Shown: positions 1 to 64,000 of the stretch, in pieces | Layout: each line of letters begins with the position of its first letter | Position numbering within the stretch: the stretch's first letter is position 1 | Assembly: GCF_007489275.1 (NCBI RefSeq) | Contig: NZ_VLNR01000033.1 | Location: forward strand, 1-64,000 | Source: Aquimarina algiphila | GTDB lineage: Bacteria > Bacteroidota > Bacteroidia > Flavobacteriales > Flavobacteriaceae | DNA: 64,000 bases | Direction of reading: 5' to 3' | Translations under genes and position numbers: made by a program | The notes under the pieces: model-generated | Seen by the model: the letters and a program-made list of their open reading frames with translations, nothing else | Databases searched by the model: none | Told to the model about the DNA's origin: nothing

Positions 1-144
1 TTTTAAAACCTTGAGTATTTTATCGTAATTTGCTTGAAAGTTGTGCATATGAATTATAGTGTCGTAACTACAATTTACTGCCTTTTAGCAGTTTGCGCAA
101 CTTTTTCTAAATGCACAACGGGTTAAATATATGTATCTTATATT

Positions 145-2454
145 CTAAATATCCTTAGACATTGCAGATAAATGCAAGTCTCTTTTTTCTTTCTCTTGCG
201 CATCAATAACAGCTACTGCAGCCATATTAATCATTTCCTCTACACTTGCCCCCAACTGCAAAATATGTACCGGTTTACGCATACCCATCATAATAGGACC
301 AATAGATTCTGCATTATTTAATTCACTTAATAGTTTATAATTACTATTTGCTGCATCCAAATTAGGAAACACCAGAGTATTTACTTTTTGCCCATTAAGC
401 TTAGAAAATGGGAATTTATCTTTTCGCATTTTTCTATTCAGTGCAAAATTCATTTGTAATCCTCCATCAACAACCAGATTTGGATAATATCGATGCAAAT
501 ACGATACTGCATCCTGTACCTTTGAAGCATTATCATGTTTTGATGATCCAAAGTTGGCATAAGAAATCATAGCTACTACAGGTTTGATTCCGAACATCTC
601 TACTGTTCTGGCTGTCATCTGTGCTATTTTAGCCAATTCTTTTGAAGAAGGATCTATATTAATTGAGGTATCACTTATAAATAATGGTCCTTTATCGGTC
701 ATCATAACATTCATTGTAGCAATACGAGTAGCTCCTTTTGCCAGCCCTATAAGATCTAGCATCGGTTTTACTACTGAAGCATAACTTCTAGAATATCCAG
801 AAAGTAATGCATCGGCATCTCCTTCATTAACCATCATAGCAGCAAAATAATTACGCTCTCGCATTAATTTCTCTGCATCATATAATGTTATCCCCTTACG
901 TTTATGGGTTTGCCAATATTTTTTGGCGTATGCATTTTTGCGATCATACTCTTCGTCTGCTTTAGGGTCGATGATAGTAATATCACTTGGATCAAAATCA
1001 ATCTCTTTCATCAGTTCCAGAATAATATCTCTACGTCCCAATAAAATTGGAAAAGCAATACCCTCTTCTTTTACAGTTTGTGCAGCTTTTAAAACATCCA
1101 AGTGGTCTCCTTCTGTAAAGACAACTCGTTTTGGATTTGTTCTTGCTCTGTCGAGTAGTAATCTCACCAATTTATTATCATTACCCATACGCTCAAGCAA
1201 CTCATTTTCATATTTCTCCCAATCTGTAATTGGCTCTGTTGCTATACCACTTTCTATTGCGGCTTTTGCAACTGCCGGAGGTACTTTTGCAATCAAACGT
1301 GGATCAAACGGTTTCGGAATTATATACTCTCTTCCAAAGTTAAGACGTGTTTCTCCATAGGCAATATTTACTTGCTCAGGAACAGGTTCTTTGGCCAATT
1401 CTGCTAATGCTTTTACAGCTGCCATTTTCATTTCTTCATTGATTCCTGTTGCACGAACATCCAATGCTCCTCTAAAGATAAAAGGGAATCCCAAGACATT
1501 ATTTACCTGGTTAGGATGATCGCTTCTTCCTGTAGCCATAATCACATCTTTACGAGCTTTTATAGCAAGATCATATTTTATTTCAGGATCTGGATTTGCC
1601 ATTGCAAAAACAATTGGGTTATCTGCCATAGATACCAACATCTCTTGAGTCACAAGATTTGCCATTGACAGACCAATAAAGACATCTGCATCTTTCATAG
1701 CATCTTCTAATTCATTTAGATCTCTATCAGTTGCAAACTCTGCTTTCTCTTTGGTAAGATTATCGCGGTCTTTACGTATAACTCCTTTACTATCGGTCAT
1801 TGCAATATTTTCTGCTTTTGCGCCGAAAGCTTTATAGAGCCTGGTGCAGGAAACCGCTGCAGCACCTGCTCCACTCACTACTATTTTTACGTCTTCGATT
1901 TTTTTACCTGCAATCTCTAAAGCATTAAGTAAAGCCGCAGCAGAAATTATTGCGGTACCATGCTGATCATCATGCATTACTGGTATATCTAACTCTTCTT
2001 TTAGTCTTCTTTCGATTTCAAAAGCTTCAGGAGCTTTAATATCTTCTAGGTTTATTCCTCCAAAGGTTGGTGCAATATTTTTTACCGTTTCAATAAAAGC
2101 ATCCACATCTTTGGTGTCTACCTCAATATCAAATACATCAATATCTGCAAAGATTTTAAATAATAATCCTTTACCTTCCATTACTGGTTTAGAGGCCTCG
2201 GGACCAATATCTCCTAGTCCTAAAACTGCGGTTCCATTAGATATTACTGCAACCAGATTACCTTTTGCAGTATATCTATACGCATTAGAAATATCTTTTT
2301 CTATTTCTAAACAAGGTTCTGCAACACCTGGGGAATATGCCAATGCCAGATCTCTTTGAGTTGCATATTTTTTAGTAGGAACGACTTTTATTTTGCCGGG
2401 GGTGGGCTTTGCGTGATACACTAAAGCCTCTCTTCTTTTACTTTCGATACTCAT
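145..2454 (-). CDS. maeB: NADP-dependent malic enzyme, MaeB type (malic enzyme + phosphotransacetylase-like domain)
   Basis: Oxidative decarboxylation of malate to pyruvate with reduction of NAD(P), in the cytoplasm. The 770-residue protein has an N-terminal malic domain (YSPGVAEPC near the start, [21 protein letters not shown]), a Rossmann NAD(P)-binding part (VVSGAGAAA) and, from about residue 430, a phosphate acetyl/butyryltransferase-like domain, the order and length usual for MaeB. That C-terminal domain is thought to be regulatory (acetyl-CoA sensing) in the family rather than catalytic. The reading frame stays open upstream to 2520, but the first 22 codons there are hydrophobic and unlike the family; I choose the ATG at 2454 because [14 protein letters not shown] matches the usual start. 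It is transcribed alone. Confidence 0.95.
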
Positions 2455-2556
2455 ACTAAATTTAGATAAATGTGCGAATACAATAAATTGTATTAAACTA
2501 TTACATATACAAAGGTACAAGTCCGATTGAGATGCAGAAATTTATAGTGCTTAATC

Positions 2557-2700
2557 TTTCAAAAAATAACAAATAGAAAAAAGAAGTTGTTTTTTTAACG
2601 TATCTATTGCTAATTGTGCAATCATATACCTGTTTTCATAGAAATTTCGTCAGGATACACACATTGGTTTAATTTATTTTTAAAAACAATCTATAACAAT
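2557..2700. repeat. Imperfect direct repeat, left copy (trehalase 3-prime end and downstream flank)
   Basis: This stretch resembles 6869-7005 in the same orientation. Shared blocks include AAAAAATAACAAATAGAAAA (2569 onward), TAACGTATCTATT, and AAATTTCGTC followed by GGAT. The right copy covers the last codons of the trehalase gene plus its downstream flank. The two copies bracket the GH15 gene and the otsA-otsB fusion. Confidence 0.75.
2622..2700 (-). pseudogene. Relic of a trehalase (GH37) 3-prime end
   Basis: Read on the minus strand, this stretch encodes FKNKLNQCVYPDEISMKTGI then a stop. The intact trehalase at 6934-8877 ends DLKNKLDQLIDPDEIFTKTNM. Similarity fades into stop codons and AT-rich sequence above about 2700, so only the last 20-25 codons survive. 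It is a remnant of a second trehalase copy, or of the target gene end duplicated when the GH15-otsAB pair arrived. Confidence 0.65.
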
Positions 2701-2766
2701 ATCAATCAAATTATAGATAAACAGAATATTCCTAATAGTTTGTATTCTTTAAGTTTACTTTTTTTA

Positions 2767-4554
2767 TCACGAACACTTCTCATTAACTCCCATTTCAGAA
2801 AAATTAACAGCTGTCTCTATTAATGCTAGGTGAGAATATGCTTGTGGAAAGTTACCTAATAAACGTTTGGTTTTGAAATCAATATCCTCGCTAAAAAGCC
2901 CTAGATGATTACTGTAAGAAAGTAATTGATCAAAAAGTTTTTTTGCTTTTTCCTCTTCTCCTATTTTAAACAGACTATTGATAAACCAAAAACTACAAAT
3001 AGTAAAAGAAGAGGATGGCAATCCAAAGTCATCTTTATTTTTGTATCTATATAATAAGCCATCATTACACAATTCTTTTTCTGTTGCCTTTACCGTACTT
3101 ATAAAACGTGGATCTTTTGCATCTATAAATCCATAAGATTCCATTAATAAAGTAGAAGCATCTAAATCACTAGACCCATAAGATTGTGTATATGCTTGTA
3201 CTTCTTCATTCCAGGCATTTTCATAAATATCATTATAAATACGATCCCGAAGTGCTTTCCAACGTTTGTTCTTCCCTTTTTTATTAATAAGTTCACCAAT
3301 TTTAATTGCTCTGTCAACAGCTACCCAACATAACAATTTAGAAAAAGTAAAATGTCGTTCTTCGGTTCTAAATTCCCAAATACCCTTATCTGGTTTTTCC
3401 CAATTTACATTTACAATATGTACAATACTTTTACTAATTGTCCATAAACTCTCGTTATCATCTACGGTACATTCAAACTTTACAAATTGCTGATAAATCA
3501 CATTCATTAAAATTCCATAAATATCATTTTGTTTTTGATGAAATGCAGCATTTCCGATACGAACCGGACTAGAGTTTTTATATCCGCTTAAATGATCTAA
3601 TGTTTTTTCTGTAAGGTCTTTTTCTCCATTAATTCCATACATAATCTGTATTTTCTCATCCTTATCCGGTATGATATCAATGATAAACCTTAGAAAACGT
3701 TGTGCAACATTTTTATGTCCAAGATCTGAAATTACTTTAATAACCATAGAAGCATCTCGAATCCAACAAAAGCGATAATCCCAATTACGAACTTCGCCTA
3801 TGGTTTCTGGCAATGAAGTAGTTGCAGCGGCTAATACAGCTCCAGATTTTTCATAACTCAATAACTTGAGCACAAGAGCACTTCTTAATATTTCATCATT
3901 ATATTTTGCATATGTGGTTGTTTTTTCGCTCCAATTTAACCAATACACACGGGTTCGTTGTAATTTAAGATAACAGCGCTCTAAAGTTTGTTCCAGAATT
4001 TTTTCATGGTAACTAATCAGAAAATAAGCATGATCGGTTAATGTAATTTTTTCTCCGCTCAGTATGCCCTCCAAATCCAAATCTGAGTACAAATATAAGG
4101 TGTCATATTTATCCTTATTGGTAATACTTTTTATGTAATTTTCTGTTTTTTTTGAATACGTTTCTTCCTTTGCATATTCAAGCTTTGGATTATATTTTAC
4201 TCTGAAAGTAGGTTTTCCGGCAATTAATTTGATATACCTTATAATATCTGCCGGATTATGATAACTCCCATCTTCATTTTGATATCTGGGCATAAAATCT
4301 ATACTCTCAAAAATATCTGTTCCATTGTTGAACTCTGTGACCAGGATATTGGTTTTATGAATATACTTTTGTGATACTTTGTAATCATCAGAAACCAGGA
4401 TTTCGAAAGAACCACCTTTTTGTTCATCTAAAATTTTTGCAAATACCGAAGAAGAATCAAAGTTAGGCAAGCAACACCAATCCAAAGATCCGGTTTTTGA
4501 AATTAGGGCTGCGCTTCTACAATTTCCAATAATTCCATAATCGAGATTATCCAT
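2767..4554 (-). CDS. Glycoside hydrolase family 15 protein (glucoamylase/trehalase-like)
   Basis: 595 residues. An N-terminal beta-rich domain (YGIIGNCRSAALIS, GSLDWCCLPNFDS) is followed by a GH15 (alpha/alpha)6 catalytic domain with NWDYRFCWIRDASM and KGIWEFR. This architecture is shared with bacterial GH15 enzymes acting on alpha-glucans or trehalose (the mycobacterial trehalase is one). No signal peptide is visible, so it is probably cytoplasmic. The frame is open to 4632, but I choose the ATG at 4554 because MDNLDYGIIGNCR is the family start. It is divergent from the otsA-otsB fusion with a 93-bp gap, which suggests joint control of trehalose synthesis and breakdown. The exact substrate (trehalose or maltooligosaccharide) cannot be read from sequence. 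Confidence 0.88.
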   Translation of the reverse strand: MDNLDYGIIGNCRSAALISKTGSLDWCCLPNFDSSSVFAKILDEQKGGSFEILVSDDYKVSQKYIHKTNILVTEFNNGTDIFESIDFMPRYQNEDGSYHNPADIIRYIKLIAGKPTFRVKYNPKLEYAKEETYSKKTENYIKSITNKDKYDTLYLYSDLDLEGILSGEKITLTDHAYFLISYHEKILEQTLERCYLKLQRTRVYWLNWSEKTTTYAKYNDEILRSALVLKLLSYEKSGAVLAAATTSLPETIGEVRNWDYRFCWIRDASMVIKVISDLGHKNVAQRFLRFIIDIIPDKDEKIQIMYGINGEKDLTEKTLDHLSGYKNSSPVRIGNAAFHQKQNDIYGILMNVIYQQFVKFECTVDDNESLWTISKSIVHIVNVNWEKPDKGIWEFRTEERHFTFSKLLCWVAVDRAIKIGELINKKGKNKRWKALRDRIYNDIYENAWNEEVQAYTQSYGSSDLDASTLLMESYGFIDAKDPRFISTVKATEKELCNDGLLYRYKNKDDFGLPSSSFTICSFWFINSLFKIGEEEKAKKLFDQLLSYSNHLGLFSEDIDFKTKRLLGNFPQAYSHLALIETAVNFSEMGVNEKCS

Positions 4555-4647
4555 AGGCTCAAAGTTCTTTTTAATTGCTGTTTTTAAATCCTTTTTTCCG
4601 AAATTTAGCAAAAAACAAAAACAAAAAACCAAATTTAAACACTGTTT

Positions 4648-6840
4648 ATGAGTAAAACTATTATAATCTCAAATAGACTACCACTTCAATTAAGAATCGA
4701 TAATAATTCTATTGAAACTACTCCCAGTGTTGGCGGATTAGCAACAGGTATGAAATCGGTACATTCTGGTAGTGATAGTATATGGATAGGCTGGAGCGGT
4801 CTTCCAGAAGAAAAACTAGATAAAAACTTAGAAGAATTAGTTGCTAATGCCTTAAAAAAACATCAATGTGTAGGGGTTCCTCTGACTGAATATGATATTG
4901 ATAAATTTTATTTTGGTTTTAGCAATAACACCTTATGGCCATTATTCCATTATTTTATGGAATACACAGAGTTTGAAAAAGATACTTGGGACGCCTATTA
5001 TGACGTAAATCAAAAATTTGCAGATGTTGTCATAGAAAATCTTAATGAAGGAGATACTATTTGGGTTCATGATTATCAATTATTGTTATTGCCAGAAATG
5101 ATTCGAAAAAAGAAACCTAACGTTTCTATAGGATTCTTTTTACATATCCCTTTTCCATCATATGAAGTTTTTAGAACAATTCCTTACAGAAAAGAACTTC
5201 TCAAGGGTATGTTAGGGGCTGATCTTATTGGATTTCACACATACGATTATGAACGTCATTTTTTAAGTGCTACTCAGCGTATATTAGGTCATGAAATTAA
5301 TTTTAATAATGTACATCTTGATAATCGAATTGTAAAAGTTGATTCTTTTCCAATGGGTATTGATTATGAAAAATTTTACAATGCTGCTTTAGACCACGAC
5401 CAAAAAGAGAAAAAGGAAAAAACTGAAATTCAACAAGAAATAGATAAACATTATAACGCAAAACTTATATTATCTATTGATAGGCTTGACTATACCAAAG
5501 GAATTGCAAACAGGTTGAGAGCTTTTGAGTATTTTTTGGAAAAATACCCTCAATTTAAAGGTAAAGCAAGATTGGTAATGCTTGCGGTTCCATCTCGATC
5601 TGACGTACCACAATATCAAATCTTAAAAAATGAAATTGACCAATTAGTAGGTCGTATTAACGGAAAGTTTGCAGAAGTTAGTTGGACACCTATCTGGTAT
5701 TTCTATCGCTCAATGCCTTTTGAAAACCTGATCGACCTGTACACTTCGAGTGAAGTTGCTTTACTAACACCCATAAGAGATGGTATGAATTTGGTTGCCA
5801 AAGAATACGTAGCCTCTAGAGTAGATAAAAAAGGGGTGTTGATTTTGAGTGAAATGACAGGAGCTTCTAAAGAAATGAGTGAGGCTTTGATTATTAATCC
5901 AAATAATTTTGAAGAGATTGCAGACACCCTCAAGTTTGCTCTCGAAATGCCTGAGGAAGAACAAATTAAAAGAAACACTGCTTTACAGAAACGACTAAAG
6001 AGATACAATGTCGAAAAATGGGCTAATGACTTTATGGAAGCATTAGAAAACACCAAAACCAATGCAAAAAAAATATTATTAAAAAAATTAACTCCCTCTA
6101 TCAAAGACGCTATACTGTCTGATTTTTTAAACGCTAACAAAAAAATATTTTTCCTCGATTATGATGGAACATTAGCGCCTTTTGAAAAATTACCTGAAAA
6201 TGCCAAACCAACTCAAAAAATATTTGATATCCTAGATGCTATTCATAAAGCTCCTAATACAAAATTAATTATCATAACGGGTAGAGACAAGGACACCTTT
6301 AACAGATGGTTTGGCCATAAAGACTACACACTAATTACAGAACATGGTGTTTGGCTTAAAGAAACAGAAAAAGATTGGGAACTACTTGAAAGAGTAACCA
6401 ACAAATGGTTTGAGTCCATTTCGCCAGTATTAGAATCCTTTACAGATCGTACTCCTGGATCCTTGATAGAAGAAAAGAACTATTCTCTGGCTTGGCATTT
6501 TAGAAGTGTAGATCCAGATCTTGGTAAAAAAAGAGCTATGGAACTCAAAATGACTATCCAACATTTAATAGCAAATCACAATCTTGAAATTCTAGAAGGA
6601 GATAAGGTATTAGAAATTAAGGTAAGTGGCGTTGACAAGGGAAAATCTGCTGCAAAAATGTTAGTCGGACAAAGCTATGATTTTATATTTGCTATAGGCG
6701 ACGATTGGACCGATGAATATATGTTTAAAGAATTACCTGATTTGGCATATACGGTTAAAGTTGGTTTAAAGAAAACTGTTGCTCGATATTATGTCGAAGA
6801 CACCAACCAGGTTCATGAACTTCTTAGTTCATTTAAGTAA
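4648..6840 (+). CDS. otsAB: Bifunctional trehalose-6-phosphate synthase/phosphatase (OtsA-OtsB fusion)
   Basis: 730 residues. Residues 1 to about 465 form a GT20 trehalose-6-phosphate synthase (SNRLPLQL, WIGWSGLP, WVHDYQLLLLPEMI, LHIPFPS, DRLDYTKGI, RDGMNLVAKEYVA), which joins glucose from UDP-glucose to glucose-6-phosphate. From about residue 500 a HAD-superfamily phosphatase follows (FLDYDGTLAPF with the DxDGT nucleophile motif; IGDDWTDEYMF as the acidic metal-binding motif), which would release trehalose. Both halves keep their key motifs, so both activities are expected. This gives de novo synthesis of the osmoprotectant. The neighbours encode two hydrolases and a symporter for the opposite direction. 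Confidence 0.95.
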   Translation: MSKTIIISNRLPLQLRIDNNSIETTPSVGGLATGMKSVHSGSDSIWIGWSGLPEEKLDKNLEELVANALKKHQCVGVPLTEYDIDKFYFGFSNNTLWPLFHYFMEYTEFEKDTWDAYYDVNQKFADVVIENLNEGDTIWVHDYQLLLLPEMIRKKKPNVSIGFFLHIPFPSYEVFRTIPYRKELLKGMLGADLIGFHTYDYERHFLSATQRILGHEINFNNVHLDNRIVKVDSFPMGIDYEKFYNAALDHDQKEKKEKTEIQQEIDKHYNAKLILSIDRLDYTKGIANRLRAFEYFLEKYPQFKGKARLVMLAVPSRSDVPQYQILKNEIDQLVGRINGKFAEVSWTPIWYFYRSMPFENLIDLYTSSEVALLTPIRDGMNLVAKEYVASRVDKKGVLILSEMTGASKEMSEALIINPNNFEEIADTLKFALEMPEEEQIKRNTALQKRLKRYNVEKWANDFMEALENTKTNAKKILLKKLTPSIKDAILSDFLNANKKIFFLDYDGTLAPFEKLPENAKPTQKIFDILDAIHKAPNTKLIIITGRDKDTFNRWFGHKDYTLITEHGVWLKETEKDWELLERVTNKWFESISPVLESFTDRTPGSLIEEKNYSLAWHFRSVDPDLGKKRAMELKMTIQHLIANHNLEILEGDKVLEIKVSGVDKGKSAAKMLVGQSYDFIFAIGDDWTDEYMFKELPDLAYTVKVGLKKTVARYYVEDTNQVHELLSSFK

Positions 6841-6868
6841 TATAAACTTAGCTCGTTGTGAATTTAGA

Positions 6869-7005
6869 CTTTAAAAAATAACAAATAGAAAAAAGGACTA
6901 TTATTTCTAACGTATCTATTACCAATCATGTAATCACATATTTGTTTTTGTAAAAATTTCGTCTGGATCTATGAGTTGATCTAGTTTATTTTTAAGATCT
7001 ATTGG
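6869..7005. repeat. Imperfect direct repeat, right copy (within and after the trehalase 3-prime end)
   Basis: Right partner of the repeat at 2557-2700. It includes the trehalase stop codon region (6934 onward) and the AT-rich flank below it (AAAAAATAACAAATAGAAAA). Confidence 0.75.
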
Positions 7006-8877
7006 TAAAAGACTTAATCCTAGTTGATAAGAGGCGTTCATCCACCCAAAACCACTGGGAGTGATATAATCGAATTCTGTTCCTACATTACCATATTCTG
7101 CATATACCTTATGTGTAGCATCCACTACATCATATTTTTCGGGTATCGTACCATTATAATTTACTGCATTTTTGGTAATCGTCCATAACCAACGATATAT
7201 TAGTTCTTGTGCTTCATTATCATATCCATAAGTCATCAATCCTTTCCAAAGTAGCATTTGATGTGGAGCCCACCCATTTGGATAGTCCCATTGCCTTTGT
7301 GGGGCATTAGGGTCATTTTTGTCTGTGATATCTGTAGTCCCCGAAATCCCTCCTTTTTGAACCAAATTTTCGAATAATCCTTCCAACAAAACAGATGCTT
7401 GCTTTTTACTACAGATTCCTGCCCATAATGGATAAAAATTGGTTGCAGACACCACAGGTACTTGCTTTTGGATTATAAAATCATAATCATAAAAAGAACC
7501 TTTTTCTTCATTCCACATCAATACATTCATCATTTTTTTTCGTTCTTCTGCTTTTAGTAACCAAATCGCTGATTCATATTTCGTTCCATTGACCTCAAAA
7601 GCATTATCAAACACGTTCTTTATAAGATATGCAATGTCAGTTTCATATTTATACAATAGGCTATTTAAGCCAACGGTATTTAAATTGGCGCATACTCCAT
7701 CCAATCGATTAGATGTATCATGACCGCTTTCTCTCATCGAACGGTCATGAGTAAAATAGGAATCTAATTCTGTATCGATTAAATCTCGATTTCTATATTT
7801 TTCTTTAAATTCTTCTAGAGATAATTGATGTTTTTCTGCATACTTTTTTAGTTCAAAATCAAAATGACCTTCTTCTGTTTCTGGAGGCATTCCTATACCT
7901 TCTCCATAAAAACGATTAAGTCCTGTATTGGTTAACCTAATCCCTTTTTTCATCCAGACTGTTTCATATTCCTGAATGACCATTTTTAGGTTTTCGGCTA
8001 TCCATTCTTTTGAAACTTTAGGGTTATTAAGATAGACCTCTTTAACCAAAGAACTAAAAAAAGGAGGCTGTGTACGAGTTAAGTAATAACTTCTGTTGGC
8101 ATTAAGAATTTTCCCATAGTGTTTAATCTGGTAGGCAAAATTATCTGCCATAACCATAGCCAAATCTGCCCTGCCATCAATTAACAATCCTATAGATTCA
8201 AAATAACTATCCCATCCATACATTTCATTAAACCTTCCTCCTGGCACTACAAACAGTTTTCCTTTATATTCTTTATCAATTGCATCATGAGCAAGGTTAA
8301 GGATTCCTGGTTTTTGATTTATTTTGTTCACATATTCAGGCGTGATTTCTTCTGGAAGGATAACAACCTCCAGTTTTGAAAACTCTGTTGTAAGGGTATT
8401 AAAATATTTTGCAGCTGCAGTATCTCGATGTGGGATGTATAGTCGCAGTGTATCGGTAGTAGATTTTGTATCTTCTAAAACCTTTGCTAATCCTTGTTTA
8501 TCAATAGATCGAGTTAGGTTATTCCAAAATCGAGTTTTGATTAATCTTGAAATACGATCTGTAGGTTTCTCAGTAATCTTATCGATATCAATGGATTCAT
8601 CATCCCCGGTGATTGCTAGCTCTTGAAGAAGGTTTGACAATTGGTATGTCCCCTCTATTAAAAAAGACACTCCTTTTTGGTTAACAAATTCAAATCTTTT
8701 AGGCCCTTTATCTTCTATAGTAATTTTCTTATCTCCATCAGTGTCTTCTTGTTTGATTAATTTTTCTAACAGAAAAGCATGATTTAAATATTCAGGTTTC
8801 TGTTCTTGTTGACAAGCTACCAAAATTACTATCACAAATAGCCCAAGTATATATTTGAATTTAATAGTATTCATCAT
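6934..8877 (-). CDS. treA: Trehalase, GH37, lipoprotein
   Basis: 647 residues. The N-terminus has a hydrophobic stretch ending in LVAC, a lipobox, so the protein should be a periplasmic or surface-exposed lipoprotein. The two GH37 signatures are present: PGGRFNEMYGWDSYFE near residue 212 and QWDYPNGWAPHQ near 525. It hydrolyses trehalose to two glucose. The first 90 residues after the lipobox include DTDGDKKITIEDKGP, which looks like a Ca-binding dockerin/EF-hand-type loop and is not part of the catalytic fold. Its start lies 9 nt after the stop of the sodium:solute symporter gene, so the two are co-transcribed: external trehalose is cleaved and sugar imported. Confidence 0.93.
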   Translation of the reverse strand: MMNTIKFKYILGLFVIVILVACQQEQKPEYLNHAFLLEKLIKQEDTDGDKKITIEDKGPKRFEFVNQKGVSFLIEGTYQLSNLLQELAITGDDESIDIDKITEKPTDRISRLIKTRFWNNLTRSIDKQGLAKVLEDTKSTTDTLRLYIPHRDTAAAKYFNTLTTEFSKLEVVILPEEITPEYVNKINQKPGILNLAHDAIDKEYKGKLFVVPGGRFNEMYGWDSYFESIGLLIDGRADLAMVMADNFAYQIKHYGKILNANRSYYLTRTQPPFFSSLVKEVYLNNPKVSKEWIAENLKMVIQEYETVWMKKGIRLTNTGLNRFYGEGIGMPPETEEGHFDFELKKYAEKHQLSLEEFKEKYRNRDLIDTELDSYFTHDRSMRESGHDTSNRLDGVCANLNTVGLNSLLYKYETDIAYLIKNVFDNAFEVNGTKYESAIWLLKAEERKKMMNVLMWNEEKGSFYDYDFIIQKQVPVVSATNFYPLWAGICSKKQASVLLEGLFENLVQKGGISGTTDITDKNDPNAPQRQWDYPNGWAPHQMLLWKGLMTYGYDNEAQELIYRWLWTITKNAVNYNGTIPEKYDVVDATHKVYAEYGNVGTEFDYITPSGFGWMNASYQLGLSLLPIDLKNKLDQLIDPDEIFTKTNM

Positions 8878-8886
8878 CTTATTTTC

Positions 8887-10605
8887 TTACCAAAAAAAAC
8901 CTACTACAATTGCTGTTAAGATCAAAAGAATAACTGATAATATCCTATAATTTTTATACCATGATATTCCGGCAAGTTCTTTTGATTCTTCTGCAAACAT
9001 AGCTTTCTTGTATGTGTATTCTTTTATTTGTTGTTCTGATTGCGGTTTAGTGAATAAACTCACAATTACATGGATCAATATACAAATTACAAATAACCAA
9101 GTCGCCTTTGCCAGAAAGTGCAATTCATTGATTTCTAGTACCCAATCAAAAGACTGTGACAAAATCATAAATATGGCAAGGGAAAAACCTGTTAGTAAAC
9201 TCACAATAGATCCTGTTCCATTTGCACGTTTCCAAAACAAACCAAGAATAAATGTAGACACTGCTGGTGGACAAGTATACGCAATTACTAATTGTAAATA
9301 TGTCCATAGAGAATCACTGACACTTTCTATAAACGGAACCCAGGAAATTGCTAAAACCACAAGAATTATCGTGGTAACCTGACCAACCCTTACTAATTGC
9401 TTACTTGTTAAATCAGGTCTCATTTGTTTTACAAAATCCATAGTCACTAATGTAGAAGCCGAATTAAATGTTGCCGAAACAGATGACATCATCGCTGCCA
9501 TTAAGCCTGCAACTACCAATCCTAAAACTCCGACGGGTAACAACTGAAATAGTAATACAGGATAAGTTAGATTAGGACAATCTGCAAGATTATTACAAAT
9601 TTCACCATTGGTCAATTCATAATTAAGTCCTGTTATATCTAATGTACTAAATAAAAGCAGTGCTAAAACACCCGGAACTACCATAATAAAAATTACAGGT
9701 AATTTAAGCAACCCTGCAAAAAGAGCTCCCCATCGGCCATGATTTAAATCTTTAGCTCCTAATACACGTTGTACCATGAATTGATTATTTGCCCAGAAAT
9801 AAAACCCTAACAAAGGAACACCAGTAAGTAATCCCCACCAAGGCATAAACTCATCATTAGAAGGTCTTACTAAACTAAATACTTCACTAGAATTTTTTGG
9901 TATAAATTTTCCTTCTGCTGCTCGATCTCCAAAATTAACATCCCCTGCTGATAACATAGTGTCGAGTTTGGCCATCATACCAGACCATCCTCCTCCTAAT
10001 TGGTCAAAAGCAAAATACGTTAATAGACATGAACCCAAAATTAACAATATTGCCTGGATAACCTCTGTCTGGATTACAGAGTTTAACCCTCCGGGAATCG
10101 TATATGCAGCCGCAGCCACAGCAAGAATAATAAGGATCAATGTCGAATCCATTGATGGAAACAATAAGGTTAAAACAATTTTACCTACATATAATCCGGC
10201 AGCAGTATCTACTAAAATATTACCCACTACTGTTATAAAAGAAAAATAATATCTGGATCTACTATCATATCTCCTTTCTAAAAACTCTGGCATAGTATAT
10301 ACCCCTGATCTTAGATAAAAAGGTAAAAAGAATATGGCAAAAAATATCAGAACCACTACTGCATACCACTCATAATTATACACATTTATATTGGTTTGAT
10401 ATGCGTCTGAAGCGAGTCCAACTAATGTAGAACTCGAAATATTTGCTGAGAACAAAGCAATCCCTACAATAGGCCATGTCATCGTTCTACCTCCAAGGAA
10501 ATAATCCTCAGAACTCCCTCTCTTGGATTTGGAAATCCCGTAAATAATAATACCGACTAAATATACTACGATTACCGCAATGTCGATATAAGATAATTCG
10601 TTCAT
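8887..10605 (-). CDS. Sodium:solute symporter (SSS/SGLT family), probably a sugar transporter
   Basis: 572 residues, about 14 hydrophobic segments. Family features include SEDYFLGGRTMTWPIVGIALFSANISSSTLVGLAS near the N-terminus, GGLNSVIQTEVIQ, and the WWGLLTGVPLLGFYFWANNQFMVQRVLGAKD region typical of SGLT-like sugar carriers. It imports a solute with Na+. It is first gene of the operon with the trehalase, which points to glucose or trehalose as substrate; this is inferred from context. Confidence 0.88.
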   Translation of the reverse strand: MNELSYIDIAVIVVYLVGIIIYGISKSKRGSSEDYFLGGRTMTWPIVGIALFSANISSSTLVGLASDAYQTNINVYNYEWYAVVVLIFFAIFFLPFYLRSGVYTMPEFLERRYDSRSRYYFSFITVVGNILVDTAAGLYVGKIVLTLLFPSMDSTLILIILAVAAAAYTIPGGLNSVIQTEVIQAILLILGSCLLTYFAFDQLGGGWSGMMAKLDTMLSAGDVNFGDRAAEGKFIPKNSSEVFSLVRPSNDEFMPWWGLLTGVPLLGFYFWANNQFMVQRVLGAKDLNHGRWGALFAGLLKLPVIFIMVVPGVLALLLFSTLDITGLNYELTNGEICNNLADCPNLTYPVLLFQLLPVGVLGLVVAGLMAAMMSSVSATFNSASTLVTMDFVKQMRPDLTSKQLVRVGQVTTIILVVLAISWVPFIESVSDSLWTYLQLVIAYTCPPAVSTFILGLFWKRANGTGSIVSLLTGFSLAIFMILSQSFDWVLEINELHFLAKATWLFVICILIHVIVSLFTKPQSEQQIKEYTYKKAMFAEESKELAGISWYKNYRILSVILLILTAIVVGFFW

Positions 10606-10774
10606 GTGTGAAGTGTTTTATGCTAAATCAAAGAATATTTGTTTTCAAAGAATAAGATCTAGGGGGTACCTTAAAAACTAAAATTGTTTACTTTTTGTTA
10701 AATTATCTGATGAATATACAAGATAATTCAAAATTGGATACGATTTTGATATTCAAAATAGCCTCAACTCAAAA

Positions 10775-10788
10775 TGCAAACGTTTGTA
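10775..10788. promoter_or_regulatory. Candidate LacI-family operator upstream of the symporter-trehalase operon
   Basis: TGCAAACGTTTGTA is a near-palindrome centred on CG, matching the general LacI/CcpA half-site pattern with one mismatch. It lies about 170 bp upstream of the symporter start. No LacI regulator gene is in the window. Confidence 0.4.
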
Positions 10789-10814
10789 TTATGAAATTTG
10801 TAATAAAAACTCTG

Positions 10815-11741
10815 TTAATCCTCTAAAAATCGAATGTTTCTTTGTAACCCAGAGAACTTGGTTCTTTTTACTGCAGATTTCTGAAAAACTTTTGAAAATA
10901 CTTCCTGAGTAATTTCTTGCCAATCTTTTTTGGTCATTTCTAACAACTCTGGTTTTGGATGAAACAAAGGTTCATTATGAGGTTTAGAGAAACGATTCCA
11001 AGGACATACATCCTGACATACATCACAGCCAAACATCCAATCATCAAATTGTCCCTTATAACCATTAGGTATCTCTTCTTTTAATTCTATAGTAAAATAA
11101 GAAATGCATTTACTTCCATCTACTACATATGGCTCTACTATAGCTTGAGTAGGACATGCATCTATACAGGCTGTACACGTTCCGCAATGATCAGTAACCG
11201 GGGTATCATATTCTAATTCGAGATCGACGATTAATTCTGCAATAAAATAAAAAGAACCAACTTGTTGCGTAAGTAGGTTACTATTTTTACCAATCCATCC
11301 CAAACCACTTTTTGCCGCCCAGGCTTTATCCAAAACCGGAGCAGAATCTACAAAAGCACGCCCATAGACATCTCCTATTTCTTCCTGAATAAAAGATAGC
11401 AACTGTTTTAATTTGTCTTTTATTACAAAATGATAATCGGTACCATAGGCATATTTTGAAATTTTGGGAGCTTCTGAGTCTTGCTGTACTTCAGAAGGAA
11501 AATAATTAAGGAGTAAGGATATGACACTCTTAGCATCATCAACAAGTAGAGTCGGGTTCAGTCGTTTATCAAAATGATTCTCCATATACTGCATTTGGCC
11601 ATGCATATTATTATTAAGCCATTGCTCTAACCTTGGAGCCTCTTGTTCAAGAAATTCTGCTTTAGAAACTCCACAAGATAAAAAACCAAGGCGTTTTGCC
11701 TCTGCTTTTATCAATTGGGTATGTTTGGCTTTAGAATTCAA
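10815..11741 (-). CDS. queG: Epoxyqueuosine reductase
   Basis: 308 residues, full length for the family. It catalyses the last step of queuosine synthesis in tRNA, reduction of epoxyqueuosine, using cobalamin and two [4Fe-4S] clusters. Two ferredoxin-like cysteine sets are visible: [17 protein letters not shown] and [10 protein letters not shown]. The N-terminal [12 protein letters not shown] and the [24 protein letters not shown] block are typical for QueG. The reading frame starts at the ATG at 11741. Monocistronic as far as can be seen. Confidence 0.95.
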
Positions 11742-11902
11742 TTCGATAAAATATTATTACTGTGTTTTTGCTAAAGTACAACGATTGCTCAATATAGATT
11801 AAAATTGATACTGCTATTATTTTCTAAAATCTATTACTTTTTTCTTTCTACCAAAAAAGAAAAAATGTTTTTTATACCTTAGAGGAATACAAACTCCCCC
11901 TA

Positions 11903-12658
11903 ATGAACCCATCGCTTATCCATATTTTAACTAACAGCAGTCCAAAAGAAATTAGTCGGTTGTATTTTTCTTATAAGAAAGCTTTCTTAAATTTTGGTAA
12001 GAAACATAAAACCGAAGCTGATATCATAATTGATATTTATAAGGAAGCATTTGTTGTACTAAGAAAACATTGTATACAAGGAAAACTGAATCAAATCAAA
12101 GGCTCTATTAAGCCTTATTTATTTGGAATTGGCAAGACCATGTTATCTAACTACCAAGAAGACAGCACTTCTCCTGATTTACAATTTTCTTCTACGGATA
12201 GCAAATTTGTGGAAGTAGAATTAGATGCACCCATTACATTATCTAAGGAACAAAAAGTTTTACATCAGTTTTTTGGCACACTTGGAGAGCGCTGTCAGGA
12301 AATATTAATATTATTTTATTATAGAGGTCTAGCTATAGAGGAGATTGCCGACAGACCAGGATATGAAAATATCACTGTAGTAAAAAACAAAAAATCACTT
12401 TGTACACAACAACTTAAAAACCTGAATGCAGGTATAGAGAATGAAATTGAATTTCAGGGAAATCTTAAAAGAATAACTGAAGATCATGATTCACAAAATT
12501 TTCGATTATTACTTTCTGACATAGAATCTAAAGGTCCTATTCATGAAAAAAGAAAAAAGAAAATAAAATGGTGGCTCGTGTTAGCTTTAATACTTGTCAT
12601 TATCACATTGGTATATTTCCTAAAATACCACACAGAGATTCTAAAACAAATAACATAA
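11903..12658 (+). CDS. Sigma-70-like factor with C-terminal membrane anchor
   Basis: 251 residues. The first about 175 residues resemble ECF-type sigma factors: a region-2-like helix set (YKEAFVVLRKHC...GSIKPYLFGIGKTML) and a region-4-like HTH (LGERCQEILILFYYRGLAIEEIA...NITVVKNKKSLCTQQL). After a charged linker (HEKRKKKIK) comes one clear membrane segment (WWLVLALILVIITLVYFL) and a short tail. The membrane helix in cis is unusual for a sigma factor and suggests it is tethered or needs proteolytic release. Region 4 is somewhat divergent, so it may be a sigma-derived regulator and not a working sigma. No anti-sigma gene is adjacent. Confidence 0.65.
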   Translation: MNPSLIHILTNSSPKEISRLYFSYKKAFLNFGKKHKTEADIIIDIYKEAFVVLRKHCIQGKLNQIKGSIKPYLFGIGKTMLSNYQEDSTSPDLQFSSTDSKFVEVELDAPITLSKEQKVLHQFFGTLGERCQEILILFYYRGLAIEEIADRPGYENITVVKNKKSLCTQQLKNLNAGIENEIEFQGNLKRITEDHDSQNFRLLLSDIESKGPIHEKRKKKIKWWLVLALILVIITLVYFLKYHTEILKQIT

Positions 12659-12674
12659 AGTCCCTTAAAAATAC

Positions 12675-14003
12675 TTATCTGGAAGTAAAAGTTAAGGGGG
12701 CTTCCATTGGTTTTAATGTAATCAAAGGTTTTACTTCAATACTATCAAGACTGGTTTGAATTTTATATTTCCTGATCATACTACTTATTGCCAGAATCAT
12801 TTCGTACATCGCAAAATTATTACCAATACACATCCGTGGCCCTAAGCCAAAAGGGAAATATTGATCAGAATACTCTTTTTTATCAACTTCTGGACTAAAT
12901 CGCTCTGGATTAAAACTTTCTGGGTTTTCCCAAAAATTCATATGCCTATGTATTTCAAAAAAAGAAATAAGCACGGTAGTTCCTTTTTTAAGAAAAAGAT
13001 GATTATATGAATCGTCTTCTATGGCAACTCTATCAGAAAAATATGCAGGAGGATATAATCGCATTGCTTCTTCGATACATTGTTTTGTATATTGATACTT
13101 TGCAATCTGTTCTATTGGTGATTTATTTTCTTCATCTCCAGAAACCTCTTTGTATATTTTTTCTTGAATCTCAGGATGTTTTGCAAGCAACAGCAAGGTA
13201 AATGTTAAAGCATTAGAAGTAGTTTCATGACCTGCAGTAAACAATATCAGAATTTCATCAATTAATTGTTCATTACCCATTGCGGTTCCATCTTCATATC
13301 GAGATGCTAACAACATATCCAACAGGTCATTGTATTCTACCTTAGACGCTCTTCTTTCTTCAATAATAGTATTGAGAATATCTCTGGATTCTCTTGTTAA
13401 TGTAAGGGTATCTTTGACCTTTCCTGTAAGATAAAACCACCACCGTTTATAGGGTTGTCTTATTTCTTTGATGAGAAATTGTTGTGCAGCTTCTGTTATG
13501 TGTTGCAATCGAGATATGGTTTCACCTTCATCGGTATAACTAAACAATGATTTTGCAACTACCTTAAATGCTAAATCACTCATTAAGGGAAAAACATCTA
13601 ATTCTTTGTTAGGTTTTATTTTTAAAAGTTCTTCTCTAATTACTTCGGTAATTGTATCTATTAGAGTTTCTAATTTTTTCTTATGAAAAGCAGGTTGAAT
13701 AAGTCTTCTTTGTTTCAGCCATTTTTCACCTTCAGCTGTCAATAAGCCTTCTCCTATATATTTAGCAAGATCTTTGGTTTGCAGTGATGACTTACTATAT
13801 TTTCTATGTTGTTTCTGCAACATATGTTTAGCAAAACCTGCATCTCGTGTAAAAATTACAGATTTCCCGAATCCTAATTTTACTTCAAAAACATCTCCAT
13901 GTTTTTCAAAATTCTCATGATGAAAAGGAAGCGGATTCTTGAGAATACGATTGGCATTGTTAAGTACATTAAAAAAAGAAACTTTGGGGATATCGTTACC
14001 CAT
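12675..14003 (-). CDS. Cytochrome P450
   Basis: 442 residues, full-length P450. The I-helix oxygen-binding motif is FTAGHETTSNALTF, the ExxR motif is in EEAMRLYPPAYF, and the haem-binding loop is FPFGLGPRMCIGNNFA with the thiolate Cys near residue 390. It is a monooxygenase of unknown substrate; sequence style resembles the bacterial CYP102/CYP4-like group of membrane-lipid or fatty-acid hydroxylases, but that is only an impression. It lies 33 nt downstream of ruvB on the same strand and may be co-transcribed. No redox partner gene is adjacent. Confidence 0.93.
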   Translation of the reverse strand: MGNDIPKVSFFNVLNNANRILKNPLPFHHENFEKHGDVFEVKLGFGKSVIFTRDAGFAKHMLQKQHRKYSKSSLQTKDLAKYIGEGLLTAEGEKWLKQRRLIQPAFHKKKLETLIDTITEVIREELLKIKPNKELDVFPLMSDLAFKVVAKSLFSYTDEGETISRLQHITEAAQQFLIKEIRQPYKRWWFYLTGKVKDTLTLTRESRDILNTIIEERRASKVEYNDLLDMLLASRYEDGTAMGNEQLIDEILILFTAGHETTSNALTFTLLLLAKHPEIQEKIYKEVSGDEENKSPIEQIAKYQYTKQCIEEAMRLYPPAYFSDRVAIEDDSYNHLFLKKGTTVLISFFEIHRHMNFWENPESFNPERFSPEVDKKEYSDQYFPFGLGPRMCIGNNFAMYEMILAISSMIRKYKIQTSLDSIEVKPLITLKPMEAPLTFTSR

Positions 14004-14036
14004 TACAAAATAATTTGTTTGGAAAAGTTAATACTA

Positions 14037-15059
14037 TTAAAATAATCCACCTTGAATTCCACCTTTTATGCGTCCAAGATGTTTATACGCTGCCTCTGTA
14101 ACTTCTCTACCGCGCGGAGTACGCATAATAAACCCTTGCTGTATTAAAAAAGGTTCATATACTTCTTCTATAGTTTCTGCACTTTCACTAACAGCAGTAG
14201 CAAGAGTAGTTATACCTACCGGTCCCCCTTTGAACTTATCGATCAAAGTTGTCAAGATTTTATTATCCATCTCATCCAATCCATGTGCATCCACATTAAG
14301 TGCTTTTAAAGCGAATTTAGAAATTTCGATATCAATTTTTCCGTTTCCTTTGATTTGGGCAAAATCACGAACTCTACGTAATAAGGCATTTGCAATTCTA
14401 GGTGTACCTCGACTTCTTCCGGCAATCTCTATAGCAGCTTCCATAGAAATAGGCACATTAAGAATATGAGCACTTCTTTCTACTATAGTTGATAGTAATT
14501 CTGTAGTATAATATTGTAATCGAGATTGAATCCCGAAACGCGCTCTCATGGGAGCGGTTAGTAATCCTGATCTCGTTGTTGCTCCAACTAATGTAAATGG
14601 ATTGAGATTAATCTGCACAGTCCTCGCATTTGGACCGCTTTCGATCATGATATCAATCTTATAATCTTCCATAGCAGAATATAAATACTCTTCTACTATA
14701 GGACTTAATCTATGAATTTCATCTATAAATAATACATCTCTATCATCAAGATTAGTCAACAATCCTGCTAAGTCTCCCGGCTTATCGAGTACTGGACCTG
14801 ATGTCACTTTGATACCAACACTTAACTCATTAGCCAAAATATGTGCTAATGTAGTTTTTCCCAAACCTGGAGGACCATGAAATAAGGTATGGTCCAAAGC
14901 TTCATCTCTAAGGTTAGCTGCCTGTACAAAAATCTTAAGATTTTCTAATACCTGATCCTGTCCTGCAAAATCTTCAAATGCCAGTGGTCTTAACGCTCTC
15001 TCTATATCAAGGTCTTCGCCAGAAAAATGTTCATTTGTTGGATCGAGGTTTTCATTCAT
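14037..15059 (-). CDS. ruvB: Holliday junction branch migration helicase RuvB
   Basis: 340 residues. AAA+ ATPase motor of the RuvAB complex that drives Holliday junction branch migration in recombinational repair. Walker A is [11 protein letters not shown], Walker B DEIHRLS, sensor-1 GATTRSGLL, arginine finger region APMRARFG, and the C-terminal winged helix contains [11 protein letters not shown]. All positions expected for a functional enzyme are present. RuvA and RuvC are not in the window, which is normal in this group. Confidence 0.97.
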
Positions 15060-15184
15060 AAGATATATTCAAAAAAAGAAAAATAATAATAAATGTGAAA
15101 TGATTTTTTTAAATCTCCACAAAGATAATAGAAAAAGTCCATCCGTTTCCGATCATCTAAATCCAAAATTAAATTGTAAATTGC

Positions 15185-15200
15185 ATTTTGTATACAAAAT
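15185..15200. promoter_or_regulatory. Palindromic operator of the GntR-family regulator
   Basis: ATTTTGTATACAAAAT is a perfect 16-bp palindrome with the TTGTATACAA core seen in operators of FadR-subfamily GntR proteins. It lies 12 bp ahead of the likely GTG start of the regulator gene, in front of the whole catabolic operon, so autoregulation of the operon is expected. Confidence 0.7.
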
Positions 15201-15211
15201 ACAAAATAATT

Positions 15212-15856
15212 GTGATAGAACACGCAGATCTTAGCAGACCGATTTATATACGGTTAAAAGAAATGATTCTTGATGGGGATCTAAAGCCCGGTGAAAAAAT
15301 AATTCAGGAAAAAATTGCTGAAACTTTAGGAGTTAGCAGAACTCCTCTGATGAAAGCCTTACTCACCCTGGAAAACGAGTATTTGATTGAGAGTATTCCC
15401 AGAAGGGGAATGTTTGTAAAAACCAGAGACCTAAAAGAAATCATAGATGTATATATATGTAGGGAAGCTATCGAAGGTATGGCTGCTCGGTTATTAGCAA
15501 CGTATAAGAACGATAATAACACTGATGCTTTAAAAAAGTGTTTTACGCCTTTTTTAGAAGATGAAAATATTGATTCTCAAACCTATACTAAAGCAGATGA
15601 AAATTTCCATAAGCTTCTCATTAAACTCACAGAAAATGCTCCTCTAGATAAAATTTACTTTTTCAGCAATATTCATGACAAGGTAATTGGGCATGGATTA
15701 GTACGTCCGCCGGAAGAAACCTTAGAAGAGCATTTTAAAATTATCACCGCTATCGAACAAGGAAATCCTGATGATGCAGAACGATATGCCAGGGAGCACA
15801 TTAGAAAATCGAGAGAATTATTAATTGACCAATATAAAAACCATAAAAGTGAATAA
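15212..15856 (+). CDS. GntR family transcriptional regulator (FadR/FCD subfamily)
   Basis: 214 residues from the GTG at 15212. An N-terminal winged helix (RPIYIRLKEMILDGDLKPGEKI...ETLGVSRTPLMKALLTLE) is followed by an all-helical FCD ligand-binding domain (Asp/His metal-binding pattern, e.g. ADENFHKLL and HFKIITAI). The frame also runs up to a TTG at 15188, but that lies inside the palindromic operator; the GTG gives the normal family start just ahead of HADLSRPIY. It is first gene of a six-gene operon and overlaps the next gene by 8 nt. It probably represses the operon until a sugar-acid ligand binds. Confidence 0.9.
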   Translation: MIEHADLSRPIYIRLKEMILDGDLKPGEKIIQEKIAETLGVSRTPLMKALLTLENEYLIESIPRRGMFVKTRDLKEIIDVYICREAIEGMAARLLATYKNDNNTDALKKCFTPFLEDENIDSQTYTKADENFHKLLIKLTENAPLDKIYFFSNIHDKVIGHGLVRPPEETLEEHFKIITAIEQGNPDDAERYAREHIRKSRELLIDQYKNHKSE

Positions 15857-16895
15857 TTATAATATTGCAGTTGTACCAGGAGATGGTATAGGAAATGAAA
15901 TTGTCCCAGAAGGAATAAAAGTTCTTGAGGTAGTAGCCCAAAAACATGGTTTTACTATTTCGACAACACATTTTGATTGGGGAGCCGGATACTATATCAA
16001 AAATGGAGAGTTTTTACCAAAAGATGGCTTAGATACTCTCAAACAATTTGATGCTATTTATTTTGGATCTGTAGGTTTACCCGAGGTTGATGATACACTT
16101 CCTGCCAAAGATTATACTTTCAAAGTACGTACACATTTTGATCAATACGTTAACTACAGACCAGTACGCACTTACCCTGGCGTACAACGTCCTCTTAGAA
16201 GTGAAAAACATATTGATTTTGTTATCATTAGAGAAAATACAGAAGGGGAATTTGTACAGGTCGGAGATCAGTATCTCCCTGATTCTGAAAACGGAATGGG
16301 AGTGGATACTAGTATTTTTACAAGAAAAGGGATCGAAAGGATTGCTCATTATGCCTTTAAACTTGCTCGTACTCGAAGAAAAAAAGTAACTCATATCACA
16401 AAATCTAATACATTGATTAACAGCCTAACCTATTGGGATAGAGTCATTAAAGAAATCGCACAGCAATATCCTGATATAGAGCATGATCAAATGTATATCG
16501 ATAATTCTACTGCTAACTTTGTTTTAAAACCAGAAATTTTTGATGTGGTATTGACTACCAATCTTTTTGGAGATATTCTTAGTGATCTTGGCGGAGCCGT
16601 TATGGGTAGTCTTGGACTTGGAGGTAGTGGAAATATTAATCCCGAAAAAGAGTTCCCATCTATGTTTGAACCTATTCATGGATCTGCACCTGACATTGCT
16701 GGTAAAAATATTGCAAATCCATATGGTCAAATATGGTCTGGCGCTTTATTATTAGAGCACTTAGGAGAAACAAAAGCTGCCAATAATATTATGCAGGCTA
16801 TTGACACATCCACTCAACAAGGTATACTCACTGTTGATTTAGGAGGTAATGCCAGTACTTCTGATGTAGCAGATGCAGTAATCAAAAATCTTTAA
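15849..16895 (+). CDS. Isocitrate/isopropylmalate dehydrogenase family protein, tartrate/D-malate dehydrogenase-like
   Basis: 348 residues from the GTG at 15849 (MNNYNIAVVPGDGIGNEIVPEG). NAD- and metal-dependent beta-decarboxylating dehydrogenase: NAD-site and metal-site motifs include VVPGDGIG, FDQYVNYRPVRTYPGV, IRENTEGEF, KSNTLINS, NLFGDILSDLGG and EPIHGSAPDIAGK. The FDQYVNYRPVR variant is characteristic of the tartrate/D-malate branch and not of leucine biosynthesis. Its start overlaps the end of the regulator gene, so it is translationally coupled. With the four-carbon acid sugar kinase two genes downstream, the substrate is likely a 2-hydroxy or 2,3-dihydroxy acid of four carbons. Confidence 0.88.
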   Translation: MNNYNIAVVPGDGIGNEIVPEGIKVLEVVAQKHGFTISTTHFDWGAGYYIKNGEFLPKDGLDTLKQFDAIYFGSVGLPEVDDTLPAKDYTFKVRTHFDQYVNYRPVRTYPGVQRPLRSEKHIDFVIIRENTEGEFVQVGDQYLPDSENGMGVDTSIFTRKGIERIAHYAFKLARTRRKKVTHITKSNTLINSLTYWDRVIKEIAQQYPDIEHDQMYIDNSTANFVLKPEIFDVVLTTNLFGDILSDLGGAVMGSLGLGGSGNINPEKEFPSMFEPIHGSAPDIAGKNIANPYGQIWSGALLLEHLGETKAANNIMQAIDTSTQQGILTVDLGGNASTSDVADAVIKNL

Positions 16896-16905
16896 TAGGT
16901 TTTGT

Positions 16906-17544
16906 ATGAAAAACATCGTTGATCTTACGCTTACCTATACAAATCAGATAGATGGTTTCTCAAAAAAAACTAGCAAAACTATCCAAAAAGATGGTTGGAA
17001 TGCCAGTACTCTTACTTTCTATTCTCATTGCGGTACTCATATGGATGCCCCAATTCATTTTAATGTAAGTAATCAAACTATTGATCAAATTCCGGTTTCT
17101 GATTTTGTAGGTAGAGCTTGGGTCATTGATCTACGTCATATTGGTTCCAGAGGGTTAATCAATCCAACACATATCCCGGCGGATATTCAAAAAAAAATCA
17201 TTGAAGGTGACAGTCTAATTCTATGGACAAATTGGTCACGACAAATCAACACCTCTGCTTATCGAAATGAATTACCTAGAATAAGCGAGCGGTTTGCTAT
17301 ATGGTGTTTAGAAAAAAAAATAAAAATGATTGGTGTTGAACCTCCTTCTGTAGCTGATGTAAATAATCTGGAAGAAGTTACCAAAATCCACCAAATCCTA
17401 TTAAAAGGAGTTGTTATTATAGAAGGACTTACGAATATTAACAAGCTACAATCTAACTGTGTAGATTTAATCGCATTACCGATAAAAATAATTGGTGGAG
17501 ATGGTGCTCCTGCCAGAGTAATTGCTATAGAAAAATACGAGTGA
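16906..17544 (+). CDS. Cyclase family protein (kynurenine formamidase-like fold)
   Basis: 212 residues with the family hallmark HCGTHMDAPIHF (metal-binding HxGTHxDxPxH) and a C-terminal LPIKIIGGDGAPARVIA. Members hydrolyse amides, lactones or anhydrides using a divalent metal (kynurenine formamidase is the best known). In this operon a lactonase or hydrolase acting on a sugar-acid derivative is more likely than tryptophan breakdown, because no other tryptophan-pathway gene is present. Its last 4 nt overlap the GTG start of the next gene. Confidence 0.85.
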   Translation: MKNIVDLTLTYTNQIDGFSKKTSKTIQKDGWNASTLTFYSHCGTHMDAPIHFNVSNQTIDQIPVSDFVGRAWVIDLRHIGSRGLINPTHIPADIQKKIIEGDSLILWTNWSRQINTSAYRNELPRISERFAIWCLEKKIKMIGVEPPSVADVNNLEEVTKIHQILLKGVVIIEGLTNINKLQSNCVDLIALPIKIIGGDGAPARVIAIEKYE

Positions 17545-18944
17545 CTTTACTATTATCTGACATATCAAAATTATTACCTCCTGTAGATCAAACCGAATAC
17601 AGAAAGCTTAATCACGAACTTTTTAAAAAGCAGAACCATACTTGTATTATTATTGATGATGATCCCACTGGAAATCAAACCGTATATGACATCCCATTAT
17701 TAGCGCAATGGGATCAAGACACCCTGATACAAGAATTTAAAAAACAAACTCCCGTATTCTTTTTACTAACCAATTCCAGGAGTTTACCACAAGCCAAGGT
17801 CTCAATCATATATCAGGAAATTTCAAAAAATATCCTTGTCGCTTCGACAATGACAAATCGAGAGTATACTATAATTAGTCGCAGCGATTCTACTTTGAGA
17901 GGACATTTTCCCGTAGAAACGAATACCATAAAACAAGCAAGTAATCTAGATAAAGTAATTCTAGTTTTTATCCCTGTGATGTTTGAAGGAGGAAGAGTTA
18001 CCGTGAATGATATCCATTATATTTCCGATAAAGAAACTTTAATTCCTGTAGATAAAACTCCATTTGCTCAAGATCACTCTTTTGGATATACTAAAGCCAA
18101 CCTTAGTGAATGGATAGAGGAAAAAACTGAAGGGCAAATAAATGCTTCTAAAGTATTTTCATTTTCTATTGAGAATATAAGAACACATAGTGTGCAATTA
18201 TTATCTAAGCAAGTACAAGCTCTCACTCCCGGCAGTTACTGCATTGTAAATGCAATTAACTATCATGATCTCGACAAAATAACACATGCTCTATTATTAG
18301 CAGAAAAGTCTGGCAAAAAAATATTGTATCGTACTTCTAGTTCGTTTATTCCTTCTTACATTGGAATTACACCTAAAAAACTACTAACCACAGAGGATCT
18401 TATTCCTAAAAATGTTAAAAGCGGTGGTTTAATTATAGTAGGATCATATGTTCCTAAATCCTCAGCTCAGCTTAATTACCTTTTAAAGTACTTTGATAAC
18501 AATAATACCATAGAGGTTAATGTCGAGAAAATACTTAATGATAATGCTTTATCATATCTTAATGTTATCAGTAAACAAATAGAGGAAAAACTAAATTCTG
18601 GTAAAGATGTAGTTCTCTATACCAGCAGAAAATTAATTACCGGATCTGATATTGACGATAATTTAAATATAGGTTCTAAAGTTTCTGAGGCTTTAGTAAA
18701 GATCATCAAAGGAATTAGTGTTTCCCCAAAATATATCTTAGCAAAAGGAGGTATTACCTCTCACGATCTAGCAATAAAAGGATTAAGAATGCGACGATCA
18801 AAAGTTATGGGGCAAATAGCTCCCGGAGTTCCTGTATGGGAAATGGGTGCAACAACCATGTTTCCTAAACTACCTTATATTGTTTTTCCCGGGAATGTAG
18901 GAGATGACACATTATTATATACTATAACACAAAAACTATCTTGA
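17541..18944 (+). CDS. Four-carbon acid sugar kinase family protein (DUF1537)
   Basis: 467 residues. N-terminal nucleotide/sugar-binding domain with the hallmark DDDPTG (IIIDDDPTGNQTV) and RSDSTLRGHFPVE, then the C-terminal domain with AKGGITSHDLA and FPGNVGDDTLL. Known members phosphorylate D-threonate, D-erythronate or 3-oxo-tetronates. The GTG start overlaps the cyclase stop (GTGA), consistent with coupling. In the well-studied pathways this kinase is paired with PdxA2 or a decarboxylase/aldolase; here the dehydrogenase is of the isopropylmalate type instead. Confidence 0.9.
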   Translation: MTLLLSDISKLLPPVDQTEYRKLNHELFKKQNHTCIIIDDDPTGNQTVYDIPLLAQWDQDTLIQEFKKQTPVFFLLTNSRSLPQAKVSIIYQEISKNILVASTMTNREYTIISRSDSTLRGHFPVETNTIKQASNLDKVILVFIPVMFEGGRVTVNDIHYISDKETLIPVDKTPFAQDHSFGYTKANLSEWIEEKTEGQINASKVFSFSIENIRTHSVQLLSKQVQALTPGSYCIVNAINYHDLDKITHALLLAEKSGKKILYRTSSSFIPSYIGITPKKLLTTEDLIPKNVKSGGLIIVGSYVPKSSAQLNYLLKYFDNNNTIEVNVEKILNDNALSYLNVISKQIEEKLNSGKDVVLYTSRKLITGSDIDDNLNIGSKVSEALVKIIKGISVSPKYILAKGGITSHDLAIKGLRMRRSKVMGQIAPGVPVWEMGATTMFPKLPYIVFPGNVGDDTLLYTITQKLS

Positions 18945-18945
18945 T

Positions 18946-20205
18946 ATGGGTACATCTTTCAAAAGATATGGTTTTTTTGCCGGTTCTTTTTTAATAACAT
19001 TACTGTTGTATGTTGATAGAGTATGCATATCTACAGCAAAAGACGCTATTGGTAACGATTTAAGTCTTTCTGATACAGAAATGGGTTGGGTTTTAGGAGC
19101 TTTTGCTCTGGGTTATGCATTATTTCAAGTTCCCGGAGGTGCGTTAGGAGATACATATGGCGTTCGAAAAGTAATGGCGAGTATCATGATACTTTGGTCA
19201 TTATTCACTTCTCTAACCGGAGCTGCCTGGAATTATCTCTCTCTCTTATTCTTTAGATTCATATTTGGTGCAGGGGAAGCAGGAGCTTTCCCTAATATTT
19301 CAAGAGCAGCATTCTCTTGGGTACCTCTTAAAGAAAGAGGAATATTTCAAGGAATTAATTTTTCAGGATCACGCTTGGGCGCTGCATTTGCTTTACCCTT
19401 GGTTGCCTATTTAATTGAGGCCTGGGGATGGAGATATATCTTTTATTTCTTTGGACTCATTGGGATTATATTTGCTGTCATATTCTACTTTGTATTTAGA
19501 AACAAGCCTGAAGATCATCCTGCATTATCTGATGAGGAGAAACAATTCATTATCCAAAATCGACAACAAAAGACTGATACCAAAAAAACTAAAGGAATAG
19601 GAATTGGAACAATTTTAAGTTCGAGCAATGTGCTATTGGCTATGGGTCAATACATAGGCAGTAATTTTATTTTCTTTTTTATGCTAACATGGTTATTTCC
19701 ATATATAAAGCAAAAATATCAACTTAATTTGATTGATACAAGATTCTATGCAATGCTTCCTTTATTAGCTGGAGCCGTTGGCAATTGGGTTTCTGGTTAT
19801 ATGGTAGATATTATTTATAGAGAAGGAAAATGGAAGCTTTCCAGAAGAATCCCAGCAATTATAGGTTTTAGTTTTGTCATTATCGGAATCATTTCCAGCC
19901 TATATATGAATACAGCTCTAGGAGCCGTTCTATGCCTATCTATTGCCATTTTTGGAGCGGACATGACACTTAGCCCATCCTGGTCTTTTTGCATGGATAT
20001 AGGCCAAGAAAACTCAGGTAAAGTATCCGGAATGATGAATATGGCAGGAAATTTAGGGGCCTTTACCACGGCACTTGCTTTTCCTTATATGCAAAAATGG
20101 ACAGGATCAGACGAACCTTTCTTTTACCTCGCAGCAATACTTGCAGGTATAGCAATTATACTCTGGTTGTTTATGAACCCCAATAAAAAATTAATAGATG
20201 ATTAA
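18946..20205 (+). CDS. MFS transporter (anion:cation symporter-like, sugar acid uptake)
   Basis: 419 residues with 12 hydrophobic segments. The signature between segments 2 and 3 (GALGDTYGVRKVM) and the opening YVDRVCISTAKDAI, GAGEAGAFPNISRA and ERGIFQGINFSGSRLGAA blocks are typical of the ACS branch that carries hexuronates, glucarate and similar acids. It begins 1 nt after the kinase stop and overlaps the next gene by 8 nt. Uptake of the sugar acid degraded by the operon is the likely role. Confidence 0.88.
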   Translation: MGTSFKRYGFFAGSFLITLLLYVDRVCISTAKDAIGNDLSLSDTEMGWVLGAFALGYALFQVPGGALGDTYGVRKVMASIMILWSLFTSLTGAAWNYLSLLFFRFIFGAGEAGAFPNISRAAFSWVPLKERGIFQGINFSGSRLGAAFALPLVAYLIEAWGWRYIFYFFGLIGIIFAVIFYFVFRNKPEDHPALSDEEKQFIIQNRQQKTDTKKTKGIGIGTILSSSNVLLAMGQYIGSNFIFFFMLTWLFPYIKQKYQLNLIDTRFYAMLPLLAGAVGNWVSGYMVDIIYREGKWKLSRRIPAIIGFSFVIIGIISSLYMNTALGAVLCLSIAIFGADMTLSPSWSFCMDIGQENSGKVSGMMNMAGNLGAFTTALAFPYMQKWTGSDEPFFYLAAILAGIAIILWLFMNPNKKLIDD

Positions 20206-21226
20206 GAAGTTAAAAGGCGTAGTCATTGGAGCAGGTTATTTTAGTAAGTTTCAATATGAAGCCTGGACACGAATACCTGAAGTAGAAATTACTGCGCTTT
20301 GTAATTCTGATGTAGATAGAGCCACTATCATCATGAATAGTTATGGCATTAAAAAACACTATACCGATTACAAAGAAATGATTCTAAAAGAAAAACCAGA
20401 TTTTGTAGATATCATTACTCCTCCAGAGACACATTATGAAATGTGTGTATTTGCTGCCGATCAAGCTGTGCATATCATATGTCAAAAACCTTTAGCACCG
20501 TCCTATGAGGAATCCAAAAAAATCGTAGATCACGTACAGAAAAAAGGAGTTCGTTTTGTAGTACATGAAAATTTTCGTTTCCAACCCTGGCATAGGGAAA
20601 TCAAAAAAATCATAGATCAAGGTGAACTCGGAGATTTATTTAATTTGAATTTTAGGTCCCGTATGGGTGATGGTTGGGGAAAAGATGCTTACCTGGCAAG
20701 GCAACCTTATTTTAGAGATTATGAAAAGTTACTTATTTATGAGACAGGAGTTCATTACATAGACACTTTCAGATATCATGCTGGTGAAGTTAAAAGTGTA
20801 TACGCAATCCTCAAAAAACTAAATCCTGTGATTAAAGGAGAAGATGCTGCTATGATGATTTTAAATTTTGAAAATGATGCCCATGCCGTTTGGGATGCAA
20901 ATCGATATAACGAGAATAACTTTATAAAATCCAGATATACATTCGGAGAATATCTGATTGACGGGTCAAAAGGTTCTCTTCGTCTATACTCGAATGGAAA
21001 AATAACAGTACAAAAACTAGGTGATATAGAAAAAGAACATTTCTATGTTCATAATGATGTTGGATTTGCTGGAGATTGTTGTTATATTTTTCAAAGAGAT
21101 TGTATTGACAAGTTTATATCAGGAAAGCCCTTTGAAACTAATGGACAGAATTATCTTAAAACATTACAGATACAAGATGCTGTATATGAATCTTCCAAAA
21201 TGAACGCTTCTATTACTATAAGATAA
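20198..21226 (+). CDS. Gfo/Idh/MocA family oxidoreductase
   Basis: 342 residues. N-terminal Rossmann domain (GVVIGAGYFSKFQYEAW) and the conserved EKP-like position as CQKPLAPS, then the alpha/beta substrate domain with HENFRFQPW and YETGVHYIDTFRYH. It is an NAD(P)-dependent dehydrogenase of polyols or sugar acids. The lysine of the QKP motif is present. Last gene of the GntR operon, followed by a strong terminator. Confidence 0.9.
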   Translation: MIKKLKGVVIGAGYFSKFQYEAWTRIPEVEITALCNSDVDRATIIMNSYGIKKHYTDYKEMILKEKPDFVDIITPPETHYEMCVFAADQAVHIICQKPLAPSYEESKKIVDHVQKKGVRFVVHENFRFQPWHREIKKIIDQGELGDLFNLNFRSRMGDGWGKDAYLARQPYFRDYEKLLIYETGVHYIDTFRYHAGEVKSVYAILKKLNPVIKGEDAAMMILNFENDAHAVWDANRYNENNFIKSRYTFGEYLIDGSKGSLRLYSNGKITVQKLGDIEKEHFYVHNDVGFAGDCCYIFQRDCIDKFISGKPFETNGQNYLKTLQIQDAVYESSKMNASITIR

Positions 21227-21231
21227 AAAAA

Positions 21232-21253
21232 CCCTTTCAAAATTTTGAAAGGG
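21232..21253. terminator. Bidirectional intrinsic terminator
   Basis: An 11-bp perfect stem (CCCTTTCAAAA / TTTTGAAAGGG) flanked by A-rich and T-rich runs on both sides. It closes the GntR operon on the plus strand and the act-cta operon on the minus strand. Confidence 0.9.
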
Positions 21254-21280
21254 CTTCATTATATTTTTTAAACATCATTA

Positions 21281-23098
21281 TTAATGATGCATTTCTTCCT
21301 CTCCTTCTTGAAGTGGAATAATTTGAGATACGAAATCCTGACCTGCGATCACATATTCGCCATCCTCTCTAGTTTTACTATAGTCATATGCCCATCTATG
21401 AACAGAAGGTATTTCTCCTGGCCAGTTACCGTGCATATGTTCTACTGGAGTAGTCCATTCTAACGTATTTGATCTCCAAGGATTTTGTACAGCTTTCTTA
21501 CCATAAAATATCGAAACAATAAAGTTATATAGGAATACTAATTGAGCTGCAGCAGTAATAATTGCAAAAACAGTAATTAATACATTAGTATCTGCTAAAT
21601 CATCAAAATATGGGAAATTCGAATTTGTATAATAACGACGTGGTAATCCTGCCATGCCTATAAAGTGCATCGGAAAGAATACCCCATACGCTCCTATCGC
21701 AGTTACCCAAAAATGAACGTACCCAAGGTTTTTATTCATCATCTTACCATACATCTTAGGGAACCAGTGATATACCCCTGCAAATAATCCATAAAGTGCA
21801 GAAATACCCATTACCAAGTGGAAATGCGCTACCACAAAATACGTATCATGTACATTGATATCTAATGTACTATCTCCAAGAATAATACCCGTTAGACCCC
21901 CCGTTATAAATGTAGATACCAATCCAATAGAAAATAACATTGCAGGATTAAGCTGTAGATTACCTTTCCATAAAGTGGTGATATAATTAAATGCTTTTAC
22001 CGCAGAAGGTATTGCAATCAATAACGTAGTAAATGTAAATACCGAACCTAAGAAAGGATTCATTCCTGAAATAAACATATGGTGACCCCAAACTATGGTT
22101 GACAAAAATGCAATTGCCAGAATAGAAGCAACCATTGCTCTATAACCAAATATAGGCTTACGTGCATTTGTAGCAATTATTTCTGAGGTGATCCCTAATG
22201 CAGGCAATAATACAATATATACTTCTGGATGTCCCAAGAACCAAAATAAGTGTTCAAAAAGAACCGGTGAACCACCTTGGTTATGCAACACTTCTCCCTG
22301 GATATAGATATCACTTAAGAAAAACGAAGTCCCAAAACTTCTATCCATAATCAAAAGTAATGCTGCAGATAATAATACAGGGAAAGAAACAATACCAATA
22401 ATTGCTGTAACAAAAAATGCCCAAATCGTTAATGGTAAACGAGTCATTGACATTCCTTTCGTTCTTAAGTTAATTACAGTCACTACATAATTCAAAGAAC
22501 CAAGCAATGAGGAAGCAATAAATATTGCCATAGAAACTAACCAAAGGGTCATACCCATTCCCGAACCACCAATTGCCTGTGGCAATGCACTTAAAGGAGG
22601 ATAAATTGTCCAACCAGCTGATGCTGGTCCTGCCTCAGCAAATAAAGACAATACCATGATTACACTACTTAAGAAGAACAACCAATACGATATCATATTT
22701 AAAAACCCTGAAGCCATATCACGTGCTCCAATCTGCAAAGGAATAAGTAAGTTACTAAATGTACCACTAAGTCCTGCTGTTAATACAAAGAATACCATTA
22801 TTGTACCATGAATGGTTACTAATGCCAAATAGATTCCTGGATCCATTACACCATCTGCACCAAACTTATCACCTAACAGCACCTCAAAAATTGTAAATTT
22901 ATGATCTGGCCATGCTAATTGCATTCTAAACAAAATAGACATTGCAATACCAATAATACCCATTATCAAACCAGTAATTAAATACTGCTTAGAGATCATT
23001 TTATGATCTTGACTAAAAATATATTTGGTAATAAATGTCTCTTTATGATGTCCGTGATCGTCGTGGGCATGATCATCTGCGTGTGCTATTGCTGACAT
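21281..23098 (-). CDS. ctaD: Cytochrome c oxidase subunit I
   Basis: 605 residues, 12 or more membrane segments. Haem-copper oxidase core: haem and CuB histidines in the HGTIMVFF, WFLGHPEVYI and VWGHHMFISGM blocks and HFHLVMG near the end. It reduces O2 and pumps protons. The N-terminus is His/Asp rich (HADDHAHDDHGHH), common in this family in Bacteroidota. Last gene of the act operon, so the oxidase is encoded with the alternative complex III that feeds it electrons. Confidence 0.96.
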   Translation of the reverse strand: MSAIAHADDHAHDDHGHHKETFITKYIFSQDHKMISKQYLITGLIMGIIGIAMSILFRMQLAWPDHKFTIFEVLLGDKFGADGVMDPGIYLALVTIHGTIMVFFVLTAGLSGTFSNLLIPLQIGARDMASGFLNMISYWLFFLSSVIMVLSLFAEAGPASAGWTIYPPLSALPQAIGGSGMGMTLWLVSMAIFIASSLLGSLNYVVTVINLRTKGMSMTRLPLTIWAFFVTAIIGIVSFPVLLSAALLLIMDRSFGTSFFLSDIYIQGEVLHNQGGSPVLFEHLFWFLGHPEVYIVLLPALGITSEIIATNARKPIFGYRAMVASILAIAFLSTIVWGHHMFISGMNPFLGSVFTFTTLLIAIPSAVKAFNYITTLWKGNLQLNPAMLFSIGLVSTFITGGLTGIILGDSTLDINVHDTYFVVAHFHLVMGISALYGLFAGVYHWFPKMYGKMMNKNLGYVHFWVTAIGAYGVFFPMHFIGMAGLPRRYYTNSNFPYFDDLADTNVLITVFAIITAAAQLVFLYNFIVSIFYGKKAVQNPWRSNTLEWTTPVEHMHGNWPGEIPSVHRWAYDYSKTREDGEYVIAGQDFVSQIIPLQEGEEEMHH

Positions 23099-23142
23099 AT
23101 CGCTATTCTTTTTTAATATAATATATTAATTCTTCTTTTCTT

Positions 23143-24219
23143 CTAGTTACTTGCTTGAGCTGATAATTGCTCTCCAAAAGTTGGTTGTGTTTTTAACCAA
23201 GCTTCATAGTCCTCTTCGGACTCTACAATAATCTTCATTTGCATATTATAGTGAGAAGTTCCACATATTTTATTACATAATAAATAATAATCAAATGCAT
23301 ATGTTTCTAATGCTTCATCACCTGCAGCAACTAATTTCTTACTCTTTTCTTTTCTGATCTTATTAATAGTAGCTACTTTTTCTACCATAAACTCACTATT
23401 TCTCATTTCTTCAGAAGTAAGAGTAGGTGTATATGAAAATTCTGTAATCATACCAGGTACTACGTTCATTTGCGCTCTAAAGAAAGGCATATATGCTGAG
23501 TGTAATACGTCTTGAGATCTCATTTTGAAGATAACCTTTCTATTCACCGGAAGATGTAATTCATTGGTTATTTTATCATCCTTACCATAGGAATCAGAAA
23601 CATCTACTCCCAATGTATTAATCCCTTCTATAAAACGAACATTAGCTTTACCCAATTCGTTATCTTCTCCAGAATATCTTGCACGCCAATCAAATTGATA
23701 TGCATATAACTCTACTATTAATGGATCACCATCTTCCTCATCAATATTCATTATATCTGTCCAGGTAAATAATCCGTAAATGATTAACCCTGCTAATACA
23801 ATCACAGGAATAATTGTCCAAATAAATTCTAACTTATCATTATCGGCAAAAAACAAGGCTTTATTTTCTTTCTTTCCACGGTATTTGTATGCAAAGAAAT
23901 GTAATAGCCCTTGCGTAATGAATTGTACAATGAAAATCAGTACCATCGAAATCAACATTAGTTGATCATAGTCCACTCCATGTTCAGACGCCGATTCTGG
24001 AAGGAAAAAAGTATGATACTGTACAAAACAATATATGGTTAATAAGTAAAGAAATATTACAAACGCAAGCATAAGCTTACCATGTAAATTATTATCCTTA
24101 TCATTCGCTACTTGAGAATTATCAGCGTCTTTCAATTGAGACAATTTCAAAATCTTTGACATTTGCCACAATGTGATTCCAAAAAGCGCTATAACTACTA
24201 TGGTTAAGAATACAGTCAT
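23143..24219 (-). CDS. ctaC: Cytochrome c oxidase subunit II
   Basis: 358 residues. One N-terminal membrane segment, an extra pair of hydrophobic segments, then a cupredoxin domain with the binuclear CuA site (CNKICGTSHYNM) and the upstream VLHSAYMPFFRAQ His. It takes electrons from cytochrome c domains and passes them to subunit I. The first part (residues 1-120) is longer than in minimal subunit II proteins, as usual for this family in Bacteroidota. Confidence 0.94.
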   Translation of the reverse strand: MTVFLTIVVIALFGITLWQMSKILKLSQLKDADNSQVANDKDNNLHGKLMLAFVIFLYLLTIYCFVQYHTFFLPESASEHGVDYDQLMLISMVLIFIVQFITQGLLHFFAYKYRGKKENKALFFADNDKLEFIWTIIPVIVLAGLIIYGLFTWTDIMNIDEEDGDPLIVELYAYQFDWRARYSGEDNELGKANVRFIEGINTLGVDVSDSYGKDDKITNELHLPVNRKVIFKMRSQDVLHSAYMPFFRAQMNVVPGMITEFSYTPTLTSEEMRNSEFMVEKVATINKIRKEKSKKLVAAGDEALETYAFDYYLLCNKICGTSHYNMQMKIIVESEEDYEAWLKTQPTFGEQLSAQASN

Positions 24220-24252
24220 TTTTATCTATCTTCTTTTTTACAATTCTATTTA

Positions 24253-25590
24253 TTAATAATGAAAGTGTTTACTCTCCTCTATATATGGATTTCCTTTTGC
24301 CAGTAATGGAGCTTTAGTTAACGCTCTAAATACTACAAATAAGAACAATCCTAAGAATAATAACACCGCACTAATCTCACTAACACCAATAAACCATGAT
24401 TCTCCAACTGTAGCTGGCATAACCATATTATAAACATCAATATAATGACCACAAAGAATTACAATTCCTGCCATCACTACAAACCAGTTTACTCTTTTAA
24501 AGTCACTATTCATTAACACTAAAAGTGGGAAGATGAAATTCATTGCTAGCATCCCAAAGAATGGTAATTTATAATCTTCTATACGAGTAATGAAATATGT
24601 AACTTCTTCAGGAATATTAGAATACCAGATCAACATAAATTGAGAGAACCAAAGGTATGTCCAGAATATACTTATTCCAAACATAAATTTAGCTAAATCA
24701 TGAATATGACTATTATTTACAAATTCCATATATCCTTTAGACTTTAGGTAAATTGTAATTAATGCTATAGTTGTAATTCCGGATACAAATAAACTAGCGA
24801 ATACGTACCATCCAAATAATGTACTAAACCAGTGTGGATCAAAACTCATAATCCAATCCCAAGACATCATAGATTCTGTATAGATAAAGAATACCAAAAA
24901 CCCTGCTGATATCTTAAAACTCTTTTTGTACCATTTGTTTCCTGTCGCATCTTCGTCTTGTAGTCTAGAATATTTTACTGCAAAATGACGATATAATAAC
25001 CAACCTCCTAAAAAGATTGCTGCTCTTATAATAAAACCAGTACCATTTAACCAACCTGATTTACCTTGAATAAGCGCATCATGTTCCACAACTTTAGGAT
25101 CTGCCCATACAAACAAGTGATTTACATGAAATCCTGATAATGCCAATATTACAAATAAGATGATTCCACCAGGCACCAAGTATGCTGTAATAGCTTCCAT
25201 AACCCTAAACAGCACTGGAGACCAACCTGCCTGTGCTGCAAATTGTATAGCATAAAATGCTAATACTCCCAGCGCAATCATAAAAAAGAAAAATGCAGCT
25301 ACATAAAGAGAAGCCCAGGGTTTATTTTGTAACTGGTGTAAAACATGCTTATAGTGTTCATCACCACCATGTGCATCTGCTGCTGCCTCACCATGATTTT
25401 GATTACCATGACCACTTTCTTCTGCATGCGATTCACCATGACCACCACCGTGAGCATCGTGCGCTGCCATCATTTCTTTTACTTCTTCAACAGTTCCTGG
25501 GGTAGTAAGAAAACCAGAAACAAGTCCGATCCCACCTACAACCATTAGAATGATAGAAAATAATCTTAATCTATTTGATAGCGTATACAT
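24253..25590 (-). CDS. actF: Alternative complex III subunit ActF (quinol:cytochrome c oxidoreductase membrane subunit)
   Basis: 445 residues with about 10 membrane segments, related to ActC/NrfD-type membrane proteins. A hydrophilic loop near residues 35-80 is extremely rich in His (HDAHGGGHGESHAEESGHG). ActF is one of the two large membrane subunits of ACIII. Fifth gene after actA, 37 nt below actE. Confidence 0.92.
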   Translation of the reverse strand: MYTLSNRLRLFSIILMVVGGIGLVSGFLTTPGTVEEVKEMMAAHDAHGGGHGESHAEESGHGNQNHGEAAADAHGGDEHYKHVLHQLQNKPWASLYVAAFFFFMIALGVLAFYAIQFAAQAGWSPVLFRVMEAITAYLVPGGIILFVILALSGFHVNHLFVWADPKVVEHDALIQGKSGWLNGTGFIIRAAIFLGGWLLYRHFAVKYSRLQDEDATGNKWYKKSFKISAGFLVFFIYTESMMSWDWIMSFDPHWFSTLFGWYVFASLFVSGITTIALITIYLKSKGYMEFVNNSHIHDLAKFMFGISIFWTYLWFSQFMLIWYSNIPEEVTYFITRIEDYKLPFFGMLAMNFIFPLLVLMNSDFKRVNWFVVMAGIVILCGHYIDVYNMVMPATVGESWFIGVSEISAVLLFLGLFLFVVFRALTKAPLLAKGNPYIEESKHFHY

Positions 25591-25627
25591 ATCTTAATAT
25601 CGTTATTCTTAACTTTATACTAGTGCA

Positions 25628-26278
25628 CTAGTGTGCGTTACTATGATCTTCTGTTGACTCATGATGTTCTTCTTCCAGCTTTGTCTCTGCAACAACAACA
25701 TCTGTATCTATTCTAGGGGTTTTCCCCTCTAAGTCTGCCTTTAATTTCTGTACATATTGAACAATCTGCCAGCGTTCATGCTCACTTGTTTGAGAAGCAT
25801 AAGACCCCATAGAATTAATTCCATAGTACATCACATGATAGATACTTCCTTCTGTGATTGCTCTACCTACATCATCATAACTTGGCACTCCAAGAATTTT
25901 TTCTCTTTTCACCAATGTTCCTTTTCCATCTCCTTTTTCACCATGGCATATTGCACAATAGATATTATATAACTCTTTACCAGCATCTTCATTTTCTTTG
26001 GTATACCGAATGGCATTTTTAAGAGAATCTTTTGCAAACTGGTATCCTACATTTGAGTTTTCAATTTCATAAGGCATCCATCCTCTTGGGATAGAACCTT
26101 CTGCTGGTAACATAGCCTCCTGTCCTCCAGGAAAAACACCATACTCCCCATAAGCCTCGTAACTTACTGGTTCATACATATTAGGCATATATTGATAATT
26201 AGGTTTTGAATCTTTTTGACAAGAAACAACACTAATCATCACTACTGCCGCTGCTAATATTTTTATAGTATTCTTCAT
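25628..26278 (-). CDS. actE: Alternative complex III subunit ActE, monohaem cytochrome c lipoprotein
   Basis: 216 residues. Signal with lipobox (MISVVSC, Cys at residue 20), then a class I cytochrome c domain with CAICHGEKGDGKG and a distal Met in the MYYGINSMGSYA part. A His/Glu-rich tail follows. It carries one haem c in ACIII and faces the periplasm. Confidence 0.93.
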   Translation of the reverse strand: MKNTIKILAAAVVMISVVSCQKDSKPNYQYMPNMYEPVSYEAYGEYGVFPGGQEAMLPAEGSIPRGWMPYEIENSNVGYQFAKDSLKNAIRYTKENEDAGKELYNIYCAICHGEKGDGKGTLVKREKILGVPSYDDVGRAITEGSIYHVMYYGINSMGSYASQTSEHERWQIVQYVQKLKADLEGKTPRIDTDVVVAETKLEEEHHESTEDHSNAH

Positions 26279-26283
26279 TATTA

Positions 26284-26823
26284 CTAATGGTTATCTTCTT
26301 CCTTATCTATTACTTTAATTTCTACTGCTCCTGTATCACTTAATAAACTTGTAAGTGTATCTACGTCGTGATTTCCAGCGTCTACTTCCATTAAAAAGTG
26401 ATCGTCTGTTGTTCTTAAATCAGGATTTTCAGCTTCTTTGAATGGCCATAATCTACTTCTCATGTAAAAAGTAATTACCATTAAGTGGGCTGCAAAAAAC
26501 ACAGTAAGCTCGAACATAATAGGAACAAATGCTGGCATATTTTCCAGATAACTAAAACTTGGTTTACCACCAATATCTTGCGGCCAATCCTCGATCATGA
26601 TAAAATTCATCATCAAAATTGCAACAGTTAACCCAACACATCCGTACATAAAAGATGTGATTGCTAATCGTGTATGAGGTAATCCCATCGCTTTATCAAG
26701 TCCATGAACCGGAAAAGGAGTAAATACCTCTTCGATATGATAATGCTCTGCGCGAACTTTCTTGACAGCGTCCATCAGGACATCGTCGTCTATATATAAT
26801 GCATGTATAACTTTTGATGCCAT
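26284..26823 (-). CDS. actD: Alternative complex III subunit ActD
   Basis: 179 residues from the ATG at 26823 (MASKVIHALYIDDD), 4 nt below the actC stop. Two membrane segments in the middle (FMYGCVGLTVAILMMNF and FELTVFFAAHLMVITFYM) and a cytoplasmic N-terminus; matches the DUF3341 family. The frame continues 15 codons upstream into actC, which I do not use. Structural subunit of ACIII. Confidence 0.9.
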   Translation of the reverse strand: MASKVIHALYIDDDVLMDAVKKVRAEHYHIEEVFTPFPVHGLDKAMGLPHTRLAITSFMYGCVGLTVAILMMNFIMIEDWPQDIGGKPSFSYLENMPAFVPIMFELTVFFAAHLMVITFYMRSRLWPFKEAENPDLRTTDDHFLMEVDAGNHDVDTLTSLLSDTGAVEIKVIDKEEDNH

Positions 26824-26827
26824 ACTC

Positions 26828-28561
26828 TTAGTTATTTTTAAGTTGTTCTGCCTGTCCTGCCCAATCATCGCGTTGTGCTCTACCAGGAAAAGATCCAGTG
26901 ATACTATCTAATAAATCGTACTCTGTCGTGGTCATTTTACTTACTTGATCGAAAGTGAATATTCCGATCTCATTAAGTTTCTTTTCCATTACAGGTCCAA
27001 TGCCATTAACTTTTTTAAGATCATCAGCTTTTTGGGTTGAAGGATCAAATGTTCCTAAGTTACCTAATAAACTATTTATATCTTCCTGACTTGCCTCTTT
27101 TGTTTCAGCTTTTTTTTCAGGTTTTGTTTCTTCTTTAGTTACTTCTGCTTTACCCTTTGGGAGTTCATCTCTATGATCAATTCCTGCTTCTCTAAGTTTT
27201 TTATATTTCTCTCCAGAAGATTTTAAAATTGTTTTCACCTCTGCTTGTGCTATTACCGGGAATGTACGAGCATATAATAAAAACAATACAAAGAAGAATC
27301 CTATCGTTCCTATAAATATTCCAATATCCACAAATGTAGGAGAGAACATTGTCCAGGATGATGGCAAGTAATCTCTGTGAAGAGATGTCACAATAATTAC
27401 GAAACGCTCAAACCACATTCCTATATTTACTACAATAGAGATAAAGAATGAGAACATAATACTTCTTCTCAATTTTGGGAACCACATAAACTGCGGTGAG
27501 AACACGTTACATGTCATCATTGCCCAATATGCCCACCAATAAGGTCCTGTTGCCCTATTAAGGAATGCATATTGTTCATACTCTACACCCGAGTACCAGG
27601 CAACAAACAGTTCGGTAATATAGGCGACTCCAACAATAGAACCTGTGATCATGATCACAATATTCATTAATTCTATATGTTGAATGGTAATATAATTTTC
27701 AAGGTTAGATACTTTTCTCATAATAATAAGAAGAGTATTTACCATAGCAAATCCTGAGAAAATCGCACCTGCAACGAAGTATGGTGGGAATATGGTTGTA
27801 TGCCATCCAGGTATTACTGAAGTAGCAAAGTCAAACGATACAATTGTATGTACCGACAGTACAAGTGGAGTTGCCAAACCTGCTAATACAAGAGATACCT
27901 CTTCAAAACGTTGCCAATCTTTTGCTCTTCCACTCCATCCAAAAGAAAGTAAACTATATATCTTTTTATTAAATGGTGTAATAGCGCGGTCTCTGATCAT
28001 CGCAAAATCTGGTAATAAACCTGTCCACCAGAATACTAATGATACCGAAAGGTACGTAGAGATCGCAAATACATCCCAAAGTAATGGTGAATTAAAGTTT
28101 ACCCATAATGATCCAAACTGGTTAGGAATAGGTAATACCCAATATGCTAACCAAGGACGTCCCATGTGAATAATAGGGAATAGACCTGCTTGAATAACCG
28201 AGAAAATGGTCATCGCTTCTGCAGATCGGTTAATTGCCATTCTCCATTTCTGACGGAATAATAATAATACCGCAGAAATCAGGGTTCCGGCGTGACCTAT
28301 ACCTACCCACCAAACAAAATTGGTGATATCCCAGGCCCATCCTACTGTTTTATTTAATCCCCAGGTTCCTATACCTGTAGAAACTGTATATATAATACAA
28401 CCTATCCCCCAAAGGAAAGCAATAAGCGCGATGGTGAACACAATCCACCAAGATTTATTTGCTTTACCTTCAACCGGTGCGGCTACATCCACAGTTACAT
28501 CGTGATATGTTTTATCGCCGGTTACTAAAGGCTTTCTTATAGGTGCTTCGTAATGAGACAT
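26828..28561 (-). CDS. actC: Alternative complex III subunit ActC (NrfD-like) with C-terminal helix-hairpin-helix extension
   Basis: 577 residues. Residues 1 to about 440 are the NrfD/PsrC-type quinol-site membrane protein with about 10 segments (WAWDITNFVWWVGIGHAG, FPIIHMGRPW). After the last segment comes a Lys/Glu-rich linker (about 455-500) and a small domain DDLKKVNGIGPVMEKKLNEIG...WAGQAEQL that looks like a helix-hairpin-helix module. The extra domain is not needed for quinol oxidation and is discussed as a finding. Confidence 0.92.
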   Translation of the reverse strand: MSHYEAPIRKPLVTGDKTYHDVTVDVAAPVEGKANKSWWIVFTIALIAFLWGIGCIIYTVSTGIGTWGLNKTVGWAWDITNFVWWVGIGHAGTLISAVLLLFRQKWRMAINRSAEAMTIFSVIQAGLFPIIHMGRPWLAYWVLPIPNQFGSLWVNFNSPLLWDVFAISTYLSVSLVFWWTGLLPDFAMIRDRAITPFNKKIYSLLSFGWSGRAKDWQRFEEVSLVLAGLATPLVLSVHTIVSFDFATSVIPGWHTTIFPPYFVAGAIFSGFAMVNTLLIIMRKVSNLENYITIQHIELMNIVIMITGSIVGVAYITELFVAWYSGVEYEQYAFLNRATGPYWWAYWAMMTCNVFSPQFMWFPKLRRSIMFSFFISIVVNIGMWFERFVIIVTSLHRDYLPSSWTMFSPTFVDIGIFIGTIGFFFVLFLLYARTFPVIAQAEVKTILKSSGEKYKKLREAGIDHRDELPKGKAEVTKEETKPEKKAETKEASQEDINSLLGNLGTFDPSTQKADDLKKVNGIGPVMEKKLNEIGIFTFDQVSKMTTTEYDLLDSITGSFPGRAQRDDWAGQAEQLKNN

Positions 28562-28598
28562 AATCCTTTATAATTGAATTGATTCTTTATTTAGTTAA

Positions 28599-31500
28599 TT
28601 AGGCTTCTGTAGTATTTCTTACTTTGGTGTGATACATCACATTAGGCTTAGTCCCAACATGTTCAAGTAAGTGATACATACGATCATCCTCTTTAAGTTT
28701 AGCTACTTCACTATCCTTATCATTGACATCACCAAATACCATAGCACCTGATGAACAAGCCGCAGAACAAGCCGTTTGGAATTCTCCATCCTTAATTGCT
28801 CTTCCATCTCGTTTTGCATCCAGAATAGTTTTTTGAGTCATCTGGATACACATAGAACATTTTTCCATAACCCCTCTCGAACGTACAGTAACGTCAGGAT
28901 TAAGAACCATTCTACCTAAATCATTGTTCATATGATAATCAAACTCGTCATTGTTATTATACAAGAACCAGTTAAATCTACGAACTTTATAAGGACAGTT
29001 GTTTGCACAATATCTTGTACCTACACAACGGTTATATGCCATATGATTTTGTCCTTGTCTACCATGTGATGTCGCTGCAACAGGACATACAGTCTCACAA
29101 GGAGCATGATTACAATGTTGACACATTACTGGTTGAAATACTACCTGAGGATTCTCTGATGGATTTTCCATCTCACCAAATTCAGATAATGAACTACCAA
29201 GACCAGCAATAGCATTCTTTTTATTATCATCCCCTTCAAAACTATCCTGAGAAGAATAATAACGATCAATACGCAACCAATGCATATCACGAGATCTACG
29301 CACCTCTGATTTACCAACCACAGGAACATTATTTTCTGCATGACAAGCGATCACACACGCTCCACATCCTGTACAAGCGTTTAAATCTATTGAAAGATTA
29401 AAGTGATGTCCTACAGAACGATCAAATTCATCCCAAAGATCAACTTCAGGAGAAGTAACCTCATATTCAATATGATTTTTACTCACTTCAGGAATAGCAT
29501 TCCATTCGTGGTGATCTTTTGTATTAAATATCTCAAGAGTCGTCTCTTTTACAATATCTCCACGACCCATTAATGTATTATGCAATTGCACACATGCAAA
29601 CTCATGTGTTCCTTCTGCTGCAGTAACAGAAACAGTCTGTACTGCATTAAGGTTTTGATATAGAGGATATGCATTAACACCAACATTCATATCTTCTTTA
29701 AGCCCTTTGGACTTACCATATCCTAATGCCAACCCTACAGAACCTTTGGCCTGCCCTGGTTGAATAATTACAGGAACAGTAACTTCTGCTCCACCAACAA
29801 CTACTTTAGCATAACTACCATTTAAAGCTCCATTTGCAACATTCTCATTAGTTAATCCTAATTGATCCGCATCTGCTTTGGAAACTGTAAGGTAATTATC
29901 CCATGATGTTCTGGTAATAGGATCTGGCATCTCTTGTAACCAAGGATTGTTTGCCTGCTGACCATCTCCTAATGATGTCTTAGTATATAATGTAAGCTCT
30001 AGACCATCATTTGATTTCGTCACAGAAAGCCTTCTTGCTGCAGCACCTACATTAGGTCCAACAACTGTCGGAGCTGGAACTGCTTCTATATCTGCAATAT
30101 CTCCTTCTGGAGCATCAAGAGCATCTACTAATTCTTGTTTTGGAAGTATTGGCTTTACTAATACTCCATCATGCAGTGCCTGATTCCAGGATGTACCTCC
30201 TAAAATACCAGTCCATGCATTTTTTATATAATCATGATACGTTGCTGTATTCCCTGTCCACTTTAATAAAGTTTCCTGGAACTGCCTAGTATCAAATAAT
30301 GGTCGAATTGTAGGCTGCATTAAACTATAGCTTCCTTTTTTCAACTCTACATCTCCCCAAGACTCAAGATAATGCGGAGTAGTAGCAACATATTGACATA
30401 ACTCTGCAGTTGCATCATTATGCATACTAAAAGCTACAGATACATCTACTTTTTCAAGACCACTTTTAAACTCGCTTGCATTAGGTAAAGAATACATTGG
30501 GTTAACACCAGCAATCAAAAGACCACCAACGCGCCCTGCATTCATATCTTTTACCAATTGAGCTACTGCTTTTGCATCACCTTTACGGATAGTACGTGGA
30601 GTACTTTCATTAAAAGCTTTACTCTTTATGGCTTTATTTATTTCTAAAACTACCAATTGTGCATCAACATCCTGAATACCCGTAACTACTAATGCGTTAC
30701 TTCCTGCTTTTTGGATTTGTTTAGCAGCTTTAACTACTTCTGTATCTAATCCAGAATCCAAAGCTCCTTTTGAACCAGATCCTGTTACATATTTATACAA
30801 TGCAGCCAGTACTTGTTTTTGTTGTGATGGAGTTGCCTGAACTCTTTTATCTGCATTAGCACCAGATAAAGACATATTAGCTTCGAATTGAATATGCCTT
30901 GACATTTTTCCATTCTTAGGAATACGTCCTTTTGCATAACCACTATCATATCCTCCTCCTTGCCAATCTCCTAAAAAGTCAGCACCAATACTTACAATGG
31001 TATTTACTTTAGCAAAATCATAATCGGCAAGTGCTCTTTCACCATACATCATCTGATAAGCATCCAAAGCCTCACTGTTTGATACAGCATCGTACACCAC
31101 ATGCTTAACATTTTGGTACTTTGCTCTAAAATCAGAAACTAACTTCGAAGTAGAAGGACTTGCAAATGTCTGAGTTAGTAAAACAATTTGTTTACTTCCT
31201 AATCCATTGAGTTTAGCTCCCACTTCTTTATCTAATGAATCCCAACTGATATCTTCAGCACCTTTTTTAGGCCCTTGAAGACGTGAGCTATCATATAATG
31301 ATAAAACAGAGGCATGTACTCTTGCATTAGCATCACCATTTGACACTGCAAGGTTATTATTCTCTACTTTAATTGGTCTACCTTCTCTTGTTTTAATCAA
31401 AACACTAGCAAAATCATATCCATCTGCTATAGTGGTAGCGTAGTAATTTGCTACACCAGGAACAATTCTTTCTGGTTGAACCACGTAAGGGATTGATTTC

Positions 31501-31727
31501 TTAACAGGCCCTTCACACGCCGCCAATGTTGCAGCAGCAGTACTAAAACCTACATATTTAAGAAAATCACGACGAGAAGTCGAAGAATTTTCTAAAGATG
31601 ATTTATCACCTAAAAACTCATCTGTAGGAATCTCCTGAACAAACTCGTTTTGTTGTAGCGTCTCAACAATAGAGCTATCTTCGTTTAGCTCTTCAACACT
31701 TTTCCAGTATTTCTTGTTTGATGACAT
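28599..31727 (-). CDS. actB: Alternative complex III subunit ActB (molybdopterin-like + iron-sulfur subunit)
   Basis: 1042 residues. A TAT-type signal lies near residue 53 (SRRDFLKYVGFSTAAATLAAC). A long molybdopterin-oxidoreductase-like domain without cofactor ligands is followed, from about residue 775, by an NrfC-like ferredoxin part with cysteine sets CTGCGACVIAC, CQHCNHAPCETVCP, CVGTRYCANNCP and CSMC. It relays electrons from ActC toward ActA. Confidence 0.95.
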   Translation of the reverse strand: MSSNKKYWKSVEELNEDSSIVETLQQNEFVQEIPTDEFLGDKSSLENSSTSRRDFLKYVGFSTAAATLAACEGPVKKSIPYVVQPERIVPGVANYYATTIADGYDFASVLIKTREGRPIKVENNNLAVSNGDANARVHASVLSLYDSSRLQGPKKGAEDISWDSLDKEVGAKLNGLGSKQIVLLTQTFASPSTSKLVSDFRAKYQNVKHVVYDAVSNSEALDAYQMMYGERALADYDFAKVNTIVSIGADFLGDWQGGGYDSGYAKGRIPKNGKMSRHIQFEANMSLSGANADKRVQATPSQQKQVLAALYKYVTGSGSKGALDSGLDTEVVKAAKQIQKAGSNALVVTGIQDVDAQLVVLEINKAIKSKAFNESTPRTIRKGDAKAVAQLVKDMNAGRVGGLLIAGVNPMYSLPNASEFKSGLEKVDVSVAFSMHNDATAELCQYVATTPHYLESWGDVELKKGSYSLMQPTIRPLFDTRQFQETLLKWTGNTATYHDYIKNAWTGILGGTSWNQALHDGVLVKPILPKQELVDALDAPEGDIADIEAVPAPTVVGPNVGAAARRLSVTKSNDGLELTLYTKTSLGDGQQANNPWLQEMPDPITRTSWDNYLTVSKADADQLGLTNENVANGALNGSYAKVVVGGAEVTVPVIIQPGQAKGSVGLALGYGKSKGLKEDMNVGVNAYPLYQNLNAVQTVSVTAAEGTHEFACVQLHNTLMGRGDIVKETTLEIFNTKDHHEWNAIPEVSKNHIEYEVTSPEVDLWDEFDRSVGHHFNLSIDLNACTGCGACVIACHAENNVPVVGKSEVRRSRDMHWLRIDRYYSSQDSFEGDDNKKNAIAGLGSSLSEFGEMENPSENPQVVFQPVMCQHCNHAPCETVCPVAATSHGRQGQNHMAYNRCVGTRYCANNCPYKVRRFNWFLYNNNDEFDYHMNNDLGRMVLNPDVTVRSRGVMEKCSMCIQMTQKTILDAKRDGRAIKDGEFQTACSAACSSGAMVFGDVNDKDSEVAKLKEDDRMYHLLEHVGTKPNVMYHTKVRNTTEA

Positions 31728-31787
31728 ATATAATTGATATTAGCTTCTTACTATTATTTTCCGATATCCGGAATCAAATGTTTATTA

Positions 31788-33110
31788 TTAATAATGGCAT
31801 TTACCGCATTCCAGACCGCCCATTTGAGCTGCCGTTAATTGCTCTACACCATACTTCTTAGAAAGTTCTTTATGAATTTTCTCGTAATATTTATTATCAG
31901 CAACCTTCACGTTAGTTTCTCTGTGACAGTTAATACACCACCCCATAGTAAGTGGAGCATGTTGATACATAATTTCCATTTCTTCTACAGGCCCATGGCA
32001 TGTCTGACATTCTACTCCTGCAACACTTACGTGCTGAGAGTGATTAAAATATGCAAAATCCGGAAGATTGTGAATACGCACCCATTTTACCGGCTTCGTT
32101 TTACCAGTGTACGCTTGAGCGCTAGCATCCCAACCTACTGCATCATAAAGCTTTTGAATTTCACCATCATAAAATTCTTTAGAATGATCTGGTGTCGCAG
32201 TAGCATCCGCAACCTCACTTATAGATTTATGACAGTTCATACAAACATTAAGAGATGGTATCCCAGATGTTTTACTGACTCTTGCAGAAGAGTGACAGTA
32301 TTTACATTCGATTTGATTATCTCCAGCATGAATTTTATGCGAGTAATGAATTGGTTGAATAGGAGCATATCCCTGATCAACTCCTACTTGCATAAAATAC
32401 CCATACACAAAGTATCCGCTAGACAACAACAAGAAAATTGCTGTAACCAATACTAAAAATTGATTTTGAATAAATGCTTTCCAGATAGGAGTTCTTGCTT
32501 CTGACTCTGGCAATTCAACATTATTAGCTGCAGCAAAACTTCTAAGTGTTTTATTCACTAAGAACAATACAACCAATAACATTAGGAATACCAATGCCAA
32601 TATTGCCAAAATAACATTCATTGAAACTCCTGAACCACTTCCTGAAGCAGTAGATGATTCATTGCCAGGCGCCGGAGTAGGAGGTTCTACTTTAGGCACC
32701 ATCACGTAAGCCATGATGTTATCAATGTCTGTATTGGACAACTGCGGGAATGCATTCATCGCAGTTTTGTTATACTCTTCATAAATAGCAACAGCTTGAG
32801 GATCACCAGAAGCGACCATTGCTGCACTATTCTTTACCCAAGAGTATATCCATTCTCTTTCGTACTTATCAGCTACTCCAAAAAGAGCAGGACCTGTCAT
32901 CTTTTTATAACGCTTATGGCAAGCAGCACAAAGAGATTTAAACAACTCTTCCCCTTTAGCTACATCTCCTCCAGACGAAGCTTCAGTAGCGGCAACATTA
33001 TCAACGGCCGCTTCATCCTGTGCAAAAACAGGGTTAAAAAAAGTAAATAAAAAAACAGTTCCTAGGATTAGGATTTTAGAGGCTGAATTTCGGTGTTTCA
33101 CCTGTCTCAT
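31788..33110 (-). CDS. actA: Alternative complex III subunit ActA with an extra N-terminal monohaem domain
   Basis: 440 residues. Signal peptide, then a class I cytochrome c domain (GEELFKSLCAACHKR, near residue 60), a membrane segment (about 165-185), another near 215, and a multihaem domain with CKYCH, CMNCH, CQTCH, CINCH and CGKCH. That is six CxxCH sites: the five usual for ActA plus one in the N-terminal domain. First gene of the act-cta operon. Confidence 0.93.
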   Translation of the reverse strand: MRQVKHRNSASKILILGTVFLFTFFNPVFAQDEAAVDNVAATEASSGGDVAKGEELFKSLCAACHKRYKKMTGPALFGVADKYEREWIYSWVKNSAAMVASGDPQAVAIYEEYNKTAMNAFPQLSNTDIDNIMAYVMVPKVEPPTPAPGNESSTASGSGSGVSMNVILAILALVFLMLLVVLFLVNKTLRSFAAANNVELPESEARTPIWKAFIQNQFLVLVTAIFLLLSSGYFVYGYFMQVGVDQGYAPIQPIHYSHKIHAGDNQIECKYCHSSARVSKTSGIPSLNVCMNCHKSISEVADATATPDHSKEFYDGEIQKLYDAVGWDASAQAYTGKTKPVKWVRIHNLPDFAYFNHSQHVSVAGVECQTCHGPVEEMEIMYQHAPLTMGWCINCHRETNVKVADNKYYEKIHKELSKKYGVEQLTAAQMGGLECGKCHY

Positions 33111-33203
33111 ATTATCAAGTAGAATTATCGTCTTAATTTTGGTATGGTTTTTTCTTTAATCTCTTTAAAAAAGACATAAAAACCAGCACTTTTAATTCGA
33201 CGA

Positions 33204-33211
33204 CAAAAGTA
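33204..33211 (-). promoter_or_regulatory. Candidate promoter -7 element for the act-cta operon
   Basis: On the minus strand this reads TACTTTTG, matching the Bacteroidota TAnnTTTG box, about 95 bp above the actA start. I see no good -33 TTG at the ideal distance, so confidence is limited. Confidence 0.4.
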
Positions 33212-33334
33212 CTATAATAAGTCGATTTTGGAAATGTTAGAGAAGCGTTAAGTATTAATTTATAATAATTCTAAATAATATTTTTAATCTGTTTTGAGTT
33301 ATTAAACCATACCTTTGCTTCAAATTAATTTGTA

Positions 33335-33799
33335 ATGAGAATGTTAAACACCACAAACTGTATTTTTATATTTGGTTTTTACCTTATCGCTACCAGCACT
33401 TTAACTGCTCAAGATAGCCCAAATCCTAGTTCTGAAAACTTAAATCAGAGCAATTTTGTACCTGTTAATATTTTACCACCACCAGAAGCAACCGTTACTA
33501 TTAATCAAGATCCAAGAATAAAAAGATTACTTGATATAAAGTTAAAAATGGAAAAAGATGGTGATTTTAGCGACCGTTATAAGATTCAATTATACTACGG
33601 GAACCTAAATAAAGCTAATGAAATTGTAAAATCATCTAAAGAATCATTTGAAAAATGGGAATCTACTATTCAATGGGAGACTCCAAATTATAAAGTATGG
33701 CTAGGTAATTTTCGTACAAGACTCGAAGCCGACAGAGCCTTAAAAGAGGTGCATGAAAAGTTTCCAAATGCTTTTATATTCAAACCAGAGAAAAAATAA
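33335..33799 (+). CDS. SPOR domain-containing secreted protein
   Basis: 154 residues with a signal peptide ending near AQD and a C-terminal SPOR domain (KIQLYYGNLNKANEI...YKVWLGNFRTRLEADRALKEV). SPOR domains bind denuded peptidoglycan at division sites or poles. The centre (residues 25-60) is a Pro/Asn-rich linker. Divergent from the act operon. Confidence 0.85.
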   Translation: MRMLNTTNCIFIFGFYLIATSTLTAQDSPNPSSENLNQSNFVPVNILPPPEATVTINQDPRIKRLLDIKLKMEKDGDFSDRYKIQLYYGNLNKANEIVKSSKESFEKWESTIQWETPNYKVWLGNFRTRLEADRALKEVHEKFPNAFIFKPEKK

Positions 33800-33819
33800 A
33801 TACCACTACATACAATAAC

Positions 33820-33859
33820 AAAACAAAAGCCCGATGTAAAAACATCGGGCTTTTGTTTT
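33820..33859. terminator. Bidirectional intrinsic terminator
   Basis: A perfect 18-bp stem with the GC core GCCCGATGT / ACATCGGGC, loop AAAA and A/T-rich arms that give a U-tract in both directions. It separates the convergent SPOR gene and infB. Confidence 0.95.
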
Positions 33860-33882
33860 GTTCAATACTATATTTATACAAC

Positions 33883-36738
33883 CTATAGTTTCTTCTTTAC
33901 TGCTACTTCCTGGTAAGCTTCTACTATATCACCAACCTTAATATCATTGTAATTTTTAATCTGAAGACCACAATCATATCCTTTAGCAACTTCTTTTACA
34001 TCATCTTTAAACCTTTTCAAGGAAGCAAATTCACCTGTATACACAACAACACTTTCTCGTATCAAACGTATTCCTGAGTTACGATAAATCTTACCTGTCA
34101 ACACCATACATCCAGCAATAGTACCGACCTTAGAAATCTTAAAGGTTTCTCTAATCTCTGCTGTACCTGTAATTTCTTCTTTCATTACCGGTGACAACAT
34201 TCCTTCCATTGCATCTTTAAGATCATTGATCGCATCATAGATAATAGAATATGTTCTGATATCGATTTCTTCCTTATCAGCAACCTGTCTTGCATTACCA
34301 GCAGGCCTAACATTAAATCCAATAATAATTGCATCAGAAGCTGACGCAAGTAACACATCACTTTCTGTAATTGCACCTACGGCTTTATGAATAATATTTA
34401 CATGAATTTCTTCTGTCGATAATTTCTGGAACGAATCAGTAAGTGCCTCAACAGAACCGTCAACATCTCCTTTTAGAATAATATTAAGTTCTTTAAAGTC
34501 TCCTAATGCAATTCTTCGTCCAATTTCATCCAATGTTATGTGACGTTGCGTACGAACAGATTGTTCTCTATGCAACTGAGCTCGTTTTGAAGCAATATCT
34601 TTTGCCTCACGCTCATCTTCTAACACACTAAACTTATCCCCTGCCTGTGGAGCACCATCAAGTCCCAAAATAGATACTGGTGCTGATGGTCCGGCTTCTT
34701 TTACATTATTACCACGCTCATCCTGCATCGCCTTCACCTTTCCACTATTTTTTCCTGCAAGAACATAATCTCCTACACGCAATGTTCCGGTTTGTACTAA
34801 TATTGTTGACACATAACCTCGTCCTTTATCCAAAAACGCTTCAACCACAGTTCCTGAGGCCAATCGATTTGGATTTGCTTTAAGTTCGAGTATCTCAGCT
34901 TCAAGAAGTACTTTTTCAAGCAGCTCTTTAACTCCTAATCCAGTTTTAGCAGAAATATCATGAGACTGTATTTTACCACCCCAATCTTCTACCAATAAAT
35001 TCATAGAAGCTAATTTTTCTTTTATCTTTTCTGGATTTGCTTCTGGTCGATCTACCTTATTAATTGCAAATATTATTGGAACTCCGGCAGCTTGAGCATG
35101 ACTAATTGCCTCTTTGGTCTGAGGCATCACGTCATCATCTGCAGCAATTACAATAATTGCTAAATCCGTCACTTGCGCACCACGAGCACGCATCGCTGTA
35201 AATGCTTCGTGACCTGGCGTATCCAAAAACGCGATCTTTTGCCCATTTTCTAACTGAACTCCATATGCTCCAATATGCTGTGTAATTCCACCGCTTTCTC
35301 CTGCTATTACATTTTCTTTTCGAATATAATCCAGCAACGATGTTTTTCCGTGATCAACATGTCCCATCACAGTTACTATAGGAGCTCTTGCTTTTAAATC
35401 TTCTGGTGCATCTACAATCTCTTCTATAGATTCTTCTATATCTGCTGTTACAAAATCAACTTCATAACCAAATTCATCTGCAACAATAGAAAGTGTTTCA
35501 GCATCCAGACGCTGATTCATTGTAACCATTATCCCAAGAGACATACAAGCAGATATAATATCTGTAGTAGGCACACTCATCATTGTCGCAACCTCTGCAG
35601 CTGTAACAAATTCTGTAACTTTAAGAACCTTACTTTCTTGTTCTTGTTGAGCCACATCATCTTCTGCTTTTTGACGGTGTTGATCTCTTTTATCTCTACG
35701 ATATTTAGCCGCTTTAGATTTATTTGATTTCCCTTGCAATTTTTCAAGAGTCTCACGAACTTGTTTTTGTACTTCTTCTTCGCTTGGCTCTTCTTTTACA
35801 ACAGCTGGTTTTCTTCCTTTTGCAGGTCCTCGGTTTCCACCGCCTCGATTTCCGCCTCCACGGTTTCCACCACCTTGACCACCTGGTCTTCCTCCACCTG
35901 ATCCAGGAGAACCTCCTTCTTTACTTATTCTTCGACGACGTTTCTTTGCCGCATCTCCTGCATTAGAAGTCTTTTTATCAGATTTATCATCCTTCTTTTT
36001 AGCAGGTTTTTTAAATTGAGCTAAATCAATTTTTTGACCTGTAAAATTAGGACCATCTAACTTTTTATATTGTGTTTTAACCTTTACAGGTTCTGCCGGA
36101 ACTTCTGGCTGAGCATCTTCTGCTTTAACTGGTTTATCAACAGACACCACTGGTTTAGCTTCTTCGGTTTTAGCCTCTGCAGACTTAGATTCTACAGGCT
36201 TGGTCTCTACAGGCTTTTCTTGCTTCACCTCTTTTGGTGCTTGTTTTGTGATTTTCAAACCTTTCTTTTGAGGTCTATTTGACACCATCTCTGGAGCAGC
36301 ACTTTTAACCTCTTCCTTCACCTCTTCTTTCTTAGGAGCTTCAACTGCTTCAGTTTCGGGCTTTGCAGTATCTTTTTCTTTACCTCCTTCTAATTCGATC
36401 TTACCGACTTGTTTTGGTCCACTCAATTGAGCTTTGGCTTTTACCACTTCGCGAGCTTCGGCAAGTTTTCGTTTTTCTTCTTGCTCATGCTCTATCTGCA
36501 CTCGCAATGCTTCTTTCTCCTTCTTCTTTTCTTCTCCAACCTCTTTTGAAGCTACCTTTTTACTCTTATCAGTTTGAAATTCATCAAACAAGAGCTTATA
36601 GATCTCTGAAGAAATCTTGGTAGTAGGACGCGCATCTATCTCGTGACCTTTTGAATTCAAAAAGTCAACAGCCCGATCTAGCGAGATATTGAATTCGCGT
36701 AATACTTTATTTAATCTCATTGTTCCTGCTTCAGCCAT
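33883..36738 (-). CDS. infB: Translation initiation factor IF-2
   Basis: 951 residues. N-terminal IF2_N domain, a long Lys/Glu/Pro-rich linker, an RGG-like glycine-rich stretch (about residues 275-305: [15 protein letters not shown]), then the GTPase with GHVDHGKTS (G1), DTPGHEAF (G3) and NKVD (G4), and the C-terminal fMet-tRNA-binding domains. Third gene of rimP-nusA-infB. Confidence 0.97.
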
Positions 36739-36781
36739 AAATGCCTTTTATTTAATGCTCAAATATAATTAATTGTGACTA

Positions 36782-38014
36782 TTAATCTTCAAATTCAGAT
36801 TTTAAAATTCTAATCACTTCACCTACTGTCTCTTCTTCAAGATCAGTACGCTTTACTAAATCACTAATATCTTGTTCTAAAATACTTTTTGCTGTGTCTA
36901 ACCCTATCTTAGAAAATTCTTCTATAATCCATGCGTCTATCTCATCAGAAAACTCTGTTAACTCGACATCTTCTTCAACTCCTTCTCTAAACACATCTAT
37001 TTCAAAACCAGTTAATTGACCAGCCAATCTAATATTATGTCCTCCACGACCAATTGCTTTAGAAACTTCTTCTGGCCTTAACATCACTTCTGCTCGATTA
37101 GTTTCTTCGTTAATCTTAATCGAAGTTACTTTTGCCGGACTTAAAGCTCGGGTAATAAACAATTGCAAGTTATTTGTATAATTAATAACATCAATATTTT
37201 CATTCCCTAATTCTCTAACAATACCATGGATACGAGAACCTTTCATTCCCACACATGCACCAACAGGATCAATTCTATCATCATAGGAGTCTACAGCAAC
37301 TTTGGCTTTTTCTCCCGGAATTCTAACTACTTTTTTAACAGAAATTAAACCATCAAAAACCTCTGGTATTTCTGATTCGAATAACTTTTCTAAAAACAAT
37401 GGAGATGTTCTAGACATAACAATCGCTGGCTTATTTCCTTTAAGTTCAACCGATTCTATAACTCCTCTTACATTTTCTCCTTTTCTGAAAAAATCAGATG
37501 GAATTTGCCTATCCTTAGGCAATATAATCTCATTACCTTCATCATCCAACATTATAATAGCTCTATGTCTAATATGATGAACCTCTGCTGTATATATTTC
37601 TCCTTCTAATTCTTTAAACTGTTTATAGATATTCGTATTATCATGCTCATGAATTTTAGAGATCAAATTCTGACGAAGTGCTAATATAGACCGTCTTCCT
37701 AAATCTATCAGTTTAACTTCTTCTGACACATCTTCTCCAACTTCAAAATCTGGTTCTATTTTTCTTGCTTCAGTTATTGAAATTTCCTGGTTACCATCTT
37801 CTACCTCTCCATCTGCAACCACAATACGGTTTCTCCAAATTTCTAAATCTCCTTTATCAGGATTTATAATGATATCGAAATTGTCATCACTACCAAATTT
37901 CTTCTTTAGAGCATTTCTAAATACATCTTCTAAGATCGACATCAGCGTCACACGATCTATAAACTTATCATCCTTGAATTCTGAAAATGATTCTATTAAT
38001 GCGATATTTTCCAT
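36782..38014 (-). CDS. nusA: Transcription termination/antitermination protein NusA
   Basis: 410 residues: NusA N-domain, an S1 domain, two KH domains (VGACVGMKGSRIHGIVRELGNENIDV, then AIGRGGHNIRLAGQLTGFEIDV) and a short acidic C-terminus that replaces the two long AR repeats of E. coli, as usual in Bacteroidota. It binds RNA polymerase and modulates pausing and termination. Starts 15 nt after rimP; infB follows 43 nt later. Confidence 0.97.
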   Translation of the reverse strand: MENIALIESFSEFKDDKFIDRVTLMSILEDVFRNALKKKFGSDDNFDIIINPDKGDLEIWRNRIVVADGEVEDGNQEISITEARKIEPDFEVGEDVSEEVKLIDLGRRSILALRQNLISKIHEHDNTNIYKQFKELEGEIYTAEVHHIRHRAIIMLDDEGNEIILPKDRQIPSDFFRKGENVRGVIESVELKGNKPAIVMSRTSPLFLEKLFESEIPEVFDGLISVKKVVRIPGEKAKVAVDSYDDRIDPVGACVGMKGSRIHGIVRELGNENIDVINYTNNLQLFITRALSPAKVTSIKINEETNRAEVMLRPEEVSKAIGRGGHNIRLAGQLTGFEIDVFREGVEEDVELTEFSDEIDAWIIEEFSKIGLDTAKSILEQDISDLVKRTDLEEETVGEVIRILKSEFED

Positions 38015-38029
38015 ATCAGTATATTATAA

Positions 38030-38530
38030 TTAAAATGTTATCATAACTTTAGCCTCTACTATATTTTCATAAGCTACATTAGCCTCTTTTGTCACTGTCA
38101 CTTTACCTTTACCTACTGGCTTAGGCTCTCTTGCTTTCCATGTTAAGGTAATTTCATCATCTGTTGCCGAAATCAAATCCCCTTCTAACACCTCTTCATC
38201 TGTCTTTATCTTAATTTTCCTACCAAGATTTTTCTTATACTGACGAATGTGCTGCAAACCTTCAGAAACACCAGCTGACATTACTTGAAGAGAAAAATCC
38301 TCCTCTTCTCTGTCAAGATTGTGTTCAATTGCCCGGCTTACCGCAATACAATCTTCAACCTTCACTCCATCATCTCCATCAATAATAATTTCGATACTAT
38401 TATCGGGATGAATTTTACTTTCGATAAGAAATAAAGACGGATTTTCTTTAAGCGCCCCTTCTAATAATTCCTGAACCTGATCCTTTAATGATATAAATAG
38501 ATAAAAAGAGGGGACTTTCCGTCCCCTCAT
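38030..38530 (-). CDS. rimP: Ribosome maturation factor RimP
   Basis: 166 residues from the ATG at 38530. The RimP core (KDQVQELLEGALKENPSLFLIESKI, DGDDGVKVEDCIAVSRAIEHNLDREEEDFSLQVMSAGVSEGL) begins at about residue 16, and the C-terminal SH3-like domain follows. There is no ATG, GTG or TTG between the ATG and this core, so 38530 is the only usual start. The first nine codons coincide with a terminator-like hairpin. RimP is needed for 30S maturation. Confidence 0.9.
   Translation of the reverse strand: MRGRKVPSFYLFISLKDQVQELLEGALKENPSLFLIESKIHPDNSIEIIIDGDDGVKVEDCIAVSRAIEHNLDREEEDFSLQVMSAGVSEGLQHIRQYKKNLGRKIKIKTDEEVLEGDLISATDDEITLTWKAREPKPVGKGKVTVTKEANVAYENIVEAKVMITF
38508..38528 (-). terminator. 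Terminator-like hairpin over the first codons of rimP (candidate attenuator)
   Basis: On the minus strand GAGGGGAC GGAAA GTCCCCTC is followed by TTTTTATC: an 8-bp GC-rich stem with a five-base loop and a U-run, the form of an intrinsic terminator. Its 5-prime arm begins at the G of the rimP ATG. A ribosome on the first codons would disrupt it. Confidence 0.7.
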
Positions 38531-38554
38531 CCTGGTTTTTTAATTTCAACGGTG

Positions 38555-38583
38555 CAAAGATAGTAATAATATCTTAGATTCAA
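38555..38583 (-). promoter_or_regulatory. Promoter of the rimP-nusA-infB operon
   Basis: On the minus strand TTG, an 18-base spacer, then TATCTTTG, a perfect TAnnTTTG -7 box. It puts the transcript start about 20 nt before the rimP ATG. Confidence 0.7.
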
Positions 38584-38744
38584 AATATCGCTGAGAATGA
38601 ATTTATTCGTAAATTTAAGATACTTAATTTTGGATAGTTTCTTACCCAAAGTAATAGCTGACTACTTAAGTACTATTCAATAATTACAAATACGCTTAAA
38701 ATTGTAAATTAAAGATTAGTTATTCATTTCAAAAAAGTGCTGTT

Positions 38745-39578
38745 ATGATTAAAAATATACTTGTTCCAACTGACTTTTCTACACAAGCTGAAAGTGCATT
38801 AAAAGTGGCCGCGCAAATTGCTAAGAAAAATGGTGCCAAAATCTATTTGTTACATATTCTAGACCTCCCCATACATCTTTCTGATCTTATGTCCTCTGGA
38901 GCGTCAGCCGCAGCTCCCGAAGCCATCTTCTTCATGAAACAAACGCATAAAAAATTTGAAGAAGTTATGGAACAAGAATACTTAAAAGATATTGAAGTTA
39001 TAGAAACGGTTAGTTTTGAAGATGTTCTTGGAGGCATTATTGATTCCTGTGAAAAAAATAATGTGGACATTATTATCATGGGGTCACATGGCTCTTCTGG
39101 TTTTGAAGAATTATTTATTGGATCCAATGCAGAAAAAGTAGTTCGTACCTCTAAGCAACCAGTACTAGTTATCAAAGAAGATTGTGATATTTTTGATGTT
39201 AATGATTTTGTATACGCAACCAATTTTGATGATGAAGACAAACCTTCTTTATTAGCTGCCCATGAATTCGCTAAAGCAATAGGTGCAAAACTTCACTTGG
39301 TATGGGTAAATACTGCAAACGGTTTTAAAACCACTTATGAAACCGAGGAGAAAATGAACGGTATGATCTCTAATTTACCAATAGACAACTATTCTTTAAA
39401 TATTTACAATGATATTACGGTAGAAAAAGGAATCCTTAATTTTGCAGGTTCTGTAAATGCAGGAATGATCGGCATTAGCACTCATGGTAGAAAAGGGATA
39501 TCTCATTTTATCAACGGTAGCCTGGGTGAAGATGTAGTGAACCATGCAAAAAGACCTGTATTAACTTTTAAAATATAA
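38745..39578 (+). CDS. Universal stress protein, two tandem Usp domains
   Basis: 277 residues. Domain 1 (about 1-145) begins KNILVPTDFSTQAESAL and carries the ATP-type motif GSHGSSGFEELFIGSNAEKVVRTSKQPVLV; domain 2 is more diverged and ends GISTHGRKGISHFINGSLGEDVVNHAKRPVL, which also retains the G-x2-G-x9-G(S/T) pattern. Cytoplasmic stress protein; divergent from rimP. Confidence 0.92.
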   Translation: MIKNILVPTDFSTQAESALKVAAQIAKKNGAKIYLLHILDLPIHLSDLMSSGASAAAPEAIFFMKQTHKKFEEVMEQEYLKDIEVIETVSFEDVLGGIIDSCEKNNVDIIIMGSHGSSGFEELFIGSNAEKVVRTSKQPVLVIKEDCDIFDVNDFVYATNFDDEDKPSLLAAHEFAKAIGAKLHLVWVNTANGFKTTYETEEKMNGMISNLPIDNYSLNIYNDITVEKGILNFAGSVNAGMIGISTHGRKGISHFINGSLGEDVVNHAKRPVLTFKI

Positions 39579-39836
39579 ATTTGTTATAACACTAAGTTTT
39601 ACTACTAAAAGAATAACCCTACTTCTTCAAGAAGATCAACAGAGTCACATAAAGTATTCTAAGTTTTAGAAATATCCTCTAGAACAACTATCTATGTCTT
39701 CAAATTTTTATCAACAAGCCCCTTAATATTATTTTCAATTTTTCTTTTTTTATGTTTTCCCAAAAAAGCTTATCGACTTTATTGAATTAAGACACAAAAA
39801 ACAATTGAGCCATGTAATTTAACCATATCATCAAAT

Positions 39837-39862
39837 ATTTGAATGATTTGTTGTATTCAAAT
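39837..39862. promoter_or_regulatory. Inverted repeat in the 490-bp gap before the fucosidase gene
   Basis: ATTTGAAT, ten bases, ATTCAAAT: an 8-bp inverted repeat with one-helical-turn type spacing, about 210 bp above the fucosidase start. It could be an operator. I see no gene or other structure in 39,579-40,068. Confidence 0.3.
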
Positions 39863-40068
39863 CTGAAATACGCATTCCTTAATTCTCTAAATTTACTCAT
39901 CCCGAAACGTTATAACTAACCCCGCATAAACAATAGTAATAACATTAGATTAAAGACGATGGTTTTCTATAAACGAAAAAAATCGTGATTAGAATCAACA
40001 TTCATCACAACAGATGAAATAATGCAAAATCAAATTTTGAAGTCAAAAAGCTGAAAACTCAATACATT

Positions 40069-41628
40069 ATGAAAATTAGCTACACACAAACTTTCATGTT
40101 CATTTTGATGACACTGAATATGACAATATTTATAAATGCCCAGCACACAGAAAAATTTAAAGAAAACTGGGAATCAATAAACAAAGTAAATGCCACTCCT
40201 GATTGGTTCCAAGACGCTAAATTTGGTATCTACACACACTGGGGACCTGTATCAGAAGTATTTGCCGGAGCCGATCCGGACAAATACTACGGGGGTTGGC
40301 ACGGAATGCTAATGTATCAAAATGGAAAGTTAACTAAGGGAAAGAAAACCAAACCCTCATCAAATTATATGCATCACAAAAAAAAGTATGGTGATCCAAA
40401 AAAATTCGGCTACAAACATATCATTGAACAATTTAAACCTACAGCATTTAACGCAAAAGAATGGGCTAATTTATTTGCTCTTTCTGGAGCTAGGTTTGCC
40501 GGACCAGTCGCTATGCATCATGACAATTTTGCTATGTGGGACAGTAAAGCTACTCGATGGAACTCTATGAATTATGGAGGGATCGATCCCTCTGCTGAGT
40601 TGAAAAAAGAAATCGAGGCAAGAGGTATGAAATTCATGGGATCTTTTCATCATGCTTTTACCTGGAAATTTTTTGCTCCCGCACATGCGTATGGCGGAAT
40701 AAAATCTAAAGATTACGATCTATATACCGACCCTCACGAGTTAGATTCTGACATCCCTTCTGATCGTTTTTACACAGAGTGGTGGGCAAAATTGAAAGAA
40801 TTTATAGATGTATATCAGCCTGATTTAATTTGGTTTGATTGGTGGTTAGAAAACATGACCGAAGAATCAAGACTTCAATTCTTAGCATATTATTACAATA
40901 AAGGATTAGAATGGAATAAAGAAGTAGCCATATGTTACAAAGAAAGCACCTTTACCGAAAAAACTGCAATTAAAGACTATGAAAGAGGCCGTCCAAATCA
41001 ACCAAAAAAAGCAGCATGGTTAACCGACACTTCTCCCGGACAATGGTTCTATCGCCCAAATGCAAAATTTAAAACACCTAATGAACTCATAGACATCCTA
41101 GTTGACATTGTAGCAAAAAATGGAGCCATGCTATTAAACGTACCTCCAAATCCGGATGGCTCTATCCCTGAAGACATGGCTACTTTACTAAAAGACATGG
41201 GTGCCTGGCTGAAAGTAAATGGAGATGCAATATATGGAACTCGACCCTGGACGATTTTTGGAGAAGGTCCAACACGCTTACCTGAAGGAGGGCATAAAGT
41301 TGAAAAAATAAAAATTGCATATACAAATACAGATATTAGATTTACTAAAAAATCCGATAAAGAGATTTACGCTATTGTCTTGGATGCTCCAAAGGATGAA
41401 ATAATTATTAAATCTTTGACCACGCAAATTGGTCTGTTAAATTCTAAAATTAAAAACATCCAATTATTAGGAAGTGATGAAAAAATAAAATGGGAAAGAA
41501 ATGAAAGAGGATTGGTTATTACTGTGCCAAAAAAATTACCCACTCCTTACGCTCATTCATTTAAAATAACACTTGAAGGATATACTGAAAATGATATTGG
41601 CGGTGCGGTTGATGCTCATGTAGATTAA
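40069..41628 (+). CDS. Alpha-L-fucosidase, GH29, secreted
   Basis: 519 residues with a signal peptide ending at INAQ. GH29 features: WFQDAKFGIYTHWGPVSEV near the N-terminus, GARFAGPVAMHHDNFAMW, and the nucleophile region YQPDLIWFDWWLEN, then a C-terminal beta domain. It removes terminal fucose from glycans, such as algal fucans. It stands alone and is not part of an obvious polysaccharide-utilisation locus in the window. Confidence 0.93.
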   Translation: MKISYTQTFMFILMTLNMTIFINAQHTEKFKENWESINKVNATPDWFQDAKFGIYTHWGPVSEVFAGADPDKYYGGWHGMLMYQNGKLTKGKKTKPSSNYMHHKKKYGDPKKFGYKHIIEQFKPTAFNAKEWANLFALSGARFAGPVAMHHDNFAMWDSKATRWNSMNYGGIDPSAELKKEIEARGMKFMGSFHHAFTWKFFAPAHAYGGIKSKDYDLYTDPHELDSDIPSDRFYTEWWAKLKEFIDVYQPDLIWFDWWLENMTEESRLQFLAYYYNKGLEWNKEVAICYKESTFTEKTAIKDYERGRPNQPKKAAWLTDTSPGQWFYRPNAKFKTPNELIDILVDIVAKNGAMLLNVPPNPDGSIPEDMATLLKDMGAWLKVNGDAIYGTRPWTIFGEGPTRLPEGGHKVEKIKIAYTNTDIRFTKKSDKEIYAIVLDAPKDEIIIKSLTTQIGLLNSKIKNIQLLGSDEKIKWERNERGLVITVPKKLPTPYAHSFKITLEGYTENDIGGAVDAHVD

Positions 41629-41677
41629 TTTTAAACGATATGCTTGGCTTTAATATTTAAAAAGTGAAATATACTTT

Positions 41678-42193
41678 TTATTCCTTTAGATATATCGAAG
41701 GCAAATCAGAGTAGGAACGATTATCACTAAAAATGACAGAATATATAAGCCAACCATTTTTTGGATCTTTTATAAGCTGAATAGTATTTACACCTCTAAT
41801 AGTACGCTCTTTACCCTCTCGTTTAATCGTAAATTCATAAGTACTAAAACGCATAGCCACTCCCCCATACACATGAGTGATTGCATTAATTTCCTTTTCC
41901 TGAAATGAAATAATGTTATTTTTCTCGAAAGCTTTTTTATTTGCCGCTCTAAATTCTTTCTCGGTAAACATTCTTACTTTTGAGGTATCTACAGCTCCAA
42001 CCATAGCTTCAGCATGATGAATCGATGTTAATTTATCCAAATCCGGGGCTCCTCCTTTATCAAACGAAATTGATTTATACAAATCTGAAATCACCTCATC
42101 AATTTCTTTTCGATCAACATCCTGATTTTGAGCAAAAATTAATTTTGAAAGAAAAAGCATTATAATTAAGAGTGAAAAATGACTAATTTTCAT
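41678..42193 (-). CDS. NTF2-like (DUF4440-type) secreted protein
   Basis: 171 residues: signal peptide ending FAQNQD, then a compact alpha+beta domain with features of the SnoaL/NTF2-like fold (helix DEVISDLYKSISFD near the start, strand pattern IKREGKERTIRGVNTIQLIKD, GWLIYSVIFSD). Function unknown. Convergent with the fucosidase gene. Confidence 0.6.
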   Translation of the reverse strand: MKISHFSLLIIMLFLSKLIFAQNQDVDRKEIDEVISDLYKSISFDKGGAPDLDKLTSIHHAEAMVGAVDTSKVRMFTEKEFRAANKKAFEKNNIISFQEKEINAITHVYGGVAMRFSTYEFTIKREGKERTIRGVNTIQLIKDPKNGWLIYSVIFSDNRSYSDLPSIYLKE

Positions 42194-42428
42194 AGGTTAC
42201 GTTTTATTAGATTTACATTCTATTACCCTCCTTTAAACCAATACATTAAAATACATAAATAAATTACAAATTCTTAGATTTACACATATCATTTTAATTT
42301 CCTCTGATACTTGTTGGATTCTTTTTTAAAAATTTTCAGGATATCCCATCAGTTTCTCCTCTTTTTTCAAAAAAGAAACTTCTATATCACCTTAAGACAA
42401 AAAAGCCTACAAAATAAATCGCTAAAAA

Positions 42429-42464
42429 AACAACCCTTTAAACGATTATGTTTAAAGGGTTGTT
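42429..42464 (-). terminator. Strong hairpin with minus-strand U-tract
   Basis: A perfect 15-bp inverted repeat (AACAACCCTTTAAAC / its complement) around GATTAT. Seven A residues on its left give a U-run on the minus strand. No gene was recognised that it would serve; it could end an unseen small RNA from 42,465-42,540, where TTACTTAGG and CCTAAGTAA can also pair. Confidence 0.55.
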
Positions 42465-42550
42465 GTACCTGTTTACTTAGGAGTACCTTGGACTACGACT
42501 CAAGATAAACTACTTTACTTTGCCTAAGTAATTTTTATTTCAAAAAAAAA

Positions 42551-42579
42551 GAAGGAATTAGATCAAAACTAATTCCTTC
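42551..42579 (-). terminator. Intrinsic terminator on the minus strand, beside the element boundary
   Basis: An 11-bp perfect stem (GAAGGAATTAG / CTAATTCCTTC) with a run of nine A to its left, so it acts on the minus strand. It directly follows the tRNA-3-prime-like sequence read on that strand, as expected for a tRNA terminator left behind by integration. Confidence 0.7.
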
Positions 42580-42588
42580 AATTTAAGT

Positions 42589-42612
42589 TGGTCTACTAGG
42601 GCTCGAACTTAG
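42589..42612 (-). other. tRNA-3-prime-like sequence, candidate attachment site (attL)
   Basis: Minus strand: AAGTTCGAGCCCTAGTAGACCA, which fits a T loop (TTCGAGC), 3-prime T-stem strand (CCTAG) and 3-prime acceptor strand. Only one T-stem mismatch. The D and anticodon arms expected above 42,612 are not found, so this is a 3-prime fragment. A tyrosine integrase gene starts 157 bp away. The tRNA identity cannot be given. Confidence 0.5.
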
Positions 42613-42711
42613 TCGATTCTATATTAATTTGCTTTTATGCGGCTTAAAATGGTTGTTTTTACTGGAGGTTACATCACATAGGTTCATATAAATCCATAAA
42701 AAACCACTATT

Positions 42712-42748
42712 TGTTGTACCAATGTTGTACCAAAATTTTGTATCTTTA
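42712..42748 (+). promoter_or_regulatory. Integrase promoter region with tandem 11-bp operator-like repeat
   Basis: TGTTGTACCAA occurs twice head to tail (42712-42722, 42723-42733), an 11-bp period matching one helical turn. It is followed by TATCTTTA (42741-42748), one base from the TAnnTTTG box, 20 bp ahead of the integrase ATG. Confidence 0.55.
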
Positions 42749-42768
42749 TAGAACAAATATACGACAAA

Positions 42769-43992
42769 ATGGCCAGTATTCATGCGATCTTACGAACAAG
42801 ACCAAACAAACAAGGATTATATCCTTTAGCAATTCGTGTGACCCAGGAACGGAAATCTACGATAATTCAGTTGGGTCAATTTATAGATAAAAAGCATTGG
42901 GATGATAAAAAACAAATCATTCGCAAATCACACCCCAATTCCGTTAGAATGAATAACCTCATTTCGTCTAAAATATCTGAGATCAATAATTCCATATTAG
43001 AAGCGATCCATACTTTCGGAGATTATTTTACCATCGATGATTTTAAATCCTTACGATTGAAAACATCCGCTAACAACTCCTTTTTCACATTCTCTGATAA
43101 GTATTTCAACGATCTGGAAGCTGCGAAAAAATTCTCACGACTTGATAGTGAAGTACCATTAGTGAAAAAAATTAAAGAGATGAGGGCAGGGCGCGATTTG
43201 CTATTTAATCAAATCACGGTTCCTTACATAAAACATCTGATTGTACAGTTGAAGAAAGAAGGCAAGATTGGTGAAAGAAGTATCGCCAATGTACTCATGT
43301 TTATTCGTAAAATATATAACCTCGCTATTACAGAAAACTTGGCCAACCGTGAATCCTATCCGTTTGGTGATAGTGATGGTAAAATCCGTATCAAAATACC
43401 AGAGTCGATCAAGATCGGACTGAATCGTGAGGAAGTCACTAAACTGGAAGAGGCAGATTTTGGTAAAAAGCAACACCTTAATCATGCAAGAAACATCTGG
43501 TTATTCAGTTTTTATCTAGCAGGAATGCGTGTTGCAGATGTAATTAAAGCCAAATGGAGGGATTTTAATGACGGACGTTACTATTACCGCATGAGTAAAA
43601 ACCAACAAATTGTGTCCTTGAAAATATCAGAACAGCTAGATCATATCATTAGCCAATATCGACCCGATTCTGGTGAACACTCAATCTACATATTTCCAGA
43701 GCTGGAAGGGGTTGATCCGAAAAATGAAGAAGAAATCTTCAACCGCACAAAACGCGCAACGGATAAATTCAATAAGAATCTGAAAAAGATAGCCAAAGAG
43801 CTAAAGATTACTAAGAAAATGTCGATGCATATAGCGCGACATACATTTGGTAATATCGCTAGCGACAAGATAGCACCTCGTAAACTACAAAAGCTATATA
43901 GACACCAACATTTATCGACAACTACCAATTATCAAGGTAACTTCATTCACCAAGATGTCGATGATGCTTTAGATGCCGTTATCAATAGCTGA
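42769..43992 (+). CDS. int: Tyrosine-type site-specific integrase
   Basis: 407 residues. N-terminal arm-binding domain (1-100, TRPNKQGLYPLAIRVTQERK), a SAM-like core-binding domain (about 110-200), and the catalytic domain with R254 (AGMRVADV), K277 (RMSKNQQ), H354-x2-R357 (MHIARHTFG), H379 and the nucleophile Y388 (HQHLSTTTNYQ). All catalytic positions are in place, so it should be active. It lies next to the probable attachment site and reads into the element. Confidence 0.95.
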   Translation: MASIHAILRTRPNKQGLYPLAIRVTQERKSTIIQLGQFIDKKHWDDKKQIIRKSHPNSVRMNNLISSKISEINNSILEAIHTFGDYFTIDDFKSLRLKTSANNSFFTFSDKYFNDLEAAKKFSRLDSEVPLVKKIKEMRAGRDLLFNQITVPYIKHLIVQLKKEGKIGERSIANVLMFIRKIYNLAITENLANRESYPFGDSDGKIRIKIPESIKIGLNREEVTKLEEADFGKKQHLNHARNIWLFSFYLAGMRVADVIKAKWRDFNDGRYYYRMSKNQQIVSLKISEQLDHIISQYRPDSGEHSIYIFPELEGVDPKNEEEIFNRTKRATDKFNKNLKKIAKELKITKKMSMHIARHTFGNIASDKIAPRKLQKLYRHQHLSTTTNYQGNFIHQDVDDALDAVINS

Positions 43993-44033
43993 TTTTTCTA
44001 TTACCAGTCTATTTTAAAACCACCACCCATTCC

Positions 44034-44181
44034 ACTTACTGCCCGATGCAAATCTAGCCGTTCGCCTTTGCGCTGTTGCAAGGCAAGCTGAAGAACACGC
44101 TTTACTATAACAGGTGAGGGACGGGCGCGTGTTGCCTTGCCTTTCCCTCCGCTGCGGCATTTGCTGGCATGTTCAGTAAGT
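44034..44181 (+). promoter_or_regulatory. Structured leader A ahead of the 44,240 gene
   Basis: Nested pairing: ACTTACTG (44034-44041) with CAGTAAGT (44174-44181), GCAAAT (44048-44053) with ATTTGC (44159-44164), and GCAAGGCAA (44078-44086) with TTGCCTTGC (44132-44140). It also contains TTGCAAGGCAAG, like the TTGCAARG motif of the other three leaders, and GGTGAGGG (44112 onward). Its 3-prime end is 58 nt from the start codon, further than in leaders B-D. Confidence 0.5.
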
Positions 44182-44239
44182 ATCCTGGTTGGATGTGATA
44201 TGAACGATAAAATAATTGTTTCATTAAAATCTTTAGATT

Positions 44240-44683
44240 ATGGCAGCAACAAAAGCGACTGCAAAACAGAATGGCACTGACATCAAAAAGAACGGTGTAA
44301 CGCCTAAAACGACCACGACAGGGACTCAAAAACCTGCAACTACCGTGAAGAAAGAGGAAACACCAAAGGATGTGACCGAAAAACTAGCTAAGGAAGCGGT
44401 TGGAAAAACAACTCCGATTAGCATTGAGGATCGTATGACCGCTTTCGATCAATTGACGGGATTGGCTAATCAACGAACACGCCTGAAAAGCAAGTTGGAA
44501 GAACTCAACAAGTTTGTATTCAATAACGGGGCAAATTGTGAGTTTAGCGTCAAGGATGAAGAAGGGAAAACTTTCAAGACCACGAACAACAATCTGATTA
44601 CGTTAGTAACAGGTATTTTAAAGGATACGTTGGAAGAACGTAAAACCGAGATCGAAGCACAGATTGTGAAATTTCAACTGTAA
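44240..44683 (+). CDS. Unknown protein with Lys/Thr-rich N-terminus
   Basis: 147 residues. Residues 1-60 are low-complexity and basic (ATKATAKQNG, TTTTGTQKPATT); residues 60-147 form a predicted helical/coiled domain (TAFDQLTGLANQRTRLKSKLEELNKFVF, TLEERKTEIEAQIVKFQL). I do not recognise it; similar short proteins are common in Bacteroidota mobile elements. First cargo gene after the integrase, followed by a terminator. Confidence 0.75.
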   Translation: MAATKATAKQNGTDIKKNGVTPKTTTTGTQKPATTVKKEETPKDVTEKLAKEAVGKTTPISIEDRMTAFDQLTGLANQRTRLKSKLEELNKFVFNNGANCEFSVKDEEGKTFKTTNNNLITLVTGILKDTLEERKTEIEAQIVKFQL

Positions 44684-44702
44684 TGTCTAACTGAATAGCA
44701 TC

Positions 44703-44730
44703 AACCCTCTCACATCTTTGTGAGGGGGTT
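44703..44730 (+). terminator. Intrinsic terminator, family T2 copy 1
   Basis: AACCCTCTCAC / GTGAGGGGGTT, 11 paired bases (one wobble), loop ATCTTT, then a T-rich tail. The CACATCTTTGTGAGGGG part recurs at 45,199-45,224. Confidence 0.85.
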
Positions 44731-44752
44731 TGTTATTCTAAATCTTACGATT

Positions 44753-45190
44753 ATGAAAACATCCGTTACAGCGACACCCTTTGAAGGAAATGAATCTATC
44801 AAACGTACTTTATGGCCGGTTGATAAACGACACCGTTTTTACCCAACCTTTCTCCCGGGATGCGAAATGGCTTTTGAACAAGCTGTATTTCGATTTATGG
44901 AAGAGTTTTGCAAACCGTACAATGGAGGTTACTGGGATTTTTATATACTCAGTAATGGCGGGTTTTATCTGTGCCTGAATCAGAAAGGTGACATGCGTGT
45001 AGAGAATCACGAAAACTATTTTTTCAGTGATATGAGTGCCGATGCTGCCAGTATTGGTGTGAACCTATTTGCGCTTGGTCAAATGGCGCATCAGTTTGAA
45101 AGGCAACATATCAATGATGCCTATTATCATTTGCTGGATTACGCAAAGATACATCCAGAAGCAGACAAGATTCTTCGATTTATTGATTAA
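44753..45190 (+). CDS. ArdB/KlcA family antirestriction protein
   Basis: 145 residues from the ATG at 44753 (MKTSVTATPFEG). Family hallmarks: FLPGCEMAFEQAVFRFMEEFCKPYNGGYWDFY, LSNGGFYL, and DMSADAASIGVNLFALGQMAHQ...HLLDYAKIHPEADKILRFID. KlcA/ArdB proteins protect incoming plasmid DNA from type I restriction. Located near the left end, it would act soon after entry. Flanked by two terminators with a common loop. Confidence 0.92.
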   Translation: MKTSVTATPFEGNESIKRTLWPVDKRHRFYPTFLPGCEMAFEQAVFRFMEEFCKPYNGGYWDFYILSNGGFYLCLNQKGDMRVENHENYFFSDMSADAASIGVNLFALGQMAHQFERQHINDAYYHLLDYAKIHPEADKILRFID

Positions 45191-45198
45191 ACACTTCC

Positions 45199-45230
45199 AT
45201 CCCTTCACATCTCTGTGAGGGGATTTTTTA
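45199..45230 (+). terminator. Intrinsic terminator, family T2 copy 2
   Basis: ATCCCTTCAC / GTGAGGGGAT with loop ATCTCT and a T-run (45225-45230). Near-identical stem and loop to the hairpin after the previous gene. Confidence 0.85.
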
Positions 45231-45294
45231 TTGTTTACCATTTATTAACGTTTTAATGGTTTAATAGATGTATTCATTATGAAAGGAGATATTA

Positions 45295-46503
45295 ATGCCT
45301 CTTGAATGGCGAGATTTAATCGATTTATCAGGTATCGAAGATAAGGGATTTGCTTCTAAAATTGAGCAGGTTCTGGATTTCCGCTTTAGCTTTCCTGATG
45401 GTCAGGAAAAGCTGGAAAAGTTGCAAGAAAAACTGGATTCACTGCAAGAAAGGCGACGTATGGAATCTGGACAAAACCTCCTCTCTACAGAAGACCCTGG
45501 GAAATATAAAGTGCAGTTCAAGAGTGAATCAGGGAAGGTATCCTATTCAGATTACTATGATGGTATAGCTACTGTATCTTTAGATCCAAAAATGCTAAAA
45601 CAAATGGCATATATAGATGCTGATTTGCAGGTTATCCCGCTTACATTAAATCGTGTTATTGAGCATGAATTACTAGGCCACGGGTTAGATGATACAAACC
45701 CTGAAAAACTCGATACATATGAACAATTATTTAATCTTAAACACGAAAAATACACATCATTCAAAGAGGTGGTAGAAGAAAATAGTGAAGCCATACCAAA
45801 CATATACAAAGCTTACGCAGAAACGGCAAAAGAACTAAATACTGTACAATTGGAAATGCAATACGCCTTTCAGGAGTTTAATGCAGAACAAATTTTGAAG
45901 GGGCGTGACATTGAGGCAAGCCTCAAGAATCAAGAACATGTTCTCAAAGAGTATATCACCAATGTTACCAACCACGATCTTCGTTATCAAAACTCAGATA
46001 TTGCCATAGCATTTAAAGAGCACGTTAATAGTGAAGAAGCTGTTATCAATAGCCTACACAATCATCTTGAATATAGCGTCGTTGAAAGAAGTAATACACT
46101 TGAATCATCCTTTGGTACACCGGATCGAGAACATTATATGGCAACAATTACACTTAGTGAACCTCTTTCAGATGTTCTTTTTTATACCTCCGTTGAGCAA
46201 GCGAAATCGATAAACAAAGTGATTGATGAACCTCTCTCAGAAGCAGAGAAAATCTACTTTAAACAATTGAATCATTCTAAGGATGATCATGAAATTGCAC
46301 AACATAGCCCTAACGAATCAGCACGACAAATCGTGGATGATTTGATCCAAGATAATCCTGAGCTGAAACAGGATATTCTTACTGCAACAGCCCCCATTCT
46401 GAATCCAGAATCAATTCAGTCCATTGGAGCAAAAACGGAAAGAGAAAGCCAGAGAGATGAAAACGTACCTCCAATGAGATATCCATCATCCTTTGAACGT
46501 TGA
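45295..46503 (+). CDS. Unknown protein with a HELLGH metal-binding-like motif
   Basis: 402 residues. RVIEHELLGHGLDD (H124-E125-L-L-G-H129) lies in a helix after a sheet-like stretch, like a metallopeptidase active site, but the spacing is HExxxH, one residue longer than HExxH. The rest is rich in helix and Glu (EMQYAFQEFNAEQIL). A GGAG Shine-Dalgarno (45285-45288) supports the ATG at 45295. An eight-codon reading frame (ATG at 45279, ends inside this gene) precedes it. Its last 18 bp overlap the convergent next gene. Function unknown; a toxin or peptidase is a possibility only. Confidence 0.7.
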   Translation: MPLEWRDLIDLSGIEDKGFASKIEQVLDFRFSFPDGQEKLEKLQEKLDSLQERRRMESGQNLLSTEDPGKYKVQFKSESGKVSYSDYYDGIATVSLDPKMLKQMAYIDADLQVIPLTLNRVIEHELLGHGLDDTNPEKLDTYEQLFNLKHEKYTSFKEVVEENSEAIPNIYKAYAETAKELNTVQLEMQYAFQEFNAEQILKGRDIEASLKNQEHVLKEYITNVTNHDLRYQNSDIAIAFKEHVNSEEAVINSLHNHLEYSVVERSNTLESSFGTPDREHYMATITLSEPLSDVLFYTSVEQAKSINKVIDEPLSEAEKIYFKQLNHSKDDHEIAQHSPNESARQIVDDLIQDNPELKQDILTATAPILNPESIQSIGAKTERESQRDENVPPMRYPSSFER

Positions 46504-47859
46504 TGCATTTAAGACTTTAGGCATAGATAAATTAGAATGGTCAATTAATATACGCTCCCGTCCATTACCAAACTTCACTTTAACCGAATAAGGATAGGGC
46601 ATGGAGGATGATATAGGACTAAATATCACCTTCAACAATTCTTCAGCATTGGCAATAGCATCGTAATACACATTTGTGTCATCCCATGCTTGTTTCCGTA
46701 AAGATTTATTGATTCTGTAATTAATATCATTTAACTGGCTAGGGCCAATCTTGATTAACCAGCCATTATCTATATCTCTAATCTTAGTACTAACCTCATG
46801 AGAAACAATATGAGGTGTTGGGAGTTGTATCTTGATTTCTTGGGTCAGATGGTCAATCTTGAGTTCAAACCGTTCCATTAAATCGAAACCTAACTTAGTT
46901 GTAGCCTTAGAACTTGTTTGAGCTGTTGCTTCTGAGTCGAATATTGGTCCTTCTTTAACATAAGTAAATTTCTCATCTCCATATGTTATTACTTCTGCGG
47001 TTGCAAACTCAGCAATCTGATTGGTAACTTGTTTTTTTATACTTATTTTTAAATTATCATAATCCTTAATAATCCCTTTTTCTTTAAGTTTAACCAAATA
47101 AGGTCTGACCGCATATGATGCAACGTAAGGGCATACCTCCTTTGCTCCAGCTTGCATAAAAAATGTAGAATATTGATCAGCAACCGTTGCTTTCATAAAG
47201 ATGCTCACCACATCACATATCTGATCCCCAAGAACCGAATCAAAATTATTTAGCCCCTGAATGTTTCTTTTCGAGAAAATGGTTTTTTCTTTTTCCAGAT
47301 GAGTCTGCTTATTGAGATATGAAAGATGCTTATAGGCTACACGATTCATTTTATGACTTTCCTTTCTGTACATAGCCAGAATGTGATTTCTGTCCTTCTT
47401 CTCTAACTCAAAATTGTCGGAAAGAAATGTAAGGAGTTCCGTATTAATTGAATTCATAACCGTAGAAAACTCCTTATAGCTTCCATCAGAACCAGATGAA
47501 CCTACAGAAGCCACATTATCAATAATACGTGAGTAGTGTATAGTGGGTTTAAACTTGTATTTCAGTTTTTTAAATACTTCTTCTATTTTTAAAATGTCCG
47601 CATGTTTGGAATCAAACCCTCTGGCGAAACCTGTACTATCTCCCCTGTGAAAACCAAGGCTATCACCATACATTTGACCACGTTCGAATCCACTACTATT
47701 ACCCTTTAAGAATCCGTCATTATTTCCTCTCTGATACCCTGTTTCAAAAGCATCGGTAGATACTTTTTTTCCAATCAATACAAAAACTGCAATGATCAAT
47801 ACCAATATTACAAAAGCCCCTATAAAGAATTCCTTTTTCTTAAATTTTAATTGCTCCAT
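46486..47859 (-). CDS. Membrane-anchored DUF4230-like protein with Gly-rich repeats
   Basis: 457 residues. An N-terminal membrane segment (FFIGAFVILVLIIAVFVLI) precedes six to seven short repeats with pattern GxxxG/GF..G (GYQRGNNDGFLKGNSSGFERG, then GQMYGDSLGFHRGDSTGFARG; about residues 38-85). The long C-terminal part contains KLGFDLMERFELKI...QEIKIQLPTPHIVSHEV, which fits DUF4230. The bulk would face the periplasm. Function unknown; overlaps its convergent neighbour by 18 bp. Confidence 0.65.
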   Translation of the reverse strand: MEQLKFKKKEFFIGAFVILVLIIAVFVLIGKKVSTDAFETGYQRGNNDGFLKGNSSGFERGQMYGDSLGFHRGDSTGFARGFDSKHADILKIEEVFKKLKYKFKPTIHYSRIIDNVASVGSSGSDGSYKEFSTVMNSINTELLTFLSDNFELEKKDRNHILAMYRKESHKMNRVAYKHLSYLNKQTHLEKEKTIFSKRNIQGLNNFDSVLGDQICDVVSIFMKATVADQYSTFFMQAGAKEVCPYVASYAVRPYLVKLKEKGIIKDYDNLKISIKKQVTNQIAEFATAEVITYGDEKFTYVKEGPIFDSEATAQTSSKATTKLGFDLMERFELKIDHLTQEIKIQLPTPHIVSHEVSTKIRDIDNGWLIKIGPSQLNDINYRINKSLRKQAWDDTNVYYDAIANAEELLKVIFSPISSSMPYPYSVKVKFGNGRERILIDHSNLSMPKVLNASTFKG

Positions 47860-47891
47860 AACTCAAATATTTTATGTGAATAAACAACAAA

Positions 47892-47926
47892 ACCCCATAC
47901 TCAAATGACGAATTTGAATATGGGGT
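47892..47926. other. Hairpin between divergent genes
   Basis: ACCCCATAcTCAAAT / ATTTGAaTATGGGGT with one mismatch around GACGA. On the minus strand it is followed by a T-rich run, so it could act as an attenuator in the leader of the DUF4230-like gene. A similar CCCnnTAT...ATATGGGG hairpin lies at 51,832-51,866. Confidence 0.5.
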
Positions 47927-48038
47927 GGTGTATGTTAAGTATGAAATAAAAATACGTATATATTATTAATTAACAAAGGGTTAACTAAAAAATCAATCTA
48001 AACTCTCAGTATGGCACATACTTTGTAATATAACTGAT

Positions 48039-48317
48039 ATGAAAACAATGGAAGTCATATGTCTGGAATCACAAGCACTTTATATGCTGGTGGATAAGGT
48101 CGTTGAGCAGATCAAGGAGAAGCACAACGTCAAGGAAGATAAATGGATTTCCCCTACGCAAGCAATGCGCATACTCAATATCTCCAGTGATACCACATTA
48201 CAGAAACTACGCGATACTATGGAGATCGAATTTAGCCAACCATCACGCAAGATCATCCTATATGACAGGGATTCAATTTATGCCTATCTGGAACGTCACC
48301 GTAAAAAAGCACTCTGA
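48039..48317 (+). CDS. Excisionase-like helix-turn-helix protein
   Basis: 92 residues. A short N-terminal helix (LYMLVDKVVEQIKEK) is followed by a winged-helix/MerR-like DNA-binding domain (WISPTQAMRILNISSDTTLQKLRDTMEIEFSQPSRKIILYDRDSIYAYLERH). Proteins of this type act as Xis or regulators in Bacteroidota elements. Its stop overlaps the next start (TGATG). Confidence 0.85.
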   Translation: MKTMEVICLESQALYMLVDKVVEQIKEKHNVKEDKWISPTQAMRILNISSDTTLQKLRDTMEIEFSQPSRKIILYDRDSIYAYLERHRKKAL

Positions 48318-48577
48318 TGAAAAGCCTAGAAAAACGCGAAGAGGAACTATACGAAAAAGCATTTAACCACGGTTATTATACGCAACGTTATGAACCTGAA
48401 TTGGCTCAGAAGATTTCGGAAACCCCTCATGTTCATAATGTATATCTGCTCACCTTCAATGACGGACGAGAAGCCCGTCTCGAAGAAGTTAAAGAACAAC
48501 TGAAAGATTACCGGATTACTCCTGAAAACTTCTCCAAAAGCCAAGACAAAGACAGGGGAATGGATATTGACCGTTAG
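48317..48577 (+). CDS. Unknown small acidic protein, translationally coupled to the HTH gene
   Basis: 86 residues, no recognised domain (MKSLEKREEELYEKAFNHGYYTQRYEP). Its ATG overlaps the stop of the HTH gene, so the two are probably made together. Possibly a partner of the HTH protein. Confidence 0.7.
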   Translation: MKSLEKREEELYEKAFNHGYYTQRYEPELAQKISETPHVHNVYLLTFNDGREARLEEVKEQLKDYRITPENFSKSQDKDRGMDIDR

Positions 48578-48619
48578 AAGATTGCTATCATTTTTGCAGA
48601 TTATTCTACTGTTCAAGAT

Positions 48620-48720
48620 ATGGGCGTGACCACAAGGGTCGGGCTTTACGCTTCAATTCCTCGCACTTCCCCCTAGTCAGGCTGTGGGATTTACACTGCA
48701 ATCCCTCACGCAATTTTTTT
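48620..48720 (+). other. Structured non-coding stretch before the next gene
   Basis: GACC-ACAAG-GGTC hairpin inside GCGT...ACGC pairing (48,624-48,653), then GTGGGATTTACACTGCAATCCCTCAC, in which GGATT and AATCC pair (about 48,684-48,709). The GGGTCGGGCTTTACGC wording recalls a sequence widespread between genes in Bacteroidota conjugative elements (from memory). Role unknown. Confidence 0.4.
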
Positions 48721-48748
48721 CTACACCCAGAAAGATGTATATTTTTAC

Positions 48749-48904
48749 ATTCATTATTCAAAACCTATAGCTGAATTTTGTAACGTTTGTGCTAATCGAA
48801 TTGGCTTAGAGCCAGAACTACCACCTTTCCTATGTGAAGGATGTGGTCAGCAGATTGTACGTTTTTCTATCCTTAAATGGTTTCTAAAACTCTTTGGCAA
48901 ATGA
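48749..48904 (+). CDS. Possible zinc-ribbon mini-protein without a usual start codon
   Basis: The open frame 48,677-48,904 encodes EFCNVCANRIGLEPELPPF, then LCEGCGQQIVRFSI: two CxxC pairs of a zinc ribbon. No ATG, GTG or TTG exists in the frame. Its TGA (48902-48904) overlaps the ATG at 48901 of the next gene as ATGA. Either an unusual start (ATT at 48749 is one option), a frameshift near the ATG at 48735, or a decayed gene. Left boundary is a placeholder. Confidence 0.4.
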   Translation: MHYSKPIAEFCNVCANRIGLEPELPPFLCEGCGQQIVRFSILKWFLKLFGK

Positions 48905-49134
48905 CAATCGAAGCATTCAATAGCTTATCGGAAGGTCAACAATATCGAATCGTCTTTTCCCAAGGAACCTTTGTCGATACCTTTATTGAAGACCAGGAAC
49001 GATATATTCTCTTTGCCATTGATCGGTTTTTTGTGGAAATTCACTTTACAGGATATAGTGACAATGTGGTATACATCAAAGCCTTCATCACAGGGCATTT
49101 ACTCAACAAATACTTACCTGAGATAACCAACTAA
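48901..49134 (+). CDS. Unknown small protein
   Basis: 77 residues from the ATG at 48901 (MTIEAFNSLSEGQQYRIVFSQGTFVDTF), a beta-rich pattern with no recognised domain. An ATG at 48877 is also in frame, but it falls inside the zinc-ribbon frame; the 48901 start overlaps that frame's stop by ATGA. Similar to short proteins that follow zinc-ribbon ORFs in such elements. Confidence 0.65.
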   Translation: MTIEAFNSLSEGQQYRIVFSQGTFVDTFIEDQERYILFAIDRFFVEIHFTGYSDNVVYIKAFITGHLLNKYLPEITN

Positions 49135-49184
49135 CCTCTCTTATTTTTCTTTTGCCAATCCGGCGCGACAGCGCATCATTCTAT

Positions 49185-49319
49185 TTTTTACGGTTTCTAA
49201 TGGCTTTAGGGTTGCAAAGATAAAGCCCAAGGATCCACACACCATTTCCTACGTCATGGCTTAGTGGATTCTTGGGCTTTGTGGGTTTTCGCATTAAACC
49301 ACATTAGAAACCGTAAAAA
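49185..49319 (+). promoter_or_regulatory. Structured leader B (nested hairpin RNA) ahead of the J-domain gene
   Basis: Outer stem: TTTTTACGGTTTCTAATG (49185-49202) pairs perfectly with 49302-49319, 18 bp. Inner stem: AAAGCCCAAGGATCCAC (49222-49238) pairs with GTGGATTCTTGGGCTTT (49264-49280), 17 bp with one G-U. Apical CCAT/ATGG pairing follows. A TTGCAAAGATAAAGCC motif lies between outer and inner stem. The 3-prime end is 9 nt from the start codon. Confidence 0.8.
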
Positions 49320-49328
49320 CATAACCTT

Positions 49329-49826
49329 ATGAATGTGTATGATGCAGCCAGAATACTAGGGCTAACAGGAGAAATAAACCCGAAAATTGTGAAGAAAGCA
49401 TTTCGGGAAGCGAGCAAAAAATATCACCCCGATGTGAATCCCGCAGGTGAAGAATTGATGAAAATGATCAATGAAGCCTATGAGGTGCTAAAAGACTATT
49501 CCGGTGAGAGTAAGGATGAACAGAGCAATTATAGTGATTTACTCAGTGAAGCACTTAACGCCATTATTCACCTCGACGATCTGATGATTGAGATATGCGG
49601 GGCATGGATCTGGATTACAGGCAATACCAAAGTCCACAAAACCGTGTTGAAAGAAGCGGGCTTTTATTGGGCCTCGAAAAAGAAAGCGTGGTATTTCCGA
49701 CCAGAAGCCTATCGCAGTAAACATAAAGGCAGTAAATCAATGGATCATATACGCACCAAATATGGTTCGGTAACACCAGCTCGTCACACCAATTCACATA
49801 AAACCTTAAAGCCCTATGACCGATAG
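49329..49826 (+). CDS. J-domain protein with a C-terminal WxWxxG-type domain
   Basis: 165 residues. A J domain (1-65) carries the HPD motif at residues 33-35 (SKKYHPDVNP) and calls for DnaK. After a linker, residues 90-155 contain WIWITGNTKVHKTVLKEAGFYW then KKKAWYFRP and DHIRTKYG, a domain I have seen in other phage- and element-borne proteins but cannot name. A DnaK adaptor for replication or another element process is possible. Overlaps the next gene by 11 nt. Confidence 0.85.
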   Translation: MNVYDAARILGLTGEINPKIVKKAFREASKKYHPDVNPAGEELMKMINEAYEVLKDYSGESKDEQSNYSDLLSEALNAIIHLDDLMIEICGAWIWITGNTKVHKTVLKEAGFYWASKKKAWYFRPEAYRSKHKGSKSMDHIRTKYGSVTPARHTNSHKTLKPYDR

Positions 49827-50313
49827 AGCGATATTAAATCAGGAATGGGATCGTCAGCTCGAAGAGATGTTGGCGAGTCCGAAGAACCGGCCTTATTATC
49901 GTGTATTAGCAAACCCTGAACGACTGATGGTTTATTACGGGTTTGCTAAACTCACTCCCAAAGTGATGCGCAAACATGAGCTGGTCATCATCTATGAAAA
50001 TGCCAATCACAACCCGATGAAGAATCTGGAATGGATCTTTCGTAAAACACATCTCGCCTATATCCGTGAACAGAGTGCTGAAGAACGACAAGCCGCTTCC
50101 ATGAGCAATCGTATGTTTACCAAATATGGGTATTTCATAGATGATAAGCCGTGGGATAGTAATATCGATATGGTACTCTCTGATAATTTTAGTGCGGATG
50201 AGAAGCACGTTTCACCCAGTGAACGTGAGCTCATCCGTGTCATGTTACGTGAAAAATATTTTGAGATATATGATACAAAACCAGTACATCAACTGGCTTT
50301 TATTTTTGCATAA
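49816..50313 (+). CDS. Unknown protein coupled to the J-domain gene
   Basis: 165 residues, mixed alpha/beta, no recognised motif (MTDRAILNQEWDRQLEEMLASPK, ERELIRVMLREKYFEIYDTKP). The ATG lies 11 nt before the J-domain gene stop, so it is co-translated and may be that protein's client or partner. Confidence 0.7.
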   Translation: MTDRAILNQEWDRQLEEMLASPKNRPYYRVLANPERLMVYYGFAKLTPKVMRKHELVIIYENANHNPMKNLEWIFRKTHLAYIREQSAEERQAASMSNRMFTKYGYFIDDKPWDSNIDMVLSDNFSADEKHVSPSERELIRVMLREKYFEIYDTKPVHQLAFIFA

Positions 50314-50318
50314 AAAAA

Positions 50319-50339
50319 GGTGTAGTTAGGGGCTACACC
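50319..50339. terminator. Hairpin after the J-domain operon
   Basis: GGTGTAG / CTACACC, 7 bp. A run of A to the left gives a U-tract on the minus strand; the plus-strand tail is weaker. A second hairpin (TTACGGT / ACCGTAA, 50,403-50,419) follows. Confidence 0.55.
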
Positions 50340-50457
50340 AATTACTCTACTGTGTTTACGTTAAGGGTAATCCCCCAATTTTTACATTTTGACAACACAA
50401 TATTACGGTTTTACCGTAACAATTCCAAATCATGTAAGGTGATTTCATTGAATAGAT

Positions 50458-50578
50458 GAATAATGCGGTTTGAGTCTGCAAGGATAAGGCCGGTTCTCCA
50501 AATGCCATTTCGCTTCACTCATGGCGTATTGGACAACAGCCCTTTAGTAGAGATGTGGCAAATCAAACCACATTATTC
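50458..50578 (+). promoter_or_regulatory. Structured leader C (nested hairpin RNA) ahead of the 50,597 gene
   Basis: Outer stem GAATAATGCGGTTTGA (50458-50473) with TCAAACCACATTATTC (50563-50578), 15 of 16 pairs (one C.A). Inner motif TGCAAGGATAAGGCC, then TCCAA/TTGGA and TGCCAT/ATGGCG pairing around the loop TTCGCTTCACTC. The apical part is nearly identical to leader D. The AAACCACATTA of the 3-prime arm is shared with leader B. Confidence 0.8.
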
Positions 50579-50596
50579 ACTATTAAATTTTATACA

Positions 50597-50950
50597 ATGA
50601 AACAAAATCAAGAACAACCCAAGTACCACACGACCCTGAAAAACACCAAAGGGTTTGGCTGGAAAGCGAAAACGATTGTGAAAGACATTCTAGGCTATGA
50701 CTGGAACATTACCACATTAAAGATGAGTTCTGGAAAGATTAGCTGTACTGCGCAAGCGGGAACACTAAAAGACAATGATGGCTACGAATCATTCAGCTTT
50801 ATACTCTTTCAAGACCCGCTTATCCGACTCTATGATGAGAAACGACGTGCCACAGAAAAAGCCGTGGAAGAGGTTCACGACAAGGGACTGGCGAAATTTA
50901 CTGAACTCCTAAACACAGGAAAAATCACTTCCAGAGATGAAAACGAATAA
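50597..50950 (+). CDS. Unknown small protein, paralogue family member 1
   Basis: 117 residues from the ATG at 50597, after leader C (an earlier in-frame ATG at 50555 lies inside the leader and is not used). Conserved with two other genes of the element: YDWNITTLK, CTAQAG, SFILFQDP, RRATEKAVEEVHDKGLAKF. No known domain. Compact alpha+beta. It overlaps the zinc-ribbon gene by 14 nt. Confidence 0.75.
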   Translation: MKQNQEQPKYHTTLKNTKGFGWKAKTIVKDILGYDWNITTLKMSSGKISCTAQAGTLKDNDGYESFSFILFQDPLIRLYDEKRRATEKAVEEVHDKGLAKFTELLNTGKITSRDENE

Positions 50951-51116
50951 TCGTAGAACCGTCCGTTATATGCATTCACTGGCATTTATGACCTGTGATT
51001 GTGGAAGTGAAATGACTCTGGCCCAGACCATAGCGGGTGATCCTGTCTATCGTGGCAGTTGTGAATGTGGAAAGCACTTCGTATTATTTAATAATCAAAT
51101 TGTCAGAACACGATGA
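50937..51116 (+). CDS. Zinc-ribbon mini-protein, 59 residues
   Basis: MKTNNRRTVRY... with TCDCGSEMTL and SCECGKHFVL: two CxC-G knuckles, the form of a small zinc ribbon. ATG at 50937 lies in the end of the preceding gene; the TGA (51114-51116) overlaps the next ATG (51113) as ATGA. These overlaps on both sides support a real gene in a translationally coupled operon. Possible nucleic-acid-binding role. Confidence 0.7.
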   Translation: MKTNNRRTVRYMHSLAFMTCDCGSEMTLAQTIAGDPVYRGSCECGKHFVLFNNQIVRTR

Positions 51117-51514
51117 AACAGCAACAATTTCCTATAGAAACTTCACATAAGGATTGTGTGAACCGTAATTTACTTGGATGGCATCGACAGACTATCATCT
51201 ATGACATTTCCGGCTGTGACTGGAATATTGAAACCTATAAACGGGAAGGAGCTATACGGTGCTGTGCCAGTATGGGATATGCCAACCCCGAAGACGGTAT
51301 ATTATTTATCCCTACTAATCGACCATTACTACGGCTTCATTGGGAGCGGCGTTATTGTACCAAGAAGGCTGTAATAGAAGTCCATGAAGCGGGAATCAAA
51401 CGCTTTGACCTGATAGTAGCATCCGGATTGATTCGTGTTCCTCAATATATCAAGGATTGGGTGAGAAACGAGAAACTGCGTGTGGATATAAAGCGCTATG
51501 CTAGTAACTCATAA
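51113..51514 (+). CDS. Unknown small protein, paralogue family member 2
   Basis: 133 residues. Same family as the 50,597 and 61,517 genes: CDWNIETYK, RCCASMG, then KKAVIEVHEAGIKRF. It diverges from the others in the middle (LFIPTNRPLLRLHWERRY instead of SFxxFQDP) and has a basic 25-residue C-terminal tail. ATGA-coupled to the zinc-ribbon gene. Confidence 0.75.
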   Translation: MKQQQFPIETSHKDCVNRNLLGWHRQTIIYDISGCDWNIETYKREGAIRCCASMGYANPEDGILFIPTNRPLLRLHWERRYCTKKAVIEVHEAGIKRFDLIVASGLIRVPQYIKDWVRNEKLRVDIKRYASNS

Positions 51515-51524
51515 ATCTATCATT

Positions 51525-51758
51525 ATGAAACGCTATTTTAATATTCAGCTAAAATGGATTGATGATGGTATAGTGGCTAGTGCTTTAGTCACTGACTATG
51601 ATGATTATGAGGACGTTGATAATACCACTGAGACTGATAAGGATGTAGAAATATTCTGGTTTGGAATCAGTGAAACACAGATTCAACACCATATCAAAAC
51701 AGGAGAACCCGTTTGCAATCAATTTATGATTCTGGATTACGAAGAACTGGAGTGGTAA
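51525..51758 (+). CDS. Unknown acidic small protein
   Basis: 77 residues from the ATG at 51525 (MKRYFNIQLKWIDDGIVASALV), with an Asp/Glu-rich centre (DYDDYEDVDNTTETDKDVE). I prefer this start over the ATG at 51498 because it lies after the previous stop and has the CATTATG context seen at other genes here. Strongly acidic proteins of this size are often DNA mimics, but there is no specific evidence. Confidence 0.65.
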   Translation: MKRYFNIQLKWIDDGIVASALVTDYDDYEDVDNTTETDKDVEIFWFGISETQIQHHIKTGEPVCNQFMILDYEELEW

Positions 51759-51831
51759 CAGTAGTATTATTAACATTTAATTGGCAGAAATAACCAATTA
51801 AACCATTAATTTTAAAATACTTAAAGTAAAC

Positions 51832-51870
51832 AACCCTGTATGCAGATCGTCATCTGTATATGGGGTTTTT
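51832..51870 (+). terminator. Intrinsic terminator of the 50.6-51.8 kb operon
   Basis: CCC / GGG, CAGAT (51843-51847) / ATCTG (51852-51856) around CGTC, then TTTTT. Ends the operon of paralogue 1, zinc ribbon, paralogue 2 and the acidic protein. Confidence 0.75.
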
Positions 51871-51898
51871 CTATGTTTAACTCTTAAAACCAAAGATC

Positions 51899-52489
51899 AT
51901 GAAAGCAAAAACCAATTGGAGTTCCCAATTTTCAAAAGACCCTGAGGACAGCTTCATCAAGTATATTCGTCAACTTAATGATGAGGGGTGTTTTGATATT
52001 ACTATTCTATCAGACTTCATTAAAGAAGAAGATGATGATGAAGCATTTAAGATATTGTTAAGGGGGTTTAAAAAAGAACATAAAGCTAAAGAAATCCATT
52101 CTCCTGAACTAAAAAAAGGATATCCATGGCCAAAAATAAGAAAATCACCATCCTTTATAATGGAAATCGCTGAACTAATTGCTGAACAAAAATACATCAA
52201 AAAACTGCGAGAAAAATTGAGTGCAATTACACAACCCTTAAATTACGACCATATGAAAAACACCAAAAAAAATAACAGGCAACATTTAATGATTTTTATG
52301 CTGTTACTCGCCATATCCATCACGATATGTGCTGTAACACTTAATTACACAGATAGTGCGGACACGCAAATCACCATTGAATATAATGTGGGCGAAATTA
52401 TAGCTGCCATATTAGCTGGGGCAGGCATATCGAGTGCAGGAATTGCTTATGCAGCAAAAACCATTAAAGACATGAATAAGGAAGAATAA
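51899..52489 (+). CDS. Unknown protein with two C-terminal membrane segments
   Basis: 196 residues. Residues 1-115 are charged and helical and begin MKAKTNWSSQFSKDPEDSFI; two hydrophobic stretches follow (LMIFMLLLAISITICAVTL and IIAAILAGAGISSAGIAYAA). The cytoplasmic domain first, then a membrane hairpin. No recognised family. Confidence 0.7.
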   Translation: MKAKTNWSSQFSKDPEDSFIKYIRQLNDEGCFDITILSDFIKEEDDDEAFKILLRGFKKEHKAKEIHSPELKKGYPWPKIRKSPSFIMEIAELIAEQKYIKKLREKLSAITQPLNYDHMKNTKKNNRQHLMIFMLLLAISITICAVTLNYTDSADTQITIEYNVGEIIAAILAGAGISSAGIAYAAKTIKDMNKEE

Positions 52490-52496
52490 ACAATTA

Positions 52497-53105
52497 TTAC
52501 ATTACTTCATTATCACTGAACGATAGTATGTTCAATCGTTCGATTAGATTACCCCGCTTATCGTTTTCTTCTTCCCAATCGCCATATTGTTCAGGATGCC
52601 ATTGCCCCGTTTGTTTATGACCACTGATATGCCCGTTAAGTTGTTTGGTACTGCTAAATGACTTATGGCATTTCGGGCAACGATAAGGCTTTAACTCTAT
52701 TTCTATGTGATTTGCTTTAAGTACATCGAATGTATTAGGCTTTTCTTCTTTTTCATCGGCTTCAGGTTGCGATTTGGTAGCATAGAATAAATGGCTGAAG
52801 GAGAAAATCGTTCCCGATAACATCACTGCAATCAGTATCGCACTATAGATGCTATTCGGATAAAATTGATATACGACATTATGCGCGATGGTTCCAAACA
52901 AATAAATAAATGCCGTTTTCTTCCAGCCCTTTACCGTAAATATCAATATCGCCAGATCAACCCCGATCGCATAAAACCACGCAAAGAATGGATCATCATA
53001 TTGGCTATTCACCTTGAAGACATACACAGTATGTGCCACTTGCGGAATCAATATGATCGTCAGTGCCAGAATTCCAAACCATTCCTGTGTGATAATCCGT
53101 TTCAT
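52497..53105 (-). CDS. Four-segment membrane protein with a C-terminal classical C2H2 zinc finger
   Basis: 202 residues from the ATG at 53105 (the frame opens at 53135). About four membrane segments in residues 8-108, then a charged linker and CPKCHKSFSSTKQLNGHISGH: C143-x2-C146-x12-H159-x3-H163 with the F and L core positions of a TFIIIA-type finger. Bacterial C2H2 fingers of this form are rare (the Ros/MucR type is different). A short acidic tail follows. Function unknown. Confidence 0.8.
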   Translation of the reverse strand: MKRIITQEWFGILALTIILIPQVAHTVYVFKVNSQYDDPFFAWFYAIGVDLAILIFTVKGWKKTAFIYLFGTIAHNVVYQFYPNSIYSAILIAVMLSGTIFSFSHLFYATKSQPEADEKEEKPNTFDVLKANHIEIELKPYRCPKCHKSFSSTKQLNGHISGHKQTGQWHPEQYGDWEEENDKRGNLIERLNILSFSDNEVM

Positions 53106-53248
53106 TGTCGTGATATTACACAATGAACACCTCAACCATTATGCCGTAAACACCCTTATTTACTAGGCTGGCTGCATATGAATCCATCTGGTTTTATATG
53201 GGAAAAGTTTTTTCTTAAAGCTTCACGAACAACTAAAAATGTTTTATA

Positions 53249-53266
53249 ATACAACTATAATTGTAT
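53249..53266. promoter_or_regulatory. Inverted repeat at the toxin-antitoxin promoter
   Basis: ATACAA, six bases, TTGTAT, overlapping a TATAAT box (53245-53250), 14 bp ahead of the antitoxin ATG. Autoregulation by antitoxin binding is typical. Confidence 0.5.
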
Positions 53267-53279
53267 ATAAGAGGTAAAT

Positions 53280-53555
53280 ATGTTTTCTACATCAGATGTT
53301 CATACCGTAACAGAGTTTTTCCGGAACCCTTCAGACCATATCAAACGGTTATCGATCAGTAAAAAACCAGAAGTGCTTACCCTGAATGGAAAAGCAGCTA
53401 TCGTCGTACAGGATGCAGCCAGTTATGAACGAATGGCTGAACTGGCCGATTATGCGGAAAGTTTAATGCAGGTGAAACAGGCATTATCTGAAGAAGGAAG
53501 GCCCATTGAAACATTTACCCAAGAGTTTGAGAAAGATAATGGAATTACGCGATGA
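53280..53555 (+). CDS. Type II antitoxin, Phd/YefM family
   Basis: 91 residues. HTVTEFFRNPSDHIKRL and KPEVLTLNGKAAIVVQDAASYERM match the Phd/YefM DNA-binding fold; the C-terminus would wrap the toxin. An AGAGGT ribosome-binding sequence precedes the start. Overlaps the toxin gene by 4 nt. Confidence 0.88.
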   Translation: MFSTSDVHTVTEFFRNPSDHIKRLSISKKPEVLTLNGKAAIVVQDAASYERMAELADYAESLMQVKQALSEEGRPIETFTQEFEKDNGITR

Positions 53556-53854
53556 AAAGTTATATCGTTCAGATAAAACCTTCTGCTGAACTGGATATTA
53601 CTACCCGTTATCATCAGATCAAAGAATCTTCTGAACAAGATGCTATTAATTGGTATTTAACCATTATCAAAACTATTGAATCACTGGATCAGTTAGCTGA
53701 ACGTTGTCCTTCTGCTCCAGAAAGTGAACATGTGGCTCAAGATATTCGGCATCTGATAATTGGTCATTATCGAGTGTTATTTTCTATTGAAGAAACCAAT
53801 GTCCATATTTTACATGTAAGACATTCCGCTATGAGCAGAGAGCAGTCGCTATAA
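53552..53854 (+). CDS. Type II toxin, RelE/ParE superfamily
   Basis: 100 residues: MKSYIVQIKPSAELDITTRYHQI...YRVLFSIEETNVHILHVRHSAMS, the ParE/RelE fold with the final HVRH-type strand. RelE-type ribonuclease or ParE-type gyrase inhibition cannot be separated here. Stabilises the element in the host. Confidence 0.88.
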   Translation: MKSYIVQIKPSAELDITTRYHQIKESSEQDAINWYLTIIKTIESLDQLAERCPSAPESEHVAQDIRHLIIGHYRVLFSIEETNVHILHVRHSAMSREQSL

Positions 53855-53974
53855 AATGAAGTTGGTTACTGGACTGTATCATTCGGTCACTGCGAAGAGT
53901 GACATTGTGCCTATGGCAAGTTTGTTTCATTCTACTTCAAAAGGGCAAAAAAGTTAAGGCTGAAATTCGATTGA

Positions 53975-54000
53975 GGTGAGGGGGCTGTTGCCCCCTTATC
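53975..54000 (+). terminator. Terminator-like hairpin, family T3 copy 1
   Basis: GGTGAGGGGGC, loop TGTT, GCCCCCTTATC: 11 pairs including wobbles, between the toxin gene and a convergent gene. The GGTGAGGGG arm recurs at 61,458 and 63,913. Confidence 0.65.
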
Positions 54001-54001
54001 T

Positions 54002-54286
54002 TTAGCCATTCAGATCATACACCACCACATCATTGCTTGGTGTACCTAATTTGTGCATTACTTCAAGTTTTTCAGGAGTAGTATAGCATTGCGCTATACC
54101 GCTTTTTTCATCTTCCGCACTGACCTCTATAAACTCGGAAAATGTAGTTCCCTTATTGTCTTCATTTAACGTTGTCTTGAACACGATACATTCCATCGGA
54201 TAATCGTCAGGTTCTACCATAAAAATCTCTGAAACATTTGTTTTTAGATGATGTTCCAGTGTTTCTTTAATCTGATGATTCAACAT
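54002..54286 (-). CDS. Unknown small acidic protein with a strong ribosome-binding site
   Basis: 94 residues from the ATG at 54286, beginning MLNHQIKETLEHHLKTNVSEI. AAAGGAGGT lies 9 nt upstream on the minus strand, an almost perfect Shine-Dalgarno sequence, and decides this start over the one at 54337. No recognised domain. Such a site is unusual for Bacteroidota. Confidence 0.7.
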   Translation of the reverse strand: MLNHQIKETLEHHLKTNVSEIFMVEPDDYPMECIVFKTTLNEDNKGTTFSEFIEVSAEDEKSGIAQCYTTPEKLEVMHKLGTPSNDVVVYDLNG

Positions 54287-54450
54287 CGTTTCATACCTCC
54301 TTTGGACAAACTGTTTTCTACTAATTTTATATAGCATATTACTGGAGATATAGCGAGTAAAAAAGTACCAAAATTAGCAGAAATATAAGGCTTGTAGCTT
54401 ATTTACGAGCTTCGACAAATTTGCATATATGGTGATCGTATTTTGTGTCC

Positions 54451-54569
54451 GACAAACGGTTTTTTGAGCTTGCAAGGCTAATACCAAAAGCGCAAATGCC
54501 ATTTCGTTTCACTCATGGCGTATTGCCCTCTTTGGTATTGATTAAACGGGCAAATAAAAACCATTTGTC
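54451..54569 (+). promoter_or_regulatory. Structured leader D (nested hairpin RNA) ahead of parB-like gene 1
   Basis: Outer stem GACAAACGGTTTTT (54451-54464) with AAAAACCATTTGTC (54556-54569), one C.A mismatch at the position mismatched in leader C. Inner stem AATACCAAA (54480-54488) / TTTGGTATT (54531-54539), then GCAA/TTGC and TGCCAT/ATGGCG around TTCGTTTCACTC. CTTGCAAGGCTAA precedes the inner stem. It ends 20 nt before the start codon. Confidence 0.8.
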
Positions 54570-54589
54570 TAACCCATAAATATGTATCT

Positions 54590-56347
54590 ATGGAAACCAT
54601 TAAAAAGAAATCCACTCGTAAACGAACACCTAAGAAGGCTGTTAATGCAAAAACTTCTGTTACTGAAGGGCTGCAAAAAGTGCCTTTATTCTCGCTTGCG
54701 GTGAGTGGTAACAATCCGCGTAAACAATTTAACGAGGAGGAAATTGCCGAGCTTGCACAGAGTATCAAGGAAAATGGCGTATTACAGAATCTTGTCGTGA
54801 CCGAGTATGAGAAAGAGGATCACTACACGATCATTGCTGGAGAACGTCGTTTTATGGCATTGAAACATCTGGTCGAACAAGGTGAGATCGATGAAAGCTA
54901 TCCAGTGCCGGTTACTGTCAGGTTGCAACAATCCGACGATGATTGTTTGCGTTTAGCCGTCATTGAAAATGTACAACGCAAACGCATGCATCCGCTAGAT
55001 GAAGCCGAAGCCTTTTTTACACTGACTCGCAAAGGCGTGGATTTGGAAACCGTATCCTCACAATCGGGCCTCAGTATTAACACCATAAAACGGCGATTGC
55101 TGCTGCATAACCTGATTGATGATGCTAAGGCGCAATATCGAGGTGGAAGCTTAAAATTGTCACAGGCTGAAGCCATAGGTCGCGCGAATGATGATGATCA
55201 GAAAGATGTTTTAGACCGTATTCATAGTGGCTGGGAAATGGATGCAGAAGAAATTAATGATTATCTGATTGCTGATAAGCCCAATGTGGCTATGGCGAAG
55301 TTTGATCTGAGTAAATACACCGGAACGATTACAACCGATTTGTTTGGTGAGGATAAAGACAGCTTCTTTGATGATGTCGATCAATTTGAACGATTACAGG
55401 ATGAAGCAGTCGAAGCATTGGAAGCCGAATATGTCTTTAAGTCCGATGTGCCTTGGGTTGAAGTGATACGAGGATATAACTTTGAGCGATGGCGCTATGA
55501 CAATGCCAAAGAAGGCGAGAAAGGCGGTGCCGTGATCCTTTATCAACCAGATGGTGAGGTGGATATCATTGAAGGCTTGATAAAAAAGGTTGAAGAAAAG
55601 CCGGTTGTTTCTGCTGAAGAACCTACTGCAGAAACAACTACTACTGACAAACAAGAAAAACGCTCATTATCCGCCTACACAAAAACGGCTTATGAATATG
55701 TAGCCAATCATAAAACGGTATCCTTACAGAATGTACTAGCCCTCAATATCCGAAAGGCTAAAGAGATTGATATATTGCAGCGTTTAGGTTTGGGTCGAGA
55801 GGTGAGCATTGGATGGCATCAAGCTAACCGATTCCAATCAGATGATAACAAGCATAAGTCAGTAGGTGTCTTAGGAATGGAAGTATTACTCACTGAAATA
55901 CAGACTTTGCTCGATATGGACTGGAAAACTGAACTCTACTATCATCGTGATTATGCTAAAATTTATGCAAGGCTGAAAACGCTGACCGATGTGGAATTGG
56001 ATAAGCTATTATCCATATTGATAGCAATGAGTTTTGGTCAGGAAACATTTCAGCATGAAGAACCGAAAGACAGTTTGTTTAATACCATAGGTCGTGATCT
56101 GGAAGTGAGGGTACGTGATTACTGGAAACCCGATAACGATTTCCTGAATATGCACCGAAAAGACCAATTACTTGCTATGAGTTTAGCATCAGGAGCAGCG
56201 AAAGGTCGGTACTTTGACCGATTGAAGAAATCTGAATTGGTCAGTGAGTTGAATAACTACTTCACCAATGAGGAACCACTCACGGATGTGGAGCAGGAAT
56301 TTATAAAGCAAAATTATTGTCCGGTGATTATGCAGTTTGATGAGTAG
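54590..56347 (+). CDS. ParB-like protein 1
   Basis: 585 residues. A ParB/RepB/Spo0J N-terminal domain (SGNNPRKQFNEEEIAELAQSIKENGVLQNL, IAGERRFMAL, ENVQRKRMHPLDEAEAF, a KorB/HTH-type QSGLSINTIKRRLLL). The remaining 350 residues are specific to this family and end SLFNTIGRDLEVRVRDYW...KKSELVSELNNYF. It is a full-length paralogue of the 62,240 gene. No ParA gene is adjacent, so regulation or another role is possible instead of partition. Starts without a Shine-Dalgarno sequence, after leader D. Confidence 0.9.
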   Translation: METIKKKSTRKRTPKKAVNAKTSVTEGLQKVPLFSLAVSGNNPRKQFNEEEIAELAQSIKENGVLQNLVVTEYEKEDHYTIIAGERRFMALKHLVEQGEIDESYPVPVTVRLQQSDDDCLRLAVIENVQRKRMHPLDEAEAFFTLTRKGVDLETVSSQSGLSINTIKRRLLLHNLIDDAKAQYRGGSLKLSQAEAIGRANDDDQKDVLDRIHSGWEMDAEEINDYLIADKPNVAMAKFDLSKYTGTITTDLFGEDKDSFFDDVDQFERLQDEAVEALEAEYVFKSDVPWVEVIRGYNFERWRYDNAKEGEKGGAVILYQPDGEVDIIEGLIKKVEEKPVVSAEEPTAETTTTDKQEKRSLSAYTKTAYEYVANHKTVSLQNVLALNIRKAKEIDILQRLGLGREVSIGWHQANRFQSDDNKHKSVGVLGMEVLLTEIQTLLDMDWKTELYYHRDYAKIYARLKTLTDVELDKLLSILIAMSFGQETFQHEEPKDSLFNTIGRDLEVRVRDYWKPDNDFLNMHRKDQLLAMSLASGAAKGRYFDRLKKSELVSELNNYFTNEEPLTDVEQEFIKQNYCPVIMQFDE

Positions 56348-56371
56348 GTAGCAATTCTGAGAATATGATGA

Positions 56372-56401
56372 GGCGGGTTGATGTGTCAGCTCGCCTTTTT
56401 T
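56372..56401 (+). terminator. Intrinsic terminator, family T1 copy 1
   Basis: GGCGGGTTGA / TCAGCTCGCC, 10 pairs, loop TGTG, then TTTTTT. The loop and stem are repeated after two further genes. Confidence 0.9.
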
Positions 56402-56407
56402 AGTGTA

Positions 56408-56992
56408 TTATTTGGTGATGTTTAATCTCTCATCTCCCTCCACGGAAGGCGTGTTATTAGGTGTTTCTATTTCCTCAACATCCTGAGCTGGAGAGATAGA
56501 GATGTCTTCTTGTTTACCTAACTTGGCATCGCGGTATTCTTCCCAGGTATCATAACCTTCATCATTTCTGGTATAATAAATAAATGTATCATGTAATGTG
56601 CGTTGTTCTTCAGTCCATTTGATCCATTTACCTACCACTTCATCGCGTTCACCAAAGGCGTCCTGAATATCTGGAGGAAGTAGATCATACCCAAGCTCAT
56701 TCATTCTACTAAAATAATTACCATCATCATCGAAATAATATTGTCCTACAATCGCAGTTTCTTTTACTTCGCCATTCTCATCGATGTAAGCGGTAAAGAT
56801 CACACTGTCATATTTCTTCTCATTCTTATCCAGCGTGTTACTATCATTAGCCAGATTGGCTTTGGCATTCTCCCACAGGATTTCCCAATCTTTTAAAGGC
56901 ACTTTCGTCTCTTGGGTGGAGTTTGGCACGTCACTGGCTATTGCTTCCCTTGCAATCTCTCTAGCTTGTTGTTTTATGTTGTTATCTATCAT
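56408..56992 (-). CDS. Unknown acidic protein
   Basis: 194 residues from the ATG at 56992 (MIDNNIKQQAREIAREAIAS). No known domain; contains DDDGNYFSRMNELGYDLLP and WIKWTEEQRTLHDTFIYYTRNDEGYDTW. Predicted soluble. A longer start at 57016 is possible but has no supporting signal. Convergent with parB-like 1. Confidence 0.7.
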   Translation of the reverse strand: MIDNNIKQQAREIAREAIASDVPNSTQETKVPLKDWEILWENAKANLANDSNTLDKNEKKYDSVIFTAYIDENGEVKETAIVGQYYFDDDGNYFSRMNELGYDLLPPDIQDAFGERDEVVGKWIKWTEEQRTLHDTFIYYTRNDEGYDTWEEYRDAKLGKQEDISISPAQDVEEIETPNNTPSVEGDERLNITK

Positions 56993-57141
56993 GATTAGCG
57001 TTCCGTATTTTCTCACACAACCAGTTTATAATCAAAAGGTTAACAAATATTTAACAGAGAGAATATTCCTTAAACTATGCTAAAAGCCTAATTTTAAGTT
57101 AACTACCCCGCATAAAGGAAAACACCCAAAAACATCACATT

Positions 57142-57765
57142 ATGATACCATTAAAAAATGACGCACTTCGCGTGTGGTTAGCCCTATCTATTATTTTTCT
57201 CACTGTTTCAACCATGTACGGGCAAAAAGGAGTTAGAGTCGATCAATATATCAAGGTCACACCCAAAAACGTTAATCAATTTGAAGTCTTCAACAAGTCA
57301 GGCACCCAGTTAGGTATTATTTTTAGTAACAAACCATCTAAAACCATTTACTTAAATCCAGCTAGGTCTAAGACATTTTCCTATAAGAAATATCCTATTA
57401 CATCACGTATAGCACTTCATTATAAGAAGAAAACCTGGGATAACACAAGTGCTGTGCTTGAAAGAGAATTTTACAAAATCGTTACTTGGAGTGGTGTTGC
57501 CAATTTCTTTAGTAAAGGCGATGACATCCTGCATAATGCTAGAAAATATAGAAATAAGCGGAAAGGCATAAGTACACAAGAGCAGGAAAGACAAGATCGA
57601 AGGCATCAAAAGTCTAAGGAACTGCAAAAGGACATATTTCAGGATGCAGCAGCAAAGGTAACAGAGCGACTCATTTATTACGGTCATCTGTATCACGCCT
57701 CAAACGGCTATGATGGCAGATACTTTATCCCAGTAAAGCTATCCACCGCAGTAAGCTCTTACTAA
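57142..57765 (+). CDS. Unknown secreted protein
   Basis: 207 residues: N-terminal signal peptide (VWLALSIIFLTVSTMYGQ), a beta-rich section (KTFSYKKYPITSRIALHYKKKTW), a highly charged helix (RKYRNKRKGISTQEQERQDRRHQK). No recognised family. Followed by the second T1 terminator. Confidence 0.7.
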   Translation: MIPLKNDALRVWLALSIIFLTVSTMYGQKGVRVDQYIKVTPKNVNQFEVFNKSGTQLGIIFSNKPSKTIYLNPARSKTFSYKKYPITSRIALHYKKKTWDNTSAVLEREFYKIVTWSGVANFFSKGDDILHNARKYRNKRKGISTQEQERQDRRHQKSKELQKDIFQDAAAKVTERLIYYGHLYHASNGYDGRYFIPVKLSTAVSSY

Positions 57766-57793
57766 AAGGAATAGCGCCAATAATGATTTCGAA

Positions 57794-57822
57794 GGCGGGT
57801 TGATGTGTCAGCTCGCCTTTTT
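57794..57822 (+). terminator. Intrinsic terminator, family T1 copy 2
   Basis: GGCGGGTTGA, loop TGTG, TCAGCTCGCC, then TTTTT: same bases as the copy at 56,372. Confidence 0.9.
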
Positions 57823-57920
57823 GATTGCTGTATCTAGAGGGGAAAATAGACCTAAAACATCAAGGTATTTAACCATTAATAAAGGGAGTATTCCCTGTAA
57901 TTAGCTGTGTTGTTTTAGTA

Positions 57921-57928
57921 TAGATTTG
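57921..57928 (+). promoter_or_regulatory. Candidate promoter -7 element of the 57,963 gene
   Basis: TAGATTTG fits TAnnTTTG. It lies 34 bp before the ATG; no clear -33 TTG. Confidence 0.45.
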
Positions 57929-57962
57929 CCCACGAAAATAATCATTCAAAAAACAAATCATT

Positions 57963-58406
57963 ATGGCACAGAAAACAACAAAGAAAATCAACGGTATCAA
58001 AGTGAAAGTATCCTCGTACAAACTGAATCTATTAGCCTATAAAGAAATAGCAGGTAGAGTAGTGATCAAGGCATCGAACAAAAAAATTAAGCAAAAGAAT
58101 GTGAAGGTAGAAATAGATAACTTTTATTTTGGAGTAAACCCGCATCCATCCCCCAATACTCCTGTATTACTTGGAAAACATCACAAACCCTCGTTTGAGA
58201 AGAAATATACTACTGCCAGACATTTTGCAGTGGGTATTGGAGTCAAACTAAAGATAGGTGGATCTCCTATAGAAGTATCACCATCTCTTCCAAGTGGCTT
58301 GGTAAATCTACCGATTAGCGGTGTTATCACAAAAGCAACCATAACAGTCGGTGGAAAAACAGAAACAATCACGACTCAGAAAGGAAAAGTAGGTTCTATT
58401 TTTTAA
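57963..58406 (+). CDS. Unknown basic protein
   Basis: 147 residues, no cysteine, no membrane segment, basic and beta-rich (TTKKINGIKVKVSSYKLNLL, KKIKQKNVKVEIDNF). The second half has GVKLKIGGSPIEVSPSLPSG, and TITVGGKTETI. No recognised domain. Ends before the third T1 terminator. Confidence 0.7.
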   Translation: MAQKTTKKINGIKVKVSSYKLNLLAYKEIAGRVVIKASNKKIKQKNVKVEIDNFYFGVNPHPSPNTPVLLGKHHKPSFEKKYTTARHFAVGIGVKLKIGGSPIEVSPSLPSGLVNLPISGVITKATITVGGKTETITTQKGKVGSIF

Positions 58407-58439
58407 TTGAGAGTCTATTCATATACCGTATCGCAAAAG

Positions 58440-58474
58440 GCGAGTTGATTGATGTGTCAGCTCGCCTTTTTTGT
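58440..58474 (+). terminator. Intrinsic terminator, family T1 copy 3
   Basis: GGCGAGTTGA, loop TTGATGTG, TCAGCTCGCC, then TTTTTT. The loop carries an extra TTGA and one stem base has changed to keep a Watson-Crick pair (A-T instead of G-T). Confidence 0.9.
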
Positions 58475-58479
58475 TTCAT

Positions 58480-59796
58480 CTATCTGAAACGTTTACGCAG
58501 TGCGAGTATGAAAAAGGTTAAGAAGGTGGCTCCCAAGATGCCTTCAATATTCGATACGATTAACCAGTTACCACAAAACATATCTTCTTCCGGTACGGTA
58601 ACGGTGAATAGTTTGGGGAGTGCGCCATATAAACCTCTCTGAAATGCTTTTGACAGATCGCATTCAATCCGTAAGTACCATAGAGAAAAAATAACGATAG
58701 TTGCCAATAAACTCCCTAGAGGTTTAAACACATGCCTTGTGTAGCCGCCAAACGTGCTATAAAACCAATAAAGGAACCAATAAAGGATATTCCATTCTTT
58801 GAATAACCGACGCTTACGCATGTCCATTTCACTGACATAGGCTTTACTCGAAAGCTCCCAATCCTTGTTGTTATCAAAGTTCATTTTAAGCTGGCGATAA
58901 AGTTCTTCAAGGCTTCGACAACCTTCCTTGGTTTTACGGATGCCTTTCTCTCCATTTAGTCTAATTCTTGACCTAACATTCCCCCAGTCACATTCTTTAA
59001 ACTGTATTTCAGTCAGGTCAGCTTGCGTGAAGTTAACTTTCGTCAAGTTAACCCTCTTCATTGCTAAAGATTTAGGGAGTCTTGTGTTAGAAAAATCTAA
59101 CTTCGGTGCTTCCTTCAGATCACTGAAAACAGCCTTATTAAATCGTGTTCCTTGGAATTTTGCCTCATTCTTGAATAGCACCTCTTCTATTTGTAATGCC
59201 TCTTCAAATATTGAGTATTGGAATGATGCTGTATGAAGAAACTCAGCTTGCTTTATAAGAGTATGGCCTTTGAAGTGGCACTTGAAGAAGTTTGCATGTT
59301 TCTTGAATATAGATTTTTGCATAAATAGTTGATTGTCAAATATGCACATCTGGAAATTAGCCGACTCTGAAAAAACCGTATAGCTTAAATTAGCGAGTTT
59401 TTGAAAAGTGACTTCAGAAAGCATTACGTTTGATAGAAATCTGGCACCTAGAAAATCTGCTGCACTGCTAAATACACGTTTTTCGTCTTGCTCCCAAAAA
59501 TCTCCATTATGCGTTATTACGTCCAAATTAGCAGGGTCGATGGTGGTTTCAAACGTGGGAAACACAAATTTTCTGAAGTAATATAAGTCATTCTTTTTGC
59601 AGAAGGGCATATAGTGTTTTCTGAGAATCTTCCAGAATTGTGTCACCTTTCGCTGATTCCACCGTTTTTCTCCATCTACTTCTTTGTACCAATCCCTCTT
59701 ATCGGCTGTAAAATAGTGATTCACCAACTCTAGATGTTCATTATCCGTAATGGTTTCATTGTCCAAGAAATACTCGATACGTTCGTCAGTCATCAT
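58480..59796 (-). CDS. Pentapeptide-repeat-like protein with C-terminal membrane segments
   Basis: 438 residues. After a 95-residue N-terminal part comes a right-handed-beta-helix-like section (about 95-290): runs of F at five-residue spacing (FSSAADFLGARFLSNVMLSE, then LTKVNFTQADLTEIQFKECDW). Two or three membrane segments follow (WFLYWFYSTFGG, LLATIVIFSLWYL, LGATFLTFFILAL). Similar proteins in other bacteria are seen in mobile islands; defence function is possible but not shown. Confidence 0.75.
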   Translation of the reverse strand: MMTDERIEYFLDNETITDNEHLELVNHYFTADKRDWYKEVDGEKRWNQRKVTQFWKILRKHYMPFCKKNDLYYFRKFVFPTFETTIDPANLDVITHNGDFWEQDEKRVFSSAADFLGARFLSNVMLSEVTFQKLANLSYTVFSESANFQMCIFDNQLFMQKSIFKKHANFFKCHFKGHTLIKQAEFLHTASFQYSIFEEALQIEEVLFKNEAKFQGTRFNKAVFSDLKEAPKLDFSNTRLPKSLAMKRVNLTKVNFTQADLTEIQFKECDWGNVRSRIRLNGEKGIRKTKEGCRSLEELYRQLKMNFDNNKDWELSSKAYVSEMDMRKRRLFKEWNILYWFLYWFYSTFGGYTRHVFKPLGSLLATIVIFSLWYLRIECDLSKAFQRGLYGALPKLFTVTVPEEDMFCGNWLIVSNIEGILGATFLTFFILALRKRFR

Positions 59797-59980
59797 AGGC
59801 TGATCATTTATATGTGAATATGTTGTGATGTAACTATGGGGTAAGTAGGTTAAAGATACAAAGAATTGGGCATCTGGCAGTTATGTAAGCTTTATGATAT
59901 GTGCTTGATGATCCACCTTGCTTCCTTTTCTTCTTGCCAACCCAGAGCGTTCAAACTGTATGTGATGTGTGTTGACCTTG

Positions 59981-60031
59981 TGGGTAACTTACTACGGAGC
60001 GCTTACATTACGCGGAGTAGCTGGTTATCCA
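59981..60031. other. Long hairpin with symmetric internal loops
   Basis: TGGGTAAC / GTTATCCA, CTAC / GTAG and GCG / CGC pair in turn, separated by symmetric three-base internal loops, around TTACATTA. Between two minus-strand genes. It is directly followed by GGTGAGGGGGC, like the T3 hairpins. Confidence 0.55.
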
Positions 60032-60048
60032 TCAGGTGAGGGGGCTTG

Positions 60049-60525
60049 TTATTTTTGGTCTTTCTTCTTGGGAAGTGGGTTTGGAGGTTTGACCGTATCT
60101 ATGACTTCAACATATCCTCCGTATCGTGCTTTTTTAATACTGCTATGCGGGCCTGTAATATATTCAATAGGACGTGTCTGTTTTTGTTTCACTAATGACT
60201 CACAATCTTTTACGCTAATATCGCATTGAATCCGCATCTCCTCCCAATCTATACGATATACAAAGATTTCCTGAACTTCCACCTCAACCCATGCTTTCTT
60301 ATCATCCTTACAGAACACACTAAATAAAATAGTGTCTTCCAGAAAACCATTATCAAAGTCGTTTTCAGAAAAGAAACCTATCTCATCGATCTCAACTTCT
60401 ACCGAGAAACAGCCAGAGAGAGCGTCTTTGATCTGCTGTTCGCTAGCATTCCTTAAATAAGGGTAATTTTTTAGCACTTCCTGTTTTATGAACTCAGGCT
60501 TGGTCATTACTGTTTCAGTATTCAT
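60049..60525 (-). CDS. Unknown protein with a Shine-Dalgarno start
   Basis: 158 residues (MNTETVMTKPEFIKQEVLKNY). Acidic centre (DEIGFFSENDFDNGFLEDTILF). A GGAG sequence 10 nt above the ATG on the minus strand supports the start. No recognised domain; C-terminus is Lys/Pro-rich. Confidence 0.7.
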   Translation of the reverse strand: MNTETVMTKPEFIKQEVLKNYPYLRNASEQQIKDALSGCFSVEVEIDEIGFFSENDFDNGFLEDTILFSVFCKDDKKAWVEVEVQEIFVYRIDWEEMRIQCDISVKDCESLVKQKQTRPIEYITGPHSSIKKARYGGYVEVIDTVKPPNPLPKKKDQK

Positions 60526-60596
60526 TGATATATCTCCGTAGATTGACCTAAGATATAGCAGTATAGATTGTAAATGACCATAAGGTTATGGCACAT

Positions 60597-60973
60597 CAGA
60601 AGAGAATCTTCTGAGCGTGCTCTATTCGCTGGTCGGATCCGTTTGCCGGATTAGACCAGCTTACCGAACCTCTCTTAGTTTCGGCCCATACGAGTAACGA
60701 TCACTTGTAATATGAAATAAGGCTAGTTGTGTTTGATGTTCTTGAATGAATGATCAAACCTCTCTGGCGATCCGACTGTGAAGGACAGTCGCTCCGCAAT
60801 AATTAATGGTATTTTTTTAAGCGTCTACTAGCCGTCATAAGCCTCTGTTCGGTTCATCTCGTACTCCCTTCCCATCGAATAAAAAAAGACAATTAATTCC
60901 CGCTACGGGTTGGACAATTCATCCGCTTCGGCGACAAGGTTTTGTCGCCCCAAAAAAAATATGTTTTGGGGCG
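60597..60973 (+). ncRNA. Structured non-coding region before ssb (candidate RNA or origin)
   Basis: No gene in 60,526-61,070, but many hairpins: CAGAAGA/TCTTCTG (60597-60613), GCTGGTC/GACCAGC (60628-60660), GTTTGAT/ATCAAAC (60731-60769), CGACTGT/ACAGTCG (60773-60791), CCCG/CGGG (60899-60909), then GGCGACAA/TTGTCGCC (60930-60949) overlapping CGCCCCAAAA/TTTTGGGGCG (60946-60973). Two GACAATT(A/C)AT repeats (60,889; 60,913) are also present. Confidence 0.45.
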
Positions 60974-61070
60974 CAATGACAAGGGTTCTTAGAGATAAGC
61001 AACTACTGAGCAAGCCGAAACATCCTCTGCGAGAGCAGGGAGCTAACCATTAACTAAAGGAGTAAATACT

Positions 61071-61445
61071 ATGTCTATCGTAACTAACACAAATAACTTT
61101 GTACAACTAACAGGCAATATTACTAAAGATGTGGAAAGCATCACTACCAAGAATGGAACCCAGTTAAGCAAGTTTACTATCGCAATCAATAAAACTGTCA
61201 TTAATGGCAATGGTGAAACGGTTAGCAAACCATCCTATGTAGATGTATGTGCATGGGGCGATGTGGGCATTGCTACTAAAGACCTCAAGAAAGGGGATCG
61301 TGTGCAATTGCAAGGTGATCTAGTCGGTAATGAGAAATCAACCGGAGCCAATGGCAAGACTTACTATAACACCTATGTCAATGCAGAAACCATCCTGAAC
61401 ATTACCCCAAAATCTGCGAACGAATCCGAGACAGCAAATAACTAA
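61071..61445 (+). CDS. ssb: Single-stranded DNA-binding protein
   Basis: 124 residues, OB fold: NNFVQLTGNITKDVESITTKNGTQLSKFTIAINK, VDVCAWGDVGIATKDLKKGDRVQLQGDLVGNE, YNTYVNAETILNITPK. Lacks a DDDIPF-type tip; the tail is short (SESETANN), so interaction with host partners may be reduced. AAAGGAG 8 nt upstream gives a clear ribosome-binding site. Coats ssDNA during transfer or replication of the element. Confidence 0.9.
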   Translation: MSIVTNTNNFVQLTGNITKDVESITTKNGTQLSKFTIAINKTVINGNGETVSKPSYVDVCAWGDVGIATKDLKKGDRVQLQGDLVGNEKSTGANGKTYYNTYVNAETILNITPKSANESETANN

Positions 61446-61457
61446 TTCCATCCTAAA

Positions 61458-61481
61458 GGTGAGGGGCGTTAGCTCCTTACC
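61458..61481 (+). terminator. Terminator-like hairpin, family T3 copy 2
   Basis: GGTGAGGGGC, loop GTTA, GCTCCTTACC (10 pairs with wobbles) directly after ssb. Followed by CCTCAACAC as at 63,940. Confidence 0.65.
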
Positions 61482-61516
61482 CAACCTCAACACACAATTT
61501 TATGGAGTAAGAGAAA

Positions 61517-61843
61517 ATGACGAATACATATGAAACAGAAATTACTAGAGATGCTTATAAAAAACTAGAAGCAAGAACAATGGTCAATAATATCAATGAT
61601 TACGATTGGCTTATTTCAACCTACAAAAATGATAGAGGGCAAATAGTTTGTAACGCACAAGCTTGTGAAGAAACCGAAACGGGATTCTCGTTTGTAATGT
61701 TTCAAGACCCCTCGGTTACGCTTTGTCAGGTTCAAAAGAGAGCTACGGAAAAAGCGATTAAAGAAGTGCATGACATGGGCTTGATAGAATTTGATAAGCT
61801 CATTACTTCCAGTGAATTGCCTACACGTTCATTAAGCGTATAG
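61517..61843 (+). CDS. Unknown small protein, paralogue family member 3
   Basis: 108 residues: YDWLISTYK, IVCNAQACEE, GFSFVMFQDP, KRATEKAIKEVHDMGLIEFDKL. Closest to the 50,597 protein. A GGAG sequence 9 nt upstream supports the start. Unlike member 1 it has no structured leader. Confidence 0.78.
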   Translation: MTNTYETEITRDAYKKLEARTMVNNINDYDWLISTYKNDRGQIVCNAQACEETETGFSFVMFQDPSVTLCQVQKRATEKAIKEVHDMGLIEFDKLITSSELPTRSLSV

Positions 61844-61852
61844 GGGGCAATC

Positions 61853-62170
61853 ATGAGCATACAACAATTTATAGATCATCAAATCACTATGAACATGTCG
61901 CCATTTATCGGCTTGTTAGATTCGATAGATAGTGAAGCACTTCCAAACGAATATGTAGAGTTAATTTCTCATAGTGATGTAGACGGTGAGCCAGTAGAGA
62001 TTCTGGAATATTGGGGCGTAAGCGAATGGTTAGCCCTTCAACTCCAAGGCAGGAAAGAAGCCGTTTCTATGAATTTTAACGGTATGCCGACTTGGGGAAG
62101 AACCACCAGCGGCCAAGCTATCAAATTGGATAGTGTCATACGCGACATTTACCAAGAGCATTACGCTTAA
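61853..62170 (+). CDS. Unknown small acidic protein
   Basis: 105 residues (MSIQQFIDHQITMNMSPFIGLLDSIDSE), 9 nt after paralogue 3, so co-transcribed. GGGG just before the start acts as a weak ribosome-binding site. Predicted alpha/beta; no recognised domain. Confidence 0.7.
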   Translation: MSIQQFIDHQITMNMSPFIGLLDSIDSEALPNEYVELISHSDVDGEPVEILEYWGVSEWLALQLQGRKEAVSMNFNGMPTWGRTTSGQAIKLDSVIRDIYQEHYA

Positions 62171-62239
62171 TTTCTAACAGGTTCGGGGGAGCCTTTAATT
62201 TCTCCACTTTTTTCAACGTCATTATAAGGAGTAAACACA

Positions 62240-63901
62240 ATGACAGTAAAAACTATACCACTATCAGAAATCGTTTCTAACCATAACAATCCACGCACTA
62301 CATTCAATGAAGAATCCATTGAACAACTGGCACAAAGCATCAAACAAGATGGAGTCTTGCAAAACCTCATTGTGAAGCCAGTCGAAGGAGGATATGAAGT
62401 AGTAGTTGGTGGTCGAAGATTGCGCTCGCTTCGCTTGCTGCTTGAGCAAGGTGAGATCAATAGCAACTTTTCGGTTCCTGTGCGGATTCAGGATAATCAG
62501 CCAGATAATGACAATTTAAGAATTGCCGTTGTAGAAAATGTGCAGCGTGAACAAATGCACCCGCTCGATGAAGCCGAAGCATTCTTGAAATTAACCCAAG
62601 AAGGCGTTGATCTCAAAGAAGTGGCAGCTCAATCCGGTGTATCTATTTACTTTATGAAACGTCGTCTATTACTTGGTAATCTGATTGATGATTCAAAGAC
62701 TGCTTATCGGGAAGAAAAAATCAGTTTATCGGCTGCGGAAGCTTTGGCAATGGGCAATGCTGAAGATCAAAAATTGCTGTTAGAACGGCTAAATGATGGT
62801 TATGTGCTGAATCCGCACAAGATTAGAAATATGCTACTCTGTGATAAGCCCAGCGTTTCTATTGCTCTGTTTGACAAAGAAAAATACACTGGCTCTATTA
62901 CCGCCGATCTATTTGAAGCTGAAGATAACACCTATTTCGATGATGTGGGGCAGTTTAACGAATTACAGGACGAAGCCGTTGAGAAATTAATGCAAGATTT
63001 GGAAAACGACCCCGATGTGGACTGGGTAGGCATCGAACGTGACGATCATTTTGAGCATTGGCGTTATGACGAGGCAGAAGAAGGCGAAAATGGTGGTGTG
63101 ATGATTCATTACCGTCTGGACGGGAATGTGGAAATATACAGAGGACTGGTTGTCCGTGAGAACACGAAAACCCTTGATGATTCTAAACCCAAAGAACGCC
63201 CTGAATTTACTCAGAAAGCCTATGGTTATTTTGCGAATCAGAAAACTATTCTGGCGCAACAAGCCATTACGAAGAATATTCGCAAGGCAAAAGAAATCGA
63301 TGTGCTGCAACGTATCAATCTGTTCAGAGATGCTAATATTAAAACGCATCAGGCAATCAAATCCTTATCCGGTGAACAGAAAGACAGCGCAGAATGTGAA
63401 TTGCTTACACAAATCGAACAGGATTTAATGGAGTTTCTAGGTATAGAGCTGAAAGATCGCTGGTATGTGTTTGATAGTTGGGGAGTGAATCGTTCTGCAT
63501 ACTATGAAGCCGTAAAGTCACTAACTGACGAGCAACTAGATCAACTCTTTGTGTTACTGGTAGCCATCAGTTTCGGAAAAGAAGTAACAACACGTGAGGA
63601 AACCAGAGATAGCCTGTTTTATCTATTTGCCAATGATCTGGATATTACCCCACGTGATGGTTGGACTCCAAACGAGGAATTTTTCAAGCTGCATAAAAAA
63701 GACCAGTTACTTGCCATAGCAGAAGCGTGCGGTGCATCCATTGGTAAGCAATTATATAAACTCAAACGCAAAGATTTGATTGCTGAATTGGTTGCATATT
63801 ATGCCAATAGCAACCCCTTACAGAATGAAGCGCAACAAGCATTGAAAGACTCATTCTGTCCGCGTTTGATGCAGTTTGAAGCCGAAGCATCCGAGGCATA
63901 A
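62240..63901 (+). CDS. ParB-like protein 2
   Basis: 553 residues, full-length paralogue of the 54,590 protein: SNHNNPRTTFNEESIEQLAQ, VVGGRRLRSLRLLLEQGEI, ENVQREQMHPLDEAEAF, QSGVSIYFMKRRLLLGNLIDD. The C-terminal half also aligns (SLFYLFANDLDITPRDGW, KRKDLIAELVAYY). In contrast to copy 1 it has no nested hairpin leader and has an AAGGAG 8-9 nt before the ATG. No ParA gene in the window. Confidence 0.9.
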   Translation: MTVKTIPLSEIVSNHNNPRTTFNEESIEQLAQSIKQDGVLQNLIVKPVEGGYEVVVGGRRLRSLRLLLEQGEINSNFSVPVRIQDNQPDNDNLRIAVVENVQREQMHPLDEAEAFLKLTQEGVDLKEVAAQSGVSIYFMKRRLLLGNLIDDSKTAYREEKISLSAAEALAMGNAEDQKLLLERLNDGYVLNPHKIRNMLLCDKPSVSIALFDKEKYTGSITADLFEAEDNTYFDDVGQFNELQDEAVEKLMQDLENDPDVDWVGIERDDHFEHWRYDEAEEGENGGVMIHYRLDGNVEIYRGLVVRENTKTLDDSKPKERPEFTQKAYGYFANQKTILAQQAITKNIRKAKEIDVLQRINLFRDANIKTHQAIKSLSGEQKDSAECELLTQIEQDLMEFLGIELKDRWYVFDSWGVNRSAYYEAVKSLTDEQLDQLFVLLVAISFGKEVTTREETRDSLFYLFANDLDITPRDGWTPNEEFFKLHKKDQLLAIAEACGASIGKQLYKLKRKDLIAELVAYYANSNPLQNEAQQALKDSFCPRLMQFEAEASEA

Positions 63902-63911
63902 ACTACTTCAC

Positions 63912-63940
63912 AGGTGAGGGCGTAACCTATGCCTTCACCT
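63912..63940 (+). terminator. Terminator-like hairpin, family T3 copy 3
   Basis: AGGTGAGGGC, loop of nine bases, GCCTTCACCT: 10 pairs, then ATTTTTT (63951-63957). Follows parB-like 2. The last 60 bp of the window show no gene start. Confidence 0.7.
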
Positions 63941-64000
63941 CAACACTACCATTTTTTAACAACCCCTATGTGAATGCGTTTTGGTGGCAAATGTAGCGCC

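What the first reader, a model, noticed from the sequence alone, without database searches (positions are those of the whole stretch)
49185..54569. A family of nested hairpin leader RNAs on a mobile element
Leaders at 49185-49319, 50458-50578 and 54451-54569 each have a long outer stem, a TTGCAARG-type motif, a long inner stem and an apical CAT/ATG hairpin, and each ends 9-20 nt before a start codon (J-domain gene, paralogue 1, ParB-like 1). Outer-stem sequences differ between copies yet still pair, while inner motifs such as TGCCAT...ATGGCG are shared. Changing arms with kept pairing point to selection on RNA structure. I know of no named RNA class that fits. The control signal could be an element protein.
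Basis: partly seen in the sequence, partly recalled or inferred. Interest (0 to 1): 0.78.

Follow-up and report, generated by a model that had tools for sequence, protein, structure and literature searches.

The report
Hairpin promoters for single-stranded plasmid DNA
Three hairpins upstream of genes on a mobile element look less like RNA switches than like start signals that work only while the DNA is single-stranded, which would let an incoming element of the Bacteroidota phylum switch on its first genes at once.

Summary
The three hairpins are real (DNA fold z -8.2, -5.7, -4.4); the fourth proposed copy (44034-44181) is not (z -0.4). No Rfam family matches. Read on the other strand, the "TTGCAARG" motif is TAnnYTTGCA, the Bacteroidota -7 promoter box, lying between the two stems, 18-19 nt after GAAATKG in the apical stem (about the -33 position). 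If the minus strand folds as single-stranded DNA, RNA polymerase leaving the hairpin base would transcribe the downstream gene; in duplex DNA the box points away from it. I read these as single-stranded-DNA promoters, working like Frpo of plasmid F but with Bacteroidota boxes.

The same core (apical motif, N18-19, -7 box) occurs in Aquimarina and Arenibacter/Flagellimonas plasmids. A model scan found a further copy in another genus, 3.5 kb from that genome's only PF03432 relaxase hit. In the 8 copies examined the box lies 97-113 nt before an ATG, and no sense-strand TAHHTTTG lies within 290 nt.

Against: one copy points the wrong way; several fold weakly; wobble evidence for the strand is absent in the window copies; the transferred strand is inferred; nothing is experimental.

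The parts
49185..49319 (-). hairpin W1, predicted single-stranded-DNA promoter for the J-domain gene
   Evidence: DNA fold z -8.23; model R1 52.4 bits (R1 was built with this sequence)
49215..49222 (-). -7 box TATCTTTG of W1 between the stems (perfect TAHHTTTG)
   Evidence: box defined in PMC6847099 and PMC9723704 (passages)
49242..49244 (-). TGG near the -33 position of W1 (spacer 19), in the apical stem
   Evidence: position inferred from the -12..-5 register
49329..49826 (+). J-domain gene, 165 aa
   Evidence: Pfam DnaJ E 3.9e-12; relatives in 2,689 plasmid records
50456..50580 (-). hairpin W2, predicted single-stranded-DNA promoter for the gene starting at 50597
   Evidence: DNA fold z -5.72; model R1 54.8 bits (training sequence)
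50479..50486 (-). -7 box TATCCTTG of W2 (one change from TAHHTTTG)
50505..50507 (-). -33 position of W2 (TGG), spacer 18
50597..50950 (+). gene of unknown function downstream of W2; no Pfam hit at E 0.01 (frame searched from 50555)
54451..54569 (-). hairpin W3, predicted single-stranded-DNA promoter for ParB1
   Evidence: DNA fold z -4.36; model R1 53.1 bits (training sequence)
54473..54480 (-). -7 box TAGCCTTG of W3 (two changes from TAHHTTTG)
54499..54501 (-). -33 position of W3 (TGG), spacer 18
54590..56347 (+). ParB1 (ParB_N and HTH_ParB)
   Evidence: Pfam ParB_N E 1.3e-18
61071..61445 (+). SSB gene, of a kind known from leading regions; no family hairpin found upstream
   Evidence: Pfam SSB E 2.7e-17
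62240..63901 (+). ParB2, 45% identical to ParB1; no family hairpin found upstream

Best explanation
The hairpins are single-stranded-DNA promoters for early genes of a conjugative element. During conjugation the minus (transferred) strand enters the recipient as ssDNA and folds. The apical stem presents the -33 region and the inner stem an 18-19 bp spacer, both double-stranded. Between the stems lies the -7 box TAnnYTTG on the non-template 3' arm, with the region from about -11 to +1 held open or only weakly paired. Host RNA polymerase with the Bacteroidota primary sigma factor starts at the base of this loop, leaves through the outer stem and copies the ssDNA 5' of the hairpin, giving mRNA with a 5' UTR of about 34 nt for the J-domain, 50597 and ParB1 genes before a second strand exists. 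In duplex DNA the hairpin is absorbed and the box points away from the gene. Shown: anatomy, boxes, spacing, strand of the box, recurrence in other elements. Inferred: which strand is transferred in the window, use by polymerase, start site, switch-off in duplex DNA.
For: Folds of W1-W3. A detector that asked only for a TAnnTTTG box in a nested fold with a gene start at its base found two hairpins, each in both the Arenibacter and Flagellimonas plasmids; they proved to carry the window's apical motif at the same 18-nt spacing, which the detector did not ask for. Core MATGAG-loop-CGAAATKG-N17-19-TANNYTTGC with up to 3 mismatches, 18 held sequences, 615,727 bases, both strands: 11 hits, 7 exact, 4 with two mismatches, none with 1 or 3. 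Model R1: 11 sites at 44-63 bits, next 17.4, in 21 sequences of 676,634 bases (all 11 are its 8 training sequences or their 3 Flagellimonas copies, so only the gap counts). New copy found by R1 in another genus: 39.4 bits, fold z -5.06, 113 nt from an ATG, 3.5 kb from the only PF03432 hit, which lies on the gene's strand. In the 8 copies examined the box is 97-113 nt before an ATG; sense-strand TAHHTTTG within 290 nt in 0 of 8 (0.13 expected by chance per gene). Strand carrying the box: G.T 16 versus A.C 6 over 8 hairpins; relatively more stable in 10 of 14 (Wilcoxon p 0.03, copies not independent). Apical pair C-G in 4 and A-T in 4 of 8. Gene context: SSB, ParB, helicase-methyltransferase and, on a contig that probably adjoins, a MOBF relaxase.
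Against: Copy L068:27356-27408 minus (= L067:43872-43924 plus) lies on the strand not expected to be transferred, before a 34-aa ORF. Aq1 and Aq2 fold no better than shuffles (z 0.21, -0.85) and Ar1, Ar2, Ar3 weakly (-1.61, -2.17, -1.79). Aq1 is far from its plasmid's leading region; Aq2 precedes only a 25-aa unannotated ORF; the start of the G1032 gene is ambiguous. Wobbles in W1-W3 alone are 3 G.T to 3 A.C, several of the other alignments score no better than shuffled arms, and W1 is slightly more stable on the other strand. W2, W3 and the new copy deviate from TAHHTTTG; the -33 match in W1-W3 is TGG. Permuted-motif control not significant: TAnnTTTG 4 of 128 sites (0.031), two permutations have higher fractions (0.032, 0.033). 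R1 found nothing above 17.4 bits in seven other Bacteroidota plasmid records (L070-L076), so the family is narrow. Window oriT not identified. No transcription data.
Confidence: 0.75

Rival explanations
1. Structured leader RNAs (plus strand) that regulate translation or termination of the downstream genes.
For: Plus-strand RNA folds are stable (z -9.46, -5.33, -4.38); stems keep pairing while sequence changes; position just before start codons; wobbles in the window copies do not favour either strand.
Against: The conserved loop motif is a -7 box on the other strand; no sense-strand TAHHTTTG within 290 nt upstream of the 8 genes examined (W2 has one at 296 nt, at the end of the preceding gene; weaker promoters were not sought); over all hairpins wobbles and stability lean to the strand with the box; no Rfam match.
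Confidence: 0.13
2. Single-strand initiation or protein-binding sites on the transferred strand (priming of second-strand synthesis, or an element protein binding the hairpin), with the promoter likeness secondary.
For: Conserved apical loop ATGAG..CGAA beyond what promoter boxes need; Frpo of F is described as serving transcription and priming (title of Masai and Arai 1997, seen in the reference lists of PMC11541004 and PMC9849209; paper not held).
Against: A near-constant distance to start codons (97-113 nt in 8 copies) and several copies per element fit gene expression better.
Confidence: 0.08
3. Duplex-DNA operators or cruciforms bound by an element regulator.
For: Inverted repeats near genes are common operator forms (general knowledge).
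Against: Nested arms of unrelated sequence around a conserved loop and a fixed 18-19 nt spacing are unusual for operators (inference).
Confidence: 0.04

Closest known systems
Frpo1/Frpo2 (ssi) single-stranded promoters of plasmid F and the ColIb-P9 ssi promoters
   Same: Template-strand hairpins in the leading region, upstream of ssb and other early genes, that rebuild promoter boxes in folded ssDNA (PMC9849209 and PMC11541004, passages read). F has ssb, one small ORF, ParB-like; the window has ssb, two small ORFs, ParB2.
   Different: Boxes are -33/-7 (TAnnTTTG) of the Bacteroidota sigma factor instead of -35/-10; the -7 box lies between the stems; W2 has no blastn match at E up to 1 in 72,556 plasmid records; R1 has no hit at E up to 5 in the F stretch 48-68 kb.
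Frpo-like candidates in anti-defence islands (Samuel et al. 2024, PMC11541004)
   Same: Repeated hairpins before leading genes on the T-strand.
   Different: Found by BLAST to known Frpo or by the sigma-70 -35/-10 consensus (passages), so that search was not built to see -33/-7 hairpins; words starting 'bacteroid' do not occur in its main text.
Flavobacterial sigma-A promoters (TTTG / TAHHTTTG)
   Same: Same -7 box at -12 to -5 (PMC9723704, PMC6847099, passages read).
   Different: Those are duplex promoters reading toward the gene; here the box reads away from the gene in duplex DNA.

Membership tests
Frpo/ssi single-stranded-DNA promoters | non-coding hairpin formed by the transferred strand directly upstream of early genes | tested here: inconclusive
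   hairpin upstream of genes: met in W1-W3 and the new copy, weak in Ar1-Ar3, not met in Aq1, Aq2. That this strand is the transferred one is inferred.
Frpo/ssi single-stranded-DNA promoters | folded strand rebuilds the promoter boxes of the host polymerase, pointing to the gene | tested here: met
   -7 box on the template strand at 97-113 nt from an ATG in the 8 copies examined (copies were chosen for the core, so the presence of the box is by selection and only its distance and strand to the gene are informative); -33 TTG in Ar1, Ar2, Ar3, Aq2 and the new copy, TGG in W1-W3 and Aq1. Sequence level only; polymerase use not tested.
Frpo/ssi single-stranded-DNA promoters | located in the leading region, genes transcribed toward oriT | tested here: inconclusive
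   gene order and relaxase position fit for Aq2, Ar1, Ar2 and G1032, but no oriT was mapped; Ar3 has the other orientation and Aq1 is distant.
Frpo/ssi single-stranded-DNA promoters | nucleotide similarity to known Frpo | tested here: not met
   W2 (161 bases) has no blastn match at E up to 1 in 72,556 plasmid records, a collection that holds F. W1 and W3 were not searched.
Frpo/ssi single-stranded-DNA promoters | transcription from ssDNA but not duplex DNA | not testable with these tools
   needs in vitro transcription or mating assays
Named RNA leader or riboswitch families | match to an Rfam model | tested here: not met
   0 matches at gathering score in the whole window
Structured leader RNA | sense-strand promoter upstream of the hairpin | tested here: inconclusive
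   no TAHHTTTG within 290 nt of ATG in the 8 genes examined; weaker or more distant promoters not excluded

The most novel reading that the evidence does not exclude
Bacteroidota conjugative elements carry their own class of single-stranded-DNA promoter, built on -33/-7 boxes, in which the folded strand offers a ready-opened transcription bubble (about -11 to +1) between two stems. It is unrelated in sequence to Frpo, so the strategy would have arisen separately from the sigma-70 kind. A second, sequence-unrelated hairpin class in the Aquimarina plasmid would be another design.
Probability: 0.62. Interest if true: 0.82.

Novelty: new variant of a known kind. Interest (0 to 1): 0.72.

Why it matters
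Early expression from incoming ssDNA has been shown for plasmid F (PMC9849209, passages). If it also operates in Bacteroidota with their different promoter code, it predicts which genes an incoming element switches on first and gives a sequence signature (model R1) for finding such regions. It also offers a natural test of how a sigma factor with a weak -33 element uses a pre-opened -7 region.

Tried and rejected
Rfam scan: nothing. Named genome scan with GCCATGAN{3,10}GAAATGGN{15,22}TANNYTTGCA: 4 stretches; I read one, L012, and its match lies in an ORF; the other three were not inspected. Viral contigs with a looser core: 61 stretches, listed with flanks and judged chance by eye; they were not folded. 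Order scan of 395 genomes with that core: 2 matches in the window (W1 does not fit the exact pattern), 1 each in G417 and G442, taken as chance; control columns 0 in the rows printed. Phylum scan with R1: 20 matches outside the own genome at E up to 0.1, none above 32.5 bits; 10 of the 20 were folded, as held and not always in match orientation, and judged chance by eye; 10 were not looked at. R1 gave nothing above 17.4 bits in L070-L076. J-domain homologues in the class (11 of 295 genomes, own included): of the 13 foreign loci I listed the ORFs of two, L018 and L020, which are other gene settings. The Legionella plasmid region upstream of its J-domain gene folds (z -3.35) but was not analysed further. 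Generic hairpin-plus-TAnnTTTG detector with 29 permuted motifs: not significant, and it missed the window copies. R1 was also run on G1032 sequence L167 alone (one hit). Literature: 17 papers hold Frpo and 'leading region'; I opened two of them and read passages only.
Full report
What is there. Three nested hairpins at 49185-49319 (W1), 50456-50580 (W2) and 54451-54569 (W3) precede the J-domain gene, a gene of unknown function and ParB1. They fold far better than shuffles as DNA or RNA. No Rfam model matches.

Strand. The loop motif reads TATCTTTGCA, TATCCTTGCA and TAGCCTTGCA on the minus strand. The -7 box of the primary sigma factor in flavobacteria is TAnnTTTG at -12 to -5 (PMC9723704, passages), refined to TAHHTTTG with a weak -33 element in F. 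johnsoniae (PMC6847099, passages); TAnnTTTG/TTTG is quoted for Bacteroides in PMC2483708 (passages). In W1-W3 the T at -12 is the last pair of the inner stem and the outer stem begins 13-15 nt after it, so about 12-14 nt lie between the long stems; the energy models put a few small pairs there in each copy. The box follows GAAATKG of the apical stem after 18 nt (W2, W3) or 19 nt (W1), so with spacer 18 the bases TTG or TGG fall at -33 to -31. In duplex DNA this promoter would read to lower coordinates, away from the genes. In folded minus-strand ssDNA the 3' arm is the non-template strand and the 5' arm, continuous with the genes' template, is copied. The inner ends of the outer 5' arms (49295, 50563, 54556, my reading; in W1 the innermost pairs are imperfect) lie 34 nt before the start codon in each case.

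Element. ParB1 and ParB2 (45% identical), SSB and a helicase-methyltransferase gene lie on the plus strand. The last gene is split: contig C199 ends and contig C253 begins inside what look, by eye, like the istA and istB genes of an IS21 element, and the two gene halves hit one gene of the Aquimarina sp. TRL1 plasmid (71.1% and 64.3% identity), so the contigs probably adjoin. Beyond is a MOBF relaxase (TrwC E 3e-61) on the minus strand. Strong inverted repeats at C253:1276-1405 may be oriT or a terminator. With oriT there, the minus strand would be the transferred strand; this is inference.

Relatives. A detector that asked for TAnnTTTG in a nested fold with a gene start at its base found two hairpins, each in both the Arenibacter pSMS7 and Flagellimonas plasmids. 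Both carry the window's apical motif 18 nt before the box, which the detector had not asked for. A scan for MATGAG-loop-CGAAATKG-N17-19-TANNYTTGC with up to 3 mismatches over 615,727 bases gave 11 hits, 7 exact and 4 with two mismatches: W1-W3; Aquimarina Aq1 (L065 2313 minus) and Aq2 (L064 10167 minus); Arenibacter Ar1, Ar2, Ar3 and the same three in Flagellimonas. Ar1 precedes an N-6 DNA methylase gene, Ar2 a JAB-domain gene. A covariance model of the 52-position core (8 sequences) scores these 44-63 bits, the next hit 17.4; all 11 are training sequences or their copies, so only the gap counts. The phylum scan (395 genomes) found nothing convincing outside the own genome. The family scan (118 genomes) found one new copy, G1032:C12:163181-163233, 39.4 bits. 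This copy, not used in training, has N18, TGATTTTGC, a strong nested hairpin (z -5.06), an ATG 113 nt from the box, and lies 3.5 kb before the genome's only PF03432 hit, on the gene's strand. I chose that ATG inside an ORF whose mechanical start is further upstream, so the start is not certain.

Tests between DNA and RNA. For 8 copies (W1-W3, Ar1, Ar2, Aq1, Aq2, G1032; Ar3 left out) the box lies 97-113 nt before an ATG on the template strand, and TAHHTTTG occurs on the sense strand within 290 nt in 0 of 8 (0.13 expected per gene by chance; W2 has one at 296 nt). The copies were chosen for the core, so the presence of the box is not itself evidence here; its distance, its strand relative to the gene and the lack of a sense box are. 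Arm alignment that scores Watson-Crick pairs only gave 10 G.T against 1 A.C on the box strand in outer stems and 6 against 5 in inner stems (8 hairpins, Ar3 included, G1032 not). The lean comes from the plasmid copies: W1-W3 alone give 3 against 3, and the arms of Aq1, Aq2 (outer), Ar1 and Ar2 (inner) align little better than shuffled ones. Corrected for shuffles the box strand is the more stable in 10 of 14 hairpins (Wilcoxon p 0.03, copies related); W1, Ar3, Aq1 and Aq2 go the other way. The apical stem has one clear compensatory pair (C-G in 4, A-T in 4 of 8), on an alignment not fitted to structure.

A second class. In the same Aquimarina plasmid five longer hairpins precede genes starting at 16276, 17518, 18068, 19358 and 20501 in an array that runs toward mobC and the relaxase at 23.4-27.8 kb. 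21 of 61 predicted pairs have changes on both sides in at least one of 5 sequences. The 3' loop holds TATCTTTG in one copy, TACATTGC in another, degenerate forms in three. Their own fold z-scores are weak (-0.6 to -2.2). Arenibacter and Flagellimonas also have very large hairpins before ssb and parB with TATATTTGCC on the template strand in a weakly paired stretch.

Against. Ar3 sits on the strand not expected to be transferred. Aq1 and Aq2 fold no better than shuffles, Ar1-Ar3 weakly. Aq1 is not near its oriT side, and Aq2 precedes only a 25-aa unannotated ORF. The permuted-motif test was not significant (4 of 128 sites, two loci; 29 permutations gave 0-3, two with a higher fraction). SSB and ParB2 of the window have no family member upstream, and seven other Bacteroidota plasmid records have none.

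Known ground. Frpo1/2 of F and the ColIb-P9 promoters are described as working this way with -35/-10 boxes (PMC9849209, PMC11541004, passages). W2 has no match in 72,556 plasmid records. Searches: 'Frpo'+'leading region' (17 papers, two opened); 'ssDNA promoter'+'Bacteroidota' (0); 'single-stranded promoter'+'Frpo'+'Bacteroid' (1 review, not opened); 'leading region'+'Bacteroidota'+'conjugative'+'promoter' from 2022 (1, not opened); a looser one (25 papers, 15 listed, listing only). None of the titles and abstracts shown reports such promoters in Bacteroidota; the library lacks most subscription papers.

Verdict: single-stranded-DNA promoters, a new variant of a known kind.

Noticed in passing
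L009:1940-3051 and L059:1-397: An IS21-like element (named by eye) splits the helicase-methyltransferase gene and breaks the assembly; both halves match one Aquimarina plasmid gene.
   Followed up: partly
L064:16075-20492: Five long hairpins of a second class, with pairs changed on both sides, upstream of leading-type genes in the Aquimarina plasmid.
   Followed up: partly
L067:46268-46560 and 47850-48395; L068:22799-23430 and 24701-25013: Very large GC-rich hairpins before ssb and parB with TATATTTGCC on the template strand.
   Followed up: partly
L068:27356-27408 minus, L067:43872-43924 plus: A family member in the opposite orientation, before a 34-aa unannotated ORF.
   Followed up: partly
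60576-60705: Best-scoring 130-nt minus-strand fold of window 41-64 kb, about 370 nt upstream of ssb, without a TAnnTTTG box.
   Followed up: no
60980-64000: The ssb to ParB2 block shows Shine-Dalgarno-like AAAGGAG/AAGGAG before two starts (by eye), unusual for Bacteroidota (recalled; cf. PMC6847099 abstract).
   Followed up: no
56371-56405, 57793-57827, 58442-58476: Three copies (94% and 77% identical to the first) of a repeat with TTGATGTGTCAGCTCGCC and a T-rich tail after genes, terminator-like.
   Followed up: no
49329-49826: The J-domain gene has relatives in 2,689 plasmid records; the most frequent genera are Escherichia, Klebsiella, Enterococcus and Acinetobacter, the best listed match 55.6% in Legionella.
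   Followed up: partly
53280-53854: Two overlapping small ORFs resembling an antitoxin-toxin pair by eye; no family search was run on them.
   Followed up: no
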